Source of the DNA: a virus | Reading direction: 5' to 3' (one strand) | DNA length: 45,635 bases | IMG/VR virus record: IMGVR_UViG_3300031999_001333 | Span: 1-45,635 of that record | Shown: positions 1 through 45,635 of the stretch, piece after piece | How the letters are laid out: each line of letters starts with the position of its first letter | How positions within the stretch are numbered: the stretch's first letter is position 1 | The notes under the pieces: generated by a model | The model's database searches: none | Seen by the model: only the letters and a program-made list of their open reading frames with translations | What the model was told of the DNA's origin: nothing | Position numbers and translations under genes: made by a program

Positions 1-286
1 GTTTATCGGAGATTAGTTTTTCAATTTCACTATTTTCCCAACCCATACAATATAAAAATTTTTTATTATAAATTGTTTCAGGGTAATCTAAAATAGATTT
101 TATCCAAGGCTTAACTTTTTTATATGGCAAAGTTTTAGTTAAATCAATTTGATTTTGTATTTCCAAAACTTTATCTTCAGGGAATTTTAGAAAGAATTTA
201 TAAAATTTTTTATTCTTTATAAATTCTTCCATTTCTAAATGATTATTTATCTCGCAAATTATTTTTTTTCTATATAATATATTCAT
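1..286 (-). CDS. Partial endonuclease-like reading frame, continues beyond the left edge
   Basis: An ATG at 286 opens a frame that runs without a stop to position 1. The protein starts MNILYRKKIICEINNH and is Lys/Ile-rich. Near the window edge it has a segment of the form Y-N-K-K-F-L-Y-C-M-G-W-E-N-S-E-I-E. This resembles the 'Y-W-x-x-R-G-[YW]-[ST]-E-E-E-A' element seen in many phage homing-endonuclease proteins (recalled from experience, not searched). It lies directly downstream of the interrupted Clp-type gene and is in the same reading frame, separated by one TGA at 326-328 and 13 sense codons. It is therefore either the body of the intein that interrupts that gene or a separate endonuclease gene between two intein halves. 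The rest lies outside the window. Confidence 0.5.
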   Translation of the reverse strand, partial: MNILYRKKIICEINNHLEMEEFIKNKKFYKFFLKFPEDKVLEIQNQIDLTKTLPYKKVKPWIKSILDYPETIYNKKFLYCMGWENSEIEKLISDK

Positions 287-325
287 AGTTACACAGGTAT
301 TGGTAAATACCATTACCAATAAATA

Positions 326-610
326 TCACATAATTTCAAAATTGTGAGTATTAACATCTGAAATTTTTTCAATTTCAATAATAGTGTTGGGTAATACACA
401 ACCAGGTTCACCTACTATAATTGGGTTATTTTTCTTTCTTCTTGATAGGACTTGTGCAATACGCATAATTTCCTTTTCCCTACCAACAACAGGATCTAAT
501 TTACCTTCGCTTGCAAGTTTATTTAAATCCTTACTAAAGTTGTCTAATACAGGAGTTCCTTTATCTGATGACTTTTTGTTTTTGTCGTCACTATCCATAT
601 TTTCTATCAT
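326..610 (-). CDS. ClpA/ClpB-type AAA+ ATPase, N-terminal fragment ending in an intein N-segment
   Basis: Residues about 20-70 match the start of the first AAA+ module of Clp ATPases: the L-D-N-F-x-x-D-L-N-K-L-A segment, then L-D-P-V-V-G-R-E-x-E-I, then [17 protein letters not shown]. The Walker A loop G-E-P-G-x-G-K-T/S is cut after residue 70. From Cys71 the sequence ([11 protein letters not shown]) looks like intein block A. The frame stops at TGA 326-328 after only 24 intein residues. The expected continuation, beginning with a +1 Cys/Ser/Thr and the rest of Walker A, is not in the window. There is no N-terminal Clp substrate domain, only a short Asp/Lys-rich leader. Clp-type unfoldases act in protein remodelling or, with ClpP, in degradation; the phage role is unknown. 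The family call is firm; the splicing interpretation is not. Confidence 0.8.
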
Positions 611-662
611 ATTCTTACCTTTTTAAAAATGTAATTTAAAAAAAACAAAAAGTATATTATTT

Positions 663-709
663 TGACATTATGTCATTAACTTTTTTTATTAACTGACATT
701 TTGTCAGTT
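663..709. promoter_or_regulatory. Two similar dyads, candidate operators
   Basis: Two related inverted repeats sit between divergent genes. The first is TGACAT-T-ATGTCA at 663-675. The second is AACTGACA-TTT-TGTCAGTT at 691-709, whose core TGACA...TGTCA matches the first. Core starts are 31 bp apart, about three helical turns, which would place two bound dimers on one DNA face. The position, between the Clp-type gene (start 610, minus) and the gene at 799 (plus), suits a shared operator. The second repeat could also act as an RNA hairpin. The binding protein is unknown. Confidence 0.4.
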
Positions 710-775
710 TTAATACTTTGGCGTGGATTGTTATAATAAAATATCCTTTTGGCGGATCTTTTTTTTATAATGGTA

Positions 776-783
776 TATTTATA
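776..783 (+). promoter_or_regulatory. TATTTATA element, candidate late promoter
   Basis: TATTTATA lies 15 nt before the ATG at 799, in the context TATATTTATATAAA. It is one of a series of such elements at similar distances from late genes in this window. Activity is inferred from recurrence and position. Confidence 0.4.
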
Positions 784-798
784 TAAAAACTAAAAACT

Positions 799-1398
799 AT
801 GAGTAAATCATTATTTACAATTGATTCTTTTGAAAAAGAAAGAATTTTGGAAATGCATCAAACCGCATTGAAAAACAATTACTTGAACGAACAAGCAACA
901 CCAGTACCAACTACGGTACCAACTACGGTAACACCGACAAAAATGAATCCACTAACTACGGATAAAATTATATTAAGTAATGGATCAGATATTACGGTAT
1001 ATCCTACTTGGAACCAACAAGGGACTGAACCAAAAAGCACATTTAGAATATTAAGTAATTATGGGAAGGATAAAGTAACTAATAAATTATCACCTAATGT
1101 AGTTTCAATGACTATGGCTAATAATGAATTGGGAGGATTTAACATTGGGTTATCTTATAATTGTTTAGAAAGAAAAATAACAAATTTCAGTGTCCAATCG
1201 CCAAAAGACAGTAAAACAGACAATAAAACAATGAAAAACGCTAAATATAGATTGAATGGTGCGAATGGTTTTAATAATAGTACTCAATACCCTAGTTTGG
1301 TACAAACTCACATTAACAACCTTATAGATAAAAATGGTGTCTCAACAACAGAAGGTCCCGTATTAGAAATTATAAATCATTATTGTAAAACAAAATAA
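799..1398 (+). CDS. Hypothetical protein, possible internal head protein
   Basis: This 199-residue protein was not recognised as a named family. It starts with a helical leader (F-T-I-D-S-F-E-K-E-R-I-L-E-M-H) ending in Y-L-N-E-Q at residues 28-32. After that comes a Pro/Thr repeat (P-V-P-T-T-V-P-T-T-V-T-P-T) that looks like a linker, then a globular C-terminal domain with two Cys. The L-x-E followed by Q near residue 31 resembles a T4-type prohead protease site, so the leader could be a capsid-targeting peptide. It is transcribed alone from a TATTTATA element and ends in a strong bidirectional terminator. The start is the first ATG after the promoter and has an A-rich leader. Confidence 0.75.
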   Translation: MSKSLFTIDSFEKERILEMHQTALKNNYLNEQATPVPTTVPTTVTPTKMNPLTTDKIILSNGSDITVYPTWNQQGTEPKSTFRILSNYGKDKVTNKLSPNVVSMTMANNELGGFNIGLSYNCLERKITNFSVQSPKDSKTDNKTMKNAKYRLNGANGFNNSTQYPSLVQTHINNLIDKNGVSTTEGPVLEIINHYCKTK

Positions 1399-1430
1399 AA
1401 AAAAAGGACTCAATGAGTCCTTTTTTTTTT
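1398..1430. terminator. Bidirectional rho-independent terminator
   Basis: A perfect dyad GGACTCA-A-TGAGTCC (1406-1420) is flanked by an A run (1398-1405) and a T run (1421-1430). It can therefore terminate both the plus gene ending at 1398 and the convergent minus gene ending at 1429. Confidence 0.85.
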
Positions 1431-1872
1431 AATCTATTGATTTATATCCGTTGGATAATCCGTCCGTTTTACTAATAAAGTAAAAGGTAAATTTAGGGTG
1501 TTTCTTATCTTTTTCGTTTTGATTAATTACGATGTGACTGTTGACAGGTTCTCCGGTTAATAATTCCACATCATTGAATGTGATAAAAATTAAACCTTTT
1601 TTTACCTGATAATCAATTACAGTTTCCGTCTCAATAAGTTTATCATTATAAAATAACATAATTTTTTTAGTGTCTAAATGAATCACATATTTATTAGTTC
1701 CTCCTGATCTAAATTCTTTTACCAACATATTATCTTCTTTAATGACATCTTCATAAGAAGAATATTTTCCACTATTAAATCCAAGATGATTTTTAAATTC
1801 TACCTCAATAGTTTGGGAATAAGAAACAAATGAGAACATAACCGTAAACAACGCAACCAACAAATTTTTCAT
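1429..1872 (-). CDS. Secreted or periplasmic hypothetical protein
   Basis: This 147-residue protein begins with a clear signal peptide: MKNLL, a hydrophobic core A-L-F-T-V-M-F-S-F-V, then S-Y-S-Q, with likely cleavage around residues 19-20. The S-x-x-Q end is typical of Bacteroidota exported proteins. No lipoprotein Cys follows. The mature part is short, Lys-rich and probably beta-rich (alternating hydrophobics such as Y-V-I-H-L-D, L-I-F-I-T-F). No family was recognised. A phage protein exported by the host Sec pathway could act on the envelope or in superinfection exclusion, but nothing here shows which. It stands alone on the minus strand and ends in the shared bidirectional terminator. Confidence 0.75.
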   Translation of the reverse strand: MKNLLVALFTVMFSFVSYSQTIEVEFKNHLGFNSGKYSSYEDVIKEDNMLVKEFRSGGTNKYVIHLDTKKIMLFYNDKLIETETVIDYQVKKGLIFITFNDVELLTGEPVNSHIVINQNEKDKKHPKFTFYFISKTDGLSNGYKSID

Positions 1873-1889
1873 AATTTTAATTTTTATAT

Positions 1890-1897
1890 TATTTATA
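1890..1897. promoter_or_regulatory. TATTTATA/TATAAATA element between divergent genes
   Basis: Read on the plus strand the octamer is TATTTATA, 61 nt before the KTSC gene. Read on the minus strand it is TATAAATA, 17 nt before the ATG of the secreted-protein gene at 1872. Direction of use is not decided by sequence alone. Confidence 0.3.
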
Positions 1898-1958
1898 CGA
1901 AGATAAGTAAATTATTCAGTTATCCAAAATAATTATTACATTTTTTTAAAAAAAAGTT

Positions 1959-2201
1959 ATGGGAATTACAAAAGAAGAAATATCAGGAACATCAATCATA
2001 AACGAAATTCAATCAAGTAATATTAAGAAAACCGTTTATGACACTATCACTAAAAAATTATTAGTTGAATTTAATAACGGGACACAATATGAATATGATG
2101 ACGTTCCCCACCAAACATACACACAATTTAGAATGACGGATTCTCAAGGAAAATTCTTTAGTTCTAAAATTGCAAAAGCTTTCAAATACAAGAAACTGTA
2201 A
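1959..2201 (+). CDS. KTSC-domain protein
   Basis: Residues about 22-80 follow the KTSC domain pattern: the V-Y-D-x-x-x-x-x-L-L-V-E-F-N-N-G core, Y-E-Y-D-D-V-P, then the D-S-x-G-K-F-F-x-x-x-I segment and a C-terminal Y-K-K-L. KTSC domains are small beta-rich modules of unclear function, named for residues of their core motif. They occur alone or fused to lysyl-tRNA synthetases and nucleases. This one has a short N-terminal extension of about 20 residues and no other domain. The nucleotidyltransferase gene follows 31 nt later. Functional linkage is not established. Confidence 0.8.
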   Translation: MGITKEEISGTSIINEIQSSNIKKTVYDTITKKLLVEFNNGTQYEYDDVPHQTYTQFRMTDSQGKFFSSKIAKAFKYKKL

Positions 2202-2220
2202 ATAAATCAAATAATCATTG

Positions 2221-2228
2221 TATTTATT
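2221..2228 (+). promoter_or_regulatory. TATTTATT element
   Basis: A TATTTATT octamer ends only 4 nt before the ATG at 2233. If it is a promoter, the transcript would be leaderless or start inside the gene, so this may be a chance A+T match. Confidence 0.2.
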
Positions 2229-2232
2229 ATTG

Positions 2233-2967
2233 ATGGATAAATACAATGATATACTTTCAAGTTTTAAAGTTCAAAAAGAACTAAACCCTAAAATTTGGGA
2301 TGGTAAAGATGACAAATCTGTAATGAAACCTGAAATTAGAGAAAGGTTACTTGAGATTGCATATGAGTTTATTGATTCTTTAGGTGTTGATATTGTCGTT
2401 ACAGATATTATAATGACAGGTTCACTTTCTAACTATAATTGGTCCAAATACTCTGATGTTGATTTACACATTGTTGCAAACTTAAACCAATTCCAACCTA
2501 ATCAAATTGATTTATACAAAGAATTTTTTAACCTTAAAAAAATCATATTTAACGATAATCACGATATAACAATATACGGATACGATGTTGAACTTTATCT
2601 TCAAGATGAAGAAGAAACTCATTTCAGTAGTGGAGTATATTCCGTATTATTCGACGAATGGGCAAATAATCCTAAAAAAGAATCTGTTAGTATTGATAAA
2701 GAACAAATCAAGAATAAAGCAAATCAATGGATGGATATTATTGATGGAGTAATTGATAATATGAAAGATGAAGACATTGATACCTCCAAAGAAATAATTA
2801 AAAAATATAAGGACAAATTAAAAAAATATAGAACCTGTGGATTGGAAAAAGATGGAGAATACTCTAATGAAAATTTGGTATTTAAAATGTTAAGAAGAAA
2901 CGGATATATTGAAAAATTATACAATTTTGGTAATGAATTTTTAGATAAAAAATTATCAATCAATTAA
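2233..2967 (+). CDS. Nucleotidyltransferase-fold protein
   Basis: The first third shows the minimal nucleotidyltransferase signature: M-T-G-S-L-S-N-Y-N-W-S-K-Y-S-D-V-D-L-H, i.e. G-S then D-x-D, with a third acidic position in Y-D-V-E-L-Y-L about 50 residues later. These residues normally bind two metal ions and transfer a nucleotide from an NTP. The C-terminal half is helical and Lys-rich. Substrate cannot be inferred; similar stand-alone domains occur in many large phages. The ATG at 2233 was chosen over a TTG at 2218 because the latter falls in the A+T-rich promoter-like stretch and adds only five hydrophobic residues. No partner antitoxin-like gene is evident. Confidence 0.75.
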   Translation: MDKYNDILSSFKVQKELNPKIWDGKDDKSVMKPEIRERLLEIAYEFIDSLGVDIVVTDIIMTGSLSNYNWSKYSDVDLHIVANLNQFQPNQIDLYKEFFNLKKIIFNDNHDITIYGYDVELYLQDEEETHFSSGVYSVLFDEWANNPKKESVSIDKEQIKNKANQWMDIIDGVIDNMKDEDIDTSKEIIKKYKDKLKKYRTCGLEKDGEYSNENLVFKMLRRNGYIEKLYNFGNEFLDKKLSIN

Positions 2968-3016
2968 AAAAAAATGCCATATTTAATCGTTGTGTTAATA
3001 AACGATGATTATGATA

Positions 3017-3024
3017 TATTTATA
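3017..3024 (+). promoter_or_regulatory. TATTTATA element, candidate late promoter
   Basis: TATTTATA in the context GATATATTTATATAATAAAA, 33 nt before the ATG at 3058. It would drive the overlapping gene chain 3058-7126. Confidence 0.4.
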
Positions 3025-3057
3025 TAATAAAAAATAATTTTATAAAAAAAACACAAA

Positions 3058-4536
3058 ATGGGAAGTTTAAGACCGATAGGTAGTGAAAAACTACAAGGAA
3101 TGGATAAAATCAAGAGAATTATTGAAATTTCTCGTTATAATGAACATATTCCAAACCCTGTGAATGAAATTGAATCAAAAGAATATTCTCGTTCTCTTGC
3201 CGATGGTAATAGATATGAAATAGTTAAAGAAAGATTGGGTTATATCATTAAAAATCAAATTTCTGAAGGTGTTTCAGAATATATTGATCAGATGAAACAT
3301 AGAAAATATTATCCATCTTATTCTCAAGCATTAAAAAGATTAAATTTAATGGCTAAAGAATTGAATGTTCTTCACGAAAATAGAAGTGAGGTATCAATGT
3401 TTGGAGAAGAGAAAAAATATTACCTTAAGAGAGATATGATGGAGAAGTTAGATATGGATCCAAATAGTATGGACGAACTTGATGAACAAGCACCTGTTCC
3501 GGCACCTGCACCTGTTCCATCACCAGCTCCCGCTCCCGCACCTGCTCCGGCTCCCGCACCTGAAGAAACTCCTGTAGAACCTGAAGGGGAATTTCCTACA
3601 CCTGAAGAAGGTATGGAAGATGATGAGATGGATAACGAAGAAAAAGTTACATTTAAATCAATTCAAAAATTGACAGGAAAATTGGCACAAAAGATTCGTG
3701 ACTTTGATTCAAAAGGTGAGGATGAAGACGAATCTATGGATAGCAATGATGTTAAATATGTTATCAATTCAATTTTATCATCGTTAGATTTATCAGTATT
3801 AGATGATGACGATGTTGATGAAATTCTTTCTCGTTTTGAGGATGAAGAAGGAGGAATGCCGTCAGAAGATGGTATGGACATTGAAGAACCTATGGAACCA
3901 TCACCTGAAGGAGAAGAAGAAGGGGAATTACCTCCACCTGCTGAAGGAGAAATGGCTGAAATGGAAAACTTGGGTGATAAGTTTATGAACAAACTTAAAG
4001 GAGCATATACCTCATCTATGAGTAAAAAATTACCTGGTATGGACGAAATGTTTGACGAAGATGATATGGAAGATTTTGATATGGAAGATGATAAATTTTC
4101 TATGAGAGGTAATTTCTTTGATGATGAGGACGAAGAAAATGAATTTAGTTTTGAAGACGAGGAAGAAGACGAGGACGATCATACTATGAGAGGTGCAAGA
4201 AAACACAGAAGAATGTATGATGATGAAGGTCATTTATCTCACGGAACATTTGGCGAATCTAAAGTAGATAAAATCATTAAAAAATATTTTGAAATTGACG
4301 ATAAAGAAAAACAATTAAACGAAGAAAAAAGAAGACAGGAATTGAGAAATCACATTTCTGAAACTAGATCCGAAATTAAAAGATTATCTGAAACAATTAG
4401 TCAAGAAAGAATGTCAGTTAAATTTTTGAGTGAAAATAAAAAAGCGAGATTAATCGGAATTACAAATAAGAAAAATTTGGTATTCAAATTAAACGAAAAT
4501 CAAGTTAAAATTTCACCAAAAGGAAATATTCTATGA
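3058..4536 (+). CDS. Acidic, low-complexity virion-type protein
   Basis: This 492-residue protein was not recognised as a named family. Residues 1-115 are helical and of ordinary composition. From about 146 to 170 runs a Pro-Ala tract (repeats of P-A-P and P-V-P) that should be an extended linker. Most of the middle is extremely acidic, with Asp/Glu runs and repeats such as D-M-E-D-F-D-M-E-D-D. The last 80 residues return to a basic, coiled-coil-like helix. Such composition is common in scaffold, head-core or neck-associated proteins of large phages. It starts a chain with 4533, 4930 and 5771, the first step being an ATGA overlap that shows TGA is a normal stop here. Function is not known. 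Confidence 0.75.
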   Translation: MGSLRPIGSEKLQGMDKIKRIIEISRYNEHIPNPVNEIESKEYSRSLADGNRYEIVKERLGYIIKNQISEGVSEYIDQMKHRKYYPSYSQALKRLNLMAKELNVLHENRSEVSMFGEEKKYYLKRDMMEKLDMDPNSMDELDEQAPVPAPAPVPSPAPAPAPAPAPAPEETPVEPEGEFPTPEEGMEDDEMDNEEKVTFKSIQKLTGKLAQKIRDFDSKGEDEDESMDSNDVKYVINSILSSLDLSVLDDDDVDEILSRFEDEEGGMPSEDGMDIEEPMEPSPEGEEEGELPPPAEGEMAEMENLGDKFMNKLKGAYTSSMSKKLPGMDEMFDEDDMEDFDMEDDKFSMRGNFFDDEDEENEFSFEDEEEDEDDHTMRGARKHRRMYDDEGHLSHGTFGESKVDKIIKKYFEIDDKEKQLNEEKRRQELRNHISETRSEIKRLSETISQERMSVKFLSENKKARLIGITNKKNLVFKLNENQVKISPKGNIL

Positions 4537-4940
4537 ATAAATTAATATACATCAATGGTTTAGGTCCAAACTATAAAGGTGATAATATATATGAATTTAT
4601 ATTTTCAGATACTTTAGAAGTTTGGGGTGAGAATTGGGATTCAAAACCGGCAAATGGTTATCCACTTCCTCCTGACATTGAATATATTAAAAAAGTTGGT
4701 GTATTAAGAAACGGAGAAATAACATTGGAATTAATACAAGATTCCGATGTTTTTTCACTTATAGACGCAACTGACGATGTTATTGCATTAGGTTGGGAGA
4801 AAGAAACCGAAGAACTGGATTTCTCTATAACAAAAAGGTTAGTGTTTAAATTTGGACAAACCGAAGAAGAAGTAAAAAATAAATTATATGAACGAGACAT
4901 CGTTCTTGAGTTTGAAAAAAAGGTAGTATATGAAAACTAA
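4533..4940 (+). CDS. Hypothetical protein, conserved position in head-gene chain
   Basis: This 135-residue acidic, probably globular protein has no recognised domain. Visible features are Trp-Gly-Glu-Asn-Trp near residue 33, a Pro-rich Y-P-L-P-P segment, and alternating hydrophobic residues suggesting beta structure. It starts inside the stop of the upstream gene (ATGA overlap), and its own stop overlaps the next start by 11 nt. It is therefore probably translationally coupled and made in proportion to its neighbours, as expected for a virion or assembly component. Confidence 0.7.
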   Translation: MNKLIYINGLGPNYKGDNIYEFIFSDTLEVWGENWDSKPANGYPLPPDIEYIKKVGVLRNGEITLELIQDSDVFSLIDATDDVIALGWEKETEELDFSITKRLVFKFGQTEEEVKNKLYERDIVLEFEKKVVYEN

Positions 4941-5766
4941 AAACCCTATAACAGTATTGTTGGAGAATGGAATTCATTTTTCCACTTTAACAAATATGTC
5001 TGAAAACCAAATTAAAATTTTGGCGGAAAGATTTAAAAAAGAAGAATCTAAAGAGGCGGTAACTAAAACCGTATATCAACCATTAAAAAACCCTAAAGAT
5101 ATGGAAGCGGTTCAAAATATGGTAACTAAAACAGACCCTAACGCATCTGTTGAATTGGAAGAAAAGTTTGAATCTAAATCTCAACAAGGATTATTTTGGG
5201 CAAAATGTAATAATTCTAAAGGTAAAGAAAAAACAAAATGGTGTAAAATGGCTAAAGAGTTTTCTGACGATACGACTAAAAAAGATTATAAAAAAATGCC
5301 GGAAAAGATACACCCTGAAAAAACGGTTGATTATAAAAAGAATGCTCAAAAAGAAAGTTACGAAAAATTCCTTGAGGATAGAATAGTTGAGATGGTTCAC
5401 AATCACGTAAATCCTAAATTAACTAAAGGTGAGATTAAAAAGACAATCCAAGAAAAATCTGAAGGTATGATGTTGAGGAACCCGAAAAGAAATACTATGT
5501 TTTCTAAAAATCAAGGTATGGAAATGAAAAAAATGGGTAAACCAATTGGTAGAATGTTTTCCGCAGGTAAAACACCTATGGAAGAAAATGATACTAAAGA
5601 AAAAGAAAGAACAAAAGAAAAAGAACCCGGAACAAAAAATCCACCAAAAAGAAGAGGTAACCCCTTTAAAAACCCAAATCCTGGTGTAAAGGAACAACCA
5701 AGAGGTAATAGTAAGGATGATGTTAAAATGACTTTTATGAATCAAATTAAACAAGCTTTAAAATAA
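4930..5766 (+). CDS. Basic, disordered phage protein with a small S-x-x-Q-Q/Cys-containing motif
   Basis: This 278-residue protein is rich in Lys, Glu, Asn and Pro. Around residues 80-125 it has a conserved-looking block S-K-S-Q-Q-G-L-F-W-A-K-C-N-N, then K-W-C-K-M-A-K-E-F-S, then Y-K-K-M-P-E-K-I-H-P-E-K. This resembles short 'S-x-A-Q-Q-x-F' modules found in several phage virion-associated proteins (recalled, not searched). The C-terminal third is a Lys/Glu/Pro tail that should be unstructured. The gene is embedded in the 3058-7126 chain, overlapping the previous gene by 11 nt. It may be a DNA- or scaffold-binding head component; this is inference. Confidence 0.65.
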   Translation: MKTKNPITVLLENGIHFSTLTNMSENQIKILAERFKKEESKEAVTKTVYQPLKNPKDMEAVQNMVTKTDPNASVELEEKFESKSQQGLFWAKCNNSKGKEKTKWCKMAKEFSDDTTKKDYKKMPEKIHPEKTVDYKKNAQKESYEKFLEDRIVEMVHNHVNPKLTKGEIKKTIQEKSEGMMLRNPKRNTMFSKNQGMEMKKMGKPIGRMFSAGKTPMEENDTKEKERTKEKEPGTKNPPKRRGNPFKNPNPGVKEQPRGNSKDDVKMTFMNQIKQALK

Positions 5767-5770
5767 TAAA

Positions 5771-7126
5771 ATGGCAGATAAGGACTTAGAAAGATTAATC
5801 AGGAAGATAATAAAAGAAGCACCTGTAGATTATGGTGATTACCCTGAAAGAATGGATCCAAAAACTCAAAATAGAGTTGAGGATCCTGAAAATATATACG
5901 CTAAAAACAGAGCGTTTAAAGGTGGAGTTTCTGATGTAGAAAAAATTGCCGGAACAAGATTTAAAGAGGTTGTGGATTATGTTAAAAGATATTTTAACAC
6001 TCAAGAAAATATAACTGACCCGCACGTAATGAGATCTATTATGGTGGAACAAAGTAGAGCAGTTCAACAATCAATGATTATTGAATCATCCCATAAAGAT
6101 AAATTAAAAGATTTGGCGGTAGAAATTGCCGCGAAAGAAGAAGGATGGTTGGATTATTCATTAACTATGGGTGATGCCATTGATAATGGAGATGTTAGTA
6201 AATCACCAATTCAAGGTGCCGGAACAAGATATGGATTTGAATTTATCAATGTTGATGCGTTCTTAAACGAACAAAAGATTGACCCAAGTCAGTTCCAAAT
6301 GAAAGAAAAGGATTTACCTAAATTGGAACTTCCACCAAATTTCTCATTTGATATTGACGAATTAACTCCTGAAGAGCAAAGACAACTTGAGATTGAAAAG
6401 AGACACGTCATCAACGCATTGATTCAAGGTAAGGGTAAGAGAGGACAATTCTCATACCAAGCCTTTAAAGATAGATTAGACGAGATTGATCCAAGATTGT
6501 ATGTATTATATAATAAAATAATGTCGGCTAATGACTTAATGTATTTCACCCAAGAAGATTTAATTGAAGCAATGGGCGGAAACGCAGCAGGTTCATCTAG
6601 TGTTGAGAGTGACGATGAAGACGATGAAGAAGGTGGTGAAGAAGGTGAAGGAATGGATGTTGTTGTTGCAAACGGTGTAATATTCCCAATTTTATTACAC
6701 GAATTAGTTAAAGGTTTTGCGTCAGTTGCGTCAAGAGAACAATGGAGAGATATGGATCCTTCAATGGCTCAAGATGTTATGGGTAAAACTGATGTATTCT
6801 CAAATGAACCAATGCAATTTAGAGTTGGTGCGGAACTTGTAAGAAAGTTAAGAACATTATTACCTGATGAATTAATTTTAGACGAAAGAAGTAAGGTTTA
6901 TATTCCTTTCTTTGAAAGAATCCTTTACGGTATTCCCGCAGAAAGATTCTTAAAAGAAATTATGTCCAATGTAATATCTGAAAGAGAAGAAGATAATAAT
7001 AAAGTAAGAAGAACTTTTGAGGACATTCTTAAACGAGCAAAATCCGATTATCAAAAATATAAAGGTAATGATGATGAAGACGAAGAGGAAGATGACAATG
7101 ATATCTTATCGCAATTAGGACTATAA
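5771..7126 (+). CDS. Large hypothetical virion-type protein upstream of the terminase
   Basis: This 451-residue protein has no recognised family. The N-terminus D-L-E-R-L-I-R-K-I-I-K-E-A (residues 5-17) closely resembles the starts of the proteins at 21769 and 23613. It ends in I-K-E followed by A, a possible prohead protease site at residue 16/17. The middle is helical. An acidic stretch follows near residues 278-294 (E-S-D-D-E-D-D-E-E-G-G-E-E). The last 150 residues form a globular helical domain ending in another acidic tail. It lies last in the 3058-7126 chain, and a hairpin separates it from the terminase gene. A head-interior or neck role is likely but unproven; a small-terminase role cannot be excluded. 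Confidence 0.7.
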   Translation: MADKDLERLIRKIIKEAPVDYGDYPERMDPKTQNRVEDPENIYAKNRAFKGGVSDVEKIAGTRFKEVVDYVKRYFNTQENITDPHVMRSIMVEQSRAVQQSMIIESSHKDKLKDLAVEIAAKEEGWLDYSLTMGDAIDNGDVSKSPIQGAGTRYGFEFINVDAFLNEQKIDPSQFQMKEKDLPKLELPPNFSFDIDELTPEEQRQLEIEKRHVINALIQGKGKRGQFSYQAFKDRLDEIDPRLYVLYNKIMSANDLMYFTQEDLIEAMGGNAAGSSSVESDDEDDEEGGEEGEGMDVVVANGVIFPILLHELVKGFASVASREQWRDMDPSMAQDVMGKTDVFSNEPMQFRVGAELVRKLRTLLPDELILDERSKVYIPFFERILYGIPAERFLKEIMSNVISEREEDNNKVRRTFEDILKRAKSDYQKYKGNDDEDEEEDDNDILSQLGL

Positions 7127-7145
7127 CATATTTAAATAATTAATT

Positions 7146-7179
7146 AAAACCCCCTTTTATGTAAATAACTGGGGGTTTT
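7146..7179 (+). terminator. Hairpin with perfect 9-bp stem, probable terminator
   Basis: AAAACCCCC (7146-7154) pairs with GGGGGTTTT (7171-7179) around a 16-nt loop. The 3' T run is short (4). It lies just after the stop of the 5771 gene and just before the terminase promoter element. Confidence 0.65.
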
Positions 7180-7181
7180 GA

Positions 7182-7189
7182 TATTTATA
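7182..7189 (+). promoter_or_regulatory. TATTTATA element, candidate late promoter for the terminase
   Basis: TTGATATTTATAGTT, ending 13 nt before the ATG at 7203 and directly after a terminator-like hairpin. Confidence 0.45.
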
Positions 7190-7202
7190 GTTAAACAGTT
7201 TT

Positions 7203-8966
7203 ATGGGTTTTACTAAAGAACAAGTAATGTTGGAGTATGTCAAATGTATGAAAGACACTCCATACGCATTAAAAACATATCTACAAACTTACGATAATAC
7301 GGTGTCACAATATGTTCCACTACAATTATTTCCCGATCAGGTGTCTTTGTTAGAGGATTATGATAAATACAATGAGAATATTGCACTGAAATATCGTCAG
7401 GCGGGTGTATCAACTGTAACCGCGGCTTGGGTGTCCAAGAAACTTGCGTTTGCTAAAAAAAACAAACCTGAAAAAATCCTAATTATTGCCAACAAATTGG
7501 ATACATCGTTAGAGATGGCTAATAAGATTAAGTCATTTGTTTCTCAATGGCCGAAATGGGTCGGTGCAGATTTCTCCACTGAAAAAAATTCACAGAAACA
7601 TTATAAATTAACAAATGGTTGTGAGGTTAAAGCGGTTGCGACATCAAAGGATGCTCTTCGTGGATTTACTCCTACGGTTCTTATATTTGATGAGGCGGCG
7701 TTTATTGAAGCCGACAGTGATTTTTGGTCGGCTTGTATGGCATCCCTATCCACAGGGGGTAAAGTAATTGTGGTATCAACACCAAACGGATACGATAGAA
7801 TTTATTACGAAATATATGATCAAGCGTTAAGAAATATGAACGACTTTAAAATTACAGAAATGTATTGGTTTAGAGATCCTCGTTACACAAAAGATTTATA
7901 TTTAGTTAAAACTGAAGATATTATTCATTACCTGCTAAATAAAGAAGAATATACTGAAGATCAGATATTAAGTTGGGAAGGTATTCCATTTGAAACAAGA
8001 AATTATGACGATCTTAAAACCATAATGGACACAGGATACAAACCTTGTTCTGATTGGTTTGAGAAAATGGTTAAAAAACTTAAATACGATAAGCGTAAAG
8101 TTTCTCAAGAGTTAGAATGTAACTTCCTTGGATCGGGGGATAATGTATTTGATTCAAAAATGTTACAAACAATTCGTGAGAATATGCTTAAAGAACCCCA
8201 AAATAAAATGATGGGCAATTCTTTATGGATATGGAAGGAACCAGTTATTGGACACAAGTATATAATGGGGGTTGACGTTTCTCGTGGGGATAGTGAGGAT
8301 TTTTCAACAATACAAATTATTGATTTTGATGAACGAGAACAAGTTTTAGAATATATTGGAAAAATTCCACCTGATGTTTTGGCTGAAGTTGCCTATAAAT
8401 GGGGTAATATGTATTCCGCTTTTATTGTGGTGGATATCACAGGTGGAATGGGTATTGCAACATCAAGAAAACTACAAGAACTTGGATATAAAAATATGTA
8501 TGTTGACGGGGTTGATTTAAACAATACTTGGAAATACAATCCAAAGTCACTTGATAAAATCCCCGGTATTAACTTCAACAATAAAAGGGTTCAAATCATT
8601 GCGGCTTTTGAGGAAGGAATGAGACATAAGTTTAGAATGTATAGTTCAAGATTATTCAATGAAATGAACACATTTGTTTATGTTAATGGTAGACCGGATC
8701 ACCAAAAAGGACATCACGATGATTTAATTATGTCAATCGCAATGGCGTTGTATGTTGGGGAATCTTCGTTTTCAAGTTTGGAAAAGGTAACCGAACAAAC
8801 AAAGGCGATGTTGGATTCTTGGACGGTAAGTAATAATGAATCAGTTAAAAATATAATAGATTTTAACCCCGTAATTCCACATATGAATCAAGATAGGTTT
8901 AGAGACAATTCAAGTGCAAGTAGAAAGGATTATGAAACCTATGGGTGGTTATTTGGGAGTAGATAA
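7203..8966 (+). CDS. Terminase large subunit (T4 gp17-like)
   Basis: This is the ATP-driven DNA packaging motor and headful nuclease, 587 residues, close to the usual size. ATPase part: Walker A variant Y-R-Q-A-G-V-S-T (about residues 64-71), Walker B T-V-L-I-F-D-E-A-A-F, and the coupling motif V-I-V-V-S-T-P-N-G. Nuclease part (RNase H fold): G-V-D-V-S-R-G-D-S-E-D, then F-I-V-V-D-I-T-G-G, then G-H-H-D-D-L-I-M-S-I-A. These supply the catalytic acidic residues. It works at the portal vertex of the prohead with the portal protein encoded at 9224. The gene has its own promoter-like element and follows a terminator. No small terminase was recognised nearby. Confidence 0.97.
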   Translation: MGFTKEQVMLEYVKCMKDTPYALKTYLQTYDNTVSQYVPLQLFPDQVSLLEDYDKYNENIALKYRQAGVSTVTAAWVSKKLAFAKKNKPEKILIIANKLDTSLEMANKIKSFVSQWPKWVGADFSTEKNSQKHYKLTNGCEVKAVATSKDALRGFTPTVLIFDEAAFIEADSDFWSACMASLSTGGKVIVVSTPNGYDRIYYEIYDQALRNMNDFKITEMYWFRDPRYTKDLYLVKTEDIIHYLLNKEEYTEDQILSWEGIPFETRNYDDLKTIMDTGYKPCSDWFEKMVKKLKYDKRKVSQELECNFLGSGDNVFDSKMLQTIRENMLKEPQNKMMGNSLWIWKEPVIGHKYIMGVDVSRGDSEDFSTIQIIDFDEREQVLEYIGKIPPDVLAEVAYKWGNMYSAFIVVDITGGMGIATSRKLQELGYKNMYVDGVDLNNTWKYNPKSLDKIPGINFNNKRVQIIAAFEEGMRHKFRMYSSRLFNEMNTFVYVNGRPDHQKGHHDDLIMSIAMALYVGESSFSSLEKVTEQTKAMLDSWTVSNNESVKNIIDFNPVIPHMNQDRFRDNSSASRKDYETYGWLFGSR

Positions 8967-8974
8967 TATTTATA
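8967..8974 (+). promoter_or_regulatory. TATTTATA element, candidate late promoter for a small gene
   Basis: AATATTTATAATAAAA, 12 nt before the ATG at 8987. It overlaps the terminase stop codon region. Confidence 0.45.
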
Positions 8975-8986
8975 ATAAAATATAGT

Positions 8987-9166
8987 ATGGGATTATCAAG
9001 TAGAAAAAGATCAGGTAAGATTATCGCGGGTAGTGCATTGATAGTACCGGGACAACCTATTTTAAGTGCTAAAAAATTTGAGATAACTTTTTCAAATAAA
9101 AAAGGTTCATTGCCCGAGTCGTATAATGAACAAATATCAAGTTCGGGAAACACATCTAATAACTAA
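8987..9166 (+). CDS. Small basic hypothetical protein, 59 residues
   Basis: The frame begins MGLSSRKRSGKIIAG and ends in a Ser/Asn-rich tail. It is rich in Lys, Arg and Ser with a hydrophobic patch A-G-S-A-L-I-V-P-G near residue 18. It starts 12 nt after a TATTTATA element, has the usual A-rich leader and fills the gap between terminase and portal genes. No family was recognised. Support is from position, promoter spacing and clean boundaries; coding status is not proven. Confidence 0.5.
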   Translation: MGLSSRKRSGKIIAGSALIVPGQPILSAKKFEITFSNKKGSLPESYNEQISSSGNTSNN

Positions 9167-9199
9167 TTCTATACTTATAAATAAAAGTGATTAAAATTA

Positions 9200-9207
9200 T
9201 ATAAATA
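9200..9207 (+). promoter_or_regulatory. TATAAATA, candidate late promoter for the portal gene
   Basis: TATAAATA in the same orientation as the T4 late box ends 16 nt before the ATG at 9224; a second copy is at 9176-9183. The opposite orientation (TATTTATA) precedes most other late genes here. Confidence 0.35.
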
Positions 9208-9223
9208 AAATTAAATAGTCAAT

Positions 9224-12200
9224 ATGGAACAAAATCAAAATAATCTAACTATTTGGCAAAGATTATCTCAAGTATTTGGTCCGAATTCTTTATTAGGTCA
9301 AGATTTACCAACATACAAACTTGATAAAACAGAGTTATTAAGAACCACAGATAAGAAAGAATACGAACTTGAGAAATTACAAACTCAACAATCAATGTAC
9401 CTGTCGGGACAATGGGCAAAGATTGAGAATAACTTATACACACAAGCGGTTTATTATGAACCAACAAGATTAGCATCATTTTATGATTATGAATCAATGG
9501 AGTTTACTCCTGAAATTTCTACTGCCTTGGATATCTATTCTGAAGAATCAACTACCGCAGATCAAGATGGTTATATATTACAGATATATTCTGAATCAAA
9601 AAGAATAAAAGGAATATTAGCAGATTTATTTAATAATATTTTAGATATTAACACCAATCTTGCAATGTGGACAAGAAATACCCCTATTAGAGAGGATAGT
9701 ATGATACCATTATTAGATGGGACTGAAATAACTATTAAAGAATTATCCGATAGAGTTAAATCTGGTGAAGAAATTTGGTCTTACGCAATACAAGATGGTA
9801 CAAAAGCAATTGTTCCTAGTAAAATTATATGGTGTGACCTTACTAGAAAAGATAGTGAATTAATAAGAGTCACTTTGGATGATGGGACATATATTGATAC
9901 AACACCAGATCACGAGTATATGCTTAGAGATGGGTCATATAAACGAGCTGACTCTTTAACTGAAGGACAATCTTTGATGCCTTTTTACACTAGAAAAAGT
10001 GAAAAGAAACAAGATTGTATTGTTGGTTACGAAAAAATATATAACCCTAGTACTACTAAATATAAATTTACACATTCTTTAGTTGCACATGAATGTGTTA
10101 GGGATTTAGAATATGAAAAATCTATTGGTAGTCAGTTTGACACACATCATTATGATTTTAATAAATTAAATAATAACCCTAATAATTTAATTAGATTAAC
10201 GCATTCGGATCATTTCAAACTGCATGTAGAACATTTTGATAAAATATTGGGCTCACCAGAAGTGGTTAAAAAAAGAATGGTGGGTGTTGATAAATATCTT
10301 AGGTCTGATAAAAGAAAACAAAGATTGTCTCAAGAAATGTCCGGCATTTACCCTAAATATTTTGAACAATATAATTTTAGTGATTTACATACAGAACACA
10401 ATAAAATTCGTTCTGAAAAAATGTTAAATAATTGGGATTCTGTAGAATTTACAGAAAAAACTAAAAAAGGTATGACTATTGAAATTAGTGATGATTGTTT
10501 AGAATATATTTCAAATTTAATTATTAATAACGAAAATTATATCGGAATCAATAAACTATCAGAATTATTAAAAAATGATGATGATTTTATTCAACTTTTT
10601 AAGGTTAATTATTCATTAAGAAAAGATATAAAAAAATCAATTAACCCAACAACACTTAATAAAGTTATTTTTAGAAAAACTAATAAAAATTATTTTGATT
10701 TTGTTTTAGGTGTTAAACCAATCCTTATTTTAGATAAATCGTATATAAAAGCAAAATCAATTTATTTAGGTAAAACAAAAGAAAATCACTTATTAAACCA
10801 TAAAGTGGTTTCTGTTGTTAAATTAATTGAAACATCGGATGTGTATTGTTTAGAAGCTGTTGGACCTAACGGTGAACACGATAGACACAACTTTCCAGTG
10901 TTAGGTAAGGACATAAATGGTTCATACTCAAGAACTTCTGGTGTGTTTTTATCCAACTGTAAATACGGAGATAACTTTGTTTACTTAAAACTTGATCCTG
11001 AAAAAGGTATTGTTGGTTGTATGCAATTACCTAATATTGAAATTGAACGATTAGAGAGGGGTATGGCGGCAAAATCGGTAAATGCCGAAGTTGACCCAAA
11101 ATCAAAAGGTTTAAGATTCCATTGGAAAATTAAAGATATGGAATTTAACTCCTGGGAGATTGCCCACTTTAGATTATTGGGTGATGATAGAAAACTTCCT
11201 TACGGTACTTCTATGTTAGAAAAAGCAAGACGTATATGGAAACAATTATTATTATCTGAAGATGCAATGTTAATTTATCGTACATCAAGAGCTCCTGAAC
11301 GAAGAGTATTTAAAGTTTTTGTTGGTAATATGGATGATAAAGATGTTGAATCATATGTTCAGCGTGTTGCAAACAAATTCAAACGAGATCAAGTAGTGGA
11401 TTCAAAGACAGGTAATGTTGATATGAGATTTAACCAAATGGCGGTAGATCAAGATTATTTTGTTCCTGTAAGAGATGTTGCACAAACAATGCCGATTGAG
11501 ACATTAGCAGGAGCTCAAAACTTGTCTGAAATTGCGGATATTGAATACATTCAAAAGAAATTGGTAACCGCATTAAGAGTTCCTAAAGCGTATTTAGGAT
11601 TTGAGGAAGTTGTTGGTGACGGTAAGAATCTATCATTACAAGATATTCGTTTTGCAAGAACTATTAATAAGATACAAAAAAGTATGATTGCCGAAATGAA
11701 TAAAATTGCAATCATTCACCTATACTTATTAGGATTTGAGGATGAATTACAAAACTTTACATTAGGTCTTACAAACCCATCCAAACAAGCAGATTTATTG
11801 ATGATTGATGTGTGGAAAGAAAAAGTTCTTTTATATAAAGATTTGGTTACTGAAATTCCTAACACAATCCAACCAACATCCGCAACTTGGGCTAAAAAAC
11901 ACATTTTTGGATTCTCTGATGAAGATATTAAATTGGATGTCCAACAAATTAGATTAGAAAGAGCGGTTGCTGCAGAACTTACTAATACTCCAACAATAAT
12001 CACACATACAGGTATGTTTGATACTGTTGATAAATTATACAAAAGTAAATCAGGAACAACTCAAAATGCCGCACCACCAGCTGAAGGAGGTGAACCGCCT
12101 ATGGGAGGAGGAATGCCACCTATGGGTCCTGATATGGGAGGAGAACCTGATATGGGAGGTGAAGCACCACCACCATTACCGGAAAATAAAGAAAAAAATA

Positions 12201-12319
12201 ATTTAAATATTTTGTTAGAAAGTGACGATTTCCACGAGGATTCTTACATTGATTTAGGTAAAGCGAGAAATTCTTTAGGTTCAATGGAAGATGCATTGAG
12301 CAAATTGTTAAGAGATTGA
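9224..12319 (+). CDS. Portal protein (T4 gp20-like) interrupted by an intein
   Basis: The portal dodecamer forms the DNA entry vertex, nucleates head assembly and docks the terminase. The N-extein (residues 1 to about 152) ends in D-I-N-T-N-L-A-M-W-T-R-N. The C-extein resumes at C-K-Y-G-D-N-F-V-Y-L-K-L-D, then W-E-I-A-H-F-R-L-L-G-D, L-P-Y-G-T-S-M-L-E-K-A-R-R-I-W-K-Q-L, R-A-P-E-R-R-V-F, and the A-L-R-V-P-K-A-Y-L-G-F-E region, all typical of gp20 homologues. Removing the intein leaves about 605 residues. The C-terminus has a Gly/Pro/Met-rich stretch (repeated M-G-G and P-P-M-G) followed by an acidic helical tail. If the intein fails to splice, no portal is made, so splicing is under strong selection. 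Confidence 0.95.
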   Translation: MEQNQNNLTIWQRLSQVFGPNSLLGQDLPTYKLDKTELLRTTDKKEYELEKLQTQQSMYLSGQWAKIENNLYTQAVYYEPTRLASFYDYESMEFTPEISTALDIYSEESTTADQDGYILQIYSESKRIKGILADLFNNILDINTNLAMWTRNTPIREDSMIPLLDGTEITIKELSDRVKSGEEIWSYAIQDGTKAIVPSKIIWCDLTRKDSELIRVTLDDGTYIDTTPDHEYMLRDGSYKRADSLTEGQSLMPFYTRKSEKKQDCIVGYEKIYNPSTTKYKFTHSLVAHECVRDLEYEKSIGSQFDTHHYDFNKLNNNPNNLIRLTHSDHFKLHVEHFDKILGSPEVVKKRMVGVDKYLRSDKRKQRLSQEMSGIYPKYFEQYNFSDLHTEHNKIRSEKMLNNWDSVEFTEKTKKGMTIEISDDCLEYISNLIINNENYIGINKLSELLKNDDDFIQLFKVNYSLRKDIKKSINPTTLNKVIFRKTNKNYFDFVLGVKPILILDKSYIKAKSIYLGKTKENHLLNHKVVSVVKLIETSDVYCLEAVGPNGEHDRHNFPVLGKDINGSYSRTSGVFLSNCKYGDNFVYLKLDPEKGIVGCMQLPNIEIERLERGMAAKSVNAEVDPKSKGLRFHWKIKDMEFNSWEIAHFRLLGDDRKLPYGTSMLEKARRIWKQLLLSEDAMLIYRTSRAPERRVFKVFVGNMDDKDVESYVQRVANKFKRDQVVDSKTGNVDMRFNQMAVDQDYFVPVRDVAQTMPIETLAGAQNLSEIADIEYIQKKLVTALRVPKAYLGFEEVVGDGKNLSLQDIRFARTINKIQKSMIAEMNKIAIIHLYLLGFEDELQNFTLGLTNPSKQADLLMIDVWKEKVLLYKDLVTEIPNTIQPTSATWAKKHIFGFSDEDIKLDVQQIRLERAVAAELTNTPTIITHTGMFDTVDKLYKSKSGTTQNAAPPAEGGEPPMGGGMPPMGPDMGGEPDMGGEAPPPLPENKEKNNLNILLESDDFHEDSYIDLGKARNSLGSMEDALSKLLRD
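9680..10957 (+). mobile_element. Contiguous intein with HNH homing endonuclease, in the portal gene
   Basis: About 425 residues inside the portal protein form a Hint module plus endonuclease. The start is P-I-R-E-D-S-M-I-P-L-L-D-G-T-E-I-T-I-K-E-L. Block B is T-T-P-D-H-E-Y-M-L (T-x-x-H present). The HNH domain contains T-H-H-Y-D-F-N, N-N-P-N-N-L-I-R-L and H-S-D-H-F-K-L-H. Block F is D-V-Y-C-L-E-A-V with H-N-F-P-V. The end is V-F-L-S-N before Cys+1. The first intein residue is Thr153 or Pro154 of the precursor, not the usual Cys/Ser, and the penultimate residue is Ser instead of His. The exact left boundary is uncertain by one residue. Confidence 0.88.
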
Positions 12320-12327
12320 TATTTATA
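12320..12327 (+). promoter_or_regulatory. TATTTATA element, candidate late promoter
   Basis: TTGATATTTATAAATAAAA, 13 nt before the ATG at 12341. The sequence contains both TATTTATA and TATAAATA, overlapping. Confidence 0.45.
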
Positions 12328-12340
12328 AATAAAAACGATT

Positions 12341-13057
12341 ATGAAATTTGGTTTATTAAAATCACAGATAGAAAATATGTTAATTGAATCATATAAAAAT
12401 GAGTCAATGAAAAATAATATGTTTATTTTTAACGAGTTAGTTCTTAAAAATAAAAACATTAGTAGAGTGTTCTACTTATACGATGAATTAAATTCCAATA
12501 AAGGACTTAATGAGTCCGTTGCAGGTGAATTTGTGAATCAAAGCGTAATTGTTTATGAAAACTTAATCAATAAAATTAACCCTAAAGAATTGAAAGAAAT
12601 TCAAATGTGGGTGGGACATATTCAGTGTGAGAATACTTACACATTGGTTGATGATTTATTCTCTAACAATGTGACGAATTTAGAATCTAAAATTAAAAGT
12701 AAAAATACAATTTTAGAAAACCTAAAAACCGAACCAAAAAAAGTAAAAGAAATTGTTAATGTTCCAATAAAAACTATGGTTAATGTCGCAAATAAAACGG
12801 CATCAAATTATATTGAAAGTTTAACCGAATCGGATAAAACCGAATTAAAGAAACTTTTATCTTCAGACGATGAAACTATAAAGGAGTCCTACTTCATCCT
12901 AAAAGGAAAAGTAATCTCTAAATTAGAGACACTACAAGAAGGAGATCAAGATAATGAGGTAACTAATAGAATAGACGAAACAATACAAAAAATTCAAGAC
13001 GAATCTTTTGATAAAGTTGGATATTTTAAGTTACGAAAATTAAATGAGAATCTTTAA
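12341..13057 (+). CDS. Hypothetical helical protein, possible head-core protein
   Basis: This 238-residue, almost entirely helical, Lys/Glu/Asn-rich protein was not recognised. It begins M-K-F-G-L-L-K-S-Q-I-E-N-M-L-I-E-S, a short amphipathic helix ending in L-I-E followed by S at residues 14-17, compatible with prohead-protease cleavage. It lies between the portal and the protease genes, where T4 encodes its small core proteins (67, 68), so a core or scaffold role is plausible. Its stop overlaps the convergent bS21 gene by a few bases. The start is the first ATG, 13 nt after a promoter-like element. Confidence 0.7.
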   Translation: MKFGLLKSQIENMLIESYKNESMKNNMFIFNELVLKNKNISRVFYLYDELNSNKGLNESVAGEFVNQSVIVYENLINKINPKELKEIQMWVGHIQCENTYTLVDDLFSNNVTNLESKIKSKNTILENLKTEPKKVKEIVNVPIKTMVNVANKTASNYIESLTESDKTELKKLLSSDDETIKESYFILKGKVISKLETLQEGDQDNEVTNRIDETIQKIQDESFDKVGYFKLRKLNENL

Positions 13058-13239
13058 TCGTTCATAAATTGTTGACGATAAATAGCTCTTTTCTTAACAT
13101 CTCTTTTAGTGATTGACTTCTTTTTAAATTCTTTTCTACTATTAAGTAGAGAATTTTGACGAGTCCTAATAATTTTACTTTTTAGTTCTTTAAGGGCTTT
13201 TTCAATTTCCCCATTCTTATTCACCTTAACTATTAACAT
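13054..13239 (-). CDS. rpsU: Ribosomal protein bS21 homologue
   Basis: This 61-residue, strongly basic protein matches bS21 over its length: M-L-I-V-K-V-N-K-N-G-E-I-E-K-A-L-K-E-L-K, a central Arg-rich helix, the K-S-I-T-K-R-D-V-K-K-R block, and the A-I-Y-R-Q-Q end. Tyr54 falls where Bacteroidota bS21 has a Tyr (K-A-A-Y context, aligned from memory) near the 3' end of 16S rRNA. bS21 joins the 30S platform. In Flavobacterium ribosomes it helps hide the anti-Shine-Dalgarno sequence, which fits the lack of SD sites here. The gene sits alone on the minus strand inside the plus-strand head module, with an A+T-rich upstream region. Phage copies could replace or compete with host bS21; that role is inference. 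Confidence 0.9.
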   Translation of the reverse strand: MLIVKVNKNGEIEKALKELKSKIIRTRQNSLLNSRKEFKKKSITKRDVKKRAIYRQQFMND

Positions 13240-13330
13240 TACATTTTTTTAACGATTTATTCATATTTGATATATATCTCAAAATTACTTATTTTTTAAT
13301 AAAATAAACGAGACAGTATGAGAAATATTT

Positions 13331-13798
13331 ATGAAAAAAGGGAAAACCGCAAAAATTAATGGTTTTAGAACATCAAAAGTAATCTATGGGACGGTAGATT
13401 CAAAAGAATTTAAATCACTTTATCTTAATCTACAAACTTGGGCGGAACCAAAAGAAGATTATGAAACTTGGGTGAGAATCACACAGAATATGAGTAGATC
13501 AATTAAACATTCGGTGTATGATAACATAGATAAGACACTATTTGATGATAAATTTATTATTGATATGGACTTAAGAACAAGTGGTTTACATATGAAGAAA
13601 AAATCATTCTTAAATCTTGAGATAAATCTATTTTTAATAGACGAGGTGGATTTCAAAGATATAAAATTAAAAAGAAAGTTAAAAAGTATTATCAAAGGAA
13701 TTTACGACGATGTATTAAATAAGAATGAATATTTTAAATTTTATTTGACAAAAAATGGGAATATAAAAAAACCAAAGGTAAAAATGGAGAAAGTTTAA
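13331..13798 (+). CDS. Hypothetical protein in head module
   Basis: This 155-residue basic protein has no recognised family. Visible features: K-I-N-G-F-R-T-S-K-V-I-Y-G near the start, a W-A-E-P segment, R-T-S-G-L-H-M-K-K-K-S-F-L-N-L-E-I-N-L-F with alternating hydrophobics, and a Lys-rich end. It looks like a compact alpha/beta protein. It lies between bS21 and the protease gene. The ATG is embedded in an ATATTTATG sequence, so its transcript must start further upstream. An out-of-frame ATG at 13318 gives only a short peptide and was not chosen. Confidence 0.65.
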   Translation: MKKGKTAKINGFRTSKVIYGTVDSKEFKSLYLNLQTWAEPKEDYETWVRITQNMSRSIKHSVYDNIDKTLFDDKFIIDMDLRTSGLHMKKKSFLNLEINLFLIDEVDFKDIKLKRKLKSIIKGIYDDVLNKNEYFKFYLTKNGNIKKPKVKMEKV

Positions 13799-13806
13799 TA
13801 TTTATA
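13799..13806 (+). promoter_or_regulatory. TATTTATA element, candidate late promoter for the prohead protease
   Basis: TTAATATTTATATAGAAAAC, 15 nt before the ATG at 13822; it begins at the stop codon of the preceding gene. Confidence 0.45.
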
Positions 13807-13821
13807 TAGAAAACTTTTAAT

Positions 13822-14553
13822 ATGAACCAAAACAGAATATTAGGATTAAATGATGTGGGTAAGAAGGGAATTCTTATTGAATACGATTCCGGATACATTG
13901 ATCCTACAGATAAATATAATTCAGAATTAATTAAAGAATCCAAAAATTCTTTGGATCACTCAAAACCATTTGAGTTCTATGCGGTGTTACAAAAATACGA
14001 TACCCCAAATAGAAATGGTAGATTATACCCTAAAAAAGTATTAGAGCGTGAAGCCGAGAATTATAAAAAAATGATTGAGAAGGGTACTGCATTGTCAGAA
14101 CTTAATCACCCTGAATCATCATTAATAGATTTGGACAGAGTTTCTCATATAATTACTGAAGTGTGGTGGGAAGGTCCCGTATTGATTGGTAAGTTAAAAT
14201 TATTAACAAGTCCAGGATTTCACCAAAGTGGAATATGTTCCACTAAAGGAGATTTGGCAGCAAACTATTTAAGACAAGGCGTTACTTTGGGTATTTCTTC
14301 TCGTGGTGTTGGATCACTTAAAAAAGTGGGAGAACAAAATGAAGTTCAAGATGATTTTGAATTAATTTGTTTTGATTTAGTATCATCACCTTCTACTCCT
14401 GGGGCATATCTTTATTTAGATAAAAACGACAGAATGAAATTTGACGAAAACCTTGAGGAAGATAAAAAAATTGCGGTAGAAAGAAATATCGGAGATAGTG
14501 GTAACAAATCACTTGACTTAATGAAGCGTTTATCCGATTATTTGGATAAATAA
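13822..14553 (+). CDS. Prohead core protein protease (T4 gp21-like)
   Basis: This serine protease matures the prohead by cutting capsid, scaffold and internal proteins after hydrophobic-x-Glu. The 243-residue protein has the family landmarks: Y-D-T-P-N-R-N-G-R-L-Y-P, the catalytic-His region S-E-L-N-H-P-E-S-S, and the nucleophile region T-L-G-I-S-S-R-G-V-G-S-L, then F-D-L-V-S-S-P-S-T-P-G-A. The C-terminal 60 residues are acidic/helical, probably a self-cleaved or core-binding tail. It lies just before the scaffold and major capsid genes, as in T4. Candidate substrates within the window include the capsid protein (after Glu60) and several proteins with leaders ending in x-E-A. Confidence 0.93.
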   Translation: MNQNRILGLNDVGKKGILIEYDSGYIDPTDKYNSELIKESKNSLDHSKPFEFYAVLQKYDTPNRNGRLYPKKVLEREAENYKKMIEKGTALSELNHPESSLIDLDRVSHIITEVWWEGPVLIGKLKLLTSPGFHQSGICSTKGDLAANYLRQGVTLGISSRGVGSLKKVGEQNEVQDDFELICFDLVSSPSTPGAYLYLDKNDRMKFDENLEEDKKIAVERNIGDSGNKSLDLMKRLSDYLDK

Positions 14554-14560
14554 AAAAATT

Positions 14561-14776
14561 ATGGAACAAGGAGAAAAATATTTTGTCGCAAAGATTACAT
14601 CTGATTTATTAGATACTGAATCAGGTAAAGTTAAAAAAGTAAGAGAAGAAAAATTGGTTATGGGGTATACCCCAACTGATGTGGAAGCTAAAGTTACTAA
14701 AGTATATGAGAATTATACAATGGATTGGAGAATCACTTCAATCACAGAAAGTAAAATTGATGAGGTAATTGATTAA
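14561..14776 (+). CDS. Small conserved phage protein, DUF4494-like
   Basis: This 71-residue protein starts Y-F-V-A-K-I-T and contains K-V-R-E-E-K-L-V-M-G-Y-T-P-T-D-V-E-A-K-V. This matches the general pattern of DUF4494 proteins (a short beta strand, a K-V-x-E-x-Y/L-V core, then x-T-x-x-E-A), though that call is from memory. Such proteins are small, single-domain and of unknown function, found in phages and mobile elements of Bacteroidota. It lies 7 nt after the protease stop, probably co-transcribed, and before a strong terminator. Confidence 0.7.
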   Translation: MEQGEKYFVAKITSDLLDTESGKVKKVREEKLVMGYTPTDVEAKVTKVYENYTMDWRITSITESKIDEVID

Positions 14777-14794
14777 TCATAAATAACCTAATTT

Positions 14795-14826
14795 AAAAGG
14801 ATGGACAAATGTTCATCCTTTTTTTT
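14795..14826 (+). terminator. Rho-independent terminator
   Basis: AAAAGGATGGAC (14795-14806) pairs with GTTCATCCTTTT (14811-14822) with one G-T pair and a 4-nt loop, followed by a T run to 14826. It ends the protease/DUF4494-like unit. Confidence 0.85.
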
Positions 14827-14891
14827 ATGCCCAAAATTTAATTTTTTTTATCTAAAAACACCATTAAAATGATTTTTTTGAATTTGTCAAG

Positions 14892-14899
14892 TATTTATC
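14892..14899 (+). promoter_or_regulatory. TATTTATC element, candidate late promoter for the scaffold gene
   Basis: AAGTATTTATCTGTAAAC, 20 nt before the ATG at 14920. It is one mismatch from TATTTATA and follows a terminator. Confidence 0.35.
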
Positions 14900-14919
14900 T
14901 GTAAACTATTCAAAAAATA

Positions 14920-16404
14920 ATGAACAAAAAAGAATCATTAGTAGAAGATACATTTATCCAATTAAAGAATTTGGAGGATGTAATCGCGGAAAACGCACAA
15001 GGAATACTTGCATCAACAATGAAGCAAGAAATCAAAGAATTAGTAAAAGAATCTCTGAACGAACAAGAAGACGAGGATGAGATTGAACTAGATGCAGAGG
15101 TTGATACCGACGCTGATAACGACGAAATGGAAATGGATATGGATTTTGATGACGAAGAAATGGATGTAGATACTGATATGGATTTTGATGACGAAGAAAT
15201 GGATATGGATATGGATGTTGAAGATGATACTATCGACTTAACAGGAGCTTCAGACGAAGAAATTCTTCGTGTGTTTAAGGCAATGGGTGACGAAGATGGA
15301 ATCATTGTAAAAAAAGAAGGTGGAATGTTACATTTATCAGACGATAATGAAGATGTTGAATACATGGTCCAACTTGGAGAATCTGATGACGAAATGGAAT
15401 TGGACGAAATGTACGATGAGGATGAAGACGAAATGGAAGAAACCGAAATGTACGAAGATGAAATGGAAGATGAAGAATCTGAAGGAGTTATCTATGAGTT
15501 AGAACTTGACGATATGGGTAATGAAGAAGAAATGGATATGGATATGGATTTTGACGACGAAGAAATGGATTTTGAAAAAACTCCAAGTCGTAGATTGAAA
15601 CCAATCGACAGTAAATATTTTGATATGACTGAAGAAGACGATGATGATGAAGAAGACGAAGAATACGTAATGGAATCTTCTAAATTTAAATCCAAAGGAG
15701 TTGGAATGGGTAGTGCATCTAAATTCAAATATGACAAAAAACCAAATCAAGGAGAAGGTTTCAAAACAAAAATGAAACAAGGAACCAGAGGAGTTGGAAT
15801 GGGTAAAGCTAAATTTGAATATAAAGAAGAAGTTAACAACACTGATGTTGAAAAAAAATCAACGAGAAAACCAATGGTTAAGAAACCTATAGTTAAAAAA
15901 GAAGAGACGAAAGAAGCTTCAAGAACATTGGGTAACGGAAAAAGATGGGGTAGAAATGGTTTAGATAAACCTAAAGCAGCTCCAAGACATTTACGTGTTG
16001 AGTCAACAGAAGTTGAGTTAAACTTACTTAGAGAAAAAAACGAAGAGTATAGAAAGGCACTTAATCTTTTCAGAACAAAGTTAAACGAAGTTGCAACATT
16101 CAATTCAAATTTAGCATACGCTACGAGATTGTTTACTGAACATTCAACAACAAAACAAGAAAAGATTAACATCTTAAGAAGATTTGACAGTGTAGATACT
16201 CTTAAAGAATCAAAAAATCTTTACAAATCTATTAAAAACGAACTTTCAAGTACAAGTACTACGGATAACACAATTACAGAATCATTAGAAAGAAATGTTG
16301 TTAAGACACCATCAAGTGGATCGGCAATGAATCTAATTGAATCTAAAACTTATGAAAATCCACAATTCTTGAGAATGAAAGATTTAATGGGAAAATTAAA
16401 ATAA
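14920..16404 (+). CDS. Acidic prohead scaffold/core protein
   Basis: Position between the prohead protease and the major capsid protein, together with composition, indicates the scaffold (T4 gp22 equivalent). The 494 residues start with a helical region containing V-I-A-E and L-V-K-E-S-L-N-E-Q, which offer possible protease sites. Residues about 48-245 are very acidic with a repeated D-M-D-F-D-D-E-E-M-D unit. Residues 250-370 are Lys-rich and contain a twice-repeated G-V-G-M-G element. The last 120 residues are a coiled-coil-like helix ending R-M-K-D-L-M-G-K-L-K. Scaffolds of this group nucleate the capsid shell through their C-terminus and are degraded during maturation. Sequence identity to gp22 is not evident, so the call rests on synteny. 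Confidence 0.8.
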   Translation: MNKKESLVEDTFIQLKNLEDVIAENAQGILASTMKQEIKELVKESLNEQEDEDEIELDAEVDTDADNDEMEMDMDFDDEEMDVDTDMDFDDEEMDMDMDVEDDTIDLTGASDEEILRVFKAMGDEDGIIVKKEGGMLHLSDDNEDVEYMVQLGESDDEMELDEMYDEDEDEMEETEMYEDEMEDEESEGVIYELELDDMGNEEEMDMDMDFDDEEMDFEKTPSRRLKPIDSKYFDMTEEDDDDEEDEEYVMESSKFKSKGVGMGSASKFKYDKKPNQGEGFKTKMKQGTRGVGMGKAKFEYKEEVNNTDVEKKSTRKPMVKKPIVKKEETKEASRTLGNGKRWGRNGLDKPKAAPRHLRVESTEVELNLLREKNEEYRKALNLFRTKLNEVATFNSNLAYATRLFTEHSTTKQEKINILRRFDSVDTLKESKNLYKSIKNELSSTSTTDNTITESLERNVVKTPSSGSAMNLIESKTYENPQFLRMKDLMGKLK

Positions 16405-16436
16405 AAATAAATAAAAACAAATAAAAAACCAAAAAA

Positions 16437-18287
16437 ATGGGAGCATTATTAGAATCAGGTCTTGTTGGTAACATCGGGTTGAAACACCTTAAAGTTATCA
16501 AAGAAGATACTATTAACAAATGGGACAAATTAGGGTTCCTAGATGGACTTAAAGGTCATCTAAAAGAAAACGTAGCTCAATTGTATGAGAATCAAGCGTC
16601 TTTCTTGATTAACGAAGCAACTTCAGAAGGTTCTAACGGAGCATTCGAAACAGTTGTTTTCCCAATCGTAAGAAGAGTTTTCTCTAAATTATTGGCTAAC
16701 GATATCGTTTCTGTACAAGCAATGAACTTACCTATCGGTAAATTGTTCTACTTCGTGCCTAAAATTCAAGGTTACCAAACAGGTAGTGGTAACAACATTA
16801 CAGGTGGAGAACACTACGCACCAATTGGTTCACCAAATAACCCAACAATTGATTCTAACGCAATCAATGCAGGATACACAGGAGCTAACGCTTACGCAAA
16901 AAATCTTTATGATTTATTTTATGAAGGTGGTGAAACTGGTTTAGATCCTCCAGGATTGTTTGATTACTCTAAAGGTCAGTGGACTGCGGTTACTGCGGAT
17001 GCTGATATCCAAGTATGGTCAGGAGGTAATTTAATTGATTCTTTAGCACCTGTAGGAAATATCAGAAAAATAATTTTGAAAATTTCAGGATTTAGAAATG
17101 CTGGAGCTGGTAAATTAGTTGGTCCTGATGGTAATGAAATGGATTCAGAAACATTCTTGTCTGATCTTAAAATTATTGCAACAACAGATTTATCTGCATC
17201 TACAACACCTTGTAATGTAACTAAAGATTCTGAAGGTAACTTTATTCCATTGTTGTTCAGAGTTGTTACTCAACAATACGGTAAAGGTATCGTACAATAC
17301 GGATCAAGATATACTACAACATTCCCTGGAACATCAACAACAGGTGGTAACGGTGGATCTTTCCAAGATATTTGTGATACTGATGGATATATCTATGTTG
17401 AAGTAGATCTTTCTTGCCCTGTATGTGCTGATTGTGACTCAACATCTTTAGATGGTTACACAGGTACAACAATTTTTTCAGGAGCATCAGGTGATTCATT
17501 TACTGCGGTTTATAGAACTTACAAAAATATGGAGTTTGAAGATCAAATTGGTGAAGTTTCTTTTGATTTGGAATCTGTAACAGTTTCTGTATCTGAAAGA
17601 AAATTAAGAGCTCAATGGTCTCCTGAAATGGCACAAGACGTTGCAGCATTCCACAACATTGATGCTGAAGCTGAATTAACGGCTTTATTGTCAGAACAAG
17701 TGGCGGCTGAAATTGACCGTGAAATTTTACGTGACTTGAGAAAAGGTGCGGCTTGGAACTTACGTTGGGATTACAACGGATGGAGAAGAATTGCACAAAC
17801 AACATCTTATACTCAAAAAGATTGGAATCAAACTTTGATTACTGCAATCAACCAATTGTCAGCACAAATCCACAAATCTACATTGAGAGGTGGAGCTAAC
17901 TGGATCGTAGTTTCTTCTGAAATTTCTGCAATCTTTGATGATTTAGAATACTTCCACGTATCTAACGCATCTCCTGAACAAGATCAGTATAATATGGGTA
18001 TTGAAAGAGTTGGTACTTTACAAGGTCGTTACCAAGTATATCGTGATCCTTACTTCCCACCAAACACAGTTTTGATTGGACACAAAGGAACATCATTGTT
18101 AGACACAGGTTACATTTACGCACCTTACGTACCGTTACAATTAACACCTACAATGTACAACCCATTCAACTTTACACCGATTAAAGGTATAATGACGAGA
18201 TACGCGAAAAAAATGGTAAATAATCGTTTCTACGCCAGAATTACTGTTGATGGAGTTAGAACATTTGATTTAAGAGAATTGAGATAA
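16437..18287 (+). CDS. Major capsid protein (T4 gp23-like)
   Basis: This 616-residue shell protein is a HK97-fold member of the gp23 group. Matching segments include V-F-P-I-V-R-R-V-F, Q-A-M-N-L-P-I-G-K-L-F-Y, R-K-L-R-A-Q-W-S-P-E-M-A-Q-D, E-I-D-R-E-I-L-R-D-L-R, G-G-A-N-W-I-V-V-S-S, and the C-terminal K-M-V-N-N-R-F-Y-A-R-I-T-V. A maturation site is likely at Glu60/Ala61 (F-L-I-N-E then A-T), very near the known gp23 cut after residue 65. The protein is longer than gp23 because of an extra mid-region (about residues 190-350) that holds a Cys cluster C-P-V-C-A-D-C. The gene follows the scaffold by 32 nt and ends in a strong terminator. Confidence 0.95.
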   Translation: MGALLESGLVGNIGLKHLKVIKEDTINKWDKLGFLDGLKGHLKENVAQLYENQASFLINEATSEGSNGAFETVVFPIVRRVFSKLLANDIVSVQAMNLPIGKLFYFVPKIQGYQTGSGNNITGGEHYAPIGSPNNPTIDSNAINAGYTGANAYAKNLYDLFYEGGETGLDPPGLFDYSKGQWTAVTADADIQVWSGGNLIDSLAPVGNIRKIILKISGFRNAGAGKLVGPDGNEMDSETFLSDLKIIATTDLSASTTPCNVTKDSEGNFIPLLFRVVTQQYGKGIVQYGSRYTTTFPGTSTTGGNGGSFQDICDTDGYIYVEVDLSCPVCADCDSTSLDGYTGTTIFSGASGDSFTAVYRTYKNMEFEDQIGEVSFDLESVTVSVSERKLRAQWSPEMAQDVAAFHNIDAEAELTALLSEQVAAEIDREILRDLRKGAAWNLRWDYNGWRRIAQTTSYTQKDWNQTLITAINQLSAQIHKSTLRGGANWIVVSSEISAIFDDLEYFHVSNASPEQDQYNMGIERVGTLQGRYQVYRDPYFPPNTVLIGHKGTSLLDTGYIYAPYVPLQLTPTMYNPFNFTPIKGIMTRYAKKMVNNRFYARITVDGVRTFDLRELR

Positions 18288-18309
18288 TCAACAACTTAAA
18301 ATAACCCTC

Positions 18310-18342
18310 AAAAGGAGACAAGTAATTGTCTCCTTTTTTTTT
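18310..18342 (+). terminator. Rho-independent terminator after the capsid gene
   Basis: AAAAGGAGACAA (18310-18321) pairs perfectly with TTGTCTCCTTTT (18326-18337) around a 4-nt loop, followed by T residues to 18342. Confidence 0.9.
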
Positions 18343-18350
18343 ATTCCATA

Positions 18351-18358
18351 TATTTATT
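18351..18358 (+). promoter_or_regulatory. TATTTATT element, candidate late promoter
   Basis: CATATATTTATTAAAAAAC, 14 nt before the ATG at 18373 and directly after the capsid terminator, so the next gene has its own transcription unit. Confidence 0.4.
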
Positions 18359-18372
18359 AAAAAACATATTGT

Positions 18373-19341
18373 ATGAGAAATTTATTATTAACATTTATTT
18401 TGGTATCATCCACTTTTATGGGGTTCTGTCAAAATGTATTATTTAGTGAAAATATCGGTACCGCAGTATCTACAGCAACAATTTCAGTAACAAGTAACCC
18501 TTTTCAAAACAGTAGTTTAACTTTTGGTGGAACTGCAGACACTAGAATAACCGGATTATCAACAGGATATGTTGGGGCTAGCGGAAATAGGAATGTATTT
18601 TTAACACCTACAGTAGGAACTAATTTTCAAATATCATCAATTTCAACAATTAATAGATATAATTTTAAATTATCATTCGGTGCATTTAAAAGTACAAACG
18701 CATCTAATATGTCTGAATTAACATTGGAATATAGTATTGATGGAATTAAATATTTCCCAATAACAATTCCAACCCAACCAACGGGAACAGGAACTTCCTC
18801 TTGGAGGTTAATCTCCGACATTGTATTACCATCATCGGTGAATAATGTTTCAAACCTTAGATTGAGGTGGAAACAAACATCCTCAACAATTCAATTTAGA
18901 ATTGATGACATTAAATTAACCAACGAAACCGCATTACCTATTGAATTAATTCGTTTTGATGGTAATGCCGTATCAAATACTGTTCACCTATATTGGTCAA
19001 CCGCTTCAGAACAAAATTCAGATTATTTTTTAATTGAAAAAAGTTTTGACGGAATTGATTGGAATTTAGTTGGTTCTGTGAAAGCGGCAGGTAATAGTAA
19101 CCAAACAATTGATTATTCATTTATAGATAATGATTTAAAATTTGGCGTATCGTATTACAGATTAAAACAATTTGATTTTGATGGGGAATTTAAAATTTAT
19201 TCTGTAATTGCAATTGATAATAAAATAAAAAAAGATGTTATTAAAATTATTGATTTAACAGGTAGAGAAGTTAACGAATACTATAAAGGATGGGTTGTGA
19301 TTTATTATGACAATCGGGAAATAATTAAAACCTATCAATAA
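18373..19341 (+). CDS. Secreted protein with type IX secretion-like C-terminal region
   Basis: This 322-residue protein starts with a signal peptide (MRNLLLTFILVSSTFMGFCQ, cleavage near residue 20). Residues about 25-185 are Ser/Thr-rich and beta-strand-rich, resembling a jelly-roll or adhesin-like domain (…F-R-I-D-D-I-K-L at its end). Then comes L-P-I-E-L-I-R-F-D-G, the start of an Ig/FN3-like module typical of Bacteroidota type IX secretion substrates: S-T-A-S-E-Q-N-S-D-Y-F, A-A-G-N-S, Y-Y-R-L-K-Q-F-D-F-D-G. Last is a short sorting-domain-like end, I-K-I-I-D-L-T-G-R-E-V, then a Lys-containing tail. Such proteins are exported by Sec and then moved to the cell surface by the host T9SS. The gene is flanked by its own promoter-like element and terminators, like a moron. 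The domain calls are from pattern recognition. Confidence 0.8.
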   Translation: MRNLLLTFILVSSTFMGFCQNVLFSENIGTAVSTATISVTSNPFQNSSLTFGGTADTRITGLSTGYVGASGNRNVFLTPTVGTNFQISSISTINRYNFKLSFGAFKSTNASNMSELTLEYSIDGIKYFPITIPTQPTGTGTSSWRLISDIVLPSSVNNVSNLRLRWKQTSSTIQFRIDDIKLTNETALPIELIRFDGNAVSNTVHLYWSTASEQNSDYFLIEKSFDGIDWNLVGSVKAAGNSNQTIDYSFIDNDLKFGVSYYRLKQFDFDGEFKIYSVIAIDNKIKKDVIKIIDLTGREVNEYYKGWVVIYYDNREIIKTYQ

Positions 19342-19372
19342 TAAAAATAAATCAATGAATTATAATCGTGAG

Positions 19373-19400
19373 GGGGTAAATGGTAATTTACCCCTTTTTT
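19373..19400 (+). terminator. Rho-independent terminator
   Basis: GGGGTAAAT (19373-19381) pairs perfectly with ATTTACCCC (19386-19394) around loop GGTA, followed by six T. It ends the first secreted-protein gene. Confidence 0.9.
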
Positions 19401-19435
19401 CATGCTCTAAATATTTTTTTTTAATTGTATCATTG

Positions 19436-19443
19436 TATTTATA
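19436..19443 (+). promoter_or_regulatory. TATTTATA element upstream of a structured leader
   Basis: ATTGTATTTATAGG, 101 nt before the ATG at 19545, much further than at other genes. Transcription starting shortly downstream would begin at about the first base of the structured element at 19449. Confidence 0.4.
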
Positions 19444-19448
19444 GGTAT

Positions 19449-19519
19449 AAGAGCTCAACCCGCCCAAGGAAGTTGGGGGTTCCATAGAACGGTTCTTCAA
19501 GTGAGACTTATGTTTTTTT
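19449..19519 (+). ncRNA. Candidate structured leader or small RNA (three-way junction)
   Basis: This stretch is about half G+C in a region that is otherwise about 70% A+T. A consistent fold can be drawn by hand. P1 pairs AAG (19449-19451) with CTT (19507-19509) and CTCA (19454-19457) with TGAG (19502-19505). P2 pairs ACC and CCCAA (19458-19467, with a CG bulge) with TTGGG and GGT (19473-19480) around loop GGAAG. P3 pairs AGAA (19486-19489) with TTCT (19493-19496). A run of seven T (19513-19519) follows P1. It could be a riboswitch-like attenuator, a translation regulator for the secreted-protein gene, or a separate 70-nt RNA. It matches no RNA family I recognise, and no start codon opens the one frame that is free of stops. 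Confidence 0.4.
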
Positions 19520-19544
19520 ATTAACATACAAAAAATATAAAGTC

Positions 19545-21509
19545 ATGCGTAATTTTCTATTCATTCTATTAACTTTTTTAAGTTTTAATCTTTTTTCACA
19601 GTATTGTAATTTAGCAACAACTAATGTTCCAATAACACCAACAACAACCGCACAATTAACAACTTCTTATAATTCTGGAAGGAGAGCATTTAATTTTGTT
19701 GCAACCGCAGGATGTACTTATGTATTTGAAACCTGTGGGCTTTCAACTGCGGATACATATTTAAGATTATACTCAACAGGAACAGGAGGTACTGTTTTGG
19801 TGACAGGTGATGATAATTGTGGATCACAATCAAGAATTACTTGGACTTGTACAACAAGTGGGACTTACTCAATATTAGTAACAAATTGGTCTTGTGCGGC
19901 ATTAAGTGTTGCAACTCGCGTAAGATTTTATATATCAGGTTGTGTAACCCCATTTAACCCCTGCTCAAGTATAACAACACTTTCTTGTGGTGTTGCAACA
20001 ACATTCACCATTTCATCGGGGAATGGATTGTATAATCCCCCATCAACTAGTTGTGGGTTCACTACCCCAGGACGAGAAAGAATATTTCAAATTACCCCAA
20101 CGGTATCAGGAAATTATACAATCTCTCAACCAACAAGTTTTGGTTATATTGATTGGTTTTATAAATTATCATCAGGGGGATGTAACGGAACTGGATGGAC
20201 TTGCATTGACGACATTTCAACGGGAAATATCGGTAATTCAAATGTGAATATTCCATTACTTGCCGGACAAACATATTATATTATGGGAGATCCGGAAACA
20301 ACGGGTGGTGGTTCGGTAACATTTACGTTAAATTGTCCCGTATTACTACCATCAAATGATTTAATATGTAATGCAATAACCATCAATTGTGGTACAACAT
20401 TAAATGGTACAACAGTTAACTCAACTAATAGTGGAGTTGGTGAAGGTGGGTCATGCGGAACATCACAAACAACAGGTGGTGTATGGTATAAAGTTGTTGG
20501 TACGGGAGATTTAATGGTGGTATCTTTATGTGCAACTGCTTGGGATTCAAAAATATCTCTTTATCAAGGTACTTGTACGATACCTACTTGTATTGGTGGG
20601 ATTGACGATGACGGACCGTCTTGTGTGGGATCATCATCATCGTATCAGTGGGTGTCATCATTGGGAACTACTTATTGGATTTTGGTTCACGGGTATTCCA
20701 CAACATCATCATTTTCATTGAGTTTAACTTGTTCTCCACCCCCATCTATTGGTCCTTGTTTTGCAACATCTCCGTGGACAGTATTAAATATGCCAACATC
20801 TCCGTCTACAGTTTCATCCACCTGTTTAAGTGGGAATGGTCAATTTACTGATGAATATAGTACTTGGAATACAGGTATTGCTGGTACCATATATAATGTT
20901 CAATCAAGTTTATCAACAGATTGGGTTACAGTGACTGTTGGTTCACCTTCGGGTACTGTTGTTGGATATGGTACAACCCCAATTTCATTTACCGCACCAT
21001 CAAATAATACTTATTATGTTCACATAACAACAAATGGTTATTGTATGAACGATGCAAATTGTAGGGATATCACAGTAAATAGGATTTCTTCTTTACCAAT
21101 TGAGTTGGTATCTTTTAATGGTATGAAAAAGAATGGTGATAATTTTTTATATTGGGTAACCGCTTCTGAAAGGGATAATGATTATTTTACATTAGAATAT
21201 TCTATTGACGGAGAATTTTGGTTGGACATTTCAAATATAAATGCTGCTGGTAACTCACAACAAGAATTGTCATATTCATATATTCATAAAACATATGATA
21301 GAAGTGTCACCAATTATTATAAATTATCTCAAACCGATTTTAACGGTGTGAGAACATACTTTAATGATGTTGCGATTACCAACACCCCAAATCAAAAAGA
21401 AGTGGTTAAAATCGTTAATACCATAGGACAAGAGGTAAATTCGTTTTCACCTAATGGAATGTATTTTGAAATCTATGACGATGGTTCAATAATGAAGGTG
21501 ATGAAATGA
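19545..21509 (+). CDS. Secreted adhesin-like protein with type IX secretion-like C-terminal region
   Basis: This 654-residue protein has a signal peptide (MRNFLFILLTFLSFNLFSQ, cleavage near residue 19-20). The body contains at least two or three repeats of a Cys-containing beta domain resembling the pre-peptidase C-terminal (PPC) type: F-N-F-V-A-T-A-G-C-T-Y-V-F-E-T-C-G, D-T-Y-L-R-L-Y-S-T-G, G-T-Y-S-I-L-V; later W-D-S-K-I-S-L-Y-Q-G-T-C and W-I-L-V-H-G-Y. The end is L-P-I-E-L-V-S-F-N-G, T-A-S-E-R-D-N-D-Y-F, A-A-G-N-S-Q-Q, Y-Y-K-L-S-Q-T-D-F-N-G, then V-K-I-V-N-T-I-G-Q-E-V and a short strand pair, matching the 18373 protein and T9SS sorting regions. It is probably displayed on or released from the host surface. 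The gene has its own promoter-like element and long structured leader. Confidence 0.82.
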   Translation: MRNFLFILLTFLSFNLFSQYCNLATTNVPITPTTTAQLTTSYNSGRRAFNFVATAGCTYVFETCGLSTADTYLRLYSTGTGGTVLVTGDDNCGSQSRITWTCTTSGTYSILVTNWSCAALSVATRVRFYISGCVTPFNPCSSITTLSCGVATTFTISSGNGLYNPPSTSCGFTTPGRERIFQITPTVSGNYTISQPTSFGYIDWFYKLSSGGCNGTGWTCIDDISTGNIGNSNVNIPLLAGQTYYIMGDPETTGGGSVTFTLNCPVLLPSNDLICNAITINCGTTLNGTTVNSTNSGVGEGGSCGTSQTTGGVWYKVVGTGDLMVVSLCATAWDSKISLYQGTCTIPTCIGGIDDDGPSCVGSSSSYQWVSSLGTTYWILVHGYSTTSSFSLSLTCSPPPSIGPCFATSPWTVLNMPTSPSTVSSTCLSGNGQFTDEYSTWNTGIAGTIYNVQSSLSTDWVTVTVGSPSGTVVGYGTTPISFTAPSNNTYYVHITTNGYCMNDANCRDITVNRISSLPIELVSFNGMKKNGDNFLYWVTASERDNDYFTLEYSIDGEFWLDISNINAAGNSQQELSYSYIHKTYDRSVTNYYKLSQTDFNGVRTYFNDVAITNTPNQKEVVKIVNTIGQEVNSFSPNGMYFEIYDDGSIMKVMK

Positions 21510-21511
21510 TT

Positions 21512-21724
21512 TTATTTAGATAATACTCTAATTGATTTTGAAATTATTTCGGATTCACCTATTGTAAACGCACCTCTATTATGTGCCGCTTTAACTGACT
21601 CCACCAAATAGTAAATTGAGTGTTCTTTATCCATTGATGATAAAATAATATCCAAGTGATCCTCCGTTAAAAGATTTATGGTTCCAAATAAATTACCATA
21701 GTTTTCTGTTTGTTCTTCTTCCAT
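21512..21724 (-). CDS. Small acidic hypothetical protein, 70 residues
   Basis: The protein starts M-E-E-E-Q-T-E-N-Y-G-N-L-F-G and continues with two predicted helices (H-L-D-I-I-L-S-S-M; Y-Y-L-V-E-S-V-K-A-A-H-N-R-G). Balanced composition and two helices suggest a genuine small protein. It ends 2 nt from the end of the convergent plus-strand secreted-protein gene, and its start faces the promoter-like element of the divergent gene at 21769. No family was recognised. Confidence 0.6.
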   Translation of the reverse strand: MEEEQTENYGNLFGTINLLTEDHLDIILSSMDKEHSIYYLVESVKAAHNRGAFTIGESEIISKSIRVLSK

Positions 21725-21739
21725 TTTAGTATTGTTTGA

Positions 21740-21747
21740 TATTTATA
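21740..21747 (+). promoter_or_regulatory. TATTTATA element in a divergent intergenic gap
   Basis: TTGATATTTATAATAATAG, 21 nt before the ATG at 21769. On the other strand it reads TATAAATA, 15 nt before the minus-strand ATG at 21724, so it might serve either gene. Confidence 0.4.
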
Positions 21748-21768
21748 ATAATAGATAAGTTTGTTAAA

Positions 21769-22689
21769 ATGTTAAATGATATCATAAAAAAAGTTTTAAG
21801 GGAAGCTACTTCAGATAGTGGGGGTAGTCGTGGATCATATATTGCACCATTATCGTTGGGGATTAGAAAGTTCAAGGATAATAATACGGCTCCATTTACG
21901 ATACCCGTTTCTAAATATGATAGTCCTATGTTAGAATTTGATAGTTATGACGGGAAAATGGACGAAACAAAAAAACAAATTAAAAAAATAGAATCTAAAG
22001 CAAAGAAAGTTACTAATTATATCAAAAACAACCCACAATCAACATTTAGTGATGAAGATGGTAATAATATAAACCCAACTCCCGGTAAGAATAAGAAAGT
22101 AGTTCCAATTAAAGAAAGCTCAACCTCAATATCATCAGGGGAATATACCGGTCCGATTGAACTTGGTTTAAAAAAATGGAAAAAATATCATTTAGAACCA
22201 TTTACCGAATTTGTTGATACCGAATTTAATCATCAAAAAAAACAAAAAACAATGAAGAATAATATTAAAAAAGTTGTAGGTGTTTGGGAAAAAAACTCTG
22301 AAGGAACTTACGATACATATGAACACGATGTTGATTTTATTAAAGAAGATTTGGCGGTTTGGTTTGGAACAAAGAAAAAACCAAAAGGTTCTAAACAACC
22401 AAAAGGTCCTTGGGTTGATATATGTAAAAAAGTTGACGGAAAACATCCCCCTTGTGGTAGAAGTGACTCTGATAAGGGTTCTTACCCAAAATGTCGTGCT
22501 GCGAGTGTTGCAGGTAAGATGAGTGATTCGTCAAAAAAAGCCGCTTGTCAACAAAAACGAAAAGCCGAGAAAAAAGATACTCAAACAGGTAAAGGTCAAA
22601 AACCTGTTATGACATCATACAAACCAAGAAAAGAATCTATTGATGTATTAGTCAACAGAATCATTACCGAGATTAGAAATTCTTTCTAA
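21769..22689 (+). CDS. DUF5872-type protein with an internal duplication
   Basis: This 306-residue protein has three parts. The first 12 residues, M-L-N-D-I-I-K-K-V-L-R-E followed by A, look like a capsid-targeting leader. Residues about 16-180 hold two copies of a unit: S-x-G-x-Y, x-x-P-[LI]-x-L-G-[IL]-[RK]-K, then x-x-x-x-x-P-F-T. The C-terminal part has the DUF5872 pattern: E-D-L-A-V-W-F-G-T-K-K-K-P-K-G-S, W-V-D-I-C-K-K-V, H-P-P-C-G-R, Y-P-K-C-R-A-A-S-V-A, and a Lys/Ala helix. DUF5872 proteins are basic, recur in cyanophage-like and other large viruses, and their function is unknown; Cys and His could bind zinc. The start at 21769 was preferred to a TTG at 21736 that lies inside the promoter-like element. 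Confidence 0.78.
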   Translation: MLNDIIKKVLREATSDSGGSRGSYIAPLSLGIRKFKDNNTAPFTIPVSKYDSPMLEFDSYDGKMDETKKQIKKIESKAKKVTNYIKNNPQSTFSDEDGNNINPTPGKNKKVVPIKESSTSISSGEYTGPIELGLKKWKKYHLEPFTEFVDTEFNHQKKQKTMKNNIKKVVGVWEKNSEGTYDTYEHDVDFIKEDLAVWFGTKKKPKGSKQPKGPWVDICKKVDGKHPPCGRSDSDKGSYPKCRAASVAGKMSDSSKKAACQQKRKAEKKDTQTGKGQKPVMTSYKPRKESIDVLVNRIITEIRNSF

Positions 22690-23088
22690 AACACTGTGTA
22701 AGGAGTTTTTAATTTGAGAATTAATTTTTTCCTCATAATTTAATCTTCTTTTTTCTGTTTCACCGTCAAAAATTTGTGTGATGCGTTCCCAATCTCTTTT
22801 GGTTAATTTAACACTATAATGATATACGTGATTAGTTAAATCTACTCTACCATTATCCATTGTTATGAACAATCCCATTTCTTTATTCTCAATGTATCTT
22901 TTGTTTGACATTGGAGCAATCATAAATTTAGTATTGGGGTGTTTGATCGCTTTTAAACAAATCTTAAAACAAGTTTTTTCATACGATGTTTCTTCGTCCT
23001 CATAAGTGGGGACAAACGAATTTTTCTTTACCGATAAATACAATCTTAATTTTAACCTTCTAAAAAATCTTATAACTCTTTTTTTCAT
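22648..23088 (-). CDS. Hypothetical basic protein
   Basis: This 146-residue protein starts with an Arg/Lys-rich helix (M-K-K-R-V-I-R-F-F-R-R-L-K-L-R). It continues with a probable alpha/beta domain containing K-F-M-I-A-P-M-S-N-K-R-Y-I, G-L-F-I-T-M-D-N-G-R-V and V-Y-H-Y-S-V-K-L. The ordered alternation of strands argues for a real gene. Its 3' end overlaps the convergent 21769 gene by 42 nt. It lies upstream of no obvious partner; the region to its right begins the minus-strand tail-associated genes. No family was recognised. Confidence 0.65.
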   Translation of the reverse strand: MKKRVIRFFRRLKLRLYLSVKKNSFVPTYEDEETSYEKTCFKICLKAIKHPNTKFMIAPMSNKRYIENKEMGLFITMDNGRVDLTNHVYHYSVKLTKRDWERITQIFDGETEKRRLNYEEKINSQIKNSLHSVLERISNLGNDSVD

Positions 23089-23145
23089 ATCATTATTTCT
23101 ATGAATGAAATATATGAAAAAAATTTAGTTAAGACAAATGTTAAA

Positions 23146-23613
23146 TTATCCTTTTTTCCATTTACCCCCTTTTGAGTTATATCTTTTAACTGCGGCACCA
23201 TTACAATACGCACTTGGACAAACTTCGTATCTTTGTTTTGCCCATGCTAAACATTGTTGCCACAATCCCGGATTAGTAGGTTTATTTTTTTTCTTTTTTT
23301 CCGTTAATTCACTACCCTCCATCATAATATCATCATCCATACGATTGTCTTCCGATTCTGTTTCATTCATTAAAAAATCAAAAACTTGATCCATATTATT
23401 CTTTGCTTCAGATATGTGATCTTGAGCCCAATCGTGTCCGTCCTCAAGAATTTCCTCAACCATTGATTTGTCCATTTCTAACAATATATCACATTGTCTT
23501 CTCATTTGCTCAATATTTGAAAAGAACATATAACGAGTATTCTCTTCTTCATTAATAACTCGTGTAATGATTCTACTTAAATCCGATTCACTTAATTTAA
23601 TTACTTTTTTCAT
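23146..23613 (-). CDS. Hypothetical protein with capsid-targeting-like leader
   Basis: This 155-residue protein begins K-L-S-E-S-D-L-S-R-I-I-T-R-V-I-N-E-E, very similar to the start of the protein at 5771 (D-L-E-R-L-I-R-K-I-I-K-E-A) and ending in I-N-E followed by E at residue 22/23. An acidic Met-rich middle follows. The C-terminal 45 residues are basic with W-Q-Q-C-L-A-W-A-K, V-C-P-S-A-Y-C-N-G-A-A and a Gly/Lys tail. The C-terminal Cys-containing block resembles short modules found in several phage virion proteins but was not identified. The gene lies 3 nt from the next gene's stop, so it is probably co-transcribed with the 23617 and 24229 genes. Confidence 0.65.
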   Translation of the reverse strand: MKKVIKLSESDLSRIITRVINEEENTRYMFFSNIEQMRRQCDILLEMDKSMVEEILEDGHDWAQDHISEAKNNMDQVFDFLMNETESEDNRMDDDIMMEGSELTEKKKKNKPTNPGLWQQCLAWAKQRYEVCPSAYCNGAAVKRYNSKGGKWKKG

Positions 23614-23616
23614 ATC

Positions 23617-23778
23617 TTAAGAATTTAATCCATTAGGACCACCTAATGTTATCATATTTAATTGTGTTACTTGAGTCCCATACCCATCAGTCCATATTGG
23701 GTGAGGTGGGACAATTGATACTGTATTACCGCTACAGTCAATTACACATACTGTTGATTCCGTATTTGCACTTCTTGG
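23617..23778 (-). repeat. C-terminal cassette, copy 1 of 2
   Basis: DNA encoding the last 53 residues of paralogue A, closely similar at base level to copy 2 at 24229-24390. It is a recent duplication or gene-converted segment. Confidence 0.85.
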
Positions 23779-24213
23779 AGATTCACAATCACAATTAGTG
23801 AAAGGTCCTGTAATATTGAAAGTAAACGGGAAAGAATCATTAATTATTCCAGTTACTGTCACACAAAGACAATTAATAACCTCACCTTCACATATAAGAT
23901 AATTTTGCCCTATCGGCCATTCTGTAAATTGGTTTGAATCAATTGGTCCAGATATTTCCGGATCGTCACAGGATACCGCCAAAAAAGATAAACCGTTACT
24001 TTGTAAACATTTTAAACAATCATCAAACTCAACAGACGATAAAACACCCTCTCCAACTATTTCTAAAGATTCTTCAACAACTCTGAAACACCCCGCAGTT
24101 GTCTCACCTGTAAATTCAATAAAATAGATACTACCTGGTGTTAAAGTGTTTTCACCGGGATTTACCACTAATTCAGTTATTTCGTCACATCCAAGTATTA
24201 AATAATTTGCCAT
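23617..24213 (-). CDS. Cys-rich fibre/tail-associated protein, paralogue A
   Basis: This 198-residue protein begins M-A-N-Y-L-I-L-G-C. It has about ten Cys spread as single residues and pairs (C-L-K-C, C-L-C, C-D-C), with beta-strand periodicity suggesting two or three small repeated beta modules. The last 53 residues (from P-R-S-A-N-T-E-S-T-V-C to G-P-N-G-L-N-S) match the paralogue at 24229 in 51 positions, while the rest is much less alike. The likely role is a tail fibre, decoration or host-contact component, given its place next to baseplate genes; this is inference. No signal peptide is visible. Confidence 0.7.
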   Translation of the reverse strand: MANYLILGCDEITELVVNPGENTLTPGSIYFIEFTGETTAGCFRVVEESLEIVGEGVLSSVEFDDCLKCLQSNGLSFLAVSCDDPEISGPIDSNQFTEWPIGQNYLICEGEVINCLCVTVTGIINDSFPFTFNITGPFTNCDCESPRSANTESTVCVIDCSGNTVSIVPPHPIWTDGYGTQVTQLNMITLGGPNGLNS

Positions 24214-24228
24214 TTCTTTTTATGTGTG

Positions 24229-24390
24229 TTAAGAATTTAATCCGTTAGGACCACCTAATGTTATCATATTTAATTGAGTTACGGGTGTTCCATATCCGTC
24301 TGTCCATATTGGATGTGGTGGTATAATTGATACTGTATTACCACTACAGTCAATTACACATACTGTTGATTCCGTATTTGCACTTCGTGG
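24229..24390 (-). repeat. C-terminal cassette, copy 2 of 2
   Basis: DNA encoding the last 53 residues of paralogue B. The protein differs from copy 1 only at V/I and Q/P positions, while the upstream parts of the two genes have diverged strongly. Confidence 0.85.
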
Positions 24391-24846
24391 TGGTTCTGGT
24401 TGTGATCCACAATCTTCACAAAGTAAATAGGGTCCTAGACTATACGAATAATTTGTTTCCCCCGTTGAACTTAATCCTTCAAAAGTAGCACAAAATGGTG
24501 TTTCAGAACCAAATTGTATTTCATAAGTTATACCTGTTGTAGGTGCTCCATATTCACCACAAAAGTTAATTGACTCTATATTAATTTCTTCTAATGTGTC
24601 ACATCGTATAAATTTAAAATTTAAAGACTCTCTACCATCATCATTTAAACACTCACAACAATCTGTATATTGTTGAAAGTTATAGTAATAACCTGGAGTT
24701 ATGGAGGACTCTGTTTCTGACTCAACAGTACCGCAAAATAAATCTTCACCAATACCAAACCTTATTACCTCTCCCACTATTAATGTATCGGCAGACACAA
24801 CATATTGATTATTAGTTAAACATTGATTTATAATATAATTCGCCAT
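24229..24846 (-). CDS. Cys-rich fibre/tail-associated protein, paralogue B
   Basis: This 205-residue protein begins M-A-N-Y-I-I-N-Q-C and has many Cys (C-C-E-C, C-E-D-C and singles) in beta-rich repeats. Its final 53 residues are nearly identical to those of paralogue A, including C-V-I-D-C-S-G-N-T-V-S-I and H-P-I-W-T-D-G-Y-G-T. The N-terminal part shares only the M-A-N-Y start, Cys pattern and general length with A. This is the layout of a receptor-binding or decoration protein with a constant attachment end and a variable body. A TATTTATA element lies 12 nt upstream, so this gene probably heads the 24846-to-23146 minus transcript. Confidence 0.7.
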   Translation of the reverse strand: MANYIINQCLTNNQYVVSADTLIVGEVIRFGIGEDLFCGTVESETESSITPGYYYNFQQYTDCCECLNDDGRESLNFKFIRCDTLEEINIESINFCGEYGAPTTGITYEIQFGSETPFCATFEGLSSTGETNYSYSLGPYLLCEDCGSQPEPPRSANTESTVCVIDCSGNTVSIIPPHPIWTDGYGTPVTQLNMITLGGPNGLNS

Positions 24847-24858
24847 TTCTTTTTAATA

Positions 24859-24866
24859 TATAAATA
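24859..24866 (-). promoter_or_regulatory. TATTTATA element, candidate late promoter (minus)
   Basis: On the minus strand CATATTTATATATTAAAA, 12 nt before the ATG at 24846. Confidence 0.45.
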
Positions 24867-24872
24867 TGTTGT

Positions 24873-26342
24873 TTATTTGTAATTTACAATTTGAAACTTG
24901 ATTTCTTTTTTATATGTGTTAACTTCTCCCGATGATATAACCTTTATATCCACAAAATATTCATTTGGTATTTTATCCCTCGTATCAAAAAGGAAATAAT
25001 ATTCATTAGGAGTTCTATTTATTCTTGTCCAATCTTGAACACCAACTTCCGTCTTACCTTCTTTAACATATATTCTGTAATACGCATCAACATTAGGTTG
25101 TAATTGATTTGTGGTGTACGCCTTTTTAATTACCACACCAACTTTTCTAACATCAGTGTTATATATTTTTTCGTCTTGCTTAATACCGTAAAAATCAAAT
25201 CCGTAAATTGAAGGTTGTTGGGATTCTGTCCCAATTTGAATTGATTTTTTTAAAGGGTAAATAACAAATTCGTTTTCAACATTTGGTAGTGAAAACCCAT
25301 TCAATGTTATATCCGACCAAGTATCTGTAAATGTGCAAGGGGTTCTATAACCACCAGGAGGTAAAGGGGGTATCGTTATTTCATACACACCTTTCGCTCT
25401 TCTACAAGAAGTTAAACCCGTTAACCCCACGATTGGATCACCATTAGAGTCACTAATACTTACCAAAGGATTATTATCTAAATTTTGGAAATCCCCATCT
25501 TCATAGATATACAAATATAATTTATTAGATTTCCCCAAAGAAAAACTATTTCTATCATCATCAATAATGTCGTTAAAGTTTGATTCTAAAAATGGTTCGT
25601 AAAATGTTTGAGTGTGTCTTGTAAAGAAACCTACCTCATAAGTTCCTGTTGTTCCTGAAGCATTTTCCACTTGTGGCATATACGCAATACCCCACCCTGT
25701 AACACCTGTTGTTGAGTATGTTAATATATCATTAATTTCAGATGACATATCAAATTCTATATTCTCATCCCCAAATTCAAAATGTTGGGTATCAACAATA
25801 TATAAATTATTAAAGTTAAATGTTCCGGTGTTATTGTTATTATATATTCCGGGTTCTTCCCAAGTTGTGATTCCTGATGTTACATACCAATTAGATGGTC
25901 TATCGGAAAAATCTTTATCGTTAGGAACTTGAGTCATCAAATCTGCAAAATCATATCCAACCCCTTCATCCCAATTTTGTGGTTGGTTAGGATCCAAATC
26001 TTTATATGGTATTCTAAACAAGATTAAGTCAAACGATGTTGCTCTTAATCTACCAGTTGATGTTGAGGTATTTAATAACTCCTTATCAAAGAATGATGTG
26101 TTTACCATTCTTAAAGTGTGTTTCATATTCGGATTACAACCAACAGGAGGTATTGAACCGTCTGAATACTTTTCTTTAAGTAGGGTTAAATCTAAATTAA
26201 AAATGAATCTACTAAACCCTATTGGGTTTGCAATACTACCATTACCATAAAATAATTCCATTACAGGATTTCTTCCCGTATTTGTACGACTATTAGATAT
26301 TATGGTATTGTTTCTACTAAAATATGAATTGTTAATTGACAT
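24873..26342 (-). CDS. Tail or baseplate structural protein
   Basis: This 489-residue, beta-rich protein has few Cys and many Asn/Thr/Gly/Tyr. It starts M-S-I-N-N-S-Y-F-S-R-N-N-T-I-I and contains F-I-F-N-L-D-L, W-D-E-G-V-G-Y-D-F and repeated Y-x-Y-I-Y-E-D-G-D-like strands. The C-terminal half, with Y-Y-R-I-Y-V-K-E-G and N-E-Y-Y-F-L-F-D-T-R, looks like Ig-type beta-sandwiches. The composition is that of phage fibres and baseplate proteins. It has its own promoter-like element and is followed by the Cys-rich paralogues. No named family was recognised; the structural call is from composition and context. Confidence 0.65.
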   Translation of the reverse strand: MSINNSYFSRNNTIISNSRTNTGRNPVMELFYGNGSIANPIGFSRFIFNLDLTLLKEKYSDGSIPPVGCNPNMKHTLRMVNTSFFDKELLNTSTSTGRLRATSFDLILFRIPYKDLDPNQPQNWDEGVGYDFADLMTQVPNDKDFSDRPSNWYVTSGITTWEEPGIYNNNNTGTFNFNNLYIVDTQHFEFGDENIEFDMSSEINDILTYSTTGVTGWGIAYMPQVENASGTTGTYEVGFFTRHTQTFYEPFLESNFNDIIDDDRNSFSLGKSNKLYLYIYEDGDFQNLDNNPLVSISDSNGDPIVGLTGLTSCRRAKGVYEITIPPLPPGGYRTPCTFTDTWSDITLNGFSLPNVENEFVIYPLKKSIQIGTESQQPSIYGFDFYGIKQDEKIYNTDVRKVGVVIKKAYTTNQLQPNVDAYYRIYVKEGKTEVGVQDWTRINRTPNEYYFLFDTRDKIPNEYFVDIKVISSGEVNTYKKEIKFQIVNYK

Positions 26343-26355
26343 TTACATTTTTTAA

Positions 26356-26363
26356 TATAAATA
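26356..26363 (-). promoter_or_regulatory. TATTTATA element, candidate late promoter (minus)
   Basis: On the minus strand TTGATATTTATATTAAAAA, 13 nt before the ATG at 26342. It runs into the stop codon region of the baseplate gene upstream. Confidence 0.45.
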
Positions 26364-27914
26364 TCAATTAATCCTGATATTTTTATTTAAAATGATATTA
26401 TCAGCAGTTGCTAGTCTTTGTAGGATTTCACTTGCGAGTGTTCCGTCACTTGCGGTCGGTACTGGAGGAACTCCAGGGAATGGGTGAACATGAAATAAAA
26501 CAAATCTAGTTAATAAAGATAAGAAACTTATTATTTCTTCACCTCTTACCATTGAGTTAGTTTTAGTTTCTAATTGAGTTGCCAACATTTGTTGAGGTAT
26601 TCCGTATAAGGTATCCTTCAAATTAATTGCAAATTTACCTGATGACCTGTGAGTTAATAAGTATAATTTATCACTACCCATAACCGAGTAAGTAACGGGG
26701 TTTGAAATGTAATCTCTTTTTTTAACTCTGTCCGTTACCGGGTTTTTTAAAATACCTAATTTAGGTGGAGTTTTTTTCCACACCAAACCAGAACCTCTTT
26801 CGGTATATCCCTTACTTAATGTTATGTTATTATACAGTAATTTAACTTTTAAAGTGAGTTGAAAGTCATTTATCGTATCGTTAATATCGTTAAAATATTG
26901 ATAAGTATCATAACTTGGTCCGTAAAAAAATGGGAATTGTTTAAATAATGATTCTCCATCACCCGCAGGATAATTAATGTATCCATCAACTTGTATTTTA
27001 CCTTCATTAACACCGGTAATAAAATCATTGATTATTTCGGAAGCATCCCCCAAAGTTTTACCGGTGAATGTTAAAGTGTATAATGGATTTATTGAGATAT
27101 TATTCAATATATTAACAGATTCATTTATTTGAGAAACTTTTGTATTTTCATTGTCTTTTGGTAATGAATAAAGTTTAACTTTGCCATCATATGTTGTTGC
27201 GGTGGTTGATGTGTTATCTAACGACCACTCAACATAATATTTAGTTTGAATGTCTTCAAACACTTCTCTTTCTATAACATCAGTGCCGGCATCAACATTT
27301 TCTAACTGATAACTTGATAATTGTAAAAATGATCTGCCATCATTTTTTTTAACAGGTATGTTTTCATTACCCGAAGACAAAAACTTACCCGACCTTAATA
27401 ACGCACTTGATGAACCATCTGTGGAGTTCTCAACCATAACTAAATCACTACTACCCCTACCTAAAAATGCATTATCTCCCGGTTTTGGAAAAACTCCTTC
27501 AAGGCTTACTCTGACTTTACCTGTTTGAGGATCAATAGTTGAGGTGGCTTGGGAAGAATTTTCAAGACTAGCCAAAACAGATTGGGAAGATATAAATGAT
27601 TCTTTACTTACATTCCAAGGTCTAGATAAAGGACCCTGTATATAAAATTTATTACCATCGTATCTTTCTTTATTATTGGCATACATAATATTAACATATT
27701 CCCCCTCTTTTGGTATTTGGGAAATATACATTGGTAGTAAAGGTAAAAAAACTAACGGATCTTTTAATGTCCATTTATCAACATTTGGATCCCAATCAAC
27801 AGGATAAACATATGTGATTAGTTCAATTTTAGGTTCAACACGAATCCTACCAATCCCCAATGGATCGTTAACATCTTTAACCTCACCGTAAAATATATTT
27901 TTATTATTTAGCAT
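26364..27914 (-). CDS. Baseplate hub/spike protein with gp5/VgrG-like OB fold
   Basis: Residues about 8-27, Y-G-E-V-K-D-V-N-D-P-L-G-I-G-R-I-R-V-E, show the classic start of the OB-fold domain shared by T4 gp5, VgrG and related spike proteins (G-x-V-x-x-x-x-D-P-x-x-x-G-R-V-x-V). A P-K-E-G-E-Y-V-N-I-M-Y strand follows. The middle is beta-rich. A region near the C-terminus, V-L-F-H-V-H-P-F-P-G-V-P-P-V-P, resembles the His/Pro-containing segment seen near spike C-termini. No lysozyme domain is visible, in contrast to T4 gp5. The hub/spike sits at the tail tube end and is the first part to meet the envelope. It overlaps the small coiled-coil gene by 11 nt. Confidence 0.72.
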   Translation of the reverse strand: MLNNKNIFYGEVKDVNDPLGIGRIRVEPKIELITYVYPVDWDPNVDKWTLKDPLVFLPLLPMYISQIPKEGEYVNIMYANNKERYDGNKFYIQGPLSRPWNVSKESFISSQSVLASLENSSQATSTIDPQTGKVRVSLEGVFPKPGDNAFLGRGSSDLVMVENSTDGSSSALLRSGKFLSSGNENIPVKKNDGRSFLQLSSYQLENVDAGTDVIEREVFEDIQTKYYVEWSLDNTSTTATTYDGKVKLYSLPKDNENTKVSQINESVNILNNISINPLYTLTFTGKTLGDASEIINDFITGVNEGKIQVDGYINYPAGDGESLFKQFPFFYGPSYDTYQYFNDINDTINDFQLTLKVKLLYNNITLSKGYTERGSGLVWKKTPPKLGILKNPVTDRVKKRDYISNPVTYSVMGSDKLYLLTHRSSGKFAINLKDTLYGIPQQMLATQLETKTNSMVRGEEIISFLSLLTRFVLFHVHPFPGVPPVPTASDGTLASEILQRLATADNIILNKNIRIN

Positions 27915-28116
27915 TTCTTGATTGATATTCTTTTAATAAAGTGTTGTAACTTAATTCTAATTTATCCAAATGATTTGTCAACTTTATAACAGTTTCTTTT
28001 GTTAATTCAAAATCTTTTTGAATAAAATCCATTGATAACTTCAAATCCTGATTTGTTGCACTTTTATAATCTTTTATTATCTCAACAATTTTAGTTGACT
28101 CAATTCTATTTTCCAT
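27904..28116 (-). CDS. Small coiled-coil protein, 70 residues
   Basis: The whole protein is a predicted coiled coil or helical bundle: a heptad-like pattern of Ile/Leu with Lys/Glu/Asp, no Cys, Pro or Trp. It is placed between two baseplate-region genes and overlaps the spike gene start by 11 nt, suggesting translational coupling. A chaperone or small structural tail component is possible. No family was recognised. Confidence 0.65.
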   Translation of the reverse strand: MENRIESTKIVEIIKDYKSATNQDLKLSMDFIQKDFELTKETVIKLTNHLDKLELSYNTLLKEYQSRNAK

Positions 28117-28120
28117 AATA

Positions 28121-30043
28121 TTAAATTATTACTCCATATGCTATATTAGGTATTGTTTGGAATAAAGGTGTAATACTTAATGGAGGTATTCCAACATCAG
28201 TTCTTCCGTTCTCCGCAAATTCATCATCAATACCATTTATGATTCCTTTTATTGCTGCCAACATTAAATTAGGACTACCATCCGGCATAGGTCCTGTCGG
28301 CAAACCCAATTCTTCAAATTCAGTTAAAACCTTTAAAAACGCACCCGTTTTAGAATATCCTTTTCTTAATCTTGATGCTAATAATAAAGGTAATGGTAAA
28401 GATCCTGTAGTTTTTTGAATGTCATTAAGTAAAGATAATAATTTATTAATTACCGATTTACATTCCCTAATATCCTTTATTATACCCCCAACCTGAATTA
28501 ATAATGAGGTTAAAGATAATATTATTTGGTATCGTTTTTTATCTTTTTCTTTTCCTACATCCGATTTAATTAATCTAATTAAATTTATAATATCTTTTTT
28601 AATTATGTTAAAAATAATTTTAACAAAAAGGCTAATAACTTTAGAAACAAATTCAATAAAAAATTGACTTAACTTTACGATAAAATCCATATACGAACCT
28701 ATTAAATCCGCAAATGTTTTACCTAATGATTTTGCTATTACCAATAATGGTAATATTACTTTTGGTGATAGTATTGCGTTAATAAGTGCTTTTGGAAATT
28801 CTCTTAAAAAACTCAAATCAATATCAATTTTTAATGGGAAAAAATTATCGGTAACTACATTAGTTAAATCAACCGCAGCATTTATTTGATTGTTATTATT
28901 TTCACCATCAATATAATTTAAAGTTGAAATTGCGTCTATAATAGTATCGGAATTTACGGGTAATTTAACTGTTTGACATTCCTCAAACTCAACAACACCG
29001 TTTTTTATGTCGGAAATTCTTTGATTAATAATTCGTAAATCAATTTCATCAAATTCAAAAAATCCATCGTTAACATTATCAACTTGAGATACTTTTGATG
29101 TTCCAGCAACATCAATCTCTTTATTTGAATCAAAACATAAACCCCCAATTCGTTTAAGGATTAATAACGCCTTACTTAAATCAATTAATTTAGAATTCCC
29201 ATAACCTTTATTGATTGAGATTGCTCCGGTTAATTGATCCAATAATTGGGCAAAAATATTTTTAAAGTCAACAATGTCAATTGTGTCATAATAATCCTCA
29301 AGAAATTCGGTAACTTTATTACTTTGTCTATTTTTTAAATCAATTTTATAGAATTGTCCAACGATTGTTTGACCTGAAGAATTAACATATGATTCAACAT
29401 AAGTAATGTCAAATAAATTTTGAGTTGACTTACCAAGATAATTACTACCCGCAGACACCGAATAAGGTTGATTTATATTTTGTATTCTATTGTATAGTTC
29501 TTTATTCATTGAAAACGGAAAACTATTATAAACCACATTCTTTTTTTCGTATGTGATTTTACCAACAGGACTTGTTGGATCATCCTTTAATTGTCCAAAT
29601 AAATCAATTGAGGATACTTTAATATAGATAGATGTGTTTGGGGTGTATTCTTGATCTTCAGAACACCCAATTGCTTTAACCCCTAATTCATTTAAAATAC
29701 CTTTTAATTTTGGAGCTAACTCTTTAATTGCCGATACAAATGTTTTTTTTAAATATTTGGCAGTTTTGCTACCCCCACCTTTACCATTGTCATTTGATAA
29801 TATTTTTGTAAGATTCAATAATTCGTCTAGTTGACTCTTTTTTTTCTTAATATCAGATTCAAATTTATCCACCTTTGTTTTTACGCCGGATAATTGTTTT
29901 GATATTTCTTTATTAGCAATTTCTAAAGATTCTCCATTTTTCTTTTTTAAATCTTGGATGTCTTTATCAACTTGTTTGTATTTTTGGGTTGAGGAAATCT
30001 TTTTTTGTATTGATTTATAACCATCGTTGATATCTAAAGCCAT
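28121..30043 (-). CDS. Large tail/baseplate-region protein with coiled-coil N-terminus
   Basis: This 640-residue protein starts with about 90 residues of Lys-rich coiled coil, followed by a Gly-rich hinge (N-G-K-G-G-G-S). The middle is alpha/beta and includes a C-S-E-D-Q-E-Y-T-P-N-T-S-I-Y-I-K-V segment. Residues about 410-520 are strongly hydrophobic amphipathic helices (P-L-L-V-I-A-K-S-L-G, F-I-E-F-V-S-K-V-I-S-L-F-V-K-I-I-F). These could insert into a membrane or pack in a bundle. The C-terminus is Gly/Pro-rich. Position beside the spike gene suggests a baseplate or tail component. No family was recognised, and a tape-measure role is unlikely at this length. Confidence 0.65.
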   Translation of the reverse strand: MALDINDGYKSIQKKISSTQKYKQVDKDIQDLKKKNGESLEIANKEISKQLSGVKTKVDKFESDIKKKKSQLDELLNLTKILSNDNGKGGGSKTAKYLKKTFVSAIKELAPKLKGILNELGVKAIGCSEDQEYTPNTSIYIKVSSIDLFGQLKDDPTSPVGKITYEKKNVVYNSFPFSMNKELYNRIQNINQPYSVSAGSNYLGKSTQNLFDITYVESYVNSSGQTIVGQFYKIDLKNRQSNKVTEFLEDYYDTIDIVDFKNIFAQLLDQLTGAISINKGYGNSKLIDLSKALLILKRIGGLCFDSNKEIDVAGTSKVSQVDNVNDGFFEFDEIDLRIINQRISDIKNGVVEFEECQTVKLPVNSDTIIDAISTLNYIDGENNNNQINAAVDLTNVVTDNFFPLKIDIDLSFLREFPKALINAILSPKVILPLLVIAKSLGKTFADLIGSYMDFIVKLSQFFIEFVSKVISLFVKIIFNIIKKDIINLIRLIKSDVGKEKDKKRYQIILSLTSLLIQVGGIIKDIRECKSVINKLLSLLNDIQKTTGSLPLPLLLASRLRKGYSKTGAFLKVLTEFEELGLPTGPMPDGSPNLMLAAIKGIINGIDDEFAENGRTDVGIPPLSITPLFQTIPNIAYGVII

Positions 30044-30044
30044 A

Positions 30045-30413
30045 TTATTTTAATTTATAATTTTTATCGTCAGATATGTCTTTCTCAATTAAATTTTTAA
30101 TTATATCGTCATCTAAATCAATGTCGGATAGAGTAAAATCGTCTTGTTTTTCCGAAGATTTTTGCCACATTTGAGATTGAAGTTTTGATAAAGTTAACTT
30201 CTTTTCAACACAGTCGTTTATAATTTTTTGTTGTTTTTCAATAACGGGACCAATAAGTTGCATATCTTCAGGTTCCTTCATCATTGTCAACATTTTATTT
30301 TGAATTCTTATTGCGGTATTTCTTTGCTCAACAAGTTCATTGTATATCTCTTGCATTAGAGATAACATTGATTCTTTTGTTAAATTAATTTGTTTTTTTT
30401 GAGGTCTACCCAT
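30045..30413 (-). CDS. Hypothetical helical protein
   Basis: This 122-residue protein is mostly helical, beginning M-G-R-P-Q-K-K-Q-I-N-L-T-K-E-S-M. It has a long heptad-like helix (residues 15-85) and an acidic end (D-I-D-L-D-D-D-I-I-K-N-L-I-E). It is one base away from the next gene, so the two are co-transcribed. The first residues, G-R-P-Q-K-K, are basic like an AT-hook-type G-R-P turn, but a single G-R-P is weak evidence. Tail assembly chaperone or regulator are both possible. Confidence 0.6.
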   Translation of the reverse strand: MGRPQKKQINLTKESMLSLMQEIYNELVEQRNTAIRIQNKMLTMMKEPEDMQLIGPVIEKQQKIINDCVEKKLTLSKLQSQMWQKSSEKQDDFTLSDIDLDDDIIKNLIEKDISDDKNYKLK

Positions 30414-30416
30414 AAT

Positions 30417-30424
30417 AATAAATA
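30417..30424 (-). promoter_or_regulatory. TATTTATT element (minus)
   Basis: On the minus strand AAGTATTTATTATTATG, only 3 nt before the start codon at 30413. The spacing is too short for an ordinary leader, so this is a weak candidate. Confidence 0.2.
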
Positions 30425-30433
30425 CTTATATTT

Positions 30434-31180
30434 TTATTTTACCATTTCTTGAATAAGTTGAAAGTATATTTTACGATACCTTTTAATTGACGATCTAATT
30501 TCTTTAGTAGTTAAATTCGTCATTTCCCTTAATTCAAATAAAATGATGTTTTTATTGAATTTATTATTTGATGTGTCAAGAAAAATATTGTTATAATTTT
30601 CAAACATATCATACAACGCCTGCCCCAATTTTATTTCTTGTTCGGATATTTGCTTATCGGATAAAGTTTCCGATAGTTTATGTAAAAATCTTTTAATGAT
30701 TTCTTCCGTAGTAATACTATAATCATCAATATGATATATCATATCGGGACTATGTTGTAAATCAGACGAAATATCTTCATAAGATATTTTTCTATTTGTT
30801 TCTTTCTGATCTTTCATTATTTGTCCCATCAAATAATTTTTACAGATGGTACCAAAATATGAATACGCTTTTTTTTCTTTTGCTGGCTTAAATTTATCAA
30901 TTTTAGTCATCAAGAACGAATGAGTGTCTGTATGAACTTCATCAAAGTTCATATCTTTTCTATACAATTTATATCTTCTAATAATTGAAGATATCATTTT
31001 GTCTAAAGGATGTTTTAAAAACTCATTATAAATTTTATTTTTTTCTTCAAAAGATTCTGCGGTTAGATACATTCTAACCGCGTTTTCTTCTCTTTCATCA
31101 AAATAATTATTAGGTTTTGGTTTTCTTCCTTTCTTTTTTACCTCATCTGAAGTGATTACAATTACTTCATTGTCGTTCAT
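30434..31180 (-). CDS. Late sigma factor-like protein (T4 gp55-like)
   Basis: In T4, gp55 is a minimal sigma that directs host RNA polymerase to late promoters. This 248-residue protein has the sigma region 2-like core: P-L-D-K-M-I-S-S-I-I-R-R-Y, F-D-E-V-H-T-D-T-H-S-F-L-M-T-K-I-D-K-F, and K-A-Y-S-Y-F-G-T-I-C-K-N-Y-L-M-G. These correspond to the gp55 helices that bind the beta' coiled coil and melt DNA. A C-terminal helical part (L-T-T-K-E-I-R-S-S-I-K-R-Y-R-K) could be a helix-turn-helix. A basic start, K-K-K-G-R-K-P-K-P, adds DNA affinity. It is longer than T4 gp55. Its ATG overlaps the upstream glycosyltransferase stop (TAATG). The likely targets are the TATTTATA elements of this window. Confidence 0.78.
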   Translation of the reverse strand: MNDNEVIVITSDEVKKKGRKPKPNNYFDEREENAVRMYLTAESFEEKNKIYNEFLKHPLDKMISSIIRRYKLYRKDMNFDEVHTDTHSFLMTKIDKFKPAKEKKAYSYFGTICKNYLMGQIMKDQKETNRKISYEDISSDLQHSPDMIYHIDDYSITTEEIIKRFLHKLSETLSDKQISEQEIKLGQALYDMFENYNNIFLDTSNNKFNKNIILFELREMTNLTTKEIRSSIKRYRKIYFQLIQEMVK

Positions 31181-31983
31181 TAAACTTCTTGTGGTTCGTA
31201 ATTTATTTCCCTTTGATTAATGAACATATACTCTTTTTTTGCCGAGTCAATCCAAAATCTAACCTCATCTTCACCTAATACATCGTCACCATTTTTATAG
31301 TTCCAAAAAATAGATCCTTCTCGTAGATTAGTATGTTTGTAACCAATTTTTGGGATTGTCATAAATCTTACTGAATTATGAGTCATTCTTAAAAGAAACT
31401 CATATCCAAAAGTTAATTTAAATGTAGGTTTTAACATTCCATAATTAACAAATGATTCTTTTTTAATTGCCAATCCTGATACCTGAAAGTTTTGGTACGA
31501 TAACAAAGTTTCGTTTGTTAAAATTCCCATTTCACTTGAGAAGTTTGCCGCAAATGTTGCTTCATTAGTAAACCCAACAAATACTCCTTTATCGTCCACA
31601 TCAACCACTATAGGTAGGAATGCGTCTGTGTTTGGATATATATTTGCGTATTCTTTAAAGTTTTTAACCCATATGTTTGAGAATTCATCGTCAAACTCAA
31701 AAATTGTAACCCATTCAGATGTTGCAACTCTAACTCCGTGATTAACTTGAGATGAAAAATTTGGTTCTTTTGTCCACTCCTCAAATTTAACATTTAACTC
31801 ACCAAAATCATAAGATTGTAAATGGTTGGTTAAAAATGTTTCATTAGTATGAACAATAATAATCTCATTAAATTGTTCTTTTTGCGATTTTAATGAAGTA
31901 ATCGCTTTGTCAAGGTAATCCTCAAAAAACCCCGTTTTACCAGTTCTGATAGGTAAAATAACTGAAATTGTATTTTTTTCCAT
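31180..31983 (-). CDS. Family 2-type glycosyltransferase
   Basis: This 267-residue GT-A fold protein starts T-I-S-V-I-L-P-I-R-T-G, the first nucleotide-binding strand of GT2 enzymes. The acidic motif is W-V-T-I-F-E-F-D-D-E (D-x-D-like), and A-F-L-P-I-V-V-D-V-D-D follows. Substrate is unknown. The start at 31983 lies right after the stop of the 31985 gene and gives the canonical N-terminus. An upstream ATG at 32022 would add 13 residues that overlap that gene. It is chained to the neighbouring GT-B-like gene and to the sigma gene by a TAATG overlap. Confidence 0.85.
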   Translation of the reverse strand: MEKNTISVILPIRTGKTGFFEDYLDKAITSLKSQKEQFNEIIIVHTNETFLTNHLQSYDFGELNVKFEEWTKEPNFSSQVNHGVRVATSEWVTIFEFDDEFSNIWVKNFKEYANIYPNTDAFLPIVVDVDDKGVFVGFTNEATFAANFSSEMGILTNETLLSYQNFQVSGLAIKKESFVNYGMLKPTFKLTFGYEFLLRMTHNSVRFMTIPKIGYKHTNLREGSIFWNYKNGDDVLGEDEVRFWIDSAKKEYMFINQREINYEPQEV

Positions 31984-31984
31984 A

Positions 31985-33043
31985 TTATTCAATTGTTTCA
32001 AATTTAGAAAGTTGTTCTTCAAATGAAGTCAACCTAGTGTTTATCATATTATTAAATAAATTAACAACATCAAGTTCAAATTTAGATTTATCTGAAAACT
32101 CGGATATTGTTTTTTCCATTTCTTCAAATACCACAGGACTGATATTATCCTCTAACCAATTTTGGATAAAGTCGGCAACCACATCAACAAACATATTTTG
32201 GTTATTAATCCAAATTCCATTATTTTCGTTCATCCATTCAGGTTGTAAGTTTGGGACTAAACCAATTACAGGGATACCCATTTTAAATGATTCAAGAGGG
32301 TATGTCCCAAAGGCACTTGTAGAATCCAACCACACCGAACAAAAACTTTCTTTCATTGCGTTTGCAAATTCTAACTCTGATAAACCTCTCATATCTCTAA
32401 AAGTAATCCATCTATATTGTGGGAATTTAGCGTAAAACGCTTTAATCATATTAACAGTTTCTCTTTGATCTCTTGAGTGAACTGAAATAATTGTTTTAGG
32501 TGGGAATTTTTGTTTTTCAAAAACTTCGGAAATAAATGGAGAAACAACATCAACTGAAAGTCCTCTCATCATAGATTCAATAATTTCTTTTTGTCTGTCG
32601 GAAGTTGTAATACATTTATAAAAACCTAATTTAGTCCAAGTATCACCAGGATTTAAAGTTTCAAAAATGTGATCATAAGCTTGACACAAAACTACTTTAC
32701 CGCAAGGTAAGTTAGATATTTGATCCATAACAAATCCGTATATTTCAGGAATTACAATTATGTCTTCCGGGGAGATTGCTAAATTTGTTCCCTCAATTGC
32801 GTTGTGAGGTAATTTCATATATTCTTCGTCCAACCAACTTGAAACACCGAAGTATTCGGGTTTTTCGTGTAGAATAATTGAGTTAAACCCATTGTTTTTA
32901 AGTGTTAACGCCATTTGATAAATGTATCTAACCGACGCTCTAGCATTACCTTTTGTGTCTTGCACCAAAAAATAAATTCGGGACGACTTGTCCTTCATAT
33001 TTTGGATTGACTTCTCAAGTTTTGATATTTGTTCTTGGTTCAT
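31985..33043 (-). CDS. GT-B-like glycosyltransferase
   Basis: This 352-residue protein has the two-Rossmann layout of GT-B enzymes. N-terminal half: R-I-Y-F-L-V-Q-D-T-K-G-N-A-R-A-S and P-E-D-I-I-V-I-P-E-I-Y-G. C-terminal half: I-I-S-V-H-S-R-D-Q-R, R-W-I-T-F-R-D-M-R-G-L, and the donor-binding-like block F-G-T-Y-P-L-E-S-F-K-M-G-I-P-V-I-G-L-V. The conserved E in P-L-E-S fits the acidic residue of family 4-like enzymes. It precedes the GT2 gene by one base. Substrate is unknown; both probably modify a phage or host surface glycan. Confidence 0.78.
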   Translation of the reverse strand: MNQEQISKLEKSIQNMKDKSSRIYFLVQDTKGNARASVRYIYQMALTLKNNGFNSIILHEKPEYFGVSSWLDEEYMKLPHNAIEGTNLAISPEDIIVIPEIYGFVMDQISNLPCGKVVLCQAYDHIFETLNPGDTWTKLGFYKCITTSDRQKEIIESMMRGLSVDVVSPFISEVFEKQKFPPKTIISVHSRDQRETVNMIKAFYAKFPQYRWITFRDMRGLSELEFANAMKESFCSVWLDSTSAFGTYPLESFKMGIPVIGLVPNLQPEWMNENNGIWINNQNMFVDVVADFIQNWLEDNISPVVFEEMEKTISEFSDKSKFELDVVNLFNNMINTRLTSFEEQLSKFETIE

Positions 33044-33047
33044 AGTA

Positions 33048-33332
33048 TTAATATTTATTTATTATTTTTTTCGTTAATAGTGTATTGAATGCGATTCTAA
33101 AAGGAACCGATGTTTCATTTGACGAACTCATTGCAATTTTTTCATCAATTTCATCGTGAGGATCCGTTAAAATTTCTAACATAAATTTAACCATATCAAA
33201 TTTAACGATGTGGATTTTTGCCTGACTTTCAGTGTTTTCGGTATCTCCTGATACCACCTCGTCTTCAATTTTGGTGTAATCGGCAATTGCGTCCAAATCA
33301 ACATAATAATGTTCTCCAAAGATTTTAAACAT
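33048..33332 (-). CDS. Hypothetical protein, 94 residues
   Basis: It starts M-F-K-I-F-G-E-H-Y-Y-V-D-L-D-A-I-A-D-Y-T, then has a Thr/Glu loop, a hydrophobic helix V-K-F-M-L-E-I-L-T, and ends with a Lys-rich helix. Short, acidic, probably alpha/beta. It lies in a tight minus-strand chain between the glycosyltransferase and HAD-like genes. Similar small proteins sit near tail/PhoH genes in other large Bacteroidota phages (recalled), but no function is known. Confidence 0.65.
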   Translation of the reverse strand: MFKIFGEHYYVDLDAIADYTKIEDEVVSGDTENTESQAKIHIVKFDMVKFMLEILTDPHDEIDEKIAMSSSNETSVPFRIAFNTLLTKKIINKY

Positions 33333-33335
33333 AAT

Positions 33336-34004
33336 TTATAAAGTTTTTAATAACTCCTCAAATTCTGATAATGATGAAATTTGATATTGTGAGTTAATGT
33401 GTTTATTGTAGTCAGTGTTAAATTTTATAACAATTTTATCTGACGGATGATTTAATAATAAGTCAGGGTTTGATGTAAGTAAAATGTCTATGTTATTCCA
33501 CATTGAATTTTTTGTTAGATTACTGTAAAAAAATACTTGTTCTAACAAACATCCGAATTTTGATAAGAAAAATAATGAAGATGGTTTTGATCTTCCAATC
33601 TCATCAGACACTATTAACAATTCGTTCTCATCTCTCAAATTAAGATATAAATCGTTAAGATAATTAAAACTCATAGTTTCTGTTGATGGTGCATGACCAA
33701 ACAATTCCATTGTATAATCTTCATACATAAACGAGTATAATTCTTCTTTGGATTGAAAAGAAAAGTGGTTACTTAATTCTAAAGAACTAACATCACTTAA
33801 AATTTCATATTTAAATGGTGTTGTGTCAAATACTTCATTCATTTCAACCACATCTTCAGTATCCCCCGAAAAAGTTATCTCGTATGTTTTATCCGTAGAT
33901 TCAACATCATTGGATTCTATTAAATGTTTTTCATAAAGTTGTTTAAATTTACCAATGGTGTCTCTTAATACACCATTAATTTCAATCCCTATTCTCTTTG
34001 TCAT
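33336..34004 (-). CDS. HAD-like protein lacking the catalytic Asp
   Basis: The N-terminus T-K-R-I-G-I-E-I-N-G-V-L-R-D-T matches HAD hydrolase motif I, normally D-x-D-G-V-L-R-D, but both Asp are replaced (E and N). Motif II-like L-L-I-V-S-D-E, a Lys in S-K-P-S, and motif IV-like I-D-I-L-L-T-S-N-P-D-L-L are present in order, so the fold seems kept. The insertion between motifs I and II is large. A phosphatase activity is unlikely without the nucleophile. A binding or structural role is possible. The gene overlaps the PhoH gene at its start, so it is translationally coupled; the ATG at 34004 gives the natural motif I start, with another ATG at 34010. Confidence 0.7.
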   Translation of the reverse strand: MTKRIGIEINGVLRDTIGKFKQLYEKHLIESNDVESTDKTYEITFSGDTEDVVEMNEVFDTTPFKYEILSDVSSLELSNHFSFQSKEELYSFMYEDYTMELFGHAPSTETMSFNYLNDLYLNLRDENELLIVSDEIGRSKPSSLFFLSKFGCLLEQVFFYSNLTKNSMWNNIDILLTSNPDLLLNHPSDKIVIKFNTDYNKHINSQYQISSLSEFEELLKTL

Positions 34005-34725
34005 ATTCAAGTAATATTTTAGTAATTAATGGGTTTCTCACATTTTTAGCATCTCTGAAATCATAAACACCAATATCCGAAACATTCTTAAATTTCTGTA
34101 TTGCGTCGTATAATCCCGATTGTTTTTTATCTTTATATCTGTCAGTTTGTTCTAAATCTCCTGATATAAAAAATTTACTGTTATAACCAATTCTTGTTAA
34201 CAACAATTTCATTTGGTTAGGTGTTGAGTTTTGAGCTTCCTCAAAAATTAATATTGAGTTGTCAATATTCATACCTCTCATATACGCCAAAGCAAATACC
34301 TCAATGATTTCGGCTTTCTTTAATTCTTCTCTAGCCTCTTTACCGATAATTTTATTTAATAGATAATAAGAGGGGAAGATATACGGATCCAATTTTTCTT
34401 CAAGGTTTCCTGGTAATGATCCTAATTTTTCTTCCGCTTCAACTGCGGGTCTAACAATAATGATTTTTTCATATGAATTGTTTGTATCCATTAACAAATC
34501 CACTGCCGCCTTCATTGCGATAAAACTTTTACCAACACCTGCCGGTCCTGAAGCAACCGTGATTTGATTATTTTTTAAAATGTTATAATAATCTTCCTGA
34601 TGTTCGGATAAAAATTTATTTTTTTGTTTTCGTTTAATTACTGAATTAATAAAATCCTTTTTTGAAAAGGGTTTAGAGTCTTGTGTTTCCGATTTAATTG
34701 ACGGATCTGATTTTTTTCTTACCAT
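33982..34725 (-). CDS. PhoH-like P-loop ATPase
   Basis: This 247-residue protein has Walker A G-P-A-G-V-G-K-S (residues 60-67), I-I-I-V-R-P-A-V-E-A, G-S-L-P-G-N-L-E-E-K-L-D-P-Y, Walker B S-I-L-I-F-E-E-A-Q-N, and the sensor-like F-F-I-S-G-D-L-E-Q-T-D. These are the hallmark blocks of PhoH proteins. They are widespread in phages, and their role (RNA helicase or nuclease accessory, or phosphate-stress related) is unsettled. A basic Lys-rich leader of about 45 residues precedes the domain. It overlaps the HAD-like gene by 23 nt. Confidence 0.93.
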   Translation of the reverse strand: MVRKKSDPSIKSETQDSKPFSKKDFINSVIKRKQKNKFLSEHQEDYYNILKNNQITVASGPAGVGKSFIAMKAAVDLLMDTNNSYEKIIIVRPAVEAEEKLGSLPGNLEEKLDPYIFPSYYLLNKIIGKEAREELKKAEIIEVFALAYMRGMNIDNSILIFEEAQNSTPNQMKLLLTRIGYNSKFFISGDLEQTDRYKDKKQSGLYDAIQKFKNVSDIGVYDFRDAKNVRNPLITKILLEYDKENRD

Positions 34726-34729
34726 TTAT

Positions 34730-35299
34730 TTATGATGTTAGTTTATTGTAGTAACTAATTGGTTGATTCCAAATAGCACATTTCTTACCGTAATAATTAT
34801 AAACAGAATCCCAAAAAAGAAAATCTTTATGGTTGACACCTGGTATATGTTCTTTAGGCCATTTACATTCGGACAAACAAGAATGGTGTGACAATACATT
34901 ACCGGTATCAATTCTACCAAATACAGGTTTACTTGCAATTAAACGAAGTTTATTTTTAAAATTCAATTGTTCCCCAACTAACATACCTCTAAAATTATAT
35001 TCCGAACACTCCAAGTATTTCATATACATATTTTCGTGAAAAACTGTGTCATCATCTAAAAAACAAAAATATCCATTATTAATTTCTTTTAAAATTTCAT
35101 TCCTTTTTTTAAAAATTTCATTATCCTCACAATCAATACTATAAATTTTTATATTTTTATCTTTTAAAAAACTTAAATCAGGTAAATCTCTTTTATTAGA
35201 ATGGGATATGTGCCAAACAATATCGTCATTCCTTAATATAGAATTATATATTAATTCTATATTTTCATATCTATAAAGTGGGGTTATTATGTGTAGCAT
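34730..35299 (-). CDS. Short GT-A-fold glycosyltransferase
   Basis: This 189-residue protein starts M-L-H-I-I-T-P-L-Y-R-Y-E-N-I and has the donor-binding acidic motif Y-F-C-F-L-D-D-D-T-V. It ends with H-K-D-F-L-F-W-D and I-S-Y-Y-N-K-L. It is shorter than most GT2 enzymes, consistent with a single catalytic domain. It is the first (downstream-most) gene of the sugar-modification cluster and lies 5 nt from the aminotransferase gene. Substrate is unknown. Confidence 0.75.
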   Translation of the reverse strand: MLHIITPLYRYENIELIYNSILRNDDIVWHISHSNKRDLPDLSFLKDKNIKIYSIDCEDNEIFKKRNEILKEINNGYFCFLDDDTVFHENMYMKYLECSEYNFRGMLVGEQLNFKNKLRLIASKPVFGRIDTGNVLSHHSCLSECKWPKEHIPGVNHKDFLFWDSVYNYYGKKCAIWNQPISYYNKLTS

Positions 35300-35303
35300 A
35301 TTT

Positions 35304-35894
35304 TTATTTAAAAATTGTATTAGTTGTTAAATCTTTATATTCTTCAGTTAAGTCGGCATTAAATGACGGAAAATTTTGCATTAACATTAATCCTTGAGCC
35401 GCCTCAACAGGTGTCATATACATATTCCATCCAATCATTTGGATATCATCATCAATATATTTTGTTTCACTTCTCCCTTCATACCTAACTTTTTTAAACC
35501 ACTCCACCGCATCTTTATTGTCCGTCAAAATCATTCCTCCTTTACCAATCTTCAAATGTTTTTTAATATGGAATGATAAACACATAAATGTGTTGGGTAT
35601 ATACATATTACTTGTAAACCTTTTTGCCGAGTCGTATAATGAATATGGTTCCAATTGATAAATTCCTTCCCATTCTACGTCTTGGAATTTAACTTTACCT
35701 CCGGCGTGTATAATTGATTGGGGTACCGATAAATAAGTTTTTTTGGGGATAGTAACTTCTTTCACATTCAAGTATTTACAACATAAAAAAATTGCATTAG
35801 TGCAACTATCTACGGAAATTGCGTAAGGTGATCCGGTATATTCGGCAACTTCCTCCTCAAACATTTGAACTATTTTATATGGGTTGTGTTTCAT
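35304..35894 (-). CDS. Short DegT/DnrJ/EryC1-type aminotransferase
   Basis: DegT-family enzymes transfer an amino group to a keto sugar nucleotide using PLP. Visible motifs: A-I-S-V-D-S-C-T-N-A-I near residue 25, the PLP-region acid in L-Y-D-S-A-K-R (Asp88), and the Schiff-base region L-S-F-H-I-K-K-H-L-K-I-G-K-G-G with Lys112. It is only 196 residues, about half the usual 370. It keeps the PLP domain, but the C-terminal small domain is reduced to a short tail. It may be a compact active enzyme or a degenerate one. It overlaps the sulfotransferase gene by 4 nt. Confidence 0.8.
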   Translation of the reverse strand: MKHNPYKIVQMFEEEVAEYTGSPYAISVDSCTNAIFLCCKYLNVKEVTIPKKTYLSVPQSIIHAGGKVKFQDVEWEGIYQLEPYSLYDSAKRFTSNMYIPNTFMCLSFHIKKHLKIGKGGMILTDNKDAVEWFKKVRYEGRSETKYIDDDIQMIGWNMYMTPVEAAQGLMLMQNFPSFNADLTEEYKDLTTNTIFK

Positions 35895-36463
35895 TTTGTT
35901 TTATTTAGATGTGGAAAATTTTGGGATGGTATTGGTTTTTTTAAAAAATCACATAAATTATCCCAATTTTGGGATTCCTCAAAATCCAATATTAATAATT
36001 TATTAGTATCTTTAAAATAGTTTATAATTTCTTGGTTTCTTTGTTCGTATTTCATCCTCATAATGTCTTCATTATTTAAAAAATCATCAACACCGTAACA
36101 AATATTAGAAACTAACGGATAAAACCATCCTCCCTTTAAGTTTATTTTTTTTGACCATCTTCTATATGAATTTATCCAATTATCAGTGTTTCTAATTGTT
36201 AATATAAATTTTGAATTTTTAAAATTTTCATCTAATTTTTTATAAAAATCCGAATGATTCCAAGGACGATCTTCAAATGCGTCGTATATATCAACTAACC
36301 TAAATAATTGACTATAATTACCAATACTTTGATTATAAAAATATTTAGAGTTTTGATTAAACATTAAATATTCGGGACATACCGAATAACCTAAAATTTG
36401 TAATGCGTTAGTTAAAGAAGTTGTTCCCGTTTTATTTGATCCAATACAAAAAATTTTATCCAT
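35891..36463 (-). CDS. Sulfotransferase
   Basis: This 190-residue protein starts D-K-I-F-C-I-G-S-N-K-T-G-T-T-S-L, the 5'-phosphosulfate loop that binds PAPS (residues 4-17). The 3'-phosphate region is F-I-L-T-I-R-N-T-D-N-W-I-N-S-Y-R-R-W. The end I-P-S-Q-N-F-P-H-L-N matches the F-P-H-x-N tail of a small sulfotransferase family. It transfers sulfate from PAPS, most plausibly to a sugar made by the cluster. The host must supply PAPS; no PAPS synthesis gene is visible. It overlaps the aminotransferase gene by 4 nt. Phage-encoded sulfotransferases are rare. Confidence 0.88.
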   Translation of the reverse strand: MDKIFCIGSNKTGTTSLTNALQILGYSVCPEYLMFNQNSKYFYNQSIGNYSQLFRLVDIYDAFEDRPWNHSDFYKKLDENFKNSKFILTIRNTDNWINSYRRWSKKINLKGGWFYPLVSNICYGVDDFLNNEDIMRMKYEQRNQEIINYFKDTNKLLILDFEESQNWDNLCDFLKKPIPSQNFPHLNKTK

Positions 36464-36466
36464 TTT

Positions 36467-37108
36467 TTAATTATTATTTTTAATTATTTTACACGGAGTT
36501 CCATAGGCAACAACATTGTCGGGTATATCTTTAGTAACTAAAGAACCTGCACCAATAATGACGTTATTACCAATTTTAACTCCGTCAATTATATTAGCCC
36601 CAATGCCAATTAAACATTCTTCACCTATTATTACATTTCCCGCAATATTAACTCCGGGATTTATGGTTGTGTATTTACCTATACTAGTGTGGTGACCAAT
36701 ACTAACATTTCTGTTAATAAAAACAAAATCATCAATTTTAGAATAACCGGCAATACAACTATTAACATTAATTGAAACTCCTTTACCTATCTCAACCGTT
36801 TTTGAAATGTTGGATTTACTAGAAATTAAATTAATTAAGTTTTGATTAATGTCAATATTAAAAGTATTACAGATTTTTTTCTTGATATTAGGAGTTGTAA
36901 CTCCTAATATAATTAATTTATCGTCAATTTCAACACTGCTAATTAAATTAATGTTAAACCTTGGGTGTTTGTATTTTTTATTGGGTATTAAATTTAAATT
37001 ATTGATCACATCAATGACGGGATAAATTTCTTGAGAATCTAAAATGTCCAACAACATTGTTAACGCACCCTCACTAAAACCTAATATTGTTAATTTTTTT
37101 ATTTCCAT
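36467..37108 (-). CDS. NeuD/PglD-like sugar acyltransferase (left-handed beta-helix)
   Basis: This 213-residue enzyme has an N-terminal Rossmann-like domain (I-K-K-L-T-I-L-G-F-S-E-G-A) and a C-terminal hexapeptide-repeat beta-helix: I-S-K-T-V-E-I-G-K-G-V-S-I-N, H-H-T-S-I-G-K-Y-T-T-I-N-P-G-V, I-G-E-E-C-L-I-G-I-G-A-N, I-I-D-G-V-K-I-G-N-N-V-I-I-G-A-G-S-L-V-T-K-D-I-P. The S-I-G-H-H-T-S-I-G stretch matches the catalytic His of PglD. Such enzymes N- or O-acylate amino sugars with acyl-CoA. The gene overlaps the upstream BKACE gene by 35 nt, suggesting coupled synthesis. The donor may not be acetyl-CoA if the BKACE enzyme supplies an unusual acyl-CoA (inference). Confidence 0.88.
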   Translation of the reverse strand: MEIKKLTILGFSEGALTMLLDILDSQEIYPVIDVINNLNLIPNKKYKHPRFNINLISSVEIDDKLIILGVTTPNIKKKICNTFNIDINQNLINLISSKSNISKTVEIGKGVSINVNSCIAGYSKIDDFVFINRNVSIGHHTSIGKYTTINPGVNIAGNVIIGEECLIGIGANIIDGVKIGNNVIIGAGSLVTKDIPDNVVAYGTPCKIIKNNN

Positions 37109-37907
37109 ATCCTAAATTTTTAAATTCTTTTGGGGTTAATAGTTCCACACCCATATTATCCATAATATTATGAACCCGGGTTAATAATTCCATATTTGTA
37201 GTAATTTCTTTATCTTTAAAATACAAATTATCCTCAAGTCCAACCCTAACTCCGTCGGCGTAAAGTAATCCTAATATGTTAGAATTTAATTGATCCTTCC
37301 CAATACCCCCAAAACAAACTTTAGCGTTTTCAGGTAAATTGTCCACTACGGAAGACAATGTGGATGAATCCATTTGAGCGTTATAGATATTACCAAAAAT
37401 CATATTCATATAATGGGGACCTTTTAATATACCCTTTTTGATTAAATAATTTGTGTAATTTATCATTCCCGAATCAAAACATTCTATCTCGGGAGTTACT
37501 CCATATTCATCCATTTTTTCAATCAACTTTAAAATCATATCAGGTTCATTTATTGATGCCGATTTTGGGAAATTAATTGACGACATTGTTAACGATCCCA
37601 TATCGGGATATAACTCCAATACTTCAGATCTTTTTTCAAATTCGGGATATAATCTACCGGTTAAAGAAACACAGATAGTTAAATCGGGACAATATTTTCT
37701 AATCCCTTCAATAGTTGGTTGATAAATTTCTTTTTTATATGTGTTTGAATAATCCTTTGTATCCCTTGCGTGTATGTGTACCATAGTTATACCCAATTCA
37801 AACGCTTGGTGAACCTCTTCAATGATTTCGTTAGGTAATAAAGGAGCGTTAGAATTTTCCCTTGTAGTTTGAGTTCCAGTGGGGGTAAAATTTATTATTT
37901 TTTTCAT
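37074..37907 (-). CDS. Beta-keto acid cleavage enzyme (BKACE, DUF849)
   Basis: BKACE enzymes cleave a beta-keto acid with acetyl-CoA to give acetoacetate and a new acyl-CoA. The 277-residue protein shows M-V-H-I-H-A-R-D (His44 and His46 as Zn ligands), a TIM-barrel pattern of strands, E-I-E-C-F-D-S-G, and D-G-V-R-V-G-L-E-D-N (Arg221, Glu225), matching the metal and substrate residues known from Kce. The length is normal. BKACE proteins are usually bacterial lysine- or carnitine-catabolism enzymes. In a phage the most telling clue is the 35-nt overlap with an acyltransferase in a sugar cluster. The keto-acid substrate is unknown. Confidence 0.9.
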   Translation of the reverse strand: MKKIINFTPTGTQTTRENSNAPLLPNEIIEEVHQAFELGITMVHIHARDTKDYSNTYKKEIYQPTIEGIRKYCPDLTICVSLTGRLYPEFEKRSEVLELYPDMGSLTMSSINFPKSASINEPDMILKLIEKMDEYGVTPEIECFDSGMINYTNYLIKKGILKGPHYMNMIFGNIYNAQMDSSTLSSVVDNLPENAKVCFGGIGKDQLNSNILGLLYADGVRVGLEDNLYFKDKEITTNMELLTRVHNIMDNMGVELLTPKEFKNLGYGNKKINNIRF

Positions 37908-37910
37908 AAA

Positions 37911-39422
37911 TTATATTGACACTAATTTATTTTTAATTGATTCAAACTTTTCCTTAACCATTGGAACTAAATTTTGATGATAATCTTGTTTTAATTTATT
38001 TAAATTATCGGGATCTTCGTTTCTTGTTGTTGATTCATAATGATATGCCACACCATCACCACATAAATAATTTGAAAACCCCATAGAAATCGCTTTTACA
38101 TTTAATTCAACATCCTCAAAACAAGAAATATAGTTTTCATTAAATAAACCACACAACTCAAATGTTCTTTTTCTTATCATTAGTAAACCACCCGTATTTC
38201 CAAAAACTTCGGTAGTTGCGTTAAAAAAATTATAATAATTCCTAATGTTTAAATGATCAACACCTAACGATGAGTTAGCTTTATTTATCCCCATATATAT
38301 TCCGTCGTGCTGAATTGTATTATCCGCAAAATGTAATCTACACCCAACCGTACCGGCTTTTTTATGTTTATCGTAAATACTTAACATTCCGGTGATGATA
38401 TCGTTAAGAATTTTAATATCGTTATTACAAAATAATAAAAATTCGTATTCATCACCTATGTGGTTTTTAACCACATCATTATTAATCTTTGCAAAATTAT
38501 AATAGTCGTATTCAATTAATTTAACATTATTAAATTGTGATATGTTTAATTTTATTTGATTTTTTTCTTCTTCGGTTGATCCGGTGTCCGCAATAAAAAT
38601 GTCAAACCTATCAGATTTACAATGTTCAAAAAATGAATTGATACAATCCGTTAACATCTCAACCTTACCTTTAGTTGGTATTATTACCGCAATTCTACCC
38701 AATTTATTAAATGTTTTTTCTTTTATGTGTGGAACATAAACGGATTCAGGTTTTAAATCCAAAGGTAATTTACTAATATATTTTTCCAAGAACTTATCCT
38801 TACTTTCCCAAAATTCTTGATTTGGTTGTCCGACAGATTGATGGGTAATCTCAAAAGAAGATGTTACACCAATTTTAACTCCATCTAAATAGTTAGGAAT
38901 TGCAAATCCGTGATCGTAAAAATGGAACTTACCATATGATTCATCAAACTTATGTTTGATTTTTGTTTTATCAAAGGATATGAATAATCCGTCAACAGTT
39001 ACAACGGGAACCAAAAAAGGTAATTTTGGTGAATATTTACTTAAAAATTTTTTTTGTCCTTCAGGGTGGTGATAAACCTGACCAACCATTGTTTGTCGTA
39101 ATCTCTCCCAATACACACCTGACTCTGGAAAATAGCAAGATCCTGCCTTCCCAATTATACCAAATTCGGGATTATTAGAAAAATCTTCTAATAACTTTTT
39201 ACCCCAACCTTTTTCAAGTTTAATATCATTATGACAACAAACTACAATGTCGTATTTAGAATCTTTTATTCCTTTATTGTAGAGTTCGGATAATGAATAT
39301 TCATTAAAATTCTTATAAGGTAAAATTTGGATCCACTGAAGTCCTGAAGTTAATACAAGATGATCGTTAAACTTATCATTGTATTCTTTATCTTTATGTG
39401 TTGAGTATATTATTGTTATCAT
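37911..39422 (-). CDS. Two-domain glycosyltransferase (tandem GT-A folds)
   Basis: This 503-residue protein has two GT-A-like domains. Domain 1 (residues about 1-225) begins M-I-T-I-I-Y-S-T-H-K-D-K with an acidic motif V-V-C-C-H-N-D-I-K and W-G-K-K-L-L-E-D-F. Domain 2 (about 236-490) begins R-I-A-V-I-I-P-T-K-G-K, with D-I-F-I-A-D-T-G-S-T, F-L-L-F-C-N-N-D-I-K and C-F-E-D-V-E-L-N-V-K, a classic GT2 pattern. Tandem arrangement suggests two successive sugar additions, or one active and one binding domain. It lies directly upstream of the BKACE gene in the minus-strand chain. Confidence 0.85.
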   Translation of the reverse strand: MITIIYSTHKDKEYNDKFNDHLVLTSGLQWIQILPYKNFNEYSLSELYNKGIKDSKYDIVVCCHNDIKLEKGWGKKLLEDFSNNPEFGIIGKAGSCYFPESGVYWERLRQTMVGQVYHHPEGQKKFLSKYSPKLPFLVPVVTVDGLFISFDKTKIKHKFDESYGKFHFYDHGFAIPNYLDGVKIGVTSSFEITHQSVGQPNQEFWESKDKFLEKYISKLPLDLKPESVYVPHIKEKTFNKLGRIAVIIPTKGKVEMLTDCINSFFEHCKSDRFDIFIADTGSTEEEKNQIKLNISQFNNVKLIEYDYYNFAKINNDVVKNHIGDEYEFLLFCNNDIKILNDIITGMLSIYDKHKKAGTVGCRLHFADNTIQHDGIYMGINKANSSLGVDHLNIRNYYNFFNATTEVFGNTGGLLMIRKRTFELCGLFNENYISCFEDVELNVKAISMGFSNYLCGDGVAYHYESTTRNEDPDNLNKLKQDYHQNLVPMVKEKFESIKNKLVSI

Positions 39423-39431
39423 TATTTTATT

Positions 39432-40280
39432 TTAAATTTCATTTAATCCCCAATTTTCAGGGTAATAGTCGGGGTTATAGTATGTTTGATTACAATTTCC
39501 TGCTAAATTTTTATTTGAGTGAAAAACTTTTCCGTTGTTAAAGTTTTTAACATACCACATTTGCCACCAACTAAAAGTAGAGCTACCTCCAATAAAATTA
39601 TCACATAATGCACCTAAAATAAATTGATCCATTGGGTTATTATGGTAATATTTAAAATTGTTTGAGTGGGTATGAGTATTATTTGGTTCCGCAAATAAAA
39701 ATCCTTTATCTTTAAAATAAATTTTACACCACTCAATATCATCAGAAAAAATAATAACATTATAATCTTTAAAATTTGGAAATTCTTTTTTAAGGGTATC
39801 TTCGTACCAAGTTTCAGGTATTTGATAAAAACAACTATGATTTACAAAATCACCTCTTCTCACACCAATACCAATAGTCGGTTTATTAAAAAATAGTTTA
39901 TATTTTTCTTTAACTTCATTTATCTTATCTTCTTTAATTTCCAAACAAGATTTAATGTAGTCAAAATCATCATAAAACCATTTTTCAGATTGTAAATTTG
40001 AAGAAATTTGAACGTTAATGAGTTTATCTTTATTTTTTTCAAAAAAATTCTTTATAAACATTTTTTCATCTTTAGAATAATTATTTTGTCTAAACTTGAA
40101 TTCGGTGTCGTAATTACTGTCGTTATTTATTTTGGGGGGGTTTTTTAAATAATCCCATAAAAAATAATCAGGTAACTCAATATCATTACCTGAATGTTTT
40201 GCGAAGTATTTTAAACCTGAATATAAAAATAACCAATTACCTAATCTTAAATGATTTCCCCATCCATTAAATTTTATCAT
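39432..40280 (-). CDS. Family 11-like (alpha-1,2-fucosyl) glycosyltransferase
   Basis: This 282-residue protein starts M-I-K-F-N-G-W-G-N-H-L-R-L-G-N-W-L-F-L-Y. It has the family 11 donor-binding block T-I-G-I-G-V-R-R-G-D-F, then V-I-I-F-S-D-D-I-E-W-C, and the third block D-N-F-I-G-G-S-S-T-F-S-W-W. Together they identify a GT11-type enzyme, typically using GDP-fucose. No GDP-fucose synthesis genes are visible, so the host may supply the donor. A stretch of seven C preceded by six A in the coding strand (40135-40147) sits near codon 46. It overlaps the neighbouring glycosyltransferase start by one base. Confidence 0.82.
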   Translation of the reverse strand: MIKFNGWGNHLRLGNWLFLYSGLKYFAKHSGNDIELPDYFLWDYLKNPPKINNDSNYDTEFKFRQNNYSKDEKMFIKNFFEKNKDKLINVQISSNLQSEKWFYDDFDYIKSCLEIKEDKINEVKEKYKLFFNKPTIGIGVRRGDFVNHSCFYQIPETWYEDTLKKEFPNFKDYNVIIFSDDIEWCKIYFKDKGFLFAEPNNTHTHSNNFKYYHNNPMDQFILGALCDNFIGGSSTFSWWQMWYVKNFNNGKVFHSNKNLAGNCNQTYYNPDYYPENWGLNEI

Positions 40281-40987
40281 TATCTTACTTTAATTCTATT
40301 ATTTATCCCATTGGTGTAATATTCATTATGTGTGGAATCAGGTAATCCATAATGAAAATTCCATCCCATTCTCGTACTATGTTCACTTCTCCTTTTTGCC
40401 AAAATATGTGCTCTGTTTAACCCATTATCCCAACTTCTCCATTTTGTATGGTATAAATTAGGTCTATCTTCCGCAAATTTAATAAGATACCCATTTTTTG
40501 GGTTAGGTCTTTCGGTGTGACTTCCCGCACCAAAGTTCATATTCTCAATTTCATTTTTGTTAAATATTGCAGATTTTGAATATCCGTCACTTTGACATCC
40601 ATATAATAAATTTTCTATAGATTCTCCTTCTCCAAACATTTCGTATCCAATACATTTTCCGACATTCCATTTCGCGTCATCTAATATTTTATGGGTGATG
40701 TCAACAAATTCGTCTGAATCAACAATGATTATCCATTCCGAATCGCTATTACGCCAAATATTATTTCTTAACCCCATTAATGTTTGTTCATCCATAAATC
40801 CATTAGTGTTATAAGATATAACATTACAACCATTATTTTTTGCAATTTCAACTGTTCTATCATCACTTTCATTATCAATGATAGTTATTTTTGAATTTGG
40901 TAATTTTAATTTATACCAATCAATAAAATCTTGTATAATGTTCTCCTCATTCCAAAAGATACCAAATACTTCTACACTTCTATTCAT
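40280..40987 (-). CDS. GT2-type glycosyltransferase
   Basis: This 235-residue protein is a compact GT-A fold: E-V-F-G-I-F-W-N-E-E-N-I-I, I-T-I-I-D-N-E-S-D-D-R-T-V-E-I-A, I-I-I-V-D-S-D-E-F-V (D-x-D metal site). It ends with an Arg/Asn-rich H-Y-G-L-P-D-S-T segment. It belongs to the family 2/92-like group that acts on surface glycans. It overlaps both neighbours by a few bases, so the cluster is a tight operon. Acceptor and donor are unknown. Confidence 0.85.
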   Translation of the reverse strand: MNRSVEVFGIFWNEENIIQDFIDWYKLKLPNSKITIIDNESDDRTVEIAKNNGCNVISYNTNGFMDEQTLMGLRNNIWRNSDSEWIIIVDSDEFVDITHKILDDAKWNVGKCIGYEMFGEGESIENLLYGCQSDGYSKSAIFNKNEIENMNFGAGSHTERPNPKNGYLIKFAEDRPNLYHTKWRSWDNGLNRAHILAKRRSEHSTRMGWNFHYGLPDSTHNEYYTNGINNRIKVR

Positions 40988-41589
40988 AATAATTCATTTA
41001 AAAATTTATCAACACTAATTAGGTTTAATAATTGATTTCTATTTGTGTCAAAATAATACCAATCATTTATACCTTTATTATAAGATTCTTCACCCATCTT
41101 ATGTATTGGTTTCTTATTCTTTATTATTACACCAACACCCCAATCAGTATCTACAGTATAATACATATGGTTAGTATTATCTCTTTGAAATTTTAAAACG
41201 GATTTGTATACATCCCCATTCCAAGTTTCTTGTATTTGTGGTACTGCCGCGTGATTTGGTGTTGGTGGATTACAATCGTGTAATAAAATAACTCCATCAT
41301 CTTTAGTCCATTTTAAAGAATTTATTATATCCACATCAACCTGTTCAGAATGATGCAAACCATCAATAAATACAATGTCGTATTTTTTGTTATTTTGATT
41401 AAAAAATTCATTAGAACCCATTGGATAATTAACTTCCTCAATTAAAACATTTTCAATTCCTGGATCAACACCATCTTTATTCTCACATTCAATTTCTTTA
41501 ATACATTCTCCTTTAAAAACACCTATTTCTAGATATTCTTTAAAATTGTATTTTTTTATAAATTTGTTTATTATTTCGTAACGATACAT
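40984..41589 (-). CDS. SAM-dependent methyltransferase
   Basis: This 201-residue class I methyltransferase has motif I E-Y-L-E-I-G-V-F-K-G-E-C, then Y-D-I-V-F-I-D-G-L-H-H-S-E-Q-V-D-V-D and W-T-K-D-D-G-V-I-L-L-H-D-C-N-P-P, typical of the Methyltransf_24-type proteins encoded in polysaccharide loci. It could methylate a sugar or glycan end. It is the first gene of the sugar cluster on the minus strand, followed by the GT2 gene with a 4-nt overlap. The upstream gap to the dUTPase fragment is short. Confidence 0.82.
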   Translation of the reverse strand: MYRYEIINKFIKKYNFKEYLEIGVFKGECIKEIECENKDGVDPGIENVLIEEVNYPMGSNEFFNQNNKKYDIVFIDGLHHSEQVDVDIINSLKWTKDDGVILLHDCNPPTPNHAAVPQIQETWNGDVYKSVLKFQRDNTNHMYYTVDTDWGVGVIIKNKKPIHKMGEESYNKGINDWYYFDTNRNQLLNLISVDKFLNELL

Positions 41590-41616
41590 AAAAATTATTT
41601 TTTTTGTTTATTTTAT

Positions 41617-41919
41617 TTATATTCCTGTCGATCCAAAACCGTTATCTCCTCGGTCTTTATCGTTTATGTTTTTTACTTTGGTAAATTTAATCCATTTACC
41701 ACAAGCAACGGATGAAAAAACCGCTTGAGCAATCTTTTGTCCTTTTTCTATTATTATCTGATGATTGTTGGTATTAAATACAATAACTTGTATTTCTCCC
41801 GTATAACCACAATTATGAATTAGATGATCATTACAAAAAAAATTATGATTATTAGATACCGTAATATCATAGGTTTGCTTTTTTAAACTTGATATTTTTT
41901 TTATTTTAGTTGTTTTCAT
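41617..41919 (-). CDS. Split-intein C-segment plus dUTPase C-terminal half
   Basis: Residues 1-36 are an intein C-segment: K-I-K-K-I-S-S-L-K-K-Q-T-Y-D-I-T-V then N-N-H-N-F-F-C-N-D-H-L-I-H-N (blocks F and G, ending His-Asn). From Cys37 the dUTPase resumes: C-G-Y-T-G-E-I-Q-V (second half of motif III), G-Q-K-I-A-Q-A-V (motif IV) and D-R-G-D-N-G-F-G-S-T-G (motif V). The gene starts with its own ATG, which overlaps the endonuclease gene stop by 14 nt. After trans-splicing with the 43521 product the enzyme is complete. dUTPase converts dUTP to dUMP, keeping uracil out of phage DNA. Confidence 0.92.
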   Translation of the reverse strand: MKTTKIKKISSLKKQTYDITVSNNHNFFCNDHLIHNCGYTGEIQVIVFNTNNHQIIIEKGQKIAQAVFSSVACGKWIKFTKVKNINDKDRGDNGFGSTGI

Positions 41920-42790
41920 TTATAAAAGTTTTTAAATCATTTACACTATAAAATATTTTATAGTTTTTATATATTTGTTTTGTATAATACTCCTTAATGT
42001 CAACCTCCTCAGTGTTCCACCTTTTCATTTCAATAATATAGGATAACCCATTATTAAATTCAACCAAAAAATCAGGAATATAGTGTCTATTTATGTTGTT
42101 ATAAAAATATTTTATTCTAATCCCATGTTTATTTGTCCATGTTTTAATTTGAGTAGATGAATCAAATAATTTCATTGATTCTAGTTCATAAGAAGATGAA
42201 TACATAAAAATTTCATTACTTTTTGAAGTATACTTACCGGTTTTATATTTATTGGATTGGTTAGTGATTATTCCATCGGAATATAGTTGTGATATTTTTT
42301 TAGACATATTTTCTCTGTATTCTAACGATTTTTTACATCTTCCGTCGTTTAATGACTTTTTTATTGATTCTATTGTTTTTTTTCTGTATTCATTATTTTC
42401 CCACCTTTCTTTTGATGCTTTAGATATTTTTTTAATTCTTTCGTCAGATACTACCCATTTTTTAAACTCTTCCGATGATTTCCAATTAGTAAACCCAGAA
42501 AAAATTTCAGGAGTTTCCATATGGATTTTTTTAATTTTTTCAGACATACTTTTCCTAAATTCAGGATCTTTATGCGTTATATTTCTAATTTTTATTTGTT
42601 TATCCCTATACTCGGGGTTTAACCAAATCTTTTTTGATCTTTCCGATATTTTTTTTAACTCATCATTTGATTTTACTTGAGAACCAACAAACATTAATTT
42701 ATAGTCCGAACTCGTTATTTTATGTTCAAATTTTAAGTGCTCAACTATTGAACAATTTTTTTCTACCCCACAAATTAAACATTTCACCAT
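41906..42790 (-). CDS. Homing endonuclease, EDxHD/Vsr-like with zinc-finger and helical repeats
   Basis: This 294-residue protein begins V-K-C-L-I-C-G-V-E and E-H-L-K-F-E-H, a Cys2/His2-like finger (residues 4-23). The middle (40-180) is a run of Lys/Arg-rich helical repeats resembling nuclease-associated modules that bind DNA: S-E-R-S-K-K-I-W, S-E-K-I-K-K-I, S-K-K-I-S-Q-L-Y. The C-terminus has E202/E204, D210, H236-Y-I-P-D240-F, and E254-M-K, matching the E-D-x-H-D and E-x-K layout of the Vsr-like family exemplified by I-Bth0305I. It lies in the gap of the split dUTPase. It would cut uninterrupted dUTPase genes so that the element is copied. A TATTTATC element precedes it. Confidence 0.85.
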   Translation of the reverse strand: MVKCLICGVEKNCSIVEHLKFEHKITSSDYKLMFVGSQVKSNDELKKISERSKKIWLNPEYRDKQIKIRNITHKDPEFRKSMSEKIKKIHMETPEIFSGFTNWKSSEEFKKWVVSDERIKKISKASKERWENNEYRKKTIESIKKSLNDGRCKKSLEYRENMSKKISQLYSDGIITNQSNKYKTGKYTSKSNEIFMYSSSYELESMKLFDSSTQIKTWTNKHGIRIKYFYNNINRHYIPDFLVEFNNGLSYIIEMKRWNTEEVDIKEYYTKQIYKNYKIFYSVNDLKTFINENN

Positions 42791-42809
42791 AATACCCTTT
42801 ATCTTTATT

Positions 42810-42817
42810 GATAAATA
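42810..42817 (-). promoter_or_regulatory. TATTTATC element upstream of the endonuclease gene (minus)
   Basis: On the minus strand ACTATTTATCAATAAAG, 19 nt before the ATG at 42790, just after the N-intein stop. Confidence 0.35.
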
Positions 42818-42828
42818 GTATGGTGGTG

Positions 42829-43521
42829 TTAAAAAATTATGATTTCATCATTTTCTGTCAAATTTTTCGCCAATTTAATTCCGTCTTTAGTGTAAACCTC
42901 ACTATTAAGGGTAACCTCAATCACTCCATGTACGGTTTCAATTAATAAAATTTCTTGGATACCTGTATCAAAAATGGACGATACAACATCTTTCTCAACC
43001 TCTAAAGTGTCTTCATTAAACGAATAAACAATATCCCCAATTATCAGTTCTTTGATTGTCTTATCTCCGTCAATTGTTAATATCTTCATGTCTTCGGAAA
43101 AACAATCCACCGTTCCCGGTGAGTTTAAAACCATAATCCCTTGTTTTAATGCTAACCCACTTTTTGATCTTACCTGAAGTTCATAATGTTCGGGAATATC
43201 AATGTGTAAACCTGTTGGAACCAAACTTCTACCAAATGGAGGAATGATAATTTCTTCCGTTGAGTATAAGTCAAACCCAGAATCTGTCGGATATGCGTAT
43301 TGAGGTTCTACAGAATCTTCACGACTAAAAGAGTAATTAACATTCATCTTCTGTTCGTATTTTTCCATATCTCTTTCTAACTCGTTAATATCAACACCAA
43401 ACTCATTAATTATTGCTTGGTAGTCAAGTTCTTCATCATCGTCAAACATATCTTCAAAATCTTGAAGTTTTGATATTAAATCTTCAAAATTCTCATCTTC
43501 GTAATATTCTCCTTCAGTCAT
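42829..43521 (-). CDS. dut: dUTPase N-terminal half plus split-intein N-segment
   Basis: Residues 1-60 are an acidic helical leader not found in most dUTPases. The dUTPase then shows motif I (A-Y-P-T-D-S-G-F-D-L-Y-S, 76-87), motif II (R-S-K-S-G-L-A-L-K-Q-G, 118-128) and the first half of motif III (N-S-P-G-T-V-D, to 139). From Cys140 the N-intein begins (C-F-S-E-D-M-K-I-L-T, block A) and runs 91 residues to the stop. Block B reads V-T-L-N-S-E-V-Y-T-K-D-G, with Ser where T-x-x-H normally has His. The two halves must rejoin for the trimeric enzyme to work. Confidence 0.93.
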   Translation of the reverse strand: MTEGEYYEDENFEDLISKLQDFEDMFDDDEELDYQAIINEFGVDINELERDMEKYEQKMNVNYSFSREDSVEPQYAYPTDSGFDLYSTEEIIIPPFGRSLVPTGLHIDIPEHYELQVRSKSGLALKQGIMVLNSPGTVDCFSEDMKILTIDGDKTIKELIIGDIVYSFNEDTLEVEKDVVSSIFDTGIQEILLIETVHGVIEVTLNSEVYTKDGIKLAKNLTENDEIIIF

Positions 43522-43526
43522 AGATT

Positions 43527-44237
43527 TTATTTTAATGATTTTAATTTTTTAATTGCGTCAACCAAAACAACAACATCCTTTTCACAATATTCAGATATTT
43601 CTTTTAGTTTTTGTTCCTCCCAATATGCGGAATGAACTTTATCTCCTGTTACCTCACCATCTTTTGGTGTTGGTATGTCCATACACGCACACATCAAGTC
43701 CAATGAACCAATTGATGAATACGCACCGTATTGCCAAATTTCTTTGGTATCAATCGCTTTTACCTCCCAAGGCTTTGTATCATATGATGGAAGAAGTTTT
43801 GACGGCATAATACCATTAATAATCATTCTTTTTGCCATCATAGGAATATCAAAGTTCTTCAGATTGTGTCCACACAAATAAAAATCTAATTTCTGACATC
43901 TATCTAAAAGATTTCTCGCTTGAAGTAATACTTCTTTCTCATCGTCACCCGCAAATGTTTGTTTTTTAATTTCTCCATTGTCCAAAACAAACGCCATTGA
44001 CACACAAACAATCTTTGCAAATTCAGGGACAAGTGCCGCTCTTCGTTTAAACATAAAATTTTTACCGTCAATATCAACCGCAGCATCTTCGGGGAATCTT
44101 TTTTGAAACCAATCAAAATATTTATCAAATTGGTTAGATATTTCAGGATTGAAGTTCTGACACGAATCGTAGTCAGGACAACATCCAACCGTTTCTATAT
44201 CAAGAAACAAAATTTTTGTAATAGGGATATTAATCAT
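43527..44237 (-). CDS. DEDDy 3'-5' exonuclease
   Basis: This 236-residue protein has the three exonuclease motifs: Exo I F-L-D-I-E-T (residues 11-16), Exo II L-C-G-H-N-L-K-N-F-D-I-P, and Exo III Y-C-E-K-D-V (Y-x-x-x-D, DEDDy type). It resembles the stand-alone family related to the family-B polymerase exonuclease domain. It removes nucleotides from 3' ends, probably in proofreading, repair or host DNA turnover. No polymerase domain is present. It lies between the dUTPase gene and a glycosyltransferase gene with gaps of only a few bases. Confidence 0.9.
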   Translation of the reverse strand: MINIPITKILFLDIETVGCCPDYDSCQNFNPEISNQFDKYFDWFQKRFPEDAAVDIDGKNFMFKRRAALVPEFAKIVCVSMAFVLDNGEIKKQTFAGDDEKEVLLQARNLLDRCQKLDFYLCGHNLKNFDIPMMAKRMIINGIMPSKLLPSYDTKPWEVKAIDTKEIWQYGAYSSIGSLDLMCACMDIPTPKDGEVTGDKVHSAYWEEQKLKEISEYCEKDVVVLVDAIKKLKSLK

Positions 44238-44240
44238 ATA

Positions 44241-45458
44241 TTATTTAATTAAAGATTTGTAAAAATCGCATCGGGTTTTCGTGACATTGACAAGATTATA
44301 TTTGTCTTTTACGGTTTCATATAATCTCTCACCCATATCAACAATCATATTCGGATTGTCCACCAATTTTTTAACATATTTAGCCCAATCCCCGTGATTT
44401 CTATTTTTGTCCACCAATAAAGCATTACCATCAGTAAAACTACCATTGTTAAGTGAATGTTTCAAATCAATGGTGTAAGGTCCAACATTAGACGCAATTA
44501 ATGCCTTCTTATAGAATCCCGCCTCAATAACTTTAAGTTGTGACTTCATTCGGTTAAATACATGATCAACAATTGGTGCCAATGAAATATCAAATTTAGA
44601 ATAGTTTTTAGCGTATGATGTAGTTGGTTTTGTCCAAACTCTTACATAGTTTTCATTCTCCCAACCAAGATATTCTTCATCATTAAATTTATCTAAAAAT
44701 GTTTTATATTTTGGTGTAATGATTTTATAATTGTCGGTGAATATACTTTCGTATTTAACCCATACAGTTTCTTCAGGTTTAATTGCTCGTCTTGTTTCTT
44801 GTCCTGTCTCTTTGTTAATTTCAGTTACAGTTCCTCTTGTATCAAAACCACAAACATAATACTGTAATTTATCTTGTTGAGGTTTTAATTTTGATACCAT
44901 TCCATCAAGAAGTTTTAAATCGTAAAGGTGAGACGATCCACCCAACCAACCAACTCTGATTTTATTTGATTCTAATGTTGGTTCATTAAATTGTTCCTCA
45001 TTTGGATTTATTGCATTTGGTAGGACAATAACATTTTTATTGAATTTTCTAATCTCATTCGCAAAAATTTCAGTTGTTGTTGTGATATATGAACAAACTT
45101 TCATATTCGCAACAATTTTTTCGTGGATTTTATTATTTAGAATTAGTTGACGAATTGGATGTTCTTTAGTTGGTAACCAATAATCATCAATATCCATAAT
45201 TACCACAATACCTTTTGATTTTAATTTTTCAATTAATGCGGGAGTGCTTTCATAATCATTCCCAATGTTTCTATGGAAATGAACTATTTGATATTGATCC
45301 CAATATTTATCATCATCTGTTTTTGGTTGGTAATCTATATCAACGTGGAAATCTTCTGAATATTGATTTTGTAACATTACGTGGGGGTCTAAAGATCTAA
45401 ACTTGCAAACTCCCGACGTATCTGAAGGAAGTACTAATATTTTAATTTTTTCTTTCAT
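44241..45458 (-). CDS. Family 4-like glycosyltransferase
   Basis: This 405-residue (from the ATG at 45458) GT-B-like protein includes I-K-I-L-V-L-P-S-D at the start, Y-Q-I-V-H-F-H-R-N and V-V-I-M-D-I-D-D-Y-W-L-P. The second half begins with N-A-I-N-P and I-R-V-G-W-L-G-G-S-S-H-L-Y-D-L, and the donor-binding block is V-I-E-A-G-F-Y-K-K-A-L-I-A-S-N-V-G-P. The start at 45458 (M-K-E-K-I-K-I-L-V) gives the canonical first strand; an upstream ATG at 45488 would add a short hydrophobic run. Substrate is unknown. Confidence 0.82.
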   Translation of the reverse strand: MKEKIKILVLPSDTSGVCKFRSLDPHVMLQNQYSEDFHVDIDYQPKTDDDKYWDQYQIVHFHRNIGNDYESTPALIEKLKSKGIVVIMDIDDYWLPTKEHPIRQLILNNKIHEKIVANMKVCSYITTTTEIFANEIRKFNKNVIVLPNAINPNEEQFNEPTLESNKIRVGWLGGSSHLYDLKLLDGMVSKLKPQQDKLQYYVCGFDTRGTVTEINKETGQETRRAIKPEETVWVKYESIFTDNYKIITPKYKTFLDKFNDEEYLGWENENYVRVWTKPTTSYAKNYSKFDISLAPIVDHVFNRMKSQLKVIEAGFYKKALIASNVGPYTIDLKHSLNNGSFTDGNALLVDKNRNHGDWAKYVKKLVDNPNMIVDMGERLYETVKDKYNLVNVTKTRCDFYKSLIK

Positions 45459-45519
45459 AAATAGATATATATCCCCAATAATAAACATTGATATCTATTT
45501 TATCAATAATACATAAAAT

Positions 45520-45550
45520 AAAAAACCCCCAATCTTATGAATGGAGGTTT
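45520..45550 (-). terminator. Probable rho-independent terminator (minus)
   Basis: On the minus strand AAACC and TGG arms (45546-45550, 45542-45544) pair with CCA and GGTTT arms (45529-45531, 45523-45527) with one mismatch and a 10-nt loop, followed by T6. It would end the gene that enters the window from the right. Confidence 0.65.
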
Positions 45551-45582
45551 AACCTATGTAATAAAATACAAAGGGGTGCGTG

Positions 45583-45635
45583 TTACTCTGAAATTTTTCT
45601 AATTTTAGTTACTCTACCCTCAAAAAGATGTTGAC
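45583..45635 (-). CDS. C-terminal end of a gene continuing beyond the right edge
   Basis: The minus strand has an open frame from the window edge to a TAA at 45583-45585, ending F-E-G-R-V-T-K-I-R-K-I-S-E. The frame was chosen because it is the longest, has charged residues and is followed by a terminator-like hairpin. Only 16 residues are visible, so the product cannot be named. Confidence 0.4.
   Translation of the reverse strand, partial: QHLFEGRVTKIRKISE

Follow-up and report, generated by a model that had tools for sequence, protein, structure and literature searches.

A phage bS21 gene in a head module has a host-type promoter box and lacks the extended Shine-Dalgarno sequence of host rpsU

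bS21 is the ribosomal protein most commonly encoded by viruses. The closest described counterparts of the locus analysed here belong to the freshwater Bacteroidetes jumbo phages of clades a-e reported by Chen et al. 2022 (PMC9723584), whose published description already contains the locus, the aromatic residue at position 54 and the hypothesis of a late-stage ribosome hijack. A pelagiphage bS21 has been found to enter E. coli ribosomes (PMC6375957). On the host side, bS21 of Flavobacterium johnsoniae hides the anti-Shine-Dalgarno (anti-SD) sequence, and the extended SD of rpsU is read best by ribosomes without bS21, so that rpsU is autoregulated; loss of bS21 or of its C-terminal part leaves ribosomes poor at initiating on SD-less mRNA but better at initiating on rpsU (McNutt et al. 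2023, PMC9976891). The same authors suggested that host bS21 may be a target of removal by phages, which autoregulation would offset. F. johnsoniae mRNAs lack SDs and are rich in A, and A at -3, -6, -12 and -13 of their leaders is a positive determinant of initiation (PMC6847099).

The window, by which we mean the whole stretch of 45,635 nt analysed here, is a 45.6-kb virus record (IMG/VR IMGVR_UViG_3300031999_001333), classed as linear, and represents a virus of Flavobacterium-like bacteria. As originally predicted, a complete bS21 gene lies on its minus strand inside the head module, flanked by TerL, portal, prohead protease and major head protein genes on the plus strand (Table 1). Residues 4-56 of the 61-residue product align to positions 2-54 of 55 of the Pfam Ribosomal_S21 profile (PF01165), a full-length family match with E=1.4e-5 and a score of 25.2 bits, just below the 27-bit gathering score for this single sequence; all 18 of its 18 relatives match the same family. 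The product also matches the PHROG 'ribosomal protein S21' (E=3.5e-4), and its best PDB matches are bS21 chains, F. johnsoniae 7jil among them. When a profile was built from the 18 phage relatives and searched against PDB chains, the matches were almost exclusively bS21 chains, headed by 9i5v at 3.6e-18 and 7jil at 1.5e-17, with the remaining bS21 chains at 2e-6 or worse. Judged by its sequence, the ORF product is a full-length, Bacteroidota-type bS21. In an annotated phage collection, only LR756502, LR756504 and LR745206, uncultured huge phages of 635-642 kb, encode a similar bS21 (43-50% identity).

Table 1. Coordinates of the bS21 locus and the surrounding head genes in the window.
Feature	Position	Strand	Remarks
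TerL	7203..8966	+	TATTTATA upstream at 7182-7189
T4-type portal protein with intein	9224..12319	+	
TATTTATA phage leader motif	12320..12327	+	13 nt before CN ATG
Convergent neighbour (CN), 238 aa	12341..13057	+	by position, 'bS21_CN' of Chen et al.
TTAA in which bS21 and CN both terminate	13054..13057	both	same overlap in 89/107 related loci
bS21 gene, 61 aa, ATG to TAA	13054..13239	-	complete ORF, homology, Tyr54 alignment
Predicted 36-nt bS21 leader	13240..13275	-	conserved ATATATCAAATA block, no SD (-0.8 kcal/mol)
TAATTTTG, Bacteroidota sigma-A -7 box (TAnnTTTG)	13280..13287	-	40 nt before bS21 ATG
TTTA, possible -33 element	13305..13308	-	17 nt upstream of -7 box
Divergent neighbour, conserved hypothetical	13331..13798	+	91 nt from bS21 start codon
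Prohead protease	13822..14553	+	TATTTATA upstream at 13799-13806
Major head protein	16437..18287	+	

A gapless alignment with F. johnsoniae bS21, which scores 6.8 sd above shuffles, places Tyr54 of the window protein (codon 13080-13078) exactly on the host Tyr54, bearing out the predicted conservation of this residue. Among 55 unique phage bS21 proteins, position 54 is Y in 52, F in two and H in one, and was graded aromatic in all 55. K17, K20, K22, K40, S42, R46, A52 and Y54 are kept or nearly so, and phage-wide substitutions relative to the F. johnsoniae protein (R21->S, F23->V/I, D24->I, G27->R/K and T28->Q) fall in helix 1 and the linker. These substitutions lie near the mRNA path, as do those described by Chen et al. 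(PMC9723584), and speak for the proposal made in that work and in the original prediction, which we consider unlikely, that phage bS21 shifts ribosome selectivity, chiefly late in infection, in favour of phage mRNAs rather than those of the host.

The leaders themselves offer this proposal little purchase. Predicted to be SD-less and A-rich, the leaders in the window proved to be both: the mean SD duplex energy of window genes is -0.83 kcal/mol, where shuffles average -0.52 kcal/mol, and values below -5 kcal/mol occur in 4 of 47 genes vs 4.9% in shuffles; the frequency of A, 0.35 over the whole window, rises to 0.64-0.74 at -9 to -12 and to 0.66-0.72 at -5/-6. A is thus enriched where it promotes initiation on unmodified F. 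johnsoniae ribosomes. Because host mRNAs are SD-less and A-rich too, leader type cannot separate phage from host mRNA, and the window leaders, which follow the host rule, carry no obvious phage-specific mark. In the literature, the prevailing idea is ribosome substitution as such (PMC9723584, PMC6375957), but reprogramming towards SD-less leaders is not well supported.

A clearer difference emerged when we compared 80 Flavobacterium-type rpsU loci with 50 unique phage bS21 leaders, counting as extended SDs of the autoregulated rpsU type those below -13 kcal/mol. The host genes have an extended SD in 80/80 cases (-17.6 to -23.3 kcal/mol), whereas none of the 50 phage leaders has one (range -5.5 to +2.1, median +0.8 kcal/mol), and the window bS21 leader is likewise far from this threshold. 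In the available text of published work on bS21 phages and on Flavobacterium bS21, we found no statement of this contrast. An SD excess is absent from phage genes at large, so the loss may have been passive rather than selected; passive or not, its consequence is the same, in that phage bS21 is independent of bS21-deficient ribosomes.

The phage gene also differs from its neighbours in its upstream region. The primary sigma factor of flavobacteria has TAnnTTTG as its -7 box (PMC9723704, PMC6847099), and this box precedes the ATG of host rpsU by 27-32 nt in 80/80 loci. An exact box was found in 29 of 52 unique bS21 leaders vs 3.0 expected from shuffles, an expectation that serves as a guide and not as a probability because these leaders are related by descent; most of the others are one or two mismatches off at the aligned place. 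Where both elements occur, the spacing from TTTA to the box is 17 nt in 19 of 23 leaders, and the box tends to precede a conserved TCAA block, although a strict spaced pattern, TATATTTG-N9-GTCAAA, proved too rigid. With the G of the box at -5 (PMC6847099), the transcript in the window is predicted to start near 13275. The pattern TAT[AC]TTTGT was observed 9 times against 0.47 expected, upstream of a handful of further phage genes, most of them small; the count includes the bS21 gene of one relative. A search for E. coli-type sigma-70 promoters was uninformative (8 found vs 12.3 expected).

TerL, CN, the protease and other genes, in contrast, are closely preceded by TATTTATA, which occurs in the window at 776, 3017, 7182, 8967, 12320 and 13799 on the plus strand and at 24866 and 26363 on the minus strand, mostly 12-15 nt before start codons. 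Of 418 leaders from the window and two larger relatives, 73 carry a wider form of the motif that exceeds a 99% shuffle cut-off; the motif is promoter-like and likely a phage-specific promoter element. The idea that bS21 is governed by this same motif was dropped, since 0/51 bS21 leaders pass. Nor can TATTTATA be taken as strictly 'late', given that it is also found at two genes immediately upstream of DNA polymerase B, and it may therefore not be late-specific; helicase and tail-sheath genes were looked for in the records of the two relatives and none was found. From its upstream region, bS21 would be transcribed by the host polymerase, perhaps early. The late timing that had been predicted does have published metatranscriptomes on its side, in which high bS21 read counts from lakes accompany those of capsid genes (PMC9723584). 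However, the bS21 leader lacks the TATTTATA of TerL, protease and CN and has a host-sigma-type box instead, and the main text of that paper mentions neither promoters nor strand-specific mapping, so far as we found. As bS21 overlaps the convergent, expressed CN gene, the case for late expression from these data needs care.

To place the gene in its wider setting, IMG/VR was queried with bS21 and then with TerL, yielding 143 loci, of which 107 span both neighbours. bS21 sits between the two, on the opposite strand, in 107/107, a count skewed towards presence for loci retrieved by bS21 itself, and some contigs were retrieved by both queries. The start of the divergent gene is 74-105 nt from that of bS21 across related loci. 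A query with the CN family instead found bS21 in 74 of 78 spanning loci. Among the four exceptions, L250 (about 4714-4858) retains no trace of bS21, and L308 (859-1014), L309 and L310 (both 4714-4869) retain only a stop-interrupted C-terminal remnant, identical in all three over this stretch. bS21, lacking or decayed in these loci, is therefore dispensable. Its dN/dS has a median of 0.12 (58 equal-length pairs), and the gene is thus under purifying selection, yet dispensable. In these loci, CN and the divergent gene are now separated by inverted-repeat, hairpin-like sequence.

A conserved gene occupies the CN position in all loci with bS21, and by position it would be bS21_CN (fam498) of Chen et al. 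The CN protein has no known relative. Its AlphaFold model is all-helical (pLDDT 89.6); compared with the PDB, the model gave no match and no RNA-enzyme or ribosome fold, and a comparison of CN relatives with PHROG (50 members) gave no consistent pointer to any known family. A weak Pfam PRORP match (E=0.0045) had raised the possibility of an RNase P-like nuclease, which we rejected given the all-helical model and the lack of PDB matches or of a consistent PHROG family. The position of CN suggests a prohead core protein; T4 carries its prohead core genes at the corresponding place. In addition, a conserved L-x-E-S close to the N-terminal end of CN could be a site for the prohead protease.

This setting bears on an extraribosomal role, in which bS21 would act with CN or be packaged and injected as virion cargo. 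The location of bS21 inside the head module and the parallel phylogeny of bS21 and CN described by Chen et al. (PMC9723584) are consistent with such a role, but residues matching ribosomal bS21 are conserved and CN has neither an RNA-enzyme nor a ribosome fold. Furthermore, CN is kept in the four loci without intact bS21, so it does not depend on bS21 and is not its obligatory partner. We consider this explanation very improbable. Elsewhere in the window, the portal gene contains an intein insert at about 9704-10858 (Pfam Intein_splicing, E=1.2e-13) that includes an HNH-type endonuclease region; a 71-aa protein encoded at 14561-14776 (+) has 69-100% identity across loci and a DUF4494 match; and 44241-45488 (-) strongly matches a phage glycosyltransferase family (E=2.1e-46). 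No Rfam elements or tRNAs were found in the window.

Taken together, we favour, with evenly balanced confidence, a substitution of the host protein, in which phage bS21 would replace host bS21, keep ribosomes fit for SD-less initiation, and escape and repress rpsU autoregulation. The phage protein would compete with host bS21 for its site on the host 30S, and its conserved C-terminal half, which includes Tyr54, should keep the anti-SD tail buried; ribosomes equipped with it would thus still initiate on the SD-less, A-rich leaders of phage and host alike. Since the phage gene has no extended SD, its product would be made without being subject to the host's autoregulation. As free bS21 sites become occupied by the phage protein, less host rpsU should be translated, so that the replacement would reinforce itself, and an SD-less gene would blunt the autoregulatory counter to host bS21 removal. 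Substitution is favoured by the profile search, in which homology to Bacteroidota bS21 greatly exceeds that to most other bS21 chains, and further by the aromatic position 54, the low dN/dS, the conserved synteny, the missing SD and the promoter box shared with host rpsU, whereas the loss of the gene in some close relatives and the restriction of the exact box to 29/52 leaders count against it. More tentatively, and with some doubt, the gene could be a one-gene takeover switch, in which phage bS21, made from a host promoter without the feedback element, fills ribosomes, silences the SD-dependent rpsU and locks the whole ribosome pool in the phage form, possibly early rather than late. The combination suggests that a host-type promoter without the host brake would be a simple way to take over host ribosomes.

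Entry may, however, inhibit rather than sustain translation, given that pelagiphage bS21 in E. coli ribosomes reduced in vitro translation to about 5% (PMC6375957). Because this reduction in a foreign host was so strong, host shut-off remains a rival, in which phage bS21 would slow initiation and mainly hurt host translation or block translation-based defence. That test crossed phyla, though, the phage's own mRNAs rely on these ribosomes as well, and phage bS21 retains Tyr54 and the C-terminal contacts; we regard shut-off as improbable. If substitution is correct, the virus would be exploiting a self-regulation loop of the ribosome. The SD contrast turns a vague 'reprogramming' into a specific test in F. 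johnsoniae, for which reporters, bS21 mutants and depletion strains exist, and the SD and promoter contrasts together with the natural loss variants make the function of phage bS21 testable.

How, then, does this locus compare with known systems? By the published description, we found no architectural difference between the window and the phages of Chen et al. (PMC9723584): in both, bS21 is reversed between portal/TerL and prohead protease/MCP with two conserved hypothetical flanking genes, and both share the aromatic residue at position 54, helix-1 divergence and Bacteroidetes hosts. Their genomes measure 293-331 kb, whereas the window is known here from a 45.6-kb record. What the original prediction had framed as an open finding, namely the locus, the conserved Tyr54 and the idea of a late hijack, is already in that paper, and the prediction is therefore a rediscovery. 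Compared with pelagiphage HTVC008M (Mizuno et al. 2019, PMC6375957), a large myovirus, the window likewise has a phage-encoded bS21, but that of HTVC008M is of the alphaproteobacterial type, with ribosome entry tested in E. coli, and that of the window is of the Bacteroidota type. Host rpsU of Flavobacterium (PMC9976891) and the phage gene encode homologous proteins (31-38% identity) with Tyr54 and share the TAnnTTTG class of box; the host gene is autoregulated through its extended SD, which the phage gene lacks. The locus is ordinary in kind and largely published, and what is added here is the SD contrast, the promoter contrast and the natural loss variants; in the main text of PMC9723584, we found neither the missing SD, nor the host-type promoter box, nor the loss variants.

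Follow-up and report, generated by a model that had tools for sequence, protein, structure and literature searches.

Two predicted exported proteins next to the capsid gene

The window analysed here, that is the whole 45.6-kb stretch of DNA of one virus record, carries genes for a terminase, a portal protein, a prohead protease, a gp23-type major capsid protein and PhoH. The material analysed consists of metagenomic fragments. Two adjacent genes, g1 and g2, which the earlier note had placed next to the capsid gene, were both recovered as open reading frames directly after the gp23-type gene (PF07068). Table 1 reports the features of the locus. The start of the core gene at 21736–22689 is that of the program listing; its true start may be the ATG at 21769.

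Table 1. Features of the capsid-adjacent locus (window positions)
Feature	Position	Strand	Evidence or remark
gp23-type major capsid gene, left border of the cargo slot	16437..18287	+	Pfam PF07068, E 3.9e-73
Terminator-like hairpin and T-run, 3' of the capsid gene	18310..18337	+	Hairpin also behind the capsid gene of relatives
Phage promoter-like motif TATTTATT, 22 nt upstream of the g1 start	18351..18358	+	TATTTAT[ATC] pattern
g1, predicted exported protein, 322 aa	18373..19341	+	ORF; relatives; dN/dS
g1 signal peptide, Gln at +1	18373..18429	+	Sequence; Q-rule survey
g1 N-terminal jelly-roll/reelin-B-like putative binding domain	18430..18930	+	PF21471 below cut-off; Foldseek
g1 LPIEL...YYRLKQ.D..G beta-sandwich module	18934..19206	+	Sequence; pLDDT mostly 83-92
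g1 short C-terminal putative sorting tail (motifs B, D, E)	19207..19338	+	Strands at residues 289-294, 307-312, 317-321
Promoter-like motif TATTTATA, 109 nt upstream of the g2 start	19436..19443	+	TATTTAT[ATC] pattern
g2, predicted exported protein, 654 aa	19545..21509	+	ORF; relatives; dN/dS
g2 signal peptide, Gln at +1	19545..19598	+	Sequence; Q-rule survey
g2 N-terminal repeats of PPC-type beta-sandwich domains	19599..21092	+	Foldseek 5iku ColG CBD, E 9.5e-7
g2 LPIEL...YYKLSQ.D..G module	21093..21368	+	Sequence comparison
g2 short C-terminal putative sorting tail	21369..21506	+	Sequence, model, motif rules
Core gene (g21736-type), right border of the slot	21736..22689	+	Flank conserved in 32 loci

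Relatives of g1 and g2 were found in seven overlapping loci on five viral contigs, mostly over the full length and with 82–95% identity, and the dN/dS values calculated against them were about 0.12–0.23 for g1 and g2. On these grounds we consider g1 and g2 to be real, functional genes. Since an HNH endonuclease gene replaces g1 in one relative (L008), and g2 orthologues of 519 aa with one repeat fewer occur (L001, L008), the pair is modular and dispensable.

The Sec signal peptides which the earlier note had assigned to both proteins were predicted also by our simple rule, a home-made one used instead of SignalP. Specifically, a hydrophobic N-terminus is followed by a small residue (Cys or Ser) and then by Gln, with predicted cleavage sites MGFC/QNV in g1 and LFS/QYC in g2. 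By the same rule, such signal peptides occur in 3 of the 46 window genes, the third being a small gene at 1429–1872. The rule was satisfied by every one of the 63 viral relatives whose N-terminus is visible, and 62 of them have the small-residue-Gln site. In Bacteroidota, most substrates of signal peptidase I are reported to expose a Gln, the so-called Q-rule (PMC5837995). Genes with Q-rule signal peptides have also been described in Porphyromonas gingivalis phages, in a paper whose text does not mention the type IX secretion system (T9SS); like g1 and g2, they are phage genes adapted to Bacteroidota Sec and signal peptidase I (PMC10367356).

With regard to expression, the pattern TATTTAT[ATC] lies 20–28 nt upstream of 9 of the 47 gene starts in the window, including those of terminase, protease and scaffold, against about 0.2 expected by position alone (arithmetic from site density), and is likely a phage promoter motif. 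Because this promoter-like motif is shared and a terminator-like hairpin follows the capsid gene, g1 and g2 are probably expressed with the structural genes. A sigma-70 promoter scan gave no more matches than in shuffled sequences, an Rfam search of the window returned no family, and the folding of the g2 leader was unexceptional (z -1.0).

A common module followed by a short tail

Both proteins carry the same motif, LPIEL...YYRLKQFDFDG in g1 and LPIEL...YYKLSQTDFNG in g2, followed in each case by a short tail. The motif belongs to a module of about 90 residues; where Bacteroidota chromosomes encode it, a complete type A CTD usually follows. The tail spans about 45 residues, with the consensus IsIDN....KkvvKyiNllGQEVds..kG.ifevYdDGt.kKiir-COOH. 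The shared module and short tail seen in the earlier note are thus present in both proteins, while a recognised sorting domain of type A, B or C is not: TIGR04183, PF18962, NF033708, TIGR04131 and all other curated sorting models gave no match to g1 or g2. The HMM search that the note had proposed as a check on T9SS export therefore found neither type A nor type B domains, and the type C models were negative as well; among 57 viral relatives NF033708 (type C) gave a single match at chance level (E 0.2). The lack of any T9SS domain match, which the note had counted against its own proposal, formally holds for the current HMMs, because these models do not cover short CTDs.

Short CTDs of 43–55 aa are known from P. 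intermedia, where the T9SS cleaves and glycosylates the cargo that bears them (Ye et al. 2025, PMC11969387). Their motifs are B, D and E: the Gly of B and that of D are absolutely conserved, E has a conserved basic residue, B and D lie 1–6 aa apart, and a single sheet of three strands is predicted. Motif B strongly prefers a Tyr and motif D the pattern GxY/GxN, neither being absolute (PMC11969387). P. intermedia is the only species reported to have both long and short CTDs (PMC11969387). In addition, GFP is exported when it bears no more of the HBP35 CTD than its last 22 aa, with motifs D and E (PMC10202324), and motif B and the C-terminus are needed in RgpB/PorU (PMC11285876).

The phage tails were compared with these features by means of home-made motif rules and of structure models built from shallow alignments. 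The tails aligned in our set A2 are 44–48 aa long and stop at, or a few residues from, the C-terminus, and the Gly of motif B and that of motif D are invariant (34 of 34). A Lys or Arg is found within the last eight residues of all 101 viral short tails. By a simple pattern rule, the gap between motifs B and D has a median of 5 residues (range 0–19) in the viral short tails, compared to 24 in cellular long tails, and motif A (PNP-like) is found in none of the 101 viral short tails versus 57 of 74 cellular long ones. In the structure model of g1, three strands are predicted for the tail. The tails thus resemble the P. intermedia short CTDs in length, B-D-E order, invariant Gly in B and D, basic motif E, short B–D gap, three predicted strands and association with a Sec signal. 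They differ in that the Tyr of motif B and the GxY/GxN of motif D are mostly absent from the A2 tails, which have Ile/Val and G-[FIVL]-x instead, and in that they were found in phages as well as in genomes of a Flavobacteriales-type order. As the tail fits the proven short-CTD features, it is likely a T9SS signal.

A similarity to the long CTDs was also detected. Comparison of the short-tail profile with that of cellular type A CTDs gave a score of 19.5 (P 5.7e-4), the best of 30 column shuffles being 11.6, and aligned motifs B and D in order. The short tail shares with the type A CTD (TIGR04183/PF18962) the order of motifs B, D and E and, in cellular proteins, the position behind the same LPIEL module, but it lacks motif A (PNP), motif C, the seven-strand fold and a model match. 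PDB sequence searches gave no match with the module and, with the tail, only one at chance level (7jvi_A, E 0.62).

An exchangeable slot, and the spread of module and tail in viruses and cells

Loci fetched with the module as query comprised 32 distinct cases in which the genes are flanked by a window-type capsid gene (72–97% capsid identity) and by a g21736-type gene. Between these flanks lie genes for proteins that have a signal peptide followed by Gln and a short tail, and whose N-terminal parts are diverse. The explanation that g1 and g2 are chromosomal genes in misbinned host DNA, in keeping with the frequency of the module in Bacteroidota chromosomes, was rejected as having practically no chance of being right, given that 32 distinct loci have these genes flanked by phage core genes and that more than 100 viral contigs contain the module.

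Since these loci had been chosen by the module, a choice that overstated the filling of the slot, the scan was repeated from the capsid protein. Among 62 capsid loci, each with at least 1.2 kb of downstream sequence, 10 carry a short-tail gene; the remaining ones have HNH genes or unrelated phage genes in the slot, or next to no sequence at all. One relative is a 229-kb contig with the same capsid type, of which near-identical copies were found in two other contigs. Here, the slot begins with a subtilase bearing SprB repeats and PF18962 (43.9 bits, cut-off 27), followed by an SprB-repeat protein with PF18962 (51.4 bits, cut-off 27), a third SprB-repeat protein, a g1-like gene and a g2-like gene; recognised type A cargo therefore stands in a row with g1/g2 homologues. 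The slot of another relative contains a signal-peptide NS-endonuclease and a subtilase. The slot behind the capsid gene is optional and exchangeable in related phages, and probably works as a cargo cassette.

In order to avoid a bias towards the tail type, viral contigs were scanned with a query made only from cellular long-tailed proteins, with the tail left out. Of 77 distinct closed viral tails, 65 were short and 12 long and type A-like. Cellular relatives, fetched with a query that included the short tail, showed 15 short and 75 long tails; the short-tail excess in viruses has a Fisher p of 2e-19, between two sets whose hosts are not matched. The module is present in more than 100 viral contigs of up to hundreds of kb, including huge phages of 460–640 kb, one of which carries a full YPNP-type CTD, and the viral relatives form 59 clusters at 55% identity.

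In cells, the short tail is not confined to proteins with the module: it is also borne by unrelated chromosomal ones that lack the module and have CAP, beta-lactamase-fold and GH16 domains. A first phylum-wide search with profile A2 detected it in 4 of 395 genomes; as this profile under-counted cellular short tails, a second one, A8, was built, which gave two strong matches in the same set. With A8, 146 of the 249 genomes in the order of the seed, Flavobacteriales by record, proved to carry the tail on the chromosome. In four MAGs a short-tail gene lies one gene away from porT/sprT, which matched NF052311 with 136.8 bits in the MAG that was tested. SprA was detected in 244 of the 249 genomes of the order, and two of the five SprA-negative ones carry the short tail. 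Tail and SprA co-occur across these genomes no more than by chance, a comparison which is uninformative because SprA is nearly universal in the order.

Proposed export by the host type IX secretion system and its possible benefit

We propose that the phage encodes g1 and g2 as cargo of the host T9SS. According to this model, the two genes would be transcribed together with the structural genes, as their shared promoter motif suggests, and Sec would carry the products across the inner membrane, with signal peptidase I cutting before the Gln. Following folding in the periplasm, the host T9SS would move the proteins through the outer membrane by recognising motifs B, D and E of the short tail, and they may then remain on the surface of the infected cell or leave. 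We estimate at about 70% the probability that g1 and g2 are T9SS cargo exported during virion production and altering the host surface. The use of the host T9SS suggested in the earlier note is thus well supported by indirect evidence, namely Q-rule signal peptides, a tail resembling short CTDs, other phage proteins with a long type A tail at that position, and recognised type A cargo in the same capsid-adjacent slot of a related phage, the sorting models themselves being negative.

The note had regarded such use as unusual; it is less singular than that, considering the many viral contigs with the module and a report from 2020 (PMC7468147). In that study, Bellas et al. described in Cryophage phage-encoded T9SS cargo that varies among related phages and proposed a hijack of host secretion. 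The Cryophage cargo has recognised type A domains and consists of endoglucanase, GH39 and PA14 proteins, whereas the cargo considered here has mostly short tails missed by the models, and a fixed capsid-adjacent slot is defined for it. Phage T9SS cargo and short CTDs are therefore already known, each once in the open-licence literature. What is new is the combination of both, together with the wide viral spread of short-tail cargo, an exchangeable slot next to the capsid gene and the occurrence of short tails in another order of bacteria.

It could be argued that g1 and g2 are exported by Sec without T9SS, in which case the tail would simply be the end of the LPIEL module, formed by its final strands, and the proteins would remain periplasmic or reach the surface by another route. 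The short-CTD architecture, however, is proven elsewhere (PMC11969387), and a full type A CTD follows the same module at the same point in cells and in some phages. The model of g1, which has the tail directly after the module with high confidence, agrees with the Sec-only explanation, as does the failure of all T9SS models to match g1 and g2; against it, cells have the tail without the module on unrelated enzymes. As for the two SprA-negative MAGs with the tail, they favour the same explanation but could reflect incomplete assembly. All together, we consider it unlikely.

Ig-like and binding domains are known on phage heads, an example being T4 Hoc, and g1 and g2 could in the same manner be head decoration or fibre proteins, encoded like other head genes next to the capsid gene and behind a promoter motif common to structural genes. 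This is highly improbable to us, since a Sec signal, found in all relatives with a visible N-terminus (Q-rule site in 62 of 63), is needless for a capsid protein assembled in the cytoplasm. Moreover, only 10 of 62 capsid loci hold such a gene, the slot being empty or otherwise filled in most relatives, and subtilases and a secreted-type nuclease also occupy it.

Turning to what exported g1 and g2 might do, their N-terminal parts were compared with known domains. The PPC-like fold noted earlier for g2 was supported by Foldseek, which matched it to the ColG collagen-binding PPC-type domains (5iku, E 9.5e-7). The jelly-roll-like assignment of g1 held less firmly: Reelin_subrepeat-B (PF21471) matches below its cut-off (E 4e-5), and Foldseek returned carbohydrate-binding and reelin folds for a part of the model that is of low confidence. 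Profile searches gave no enzymatic domain in g1 or g2, and those on the relatives matched CUB, MAM, fn3, PKD, GEVED, G8 and P-domain families. From these models, the N-terminal domains of g1 and g2 probably bind glycans or surface proteins.

Gliding adhesins that the T9SS exports, such as SprB and RemA, may act as receptors for phages, to which mutants in gliding are resistant (PMC13288928). Since g1 and g2 bear binding-type domains and gliding adhesins are possible receptors, we tentatively favour receptor masking, with superinfection exclusion, as the most likely single benefit if the proteins do reach the surface; taken singly, adhesion or competition and progeny release were each judged below it. 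That the T9SS cargo serves one or another of these other purposes, namely altered adhesion, attack on neighbours or matrix, or the freeing of progeny from debris, is a serious possibility that falls somewhat short of even odds. The subtilase and NS-endonuclease in related slots and the CUB, MAM, fn3, PKD, G8 and P-domain proteins elsewhere point to adhesion or extracellular digestion, and Bellas et al., who arrived at comparable ideas on the role of the Cryophage cargo, also list inter-strain competition for it (PMC7468147). Yet g1 and g2 have no enzymatic domain match, and the SprB-repeat mimics, with the SprB/RemA receptor reports (PMC13288928), suit receptor masking equally or better.

We see about an even chance of a broader picture, in which a large family of T4-like phages infecting T9SS-bearing Bacteroidota maintains a swappable capsid-adjacent cassette, whose products are delivered by T9SS while virions are made, mostly through a compact sorting tail missed by annotation, and in which host re-coating is widespread. 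If T9SS export of g1 and g2 is correct, it would be routine for phages to make use of a specialised bacterial secretion machine in order to coat or equip the cell they infect, and such cargo could be searched for by its short tail. Short CTDs would also seem to be frequent far outside Prevotella intermedia and to escape TIGR04183, PF18962 and NF033708. Finally, the T9SS, which reportedly affects how phages adsorb to flavobacteria, would be tied to phage–phage competition, and superinfection exclusion in these phages would become directly testable.

Putative short sorting tails, and signal peptides

Chromosomally encoded CAP, beta-lactamase-fold and GH16 proteins also bear putative short sorting tails, which follow the pattern G(R/Q)E...Y.DG(T/S).(E/K)K. 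These chromosomal tails occur at L344, L354 and L345 and, within a single order, in 146 of 249 genomes; no Pfam or NCBIfam model covers them. In the window, a third gene combines a signal peptide with a Q-rule site (predicted cleavage before Gln), its product lacking the sorting tail. The slots directly behind the capsid gene of the related phages L337 and L331 contain a subtilase, SprB-repeat proteins and a DNA/RNA non-specific endonuclease with a signal peptide.

Other features of the window

Two adjacent genes encode proteins with differing N-terminal parts and a near-identical C-terminus of about 50 aa (PRSANTESTVCVIDCSGNTVSI.PPHPIWTDGYGT...), and recombined versions of them occur in the related viral contigs L001, L004 and L008. 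Structural genes are preceded at a fixed distance by TATTTAT, which is likely the phage's own late-type promoter. The glycosyltransferase-like genes possibly modify surface or DNA. Within the portal gene lies an in-frame intein that has an HNH motif (PF14890, residues 161-545, 51.6 bits); the T4-type portal match is on the C-terminal side.

Coordinates of the features
Feature	Position	Strand	Basis
Adjacent genes, near-identical protein C-terminus	23617-24213; 24229-24846	-	
Capsid-adjacent slots	L337 7015-10641; L331 7825-10680		
TATTTAT, examples	776, 7182, 12320, 13799, 18351		motif scan
TATTTAT, examples	24866, 26363	-	motif scan
Several glycosyltransferase-like genes	within 31180-45488 (~31.2-32.0, 39.4-41.0, 44.2-45.5 kb)	-	
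Small gene, 147 aa	1429-1872	-	signal peptide, Q-rule site
Portal gene with intein	9224-12319	+	PF14890 and T4-type portal matches

Follow-up and report, generated by a model that had tools for sequence, protein, structure and literature searches.

Described BKACEs and sugar acyltransferases

Enzymes of the beta-keto acid cleavage enzyme family (BKACE or DUF849; PF05853) release acyl-CoA from beta-keto acids (PMC11961710), reacting a beta-keto acid with acetyl-CoA to give acetoacetate and an acyl-CoA of reduced length (PMC11961710, PMC12871164, PMC4922564). Solved members include CcaKce (2Y7D), 3NO5 and PdKce/BKACE15 (8RIP), and Tyr145 of CcaKce is the proposed catalytic tyrosine (PMC12871164). 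BsfD, a flavophos C-acetyltransferase that belongs to the same fold family and acts on a phosphonate (9ZSC), has a phenylalanine in place of this tyrosine and C-acetylates rather than cleaves, and loss of the tyrosine has been tied to this different chemistry (preprint PMC12871164).

The perosamine N-acetyltransferase PerB (4EA7) and its relatives PglD, VioB and NeuD have a hexapeptide fold and a catalytic histidine, and those members with structures are named acetyltransferases. In Flavobacterium psychrophilum, a PglD homologue within the O-antigen genes wfpC-G lies next to genes that have been suggested to assemble its 3,5-dihydroxyhexanoyl donor on ACP by means of ketoacyl synthases and a reductase (PMC6519341). 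The phage locus described here likewise places a PglD-like protein beside a candidate gene for an unusual donor, but in our proposal the donor would be made on CoA, by a BKACE. In the literature that could be searched, we found no description of a link between a BKACE and an acyltransferase, and no report of a BKACE in an O-antigen locus or among phage auxiliary genes. The recurrence of the pair, documented below, suggests that surface glycans are decorated in a manner not yet described.

A BKACE gene overlaps a NeuD-like gene in a phage glycan cassette

The window, by which we mean the whole 45,635-base IMG/VR virus record that was analyzed, derives from a tailed phage. Genes for a terminase, a portal protein and a major head protein are present in it, indicating that the BKACE and NeuD-like genes are viral. 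The gene for the BKACE, the proposed acyl-CoA producer, encodes 277 amino acids from an ATG (37074–37907, minus strand) and runs into the start of a gene, also opening with ATG, for a 213-aa NeuD/PglD-like left-handed beta-helix acyltransferase (36467–37108, minus strand). The first-pass annotation, which did not state the strand, had given this overlap as 35 nt, and that figure is exact (37074–37108, minus strand). Overlaps of 29–35 nt are present in most viral pairs, and the overlap is 32 nt in the bacterium Emticicia (L096).

The pair lies within a glycosyltransferase/sulfotransferase cassette, all of it on the minus strand. On one side are three glycosyltransferases, namely a 503-aa protein with two GT2-type domains (37911–39422), a family 11, fucosyltransferase-like enzyme (39432–40280) and a family 2 enzyme (40280–40987), followed by a methyltransferase (Methyltransf_24; 40984–41589). 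On the other side are a sulfotransferase (PF17784; 35891–36463) that is also present in the Emticicia cassette, a half-length homologue of DegT/DnrJ/EryC1/StrS aminotransferases (35304–35894), and a protein with weak similarity to glycosyltransferases (34730–35299), a homologue of which is encoded at position +2 relative to the BKACE in Emticicia L096. The genes of the pair are under purifying selection (for the BKACE, dN is 0.051 versus a dS of 0.553 between the window and locus L002) and their arrangement recurs in dozens of viral contigs; it is not due to chance.

The first-pass annotation had suggested that the nearby DegT gene could make the amino sugar. A DegT homologue is indeed present, but at 196 aa it is about half of the normal length (~360 aa); ~60 residues from the interior, along with the C-terminal domain, are missing, so that it does not span the complete large and small domains, while the region of the pyridoxal phosphate (PLP) lysine is conserved. 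This "mini-DegT" was found in 21 of the 30 loci compared, and is therefore not a random truncation. An alignment of the phage protein with 15 viral homologues shows lengths of 196–224 aa and retention of both the PLP lysine and a glycine motif.

Active-site residues of the phage BKACE and its acyltransferase partner

The phage BKACE matches PF05853 over its full length (residues 3–264; 5e-66; 223.3 bits versus a cut-off of 24.8), and its matches to solved structures predict a TIM-barrel fold. Residues H44, H46, R221 and E225 align with H46, H48, R226 and E230 of CcaKce, D226 aligns with D231, and all five are invariant in the 30 viral rows of the alignment. H44, H46 and E225 correspond to the Zn ligands of Kce. 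The claim of the first-pass annotation that all Zn-binding and substrate-orienting residues are present thus holds for H44, H46, R221 and E225, but four other positions differ from Kce, with E14 replaced by Q13, N108 by T107, Y145 by F144 and H224 by G219. The E14 position holds no acidic residue, which speaks against a cationic substrate of the kind used by Kce. The clade to which the phage protein belongs (see below) is of the same family as the solved BKACEs and has the Zn ligands and the equivalents of R226 and D231 in common with them, but has residues of its own at S/T83, R85, T107, S109 and G219, and differs from Kce in having Q, I or V at E14 and F at Y145. The invariant Arg85, an alanine in CcaKce, sits in the loop after strand 3.

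Phe144 is present in every viral and cellular member of the clade, none of which has the tyrosine proposed to be catalytic in Kce. Among 76 control BKACEs, 47 likewise have phenylalanine at this position, as do the structures 3no5, 3fa5 and 3chv, making it doubtful that the tyrosine is a valid mark of a BKACE. For the same reason, we rejected Phe144 as proof of BsfD-like chemistry. BsfD shares with the phage protein the phenylalanine and a glutamine at the position of Kce E14, but it falls outside the clade, contains a loop insertion, and has no described acyltransferase partner. As far as can be read from sequence, the phage protein is a member of the BKACE fold family, which is not the same as a proven cleavage enzyme.

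The acyltransferase matches the hexapeptide model PF00132 (59.4 bits) and scores just under the cut-off of TIGR03570, which covers NeuD, PglB and VioB (150.5 bits versus 160.8; the corresponding partner in Dethiosulfatibacter scores 176). Its H139 aligns, without gaps, with the catalytic histidine of PerB that was altered in mutants 4EAA and 4EAB.

The gene pair recurs in viruses, bacteria and archaea

The first-pass annotation had named absence of the pair from other genomes as grounds for abandoning the link between the two enzymes. We found the opposite: the pair occurs again in many viruses and in bacteria of numerous phyla. An initial search of viral sequences yielded 39 BKACE loci (29 distinct sequences), and a NeuD gene was located next door or one gene away in all 28 that were uncut. 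In a wider search, NeuD was present within two genes of 52 of 54 distinct viral BKACEs; one of the two exceptions is cut by the end of its contig, and in the other (L385, represented by three contigs) a GNAT-family acetyltransferase gene lies directly downstream of the BKACE gene instead. In the opposite direction, among uncut viral NeuDs sharing at least 44% identity over the full length, all 30 are encoded within two genes of a BKACE. These data exclude the possibility that the pair is a one-off. The annotated GenBank phage records searched contained no match. Directly before the BKACE gene in 14 viral loci, and nearby in two more, is a gene for a ~320-aa protein (e.g. L022:7049–8014) without a match in Pfam or NCBIfam.

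Scanning bacterial and archaeal genomes with a profile of the viral BKACEs, and choosing loci by BKACE sequence alone (motifs IINFTPTG and PDM[GA]SLTM), gave 80 cellular loci, 79 of which were analyzable. An acyltransferase gene directly flanks the BKACE gene in 68 of the 79, with NeuD in 31 cases and a GNAT (PF00583 or PF13527) in 37. Among the remaining 11, an archaeal locus (L164) contains an AAC(3)-type acetyltransferase gene (Antibiotic_NAT) beside the BKACE gene, GNAT genes are located at +2 in L118 and L146, NeuD is at -2 in L105 and a few genes away in L102 and L132, and no acyltransferase was recognized near the BKACE in L128, L129 and L100.

For the control set, genomes were picked at random from four groups and their BKACEs taken, to which we added the remaining six BKACEs of Dethiosulfatibacter and the second BKACE of the L173 genome. 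Of these, 75 fall outside the clade, and not one adjoins a NeuD or a GNAT of this kind, as judged with these two models and a 1.5 kb flank; the one control that falls inside the clade, L221, has NeuD at -2. The GNAT model was built from the neighbors themselves, leaving the NeuD counts as the only ones unaffected by it; for this reason, and because the rows are related, the value obtained by Fisher's test for neighbors of clade versus control BKACEs (2e-32) should not be read as a probability.

Tree and REARRANGEMENT: one BKACE clade, changing gene orders and exchanged partners

In the tree, a branch with support of 99–100 sets off the viral BKACEs together with their cellular relatives, and this clade includes none of five solved reference sequences. 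The main viral set groups with Emticicia (support 100), and the viral sequences L385 and L389 fall elsewhere in the clade, suggesting that viruses acquired the module on three or more occasions. Few genomes carry the gene, and these are scattered; an alignment search of 196 genomes of one order found it in only two, the starting genome and one with a broken copy, a distribution that fits horizontal spread.

The order of the two genes is BKACE–NeuD in 43 rows and NeuD–BKACE in 16, with at least seven changes on the tree, indicating that the pairing persists through rearrangement. The paired NeuDs do not form one group in the NeuD tree, on which there are seven changes between the paired and unpaired state. 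Between the window and L002, the BKACEs are 90% identical and the NeuDs 48%, and between L034 and L032 the dS is 0.14 for the BKACE gene and 1.57 for the NeuD gene; L041 shows the reverse, with 95% identity for NeuD and 77% for the BKACE. Retention of the BKACE while NeuD is swapped would fit a single, fixed acyl donor used with varied acceptors. BKACE and NeuD distances mirror each other with a correlation of 0.80 over all pairs and 0.34 for bacteria only, which we do not take as evidence.

Proposed function of the pair and alternative explanations

Comparative genomics provides good support for a functional link between the BKACE and the acyltransferase, with a NeuD neighbor for 52 of 54 viral BKACEs and a NeuD or GNAT neighbor for 68 of 79 cellular BKACEs versus 0 of 75 controls. 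To this extent the first-pass annotation, in which the two enzymes were connected by an unusual acyl-CoA, is borne out; the reaction catalyzed, the acyl group, the use of the product as a donor, the acceptor, and the placement of the glycan on the virion or host surface are what we infer. We propose that the two overlapping genes form a module consisting of a donor-maker and a transferase. The BKACE would combine a small neutral or anionic beta-keto acid with acetyl-CoA in a Zn-dependent Claisen/retro-Claisen transfer that yields acetoacetate and a new acyl-CoA, and the NeuD-like enzyme would pass the acyl moiety on to an amine, for which the amino group of a nucleotide-linked amino sugar is the likeliest candidate. 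The acylated sugar would then be incorporated into a glycan built by the neighboring glycosyltransferases, for use on the virion or the host surface. Production of an acyl-CoA by the BKACE through retro-Claisen transfer, with the neighboring transferase placing the acyl group on an amino sugar or other amine, is the explanation we favor, with a probability of roughly 0.6. Acyl-CoA is a natural common currency for the NeuD, GNAT and AAC(3)-type enzymes, unrelated families that fill the same place beside the BKACE. No conserved gene for production of a beta-keto acid was recognized among the neighbors, suggesting that this substrate is a host metabolite.

An enzyme with this fold need not cleave, and the activity of BsfD counts against cleavage here (PMC12871164): the phage protein could, as BsfD does, C-acylate a beta-keto compound, in this case to a diketone, with the acyltransferase acting on that diketone or separately. 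Phe144 occupies the position of BsfD Phe166 (PMC12871164), Arg85 lies in the loop in which BsfD has the phosphonate-binding Arg91, and no NCBIfam equivalog cut-off is reached. We nevertheless consider such a reaction unlikely, since phenylalanine is too widespread among BKACEs to mark BsfD chemistry, the ~20-residue loop insertion of BsfD is missing, and a free diketone is no donor for a NeuD or GNAT enzyme, leaving the pairing unexplained. A BKACE working in reverse, or balancing CoA and acetoacetate, could instead convert acetoacetate and an acyl-CoA to acetyl-CoA for an ordinary N-acetyltransferase, given that the reaction is reversible and that reverse activity of BKACE15 has been used in an assay (PMC11961710); this is very unlikely, however, because acetyl-CoA is ubiquitous, such that a dedicated neighbor would add nothing, and acetoacetate is not expected to be abundant. 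We give almost no credence to a catabolic auxiliary metabolic gene that feeds the infected cell, for example by lysine fermentation (Kce) or 3-oxoadipate cleavage. The best NCBIfam models are those for Kce and 3-oxoadipate:acetyl-CoA acetyltransferase (NF053568), but the scores are half of the curated cut-offs (188.9 of 382 and 165.3 of 350, respectively) and, together with the separation of the phage BKACE from control BKACEs in the tree, led us to reject either identity; moreover, Kce Glu14 is a glutamine here and the neighbors are glycan genes.

The genes might also share a cassette without sharing a substrate, merely traveling together in surface-glycan islands while their products act on different molecules. 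Such islands are mosaic, and hexapeptide acyltransferases are common, most Bacteroidia genomes containing 7–25 TIGR03570 matches. By a rough estimate (~15 such genes per 3,500, and two neighbors), however, adjacency to a hexapeptide gene would arise by chance in roughly 1% of cases, and direct adjacency is seen in some ten phyla as well as several lineages of viruses, with either gene first and often with overlap. GNAT-partnered pairs also occur away from glycan islands, and when 30 NeuD loci were drawn from random Bacteroidia genomes, none had a BKACE nearby, which rules out the abundance of NeuD as the cause of the adjacency. Co-travel therefore appears distinctly unlikely, and the donor-maker/transferase module remains our preferred explanation.

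BKACEs are known mainly from catabolism; with a clade tied to acyltransferases, retro-Claisen chemistry would gain a biosynthetic role, the supply of a tailored donor for glycan decoration. A broader version of the proposal, to which we would give slightly less than an even chance, is that this previously unrecognized clade, with members in bacteria, archaea and no fewer than three virus lineages, makes one acyl-CoA otherwise unavailable in the cell, that NeuD, GNAT and AAC(3)-type enzymes attach it as an N-acyl group to glycans or other amines, and that phages use it to remodel virion or host-surface glycans. The pair would represent a rare phage example of acyl-donor metabolism, offers a testable route to new N-acyl sugars, and provides a way to approach the substrate of BKACEs in a clade where we found no characterized member.

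Genomic context of the cellular relatives

As to the presence of the pair in bacterial O-antigen loci, a check put forward in the first-pass annotation, several cellular pairs lie with genes for DegT aminotransferases, RmlA, WbqC and glycosyltransferases, i.e., in amino-sugar loci. In Dethiosulfatibacter the order is NeuD-BKACE-DegT-RmlA, and the six other BKACEs of this organism have no such neighbor. Emticicia encodes the BKACE, NeuD, the glycosyltransferase-like protein and the sulfotransferase, a near-match to the phage cassette. Many flavobacterial BKACE-GNAT pairs are located near ATP-grasp and CapK-like genes, or alone, without sugar genes. WbqC-like proteins, for which literature titles and abstracts yielded no description of function, are encoded close to the BKACE, no more than a few genes away, in 13 cellular loci (L156, L112, L122, L133, L149 and others), mostly NeuD-paired, and in some viral loci.

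A member on a Salmonella plasmid falls inside the clade and is located, without an acyltransferase, in a cluster with genes for gamma-glutamyltransferase, RibD, RibA, a methyltransferase and riboflavin synthase, suggesting that members of the clade may also act in other pathways. This Salmonella plasmid (L393, 5474–11841; Salmonella Karamoja pRSE21) and L394 carry the nearest plasmid BKACEs, whose clusters share the gamma-glutamyltransferase, RibA, methyltransferase and riboflavin synthase genes, with RibD in Salmonella, and are reminiscent of azapteridine (pteridine-like) biosynthesis.

Two other genes in the window appear to be interrupted. The portal gene (9224–12319) encodes 1031 amino acids and has HNH-endonuclease matches at residues 259–375, and thus probably carries an intein. 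The ORF at 41617–43521 opens with what resembles the C-terminus of an intein, continues with dUTPase-like sequence and adjoins an HNH-like ORF (41906–42790), giving the appearance of a dUTPase gene into which an intein or homing element has inserted.
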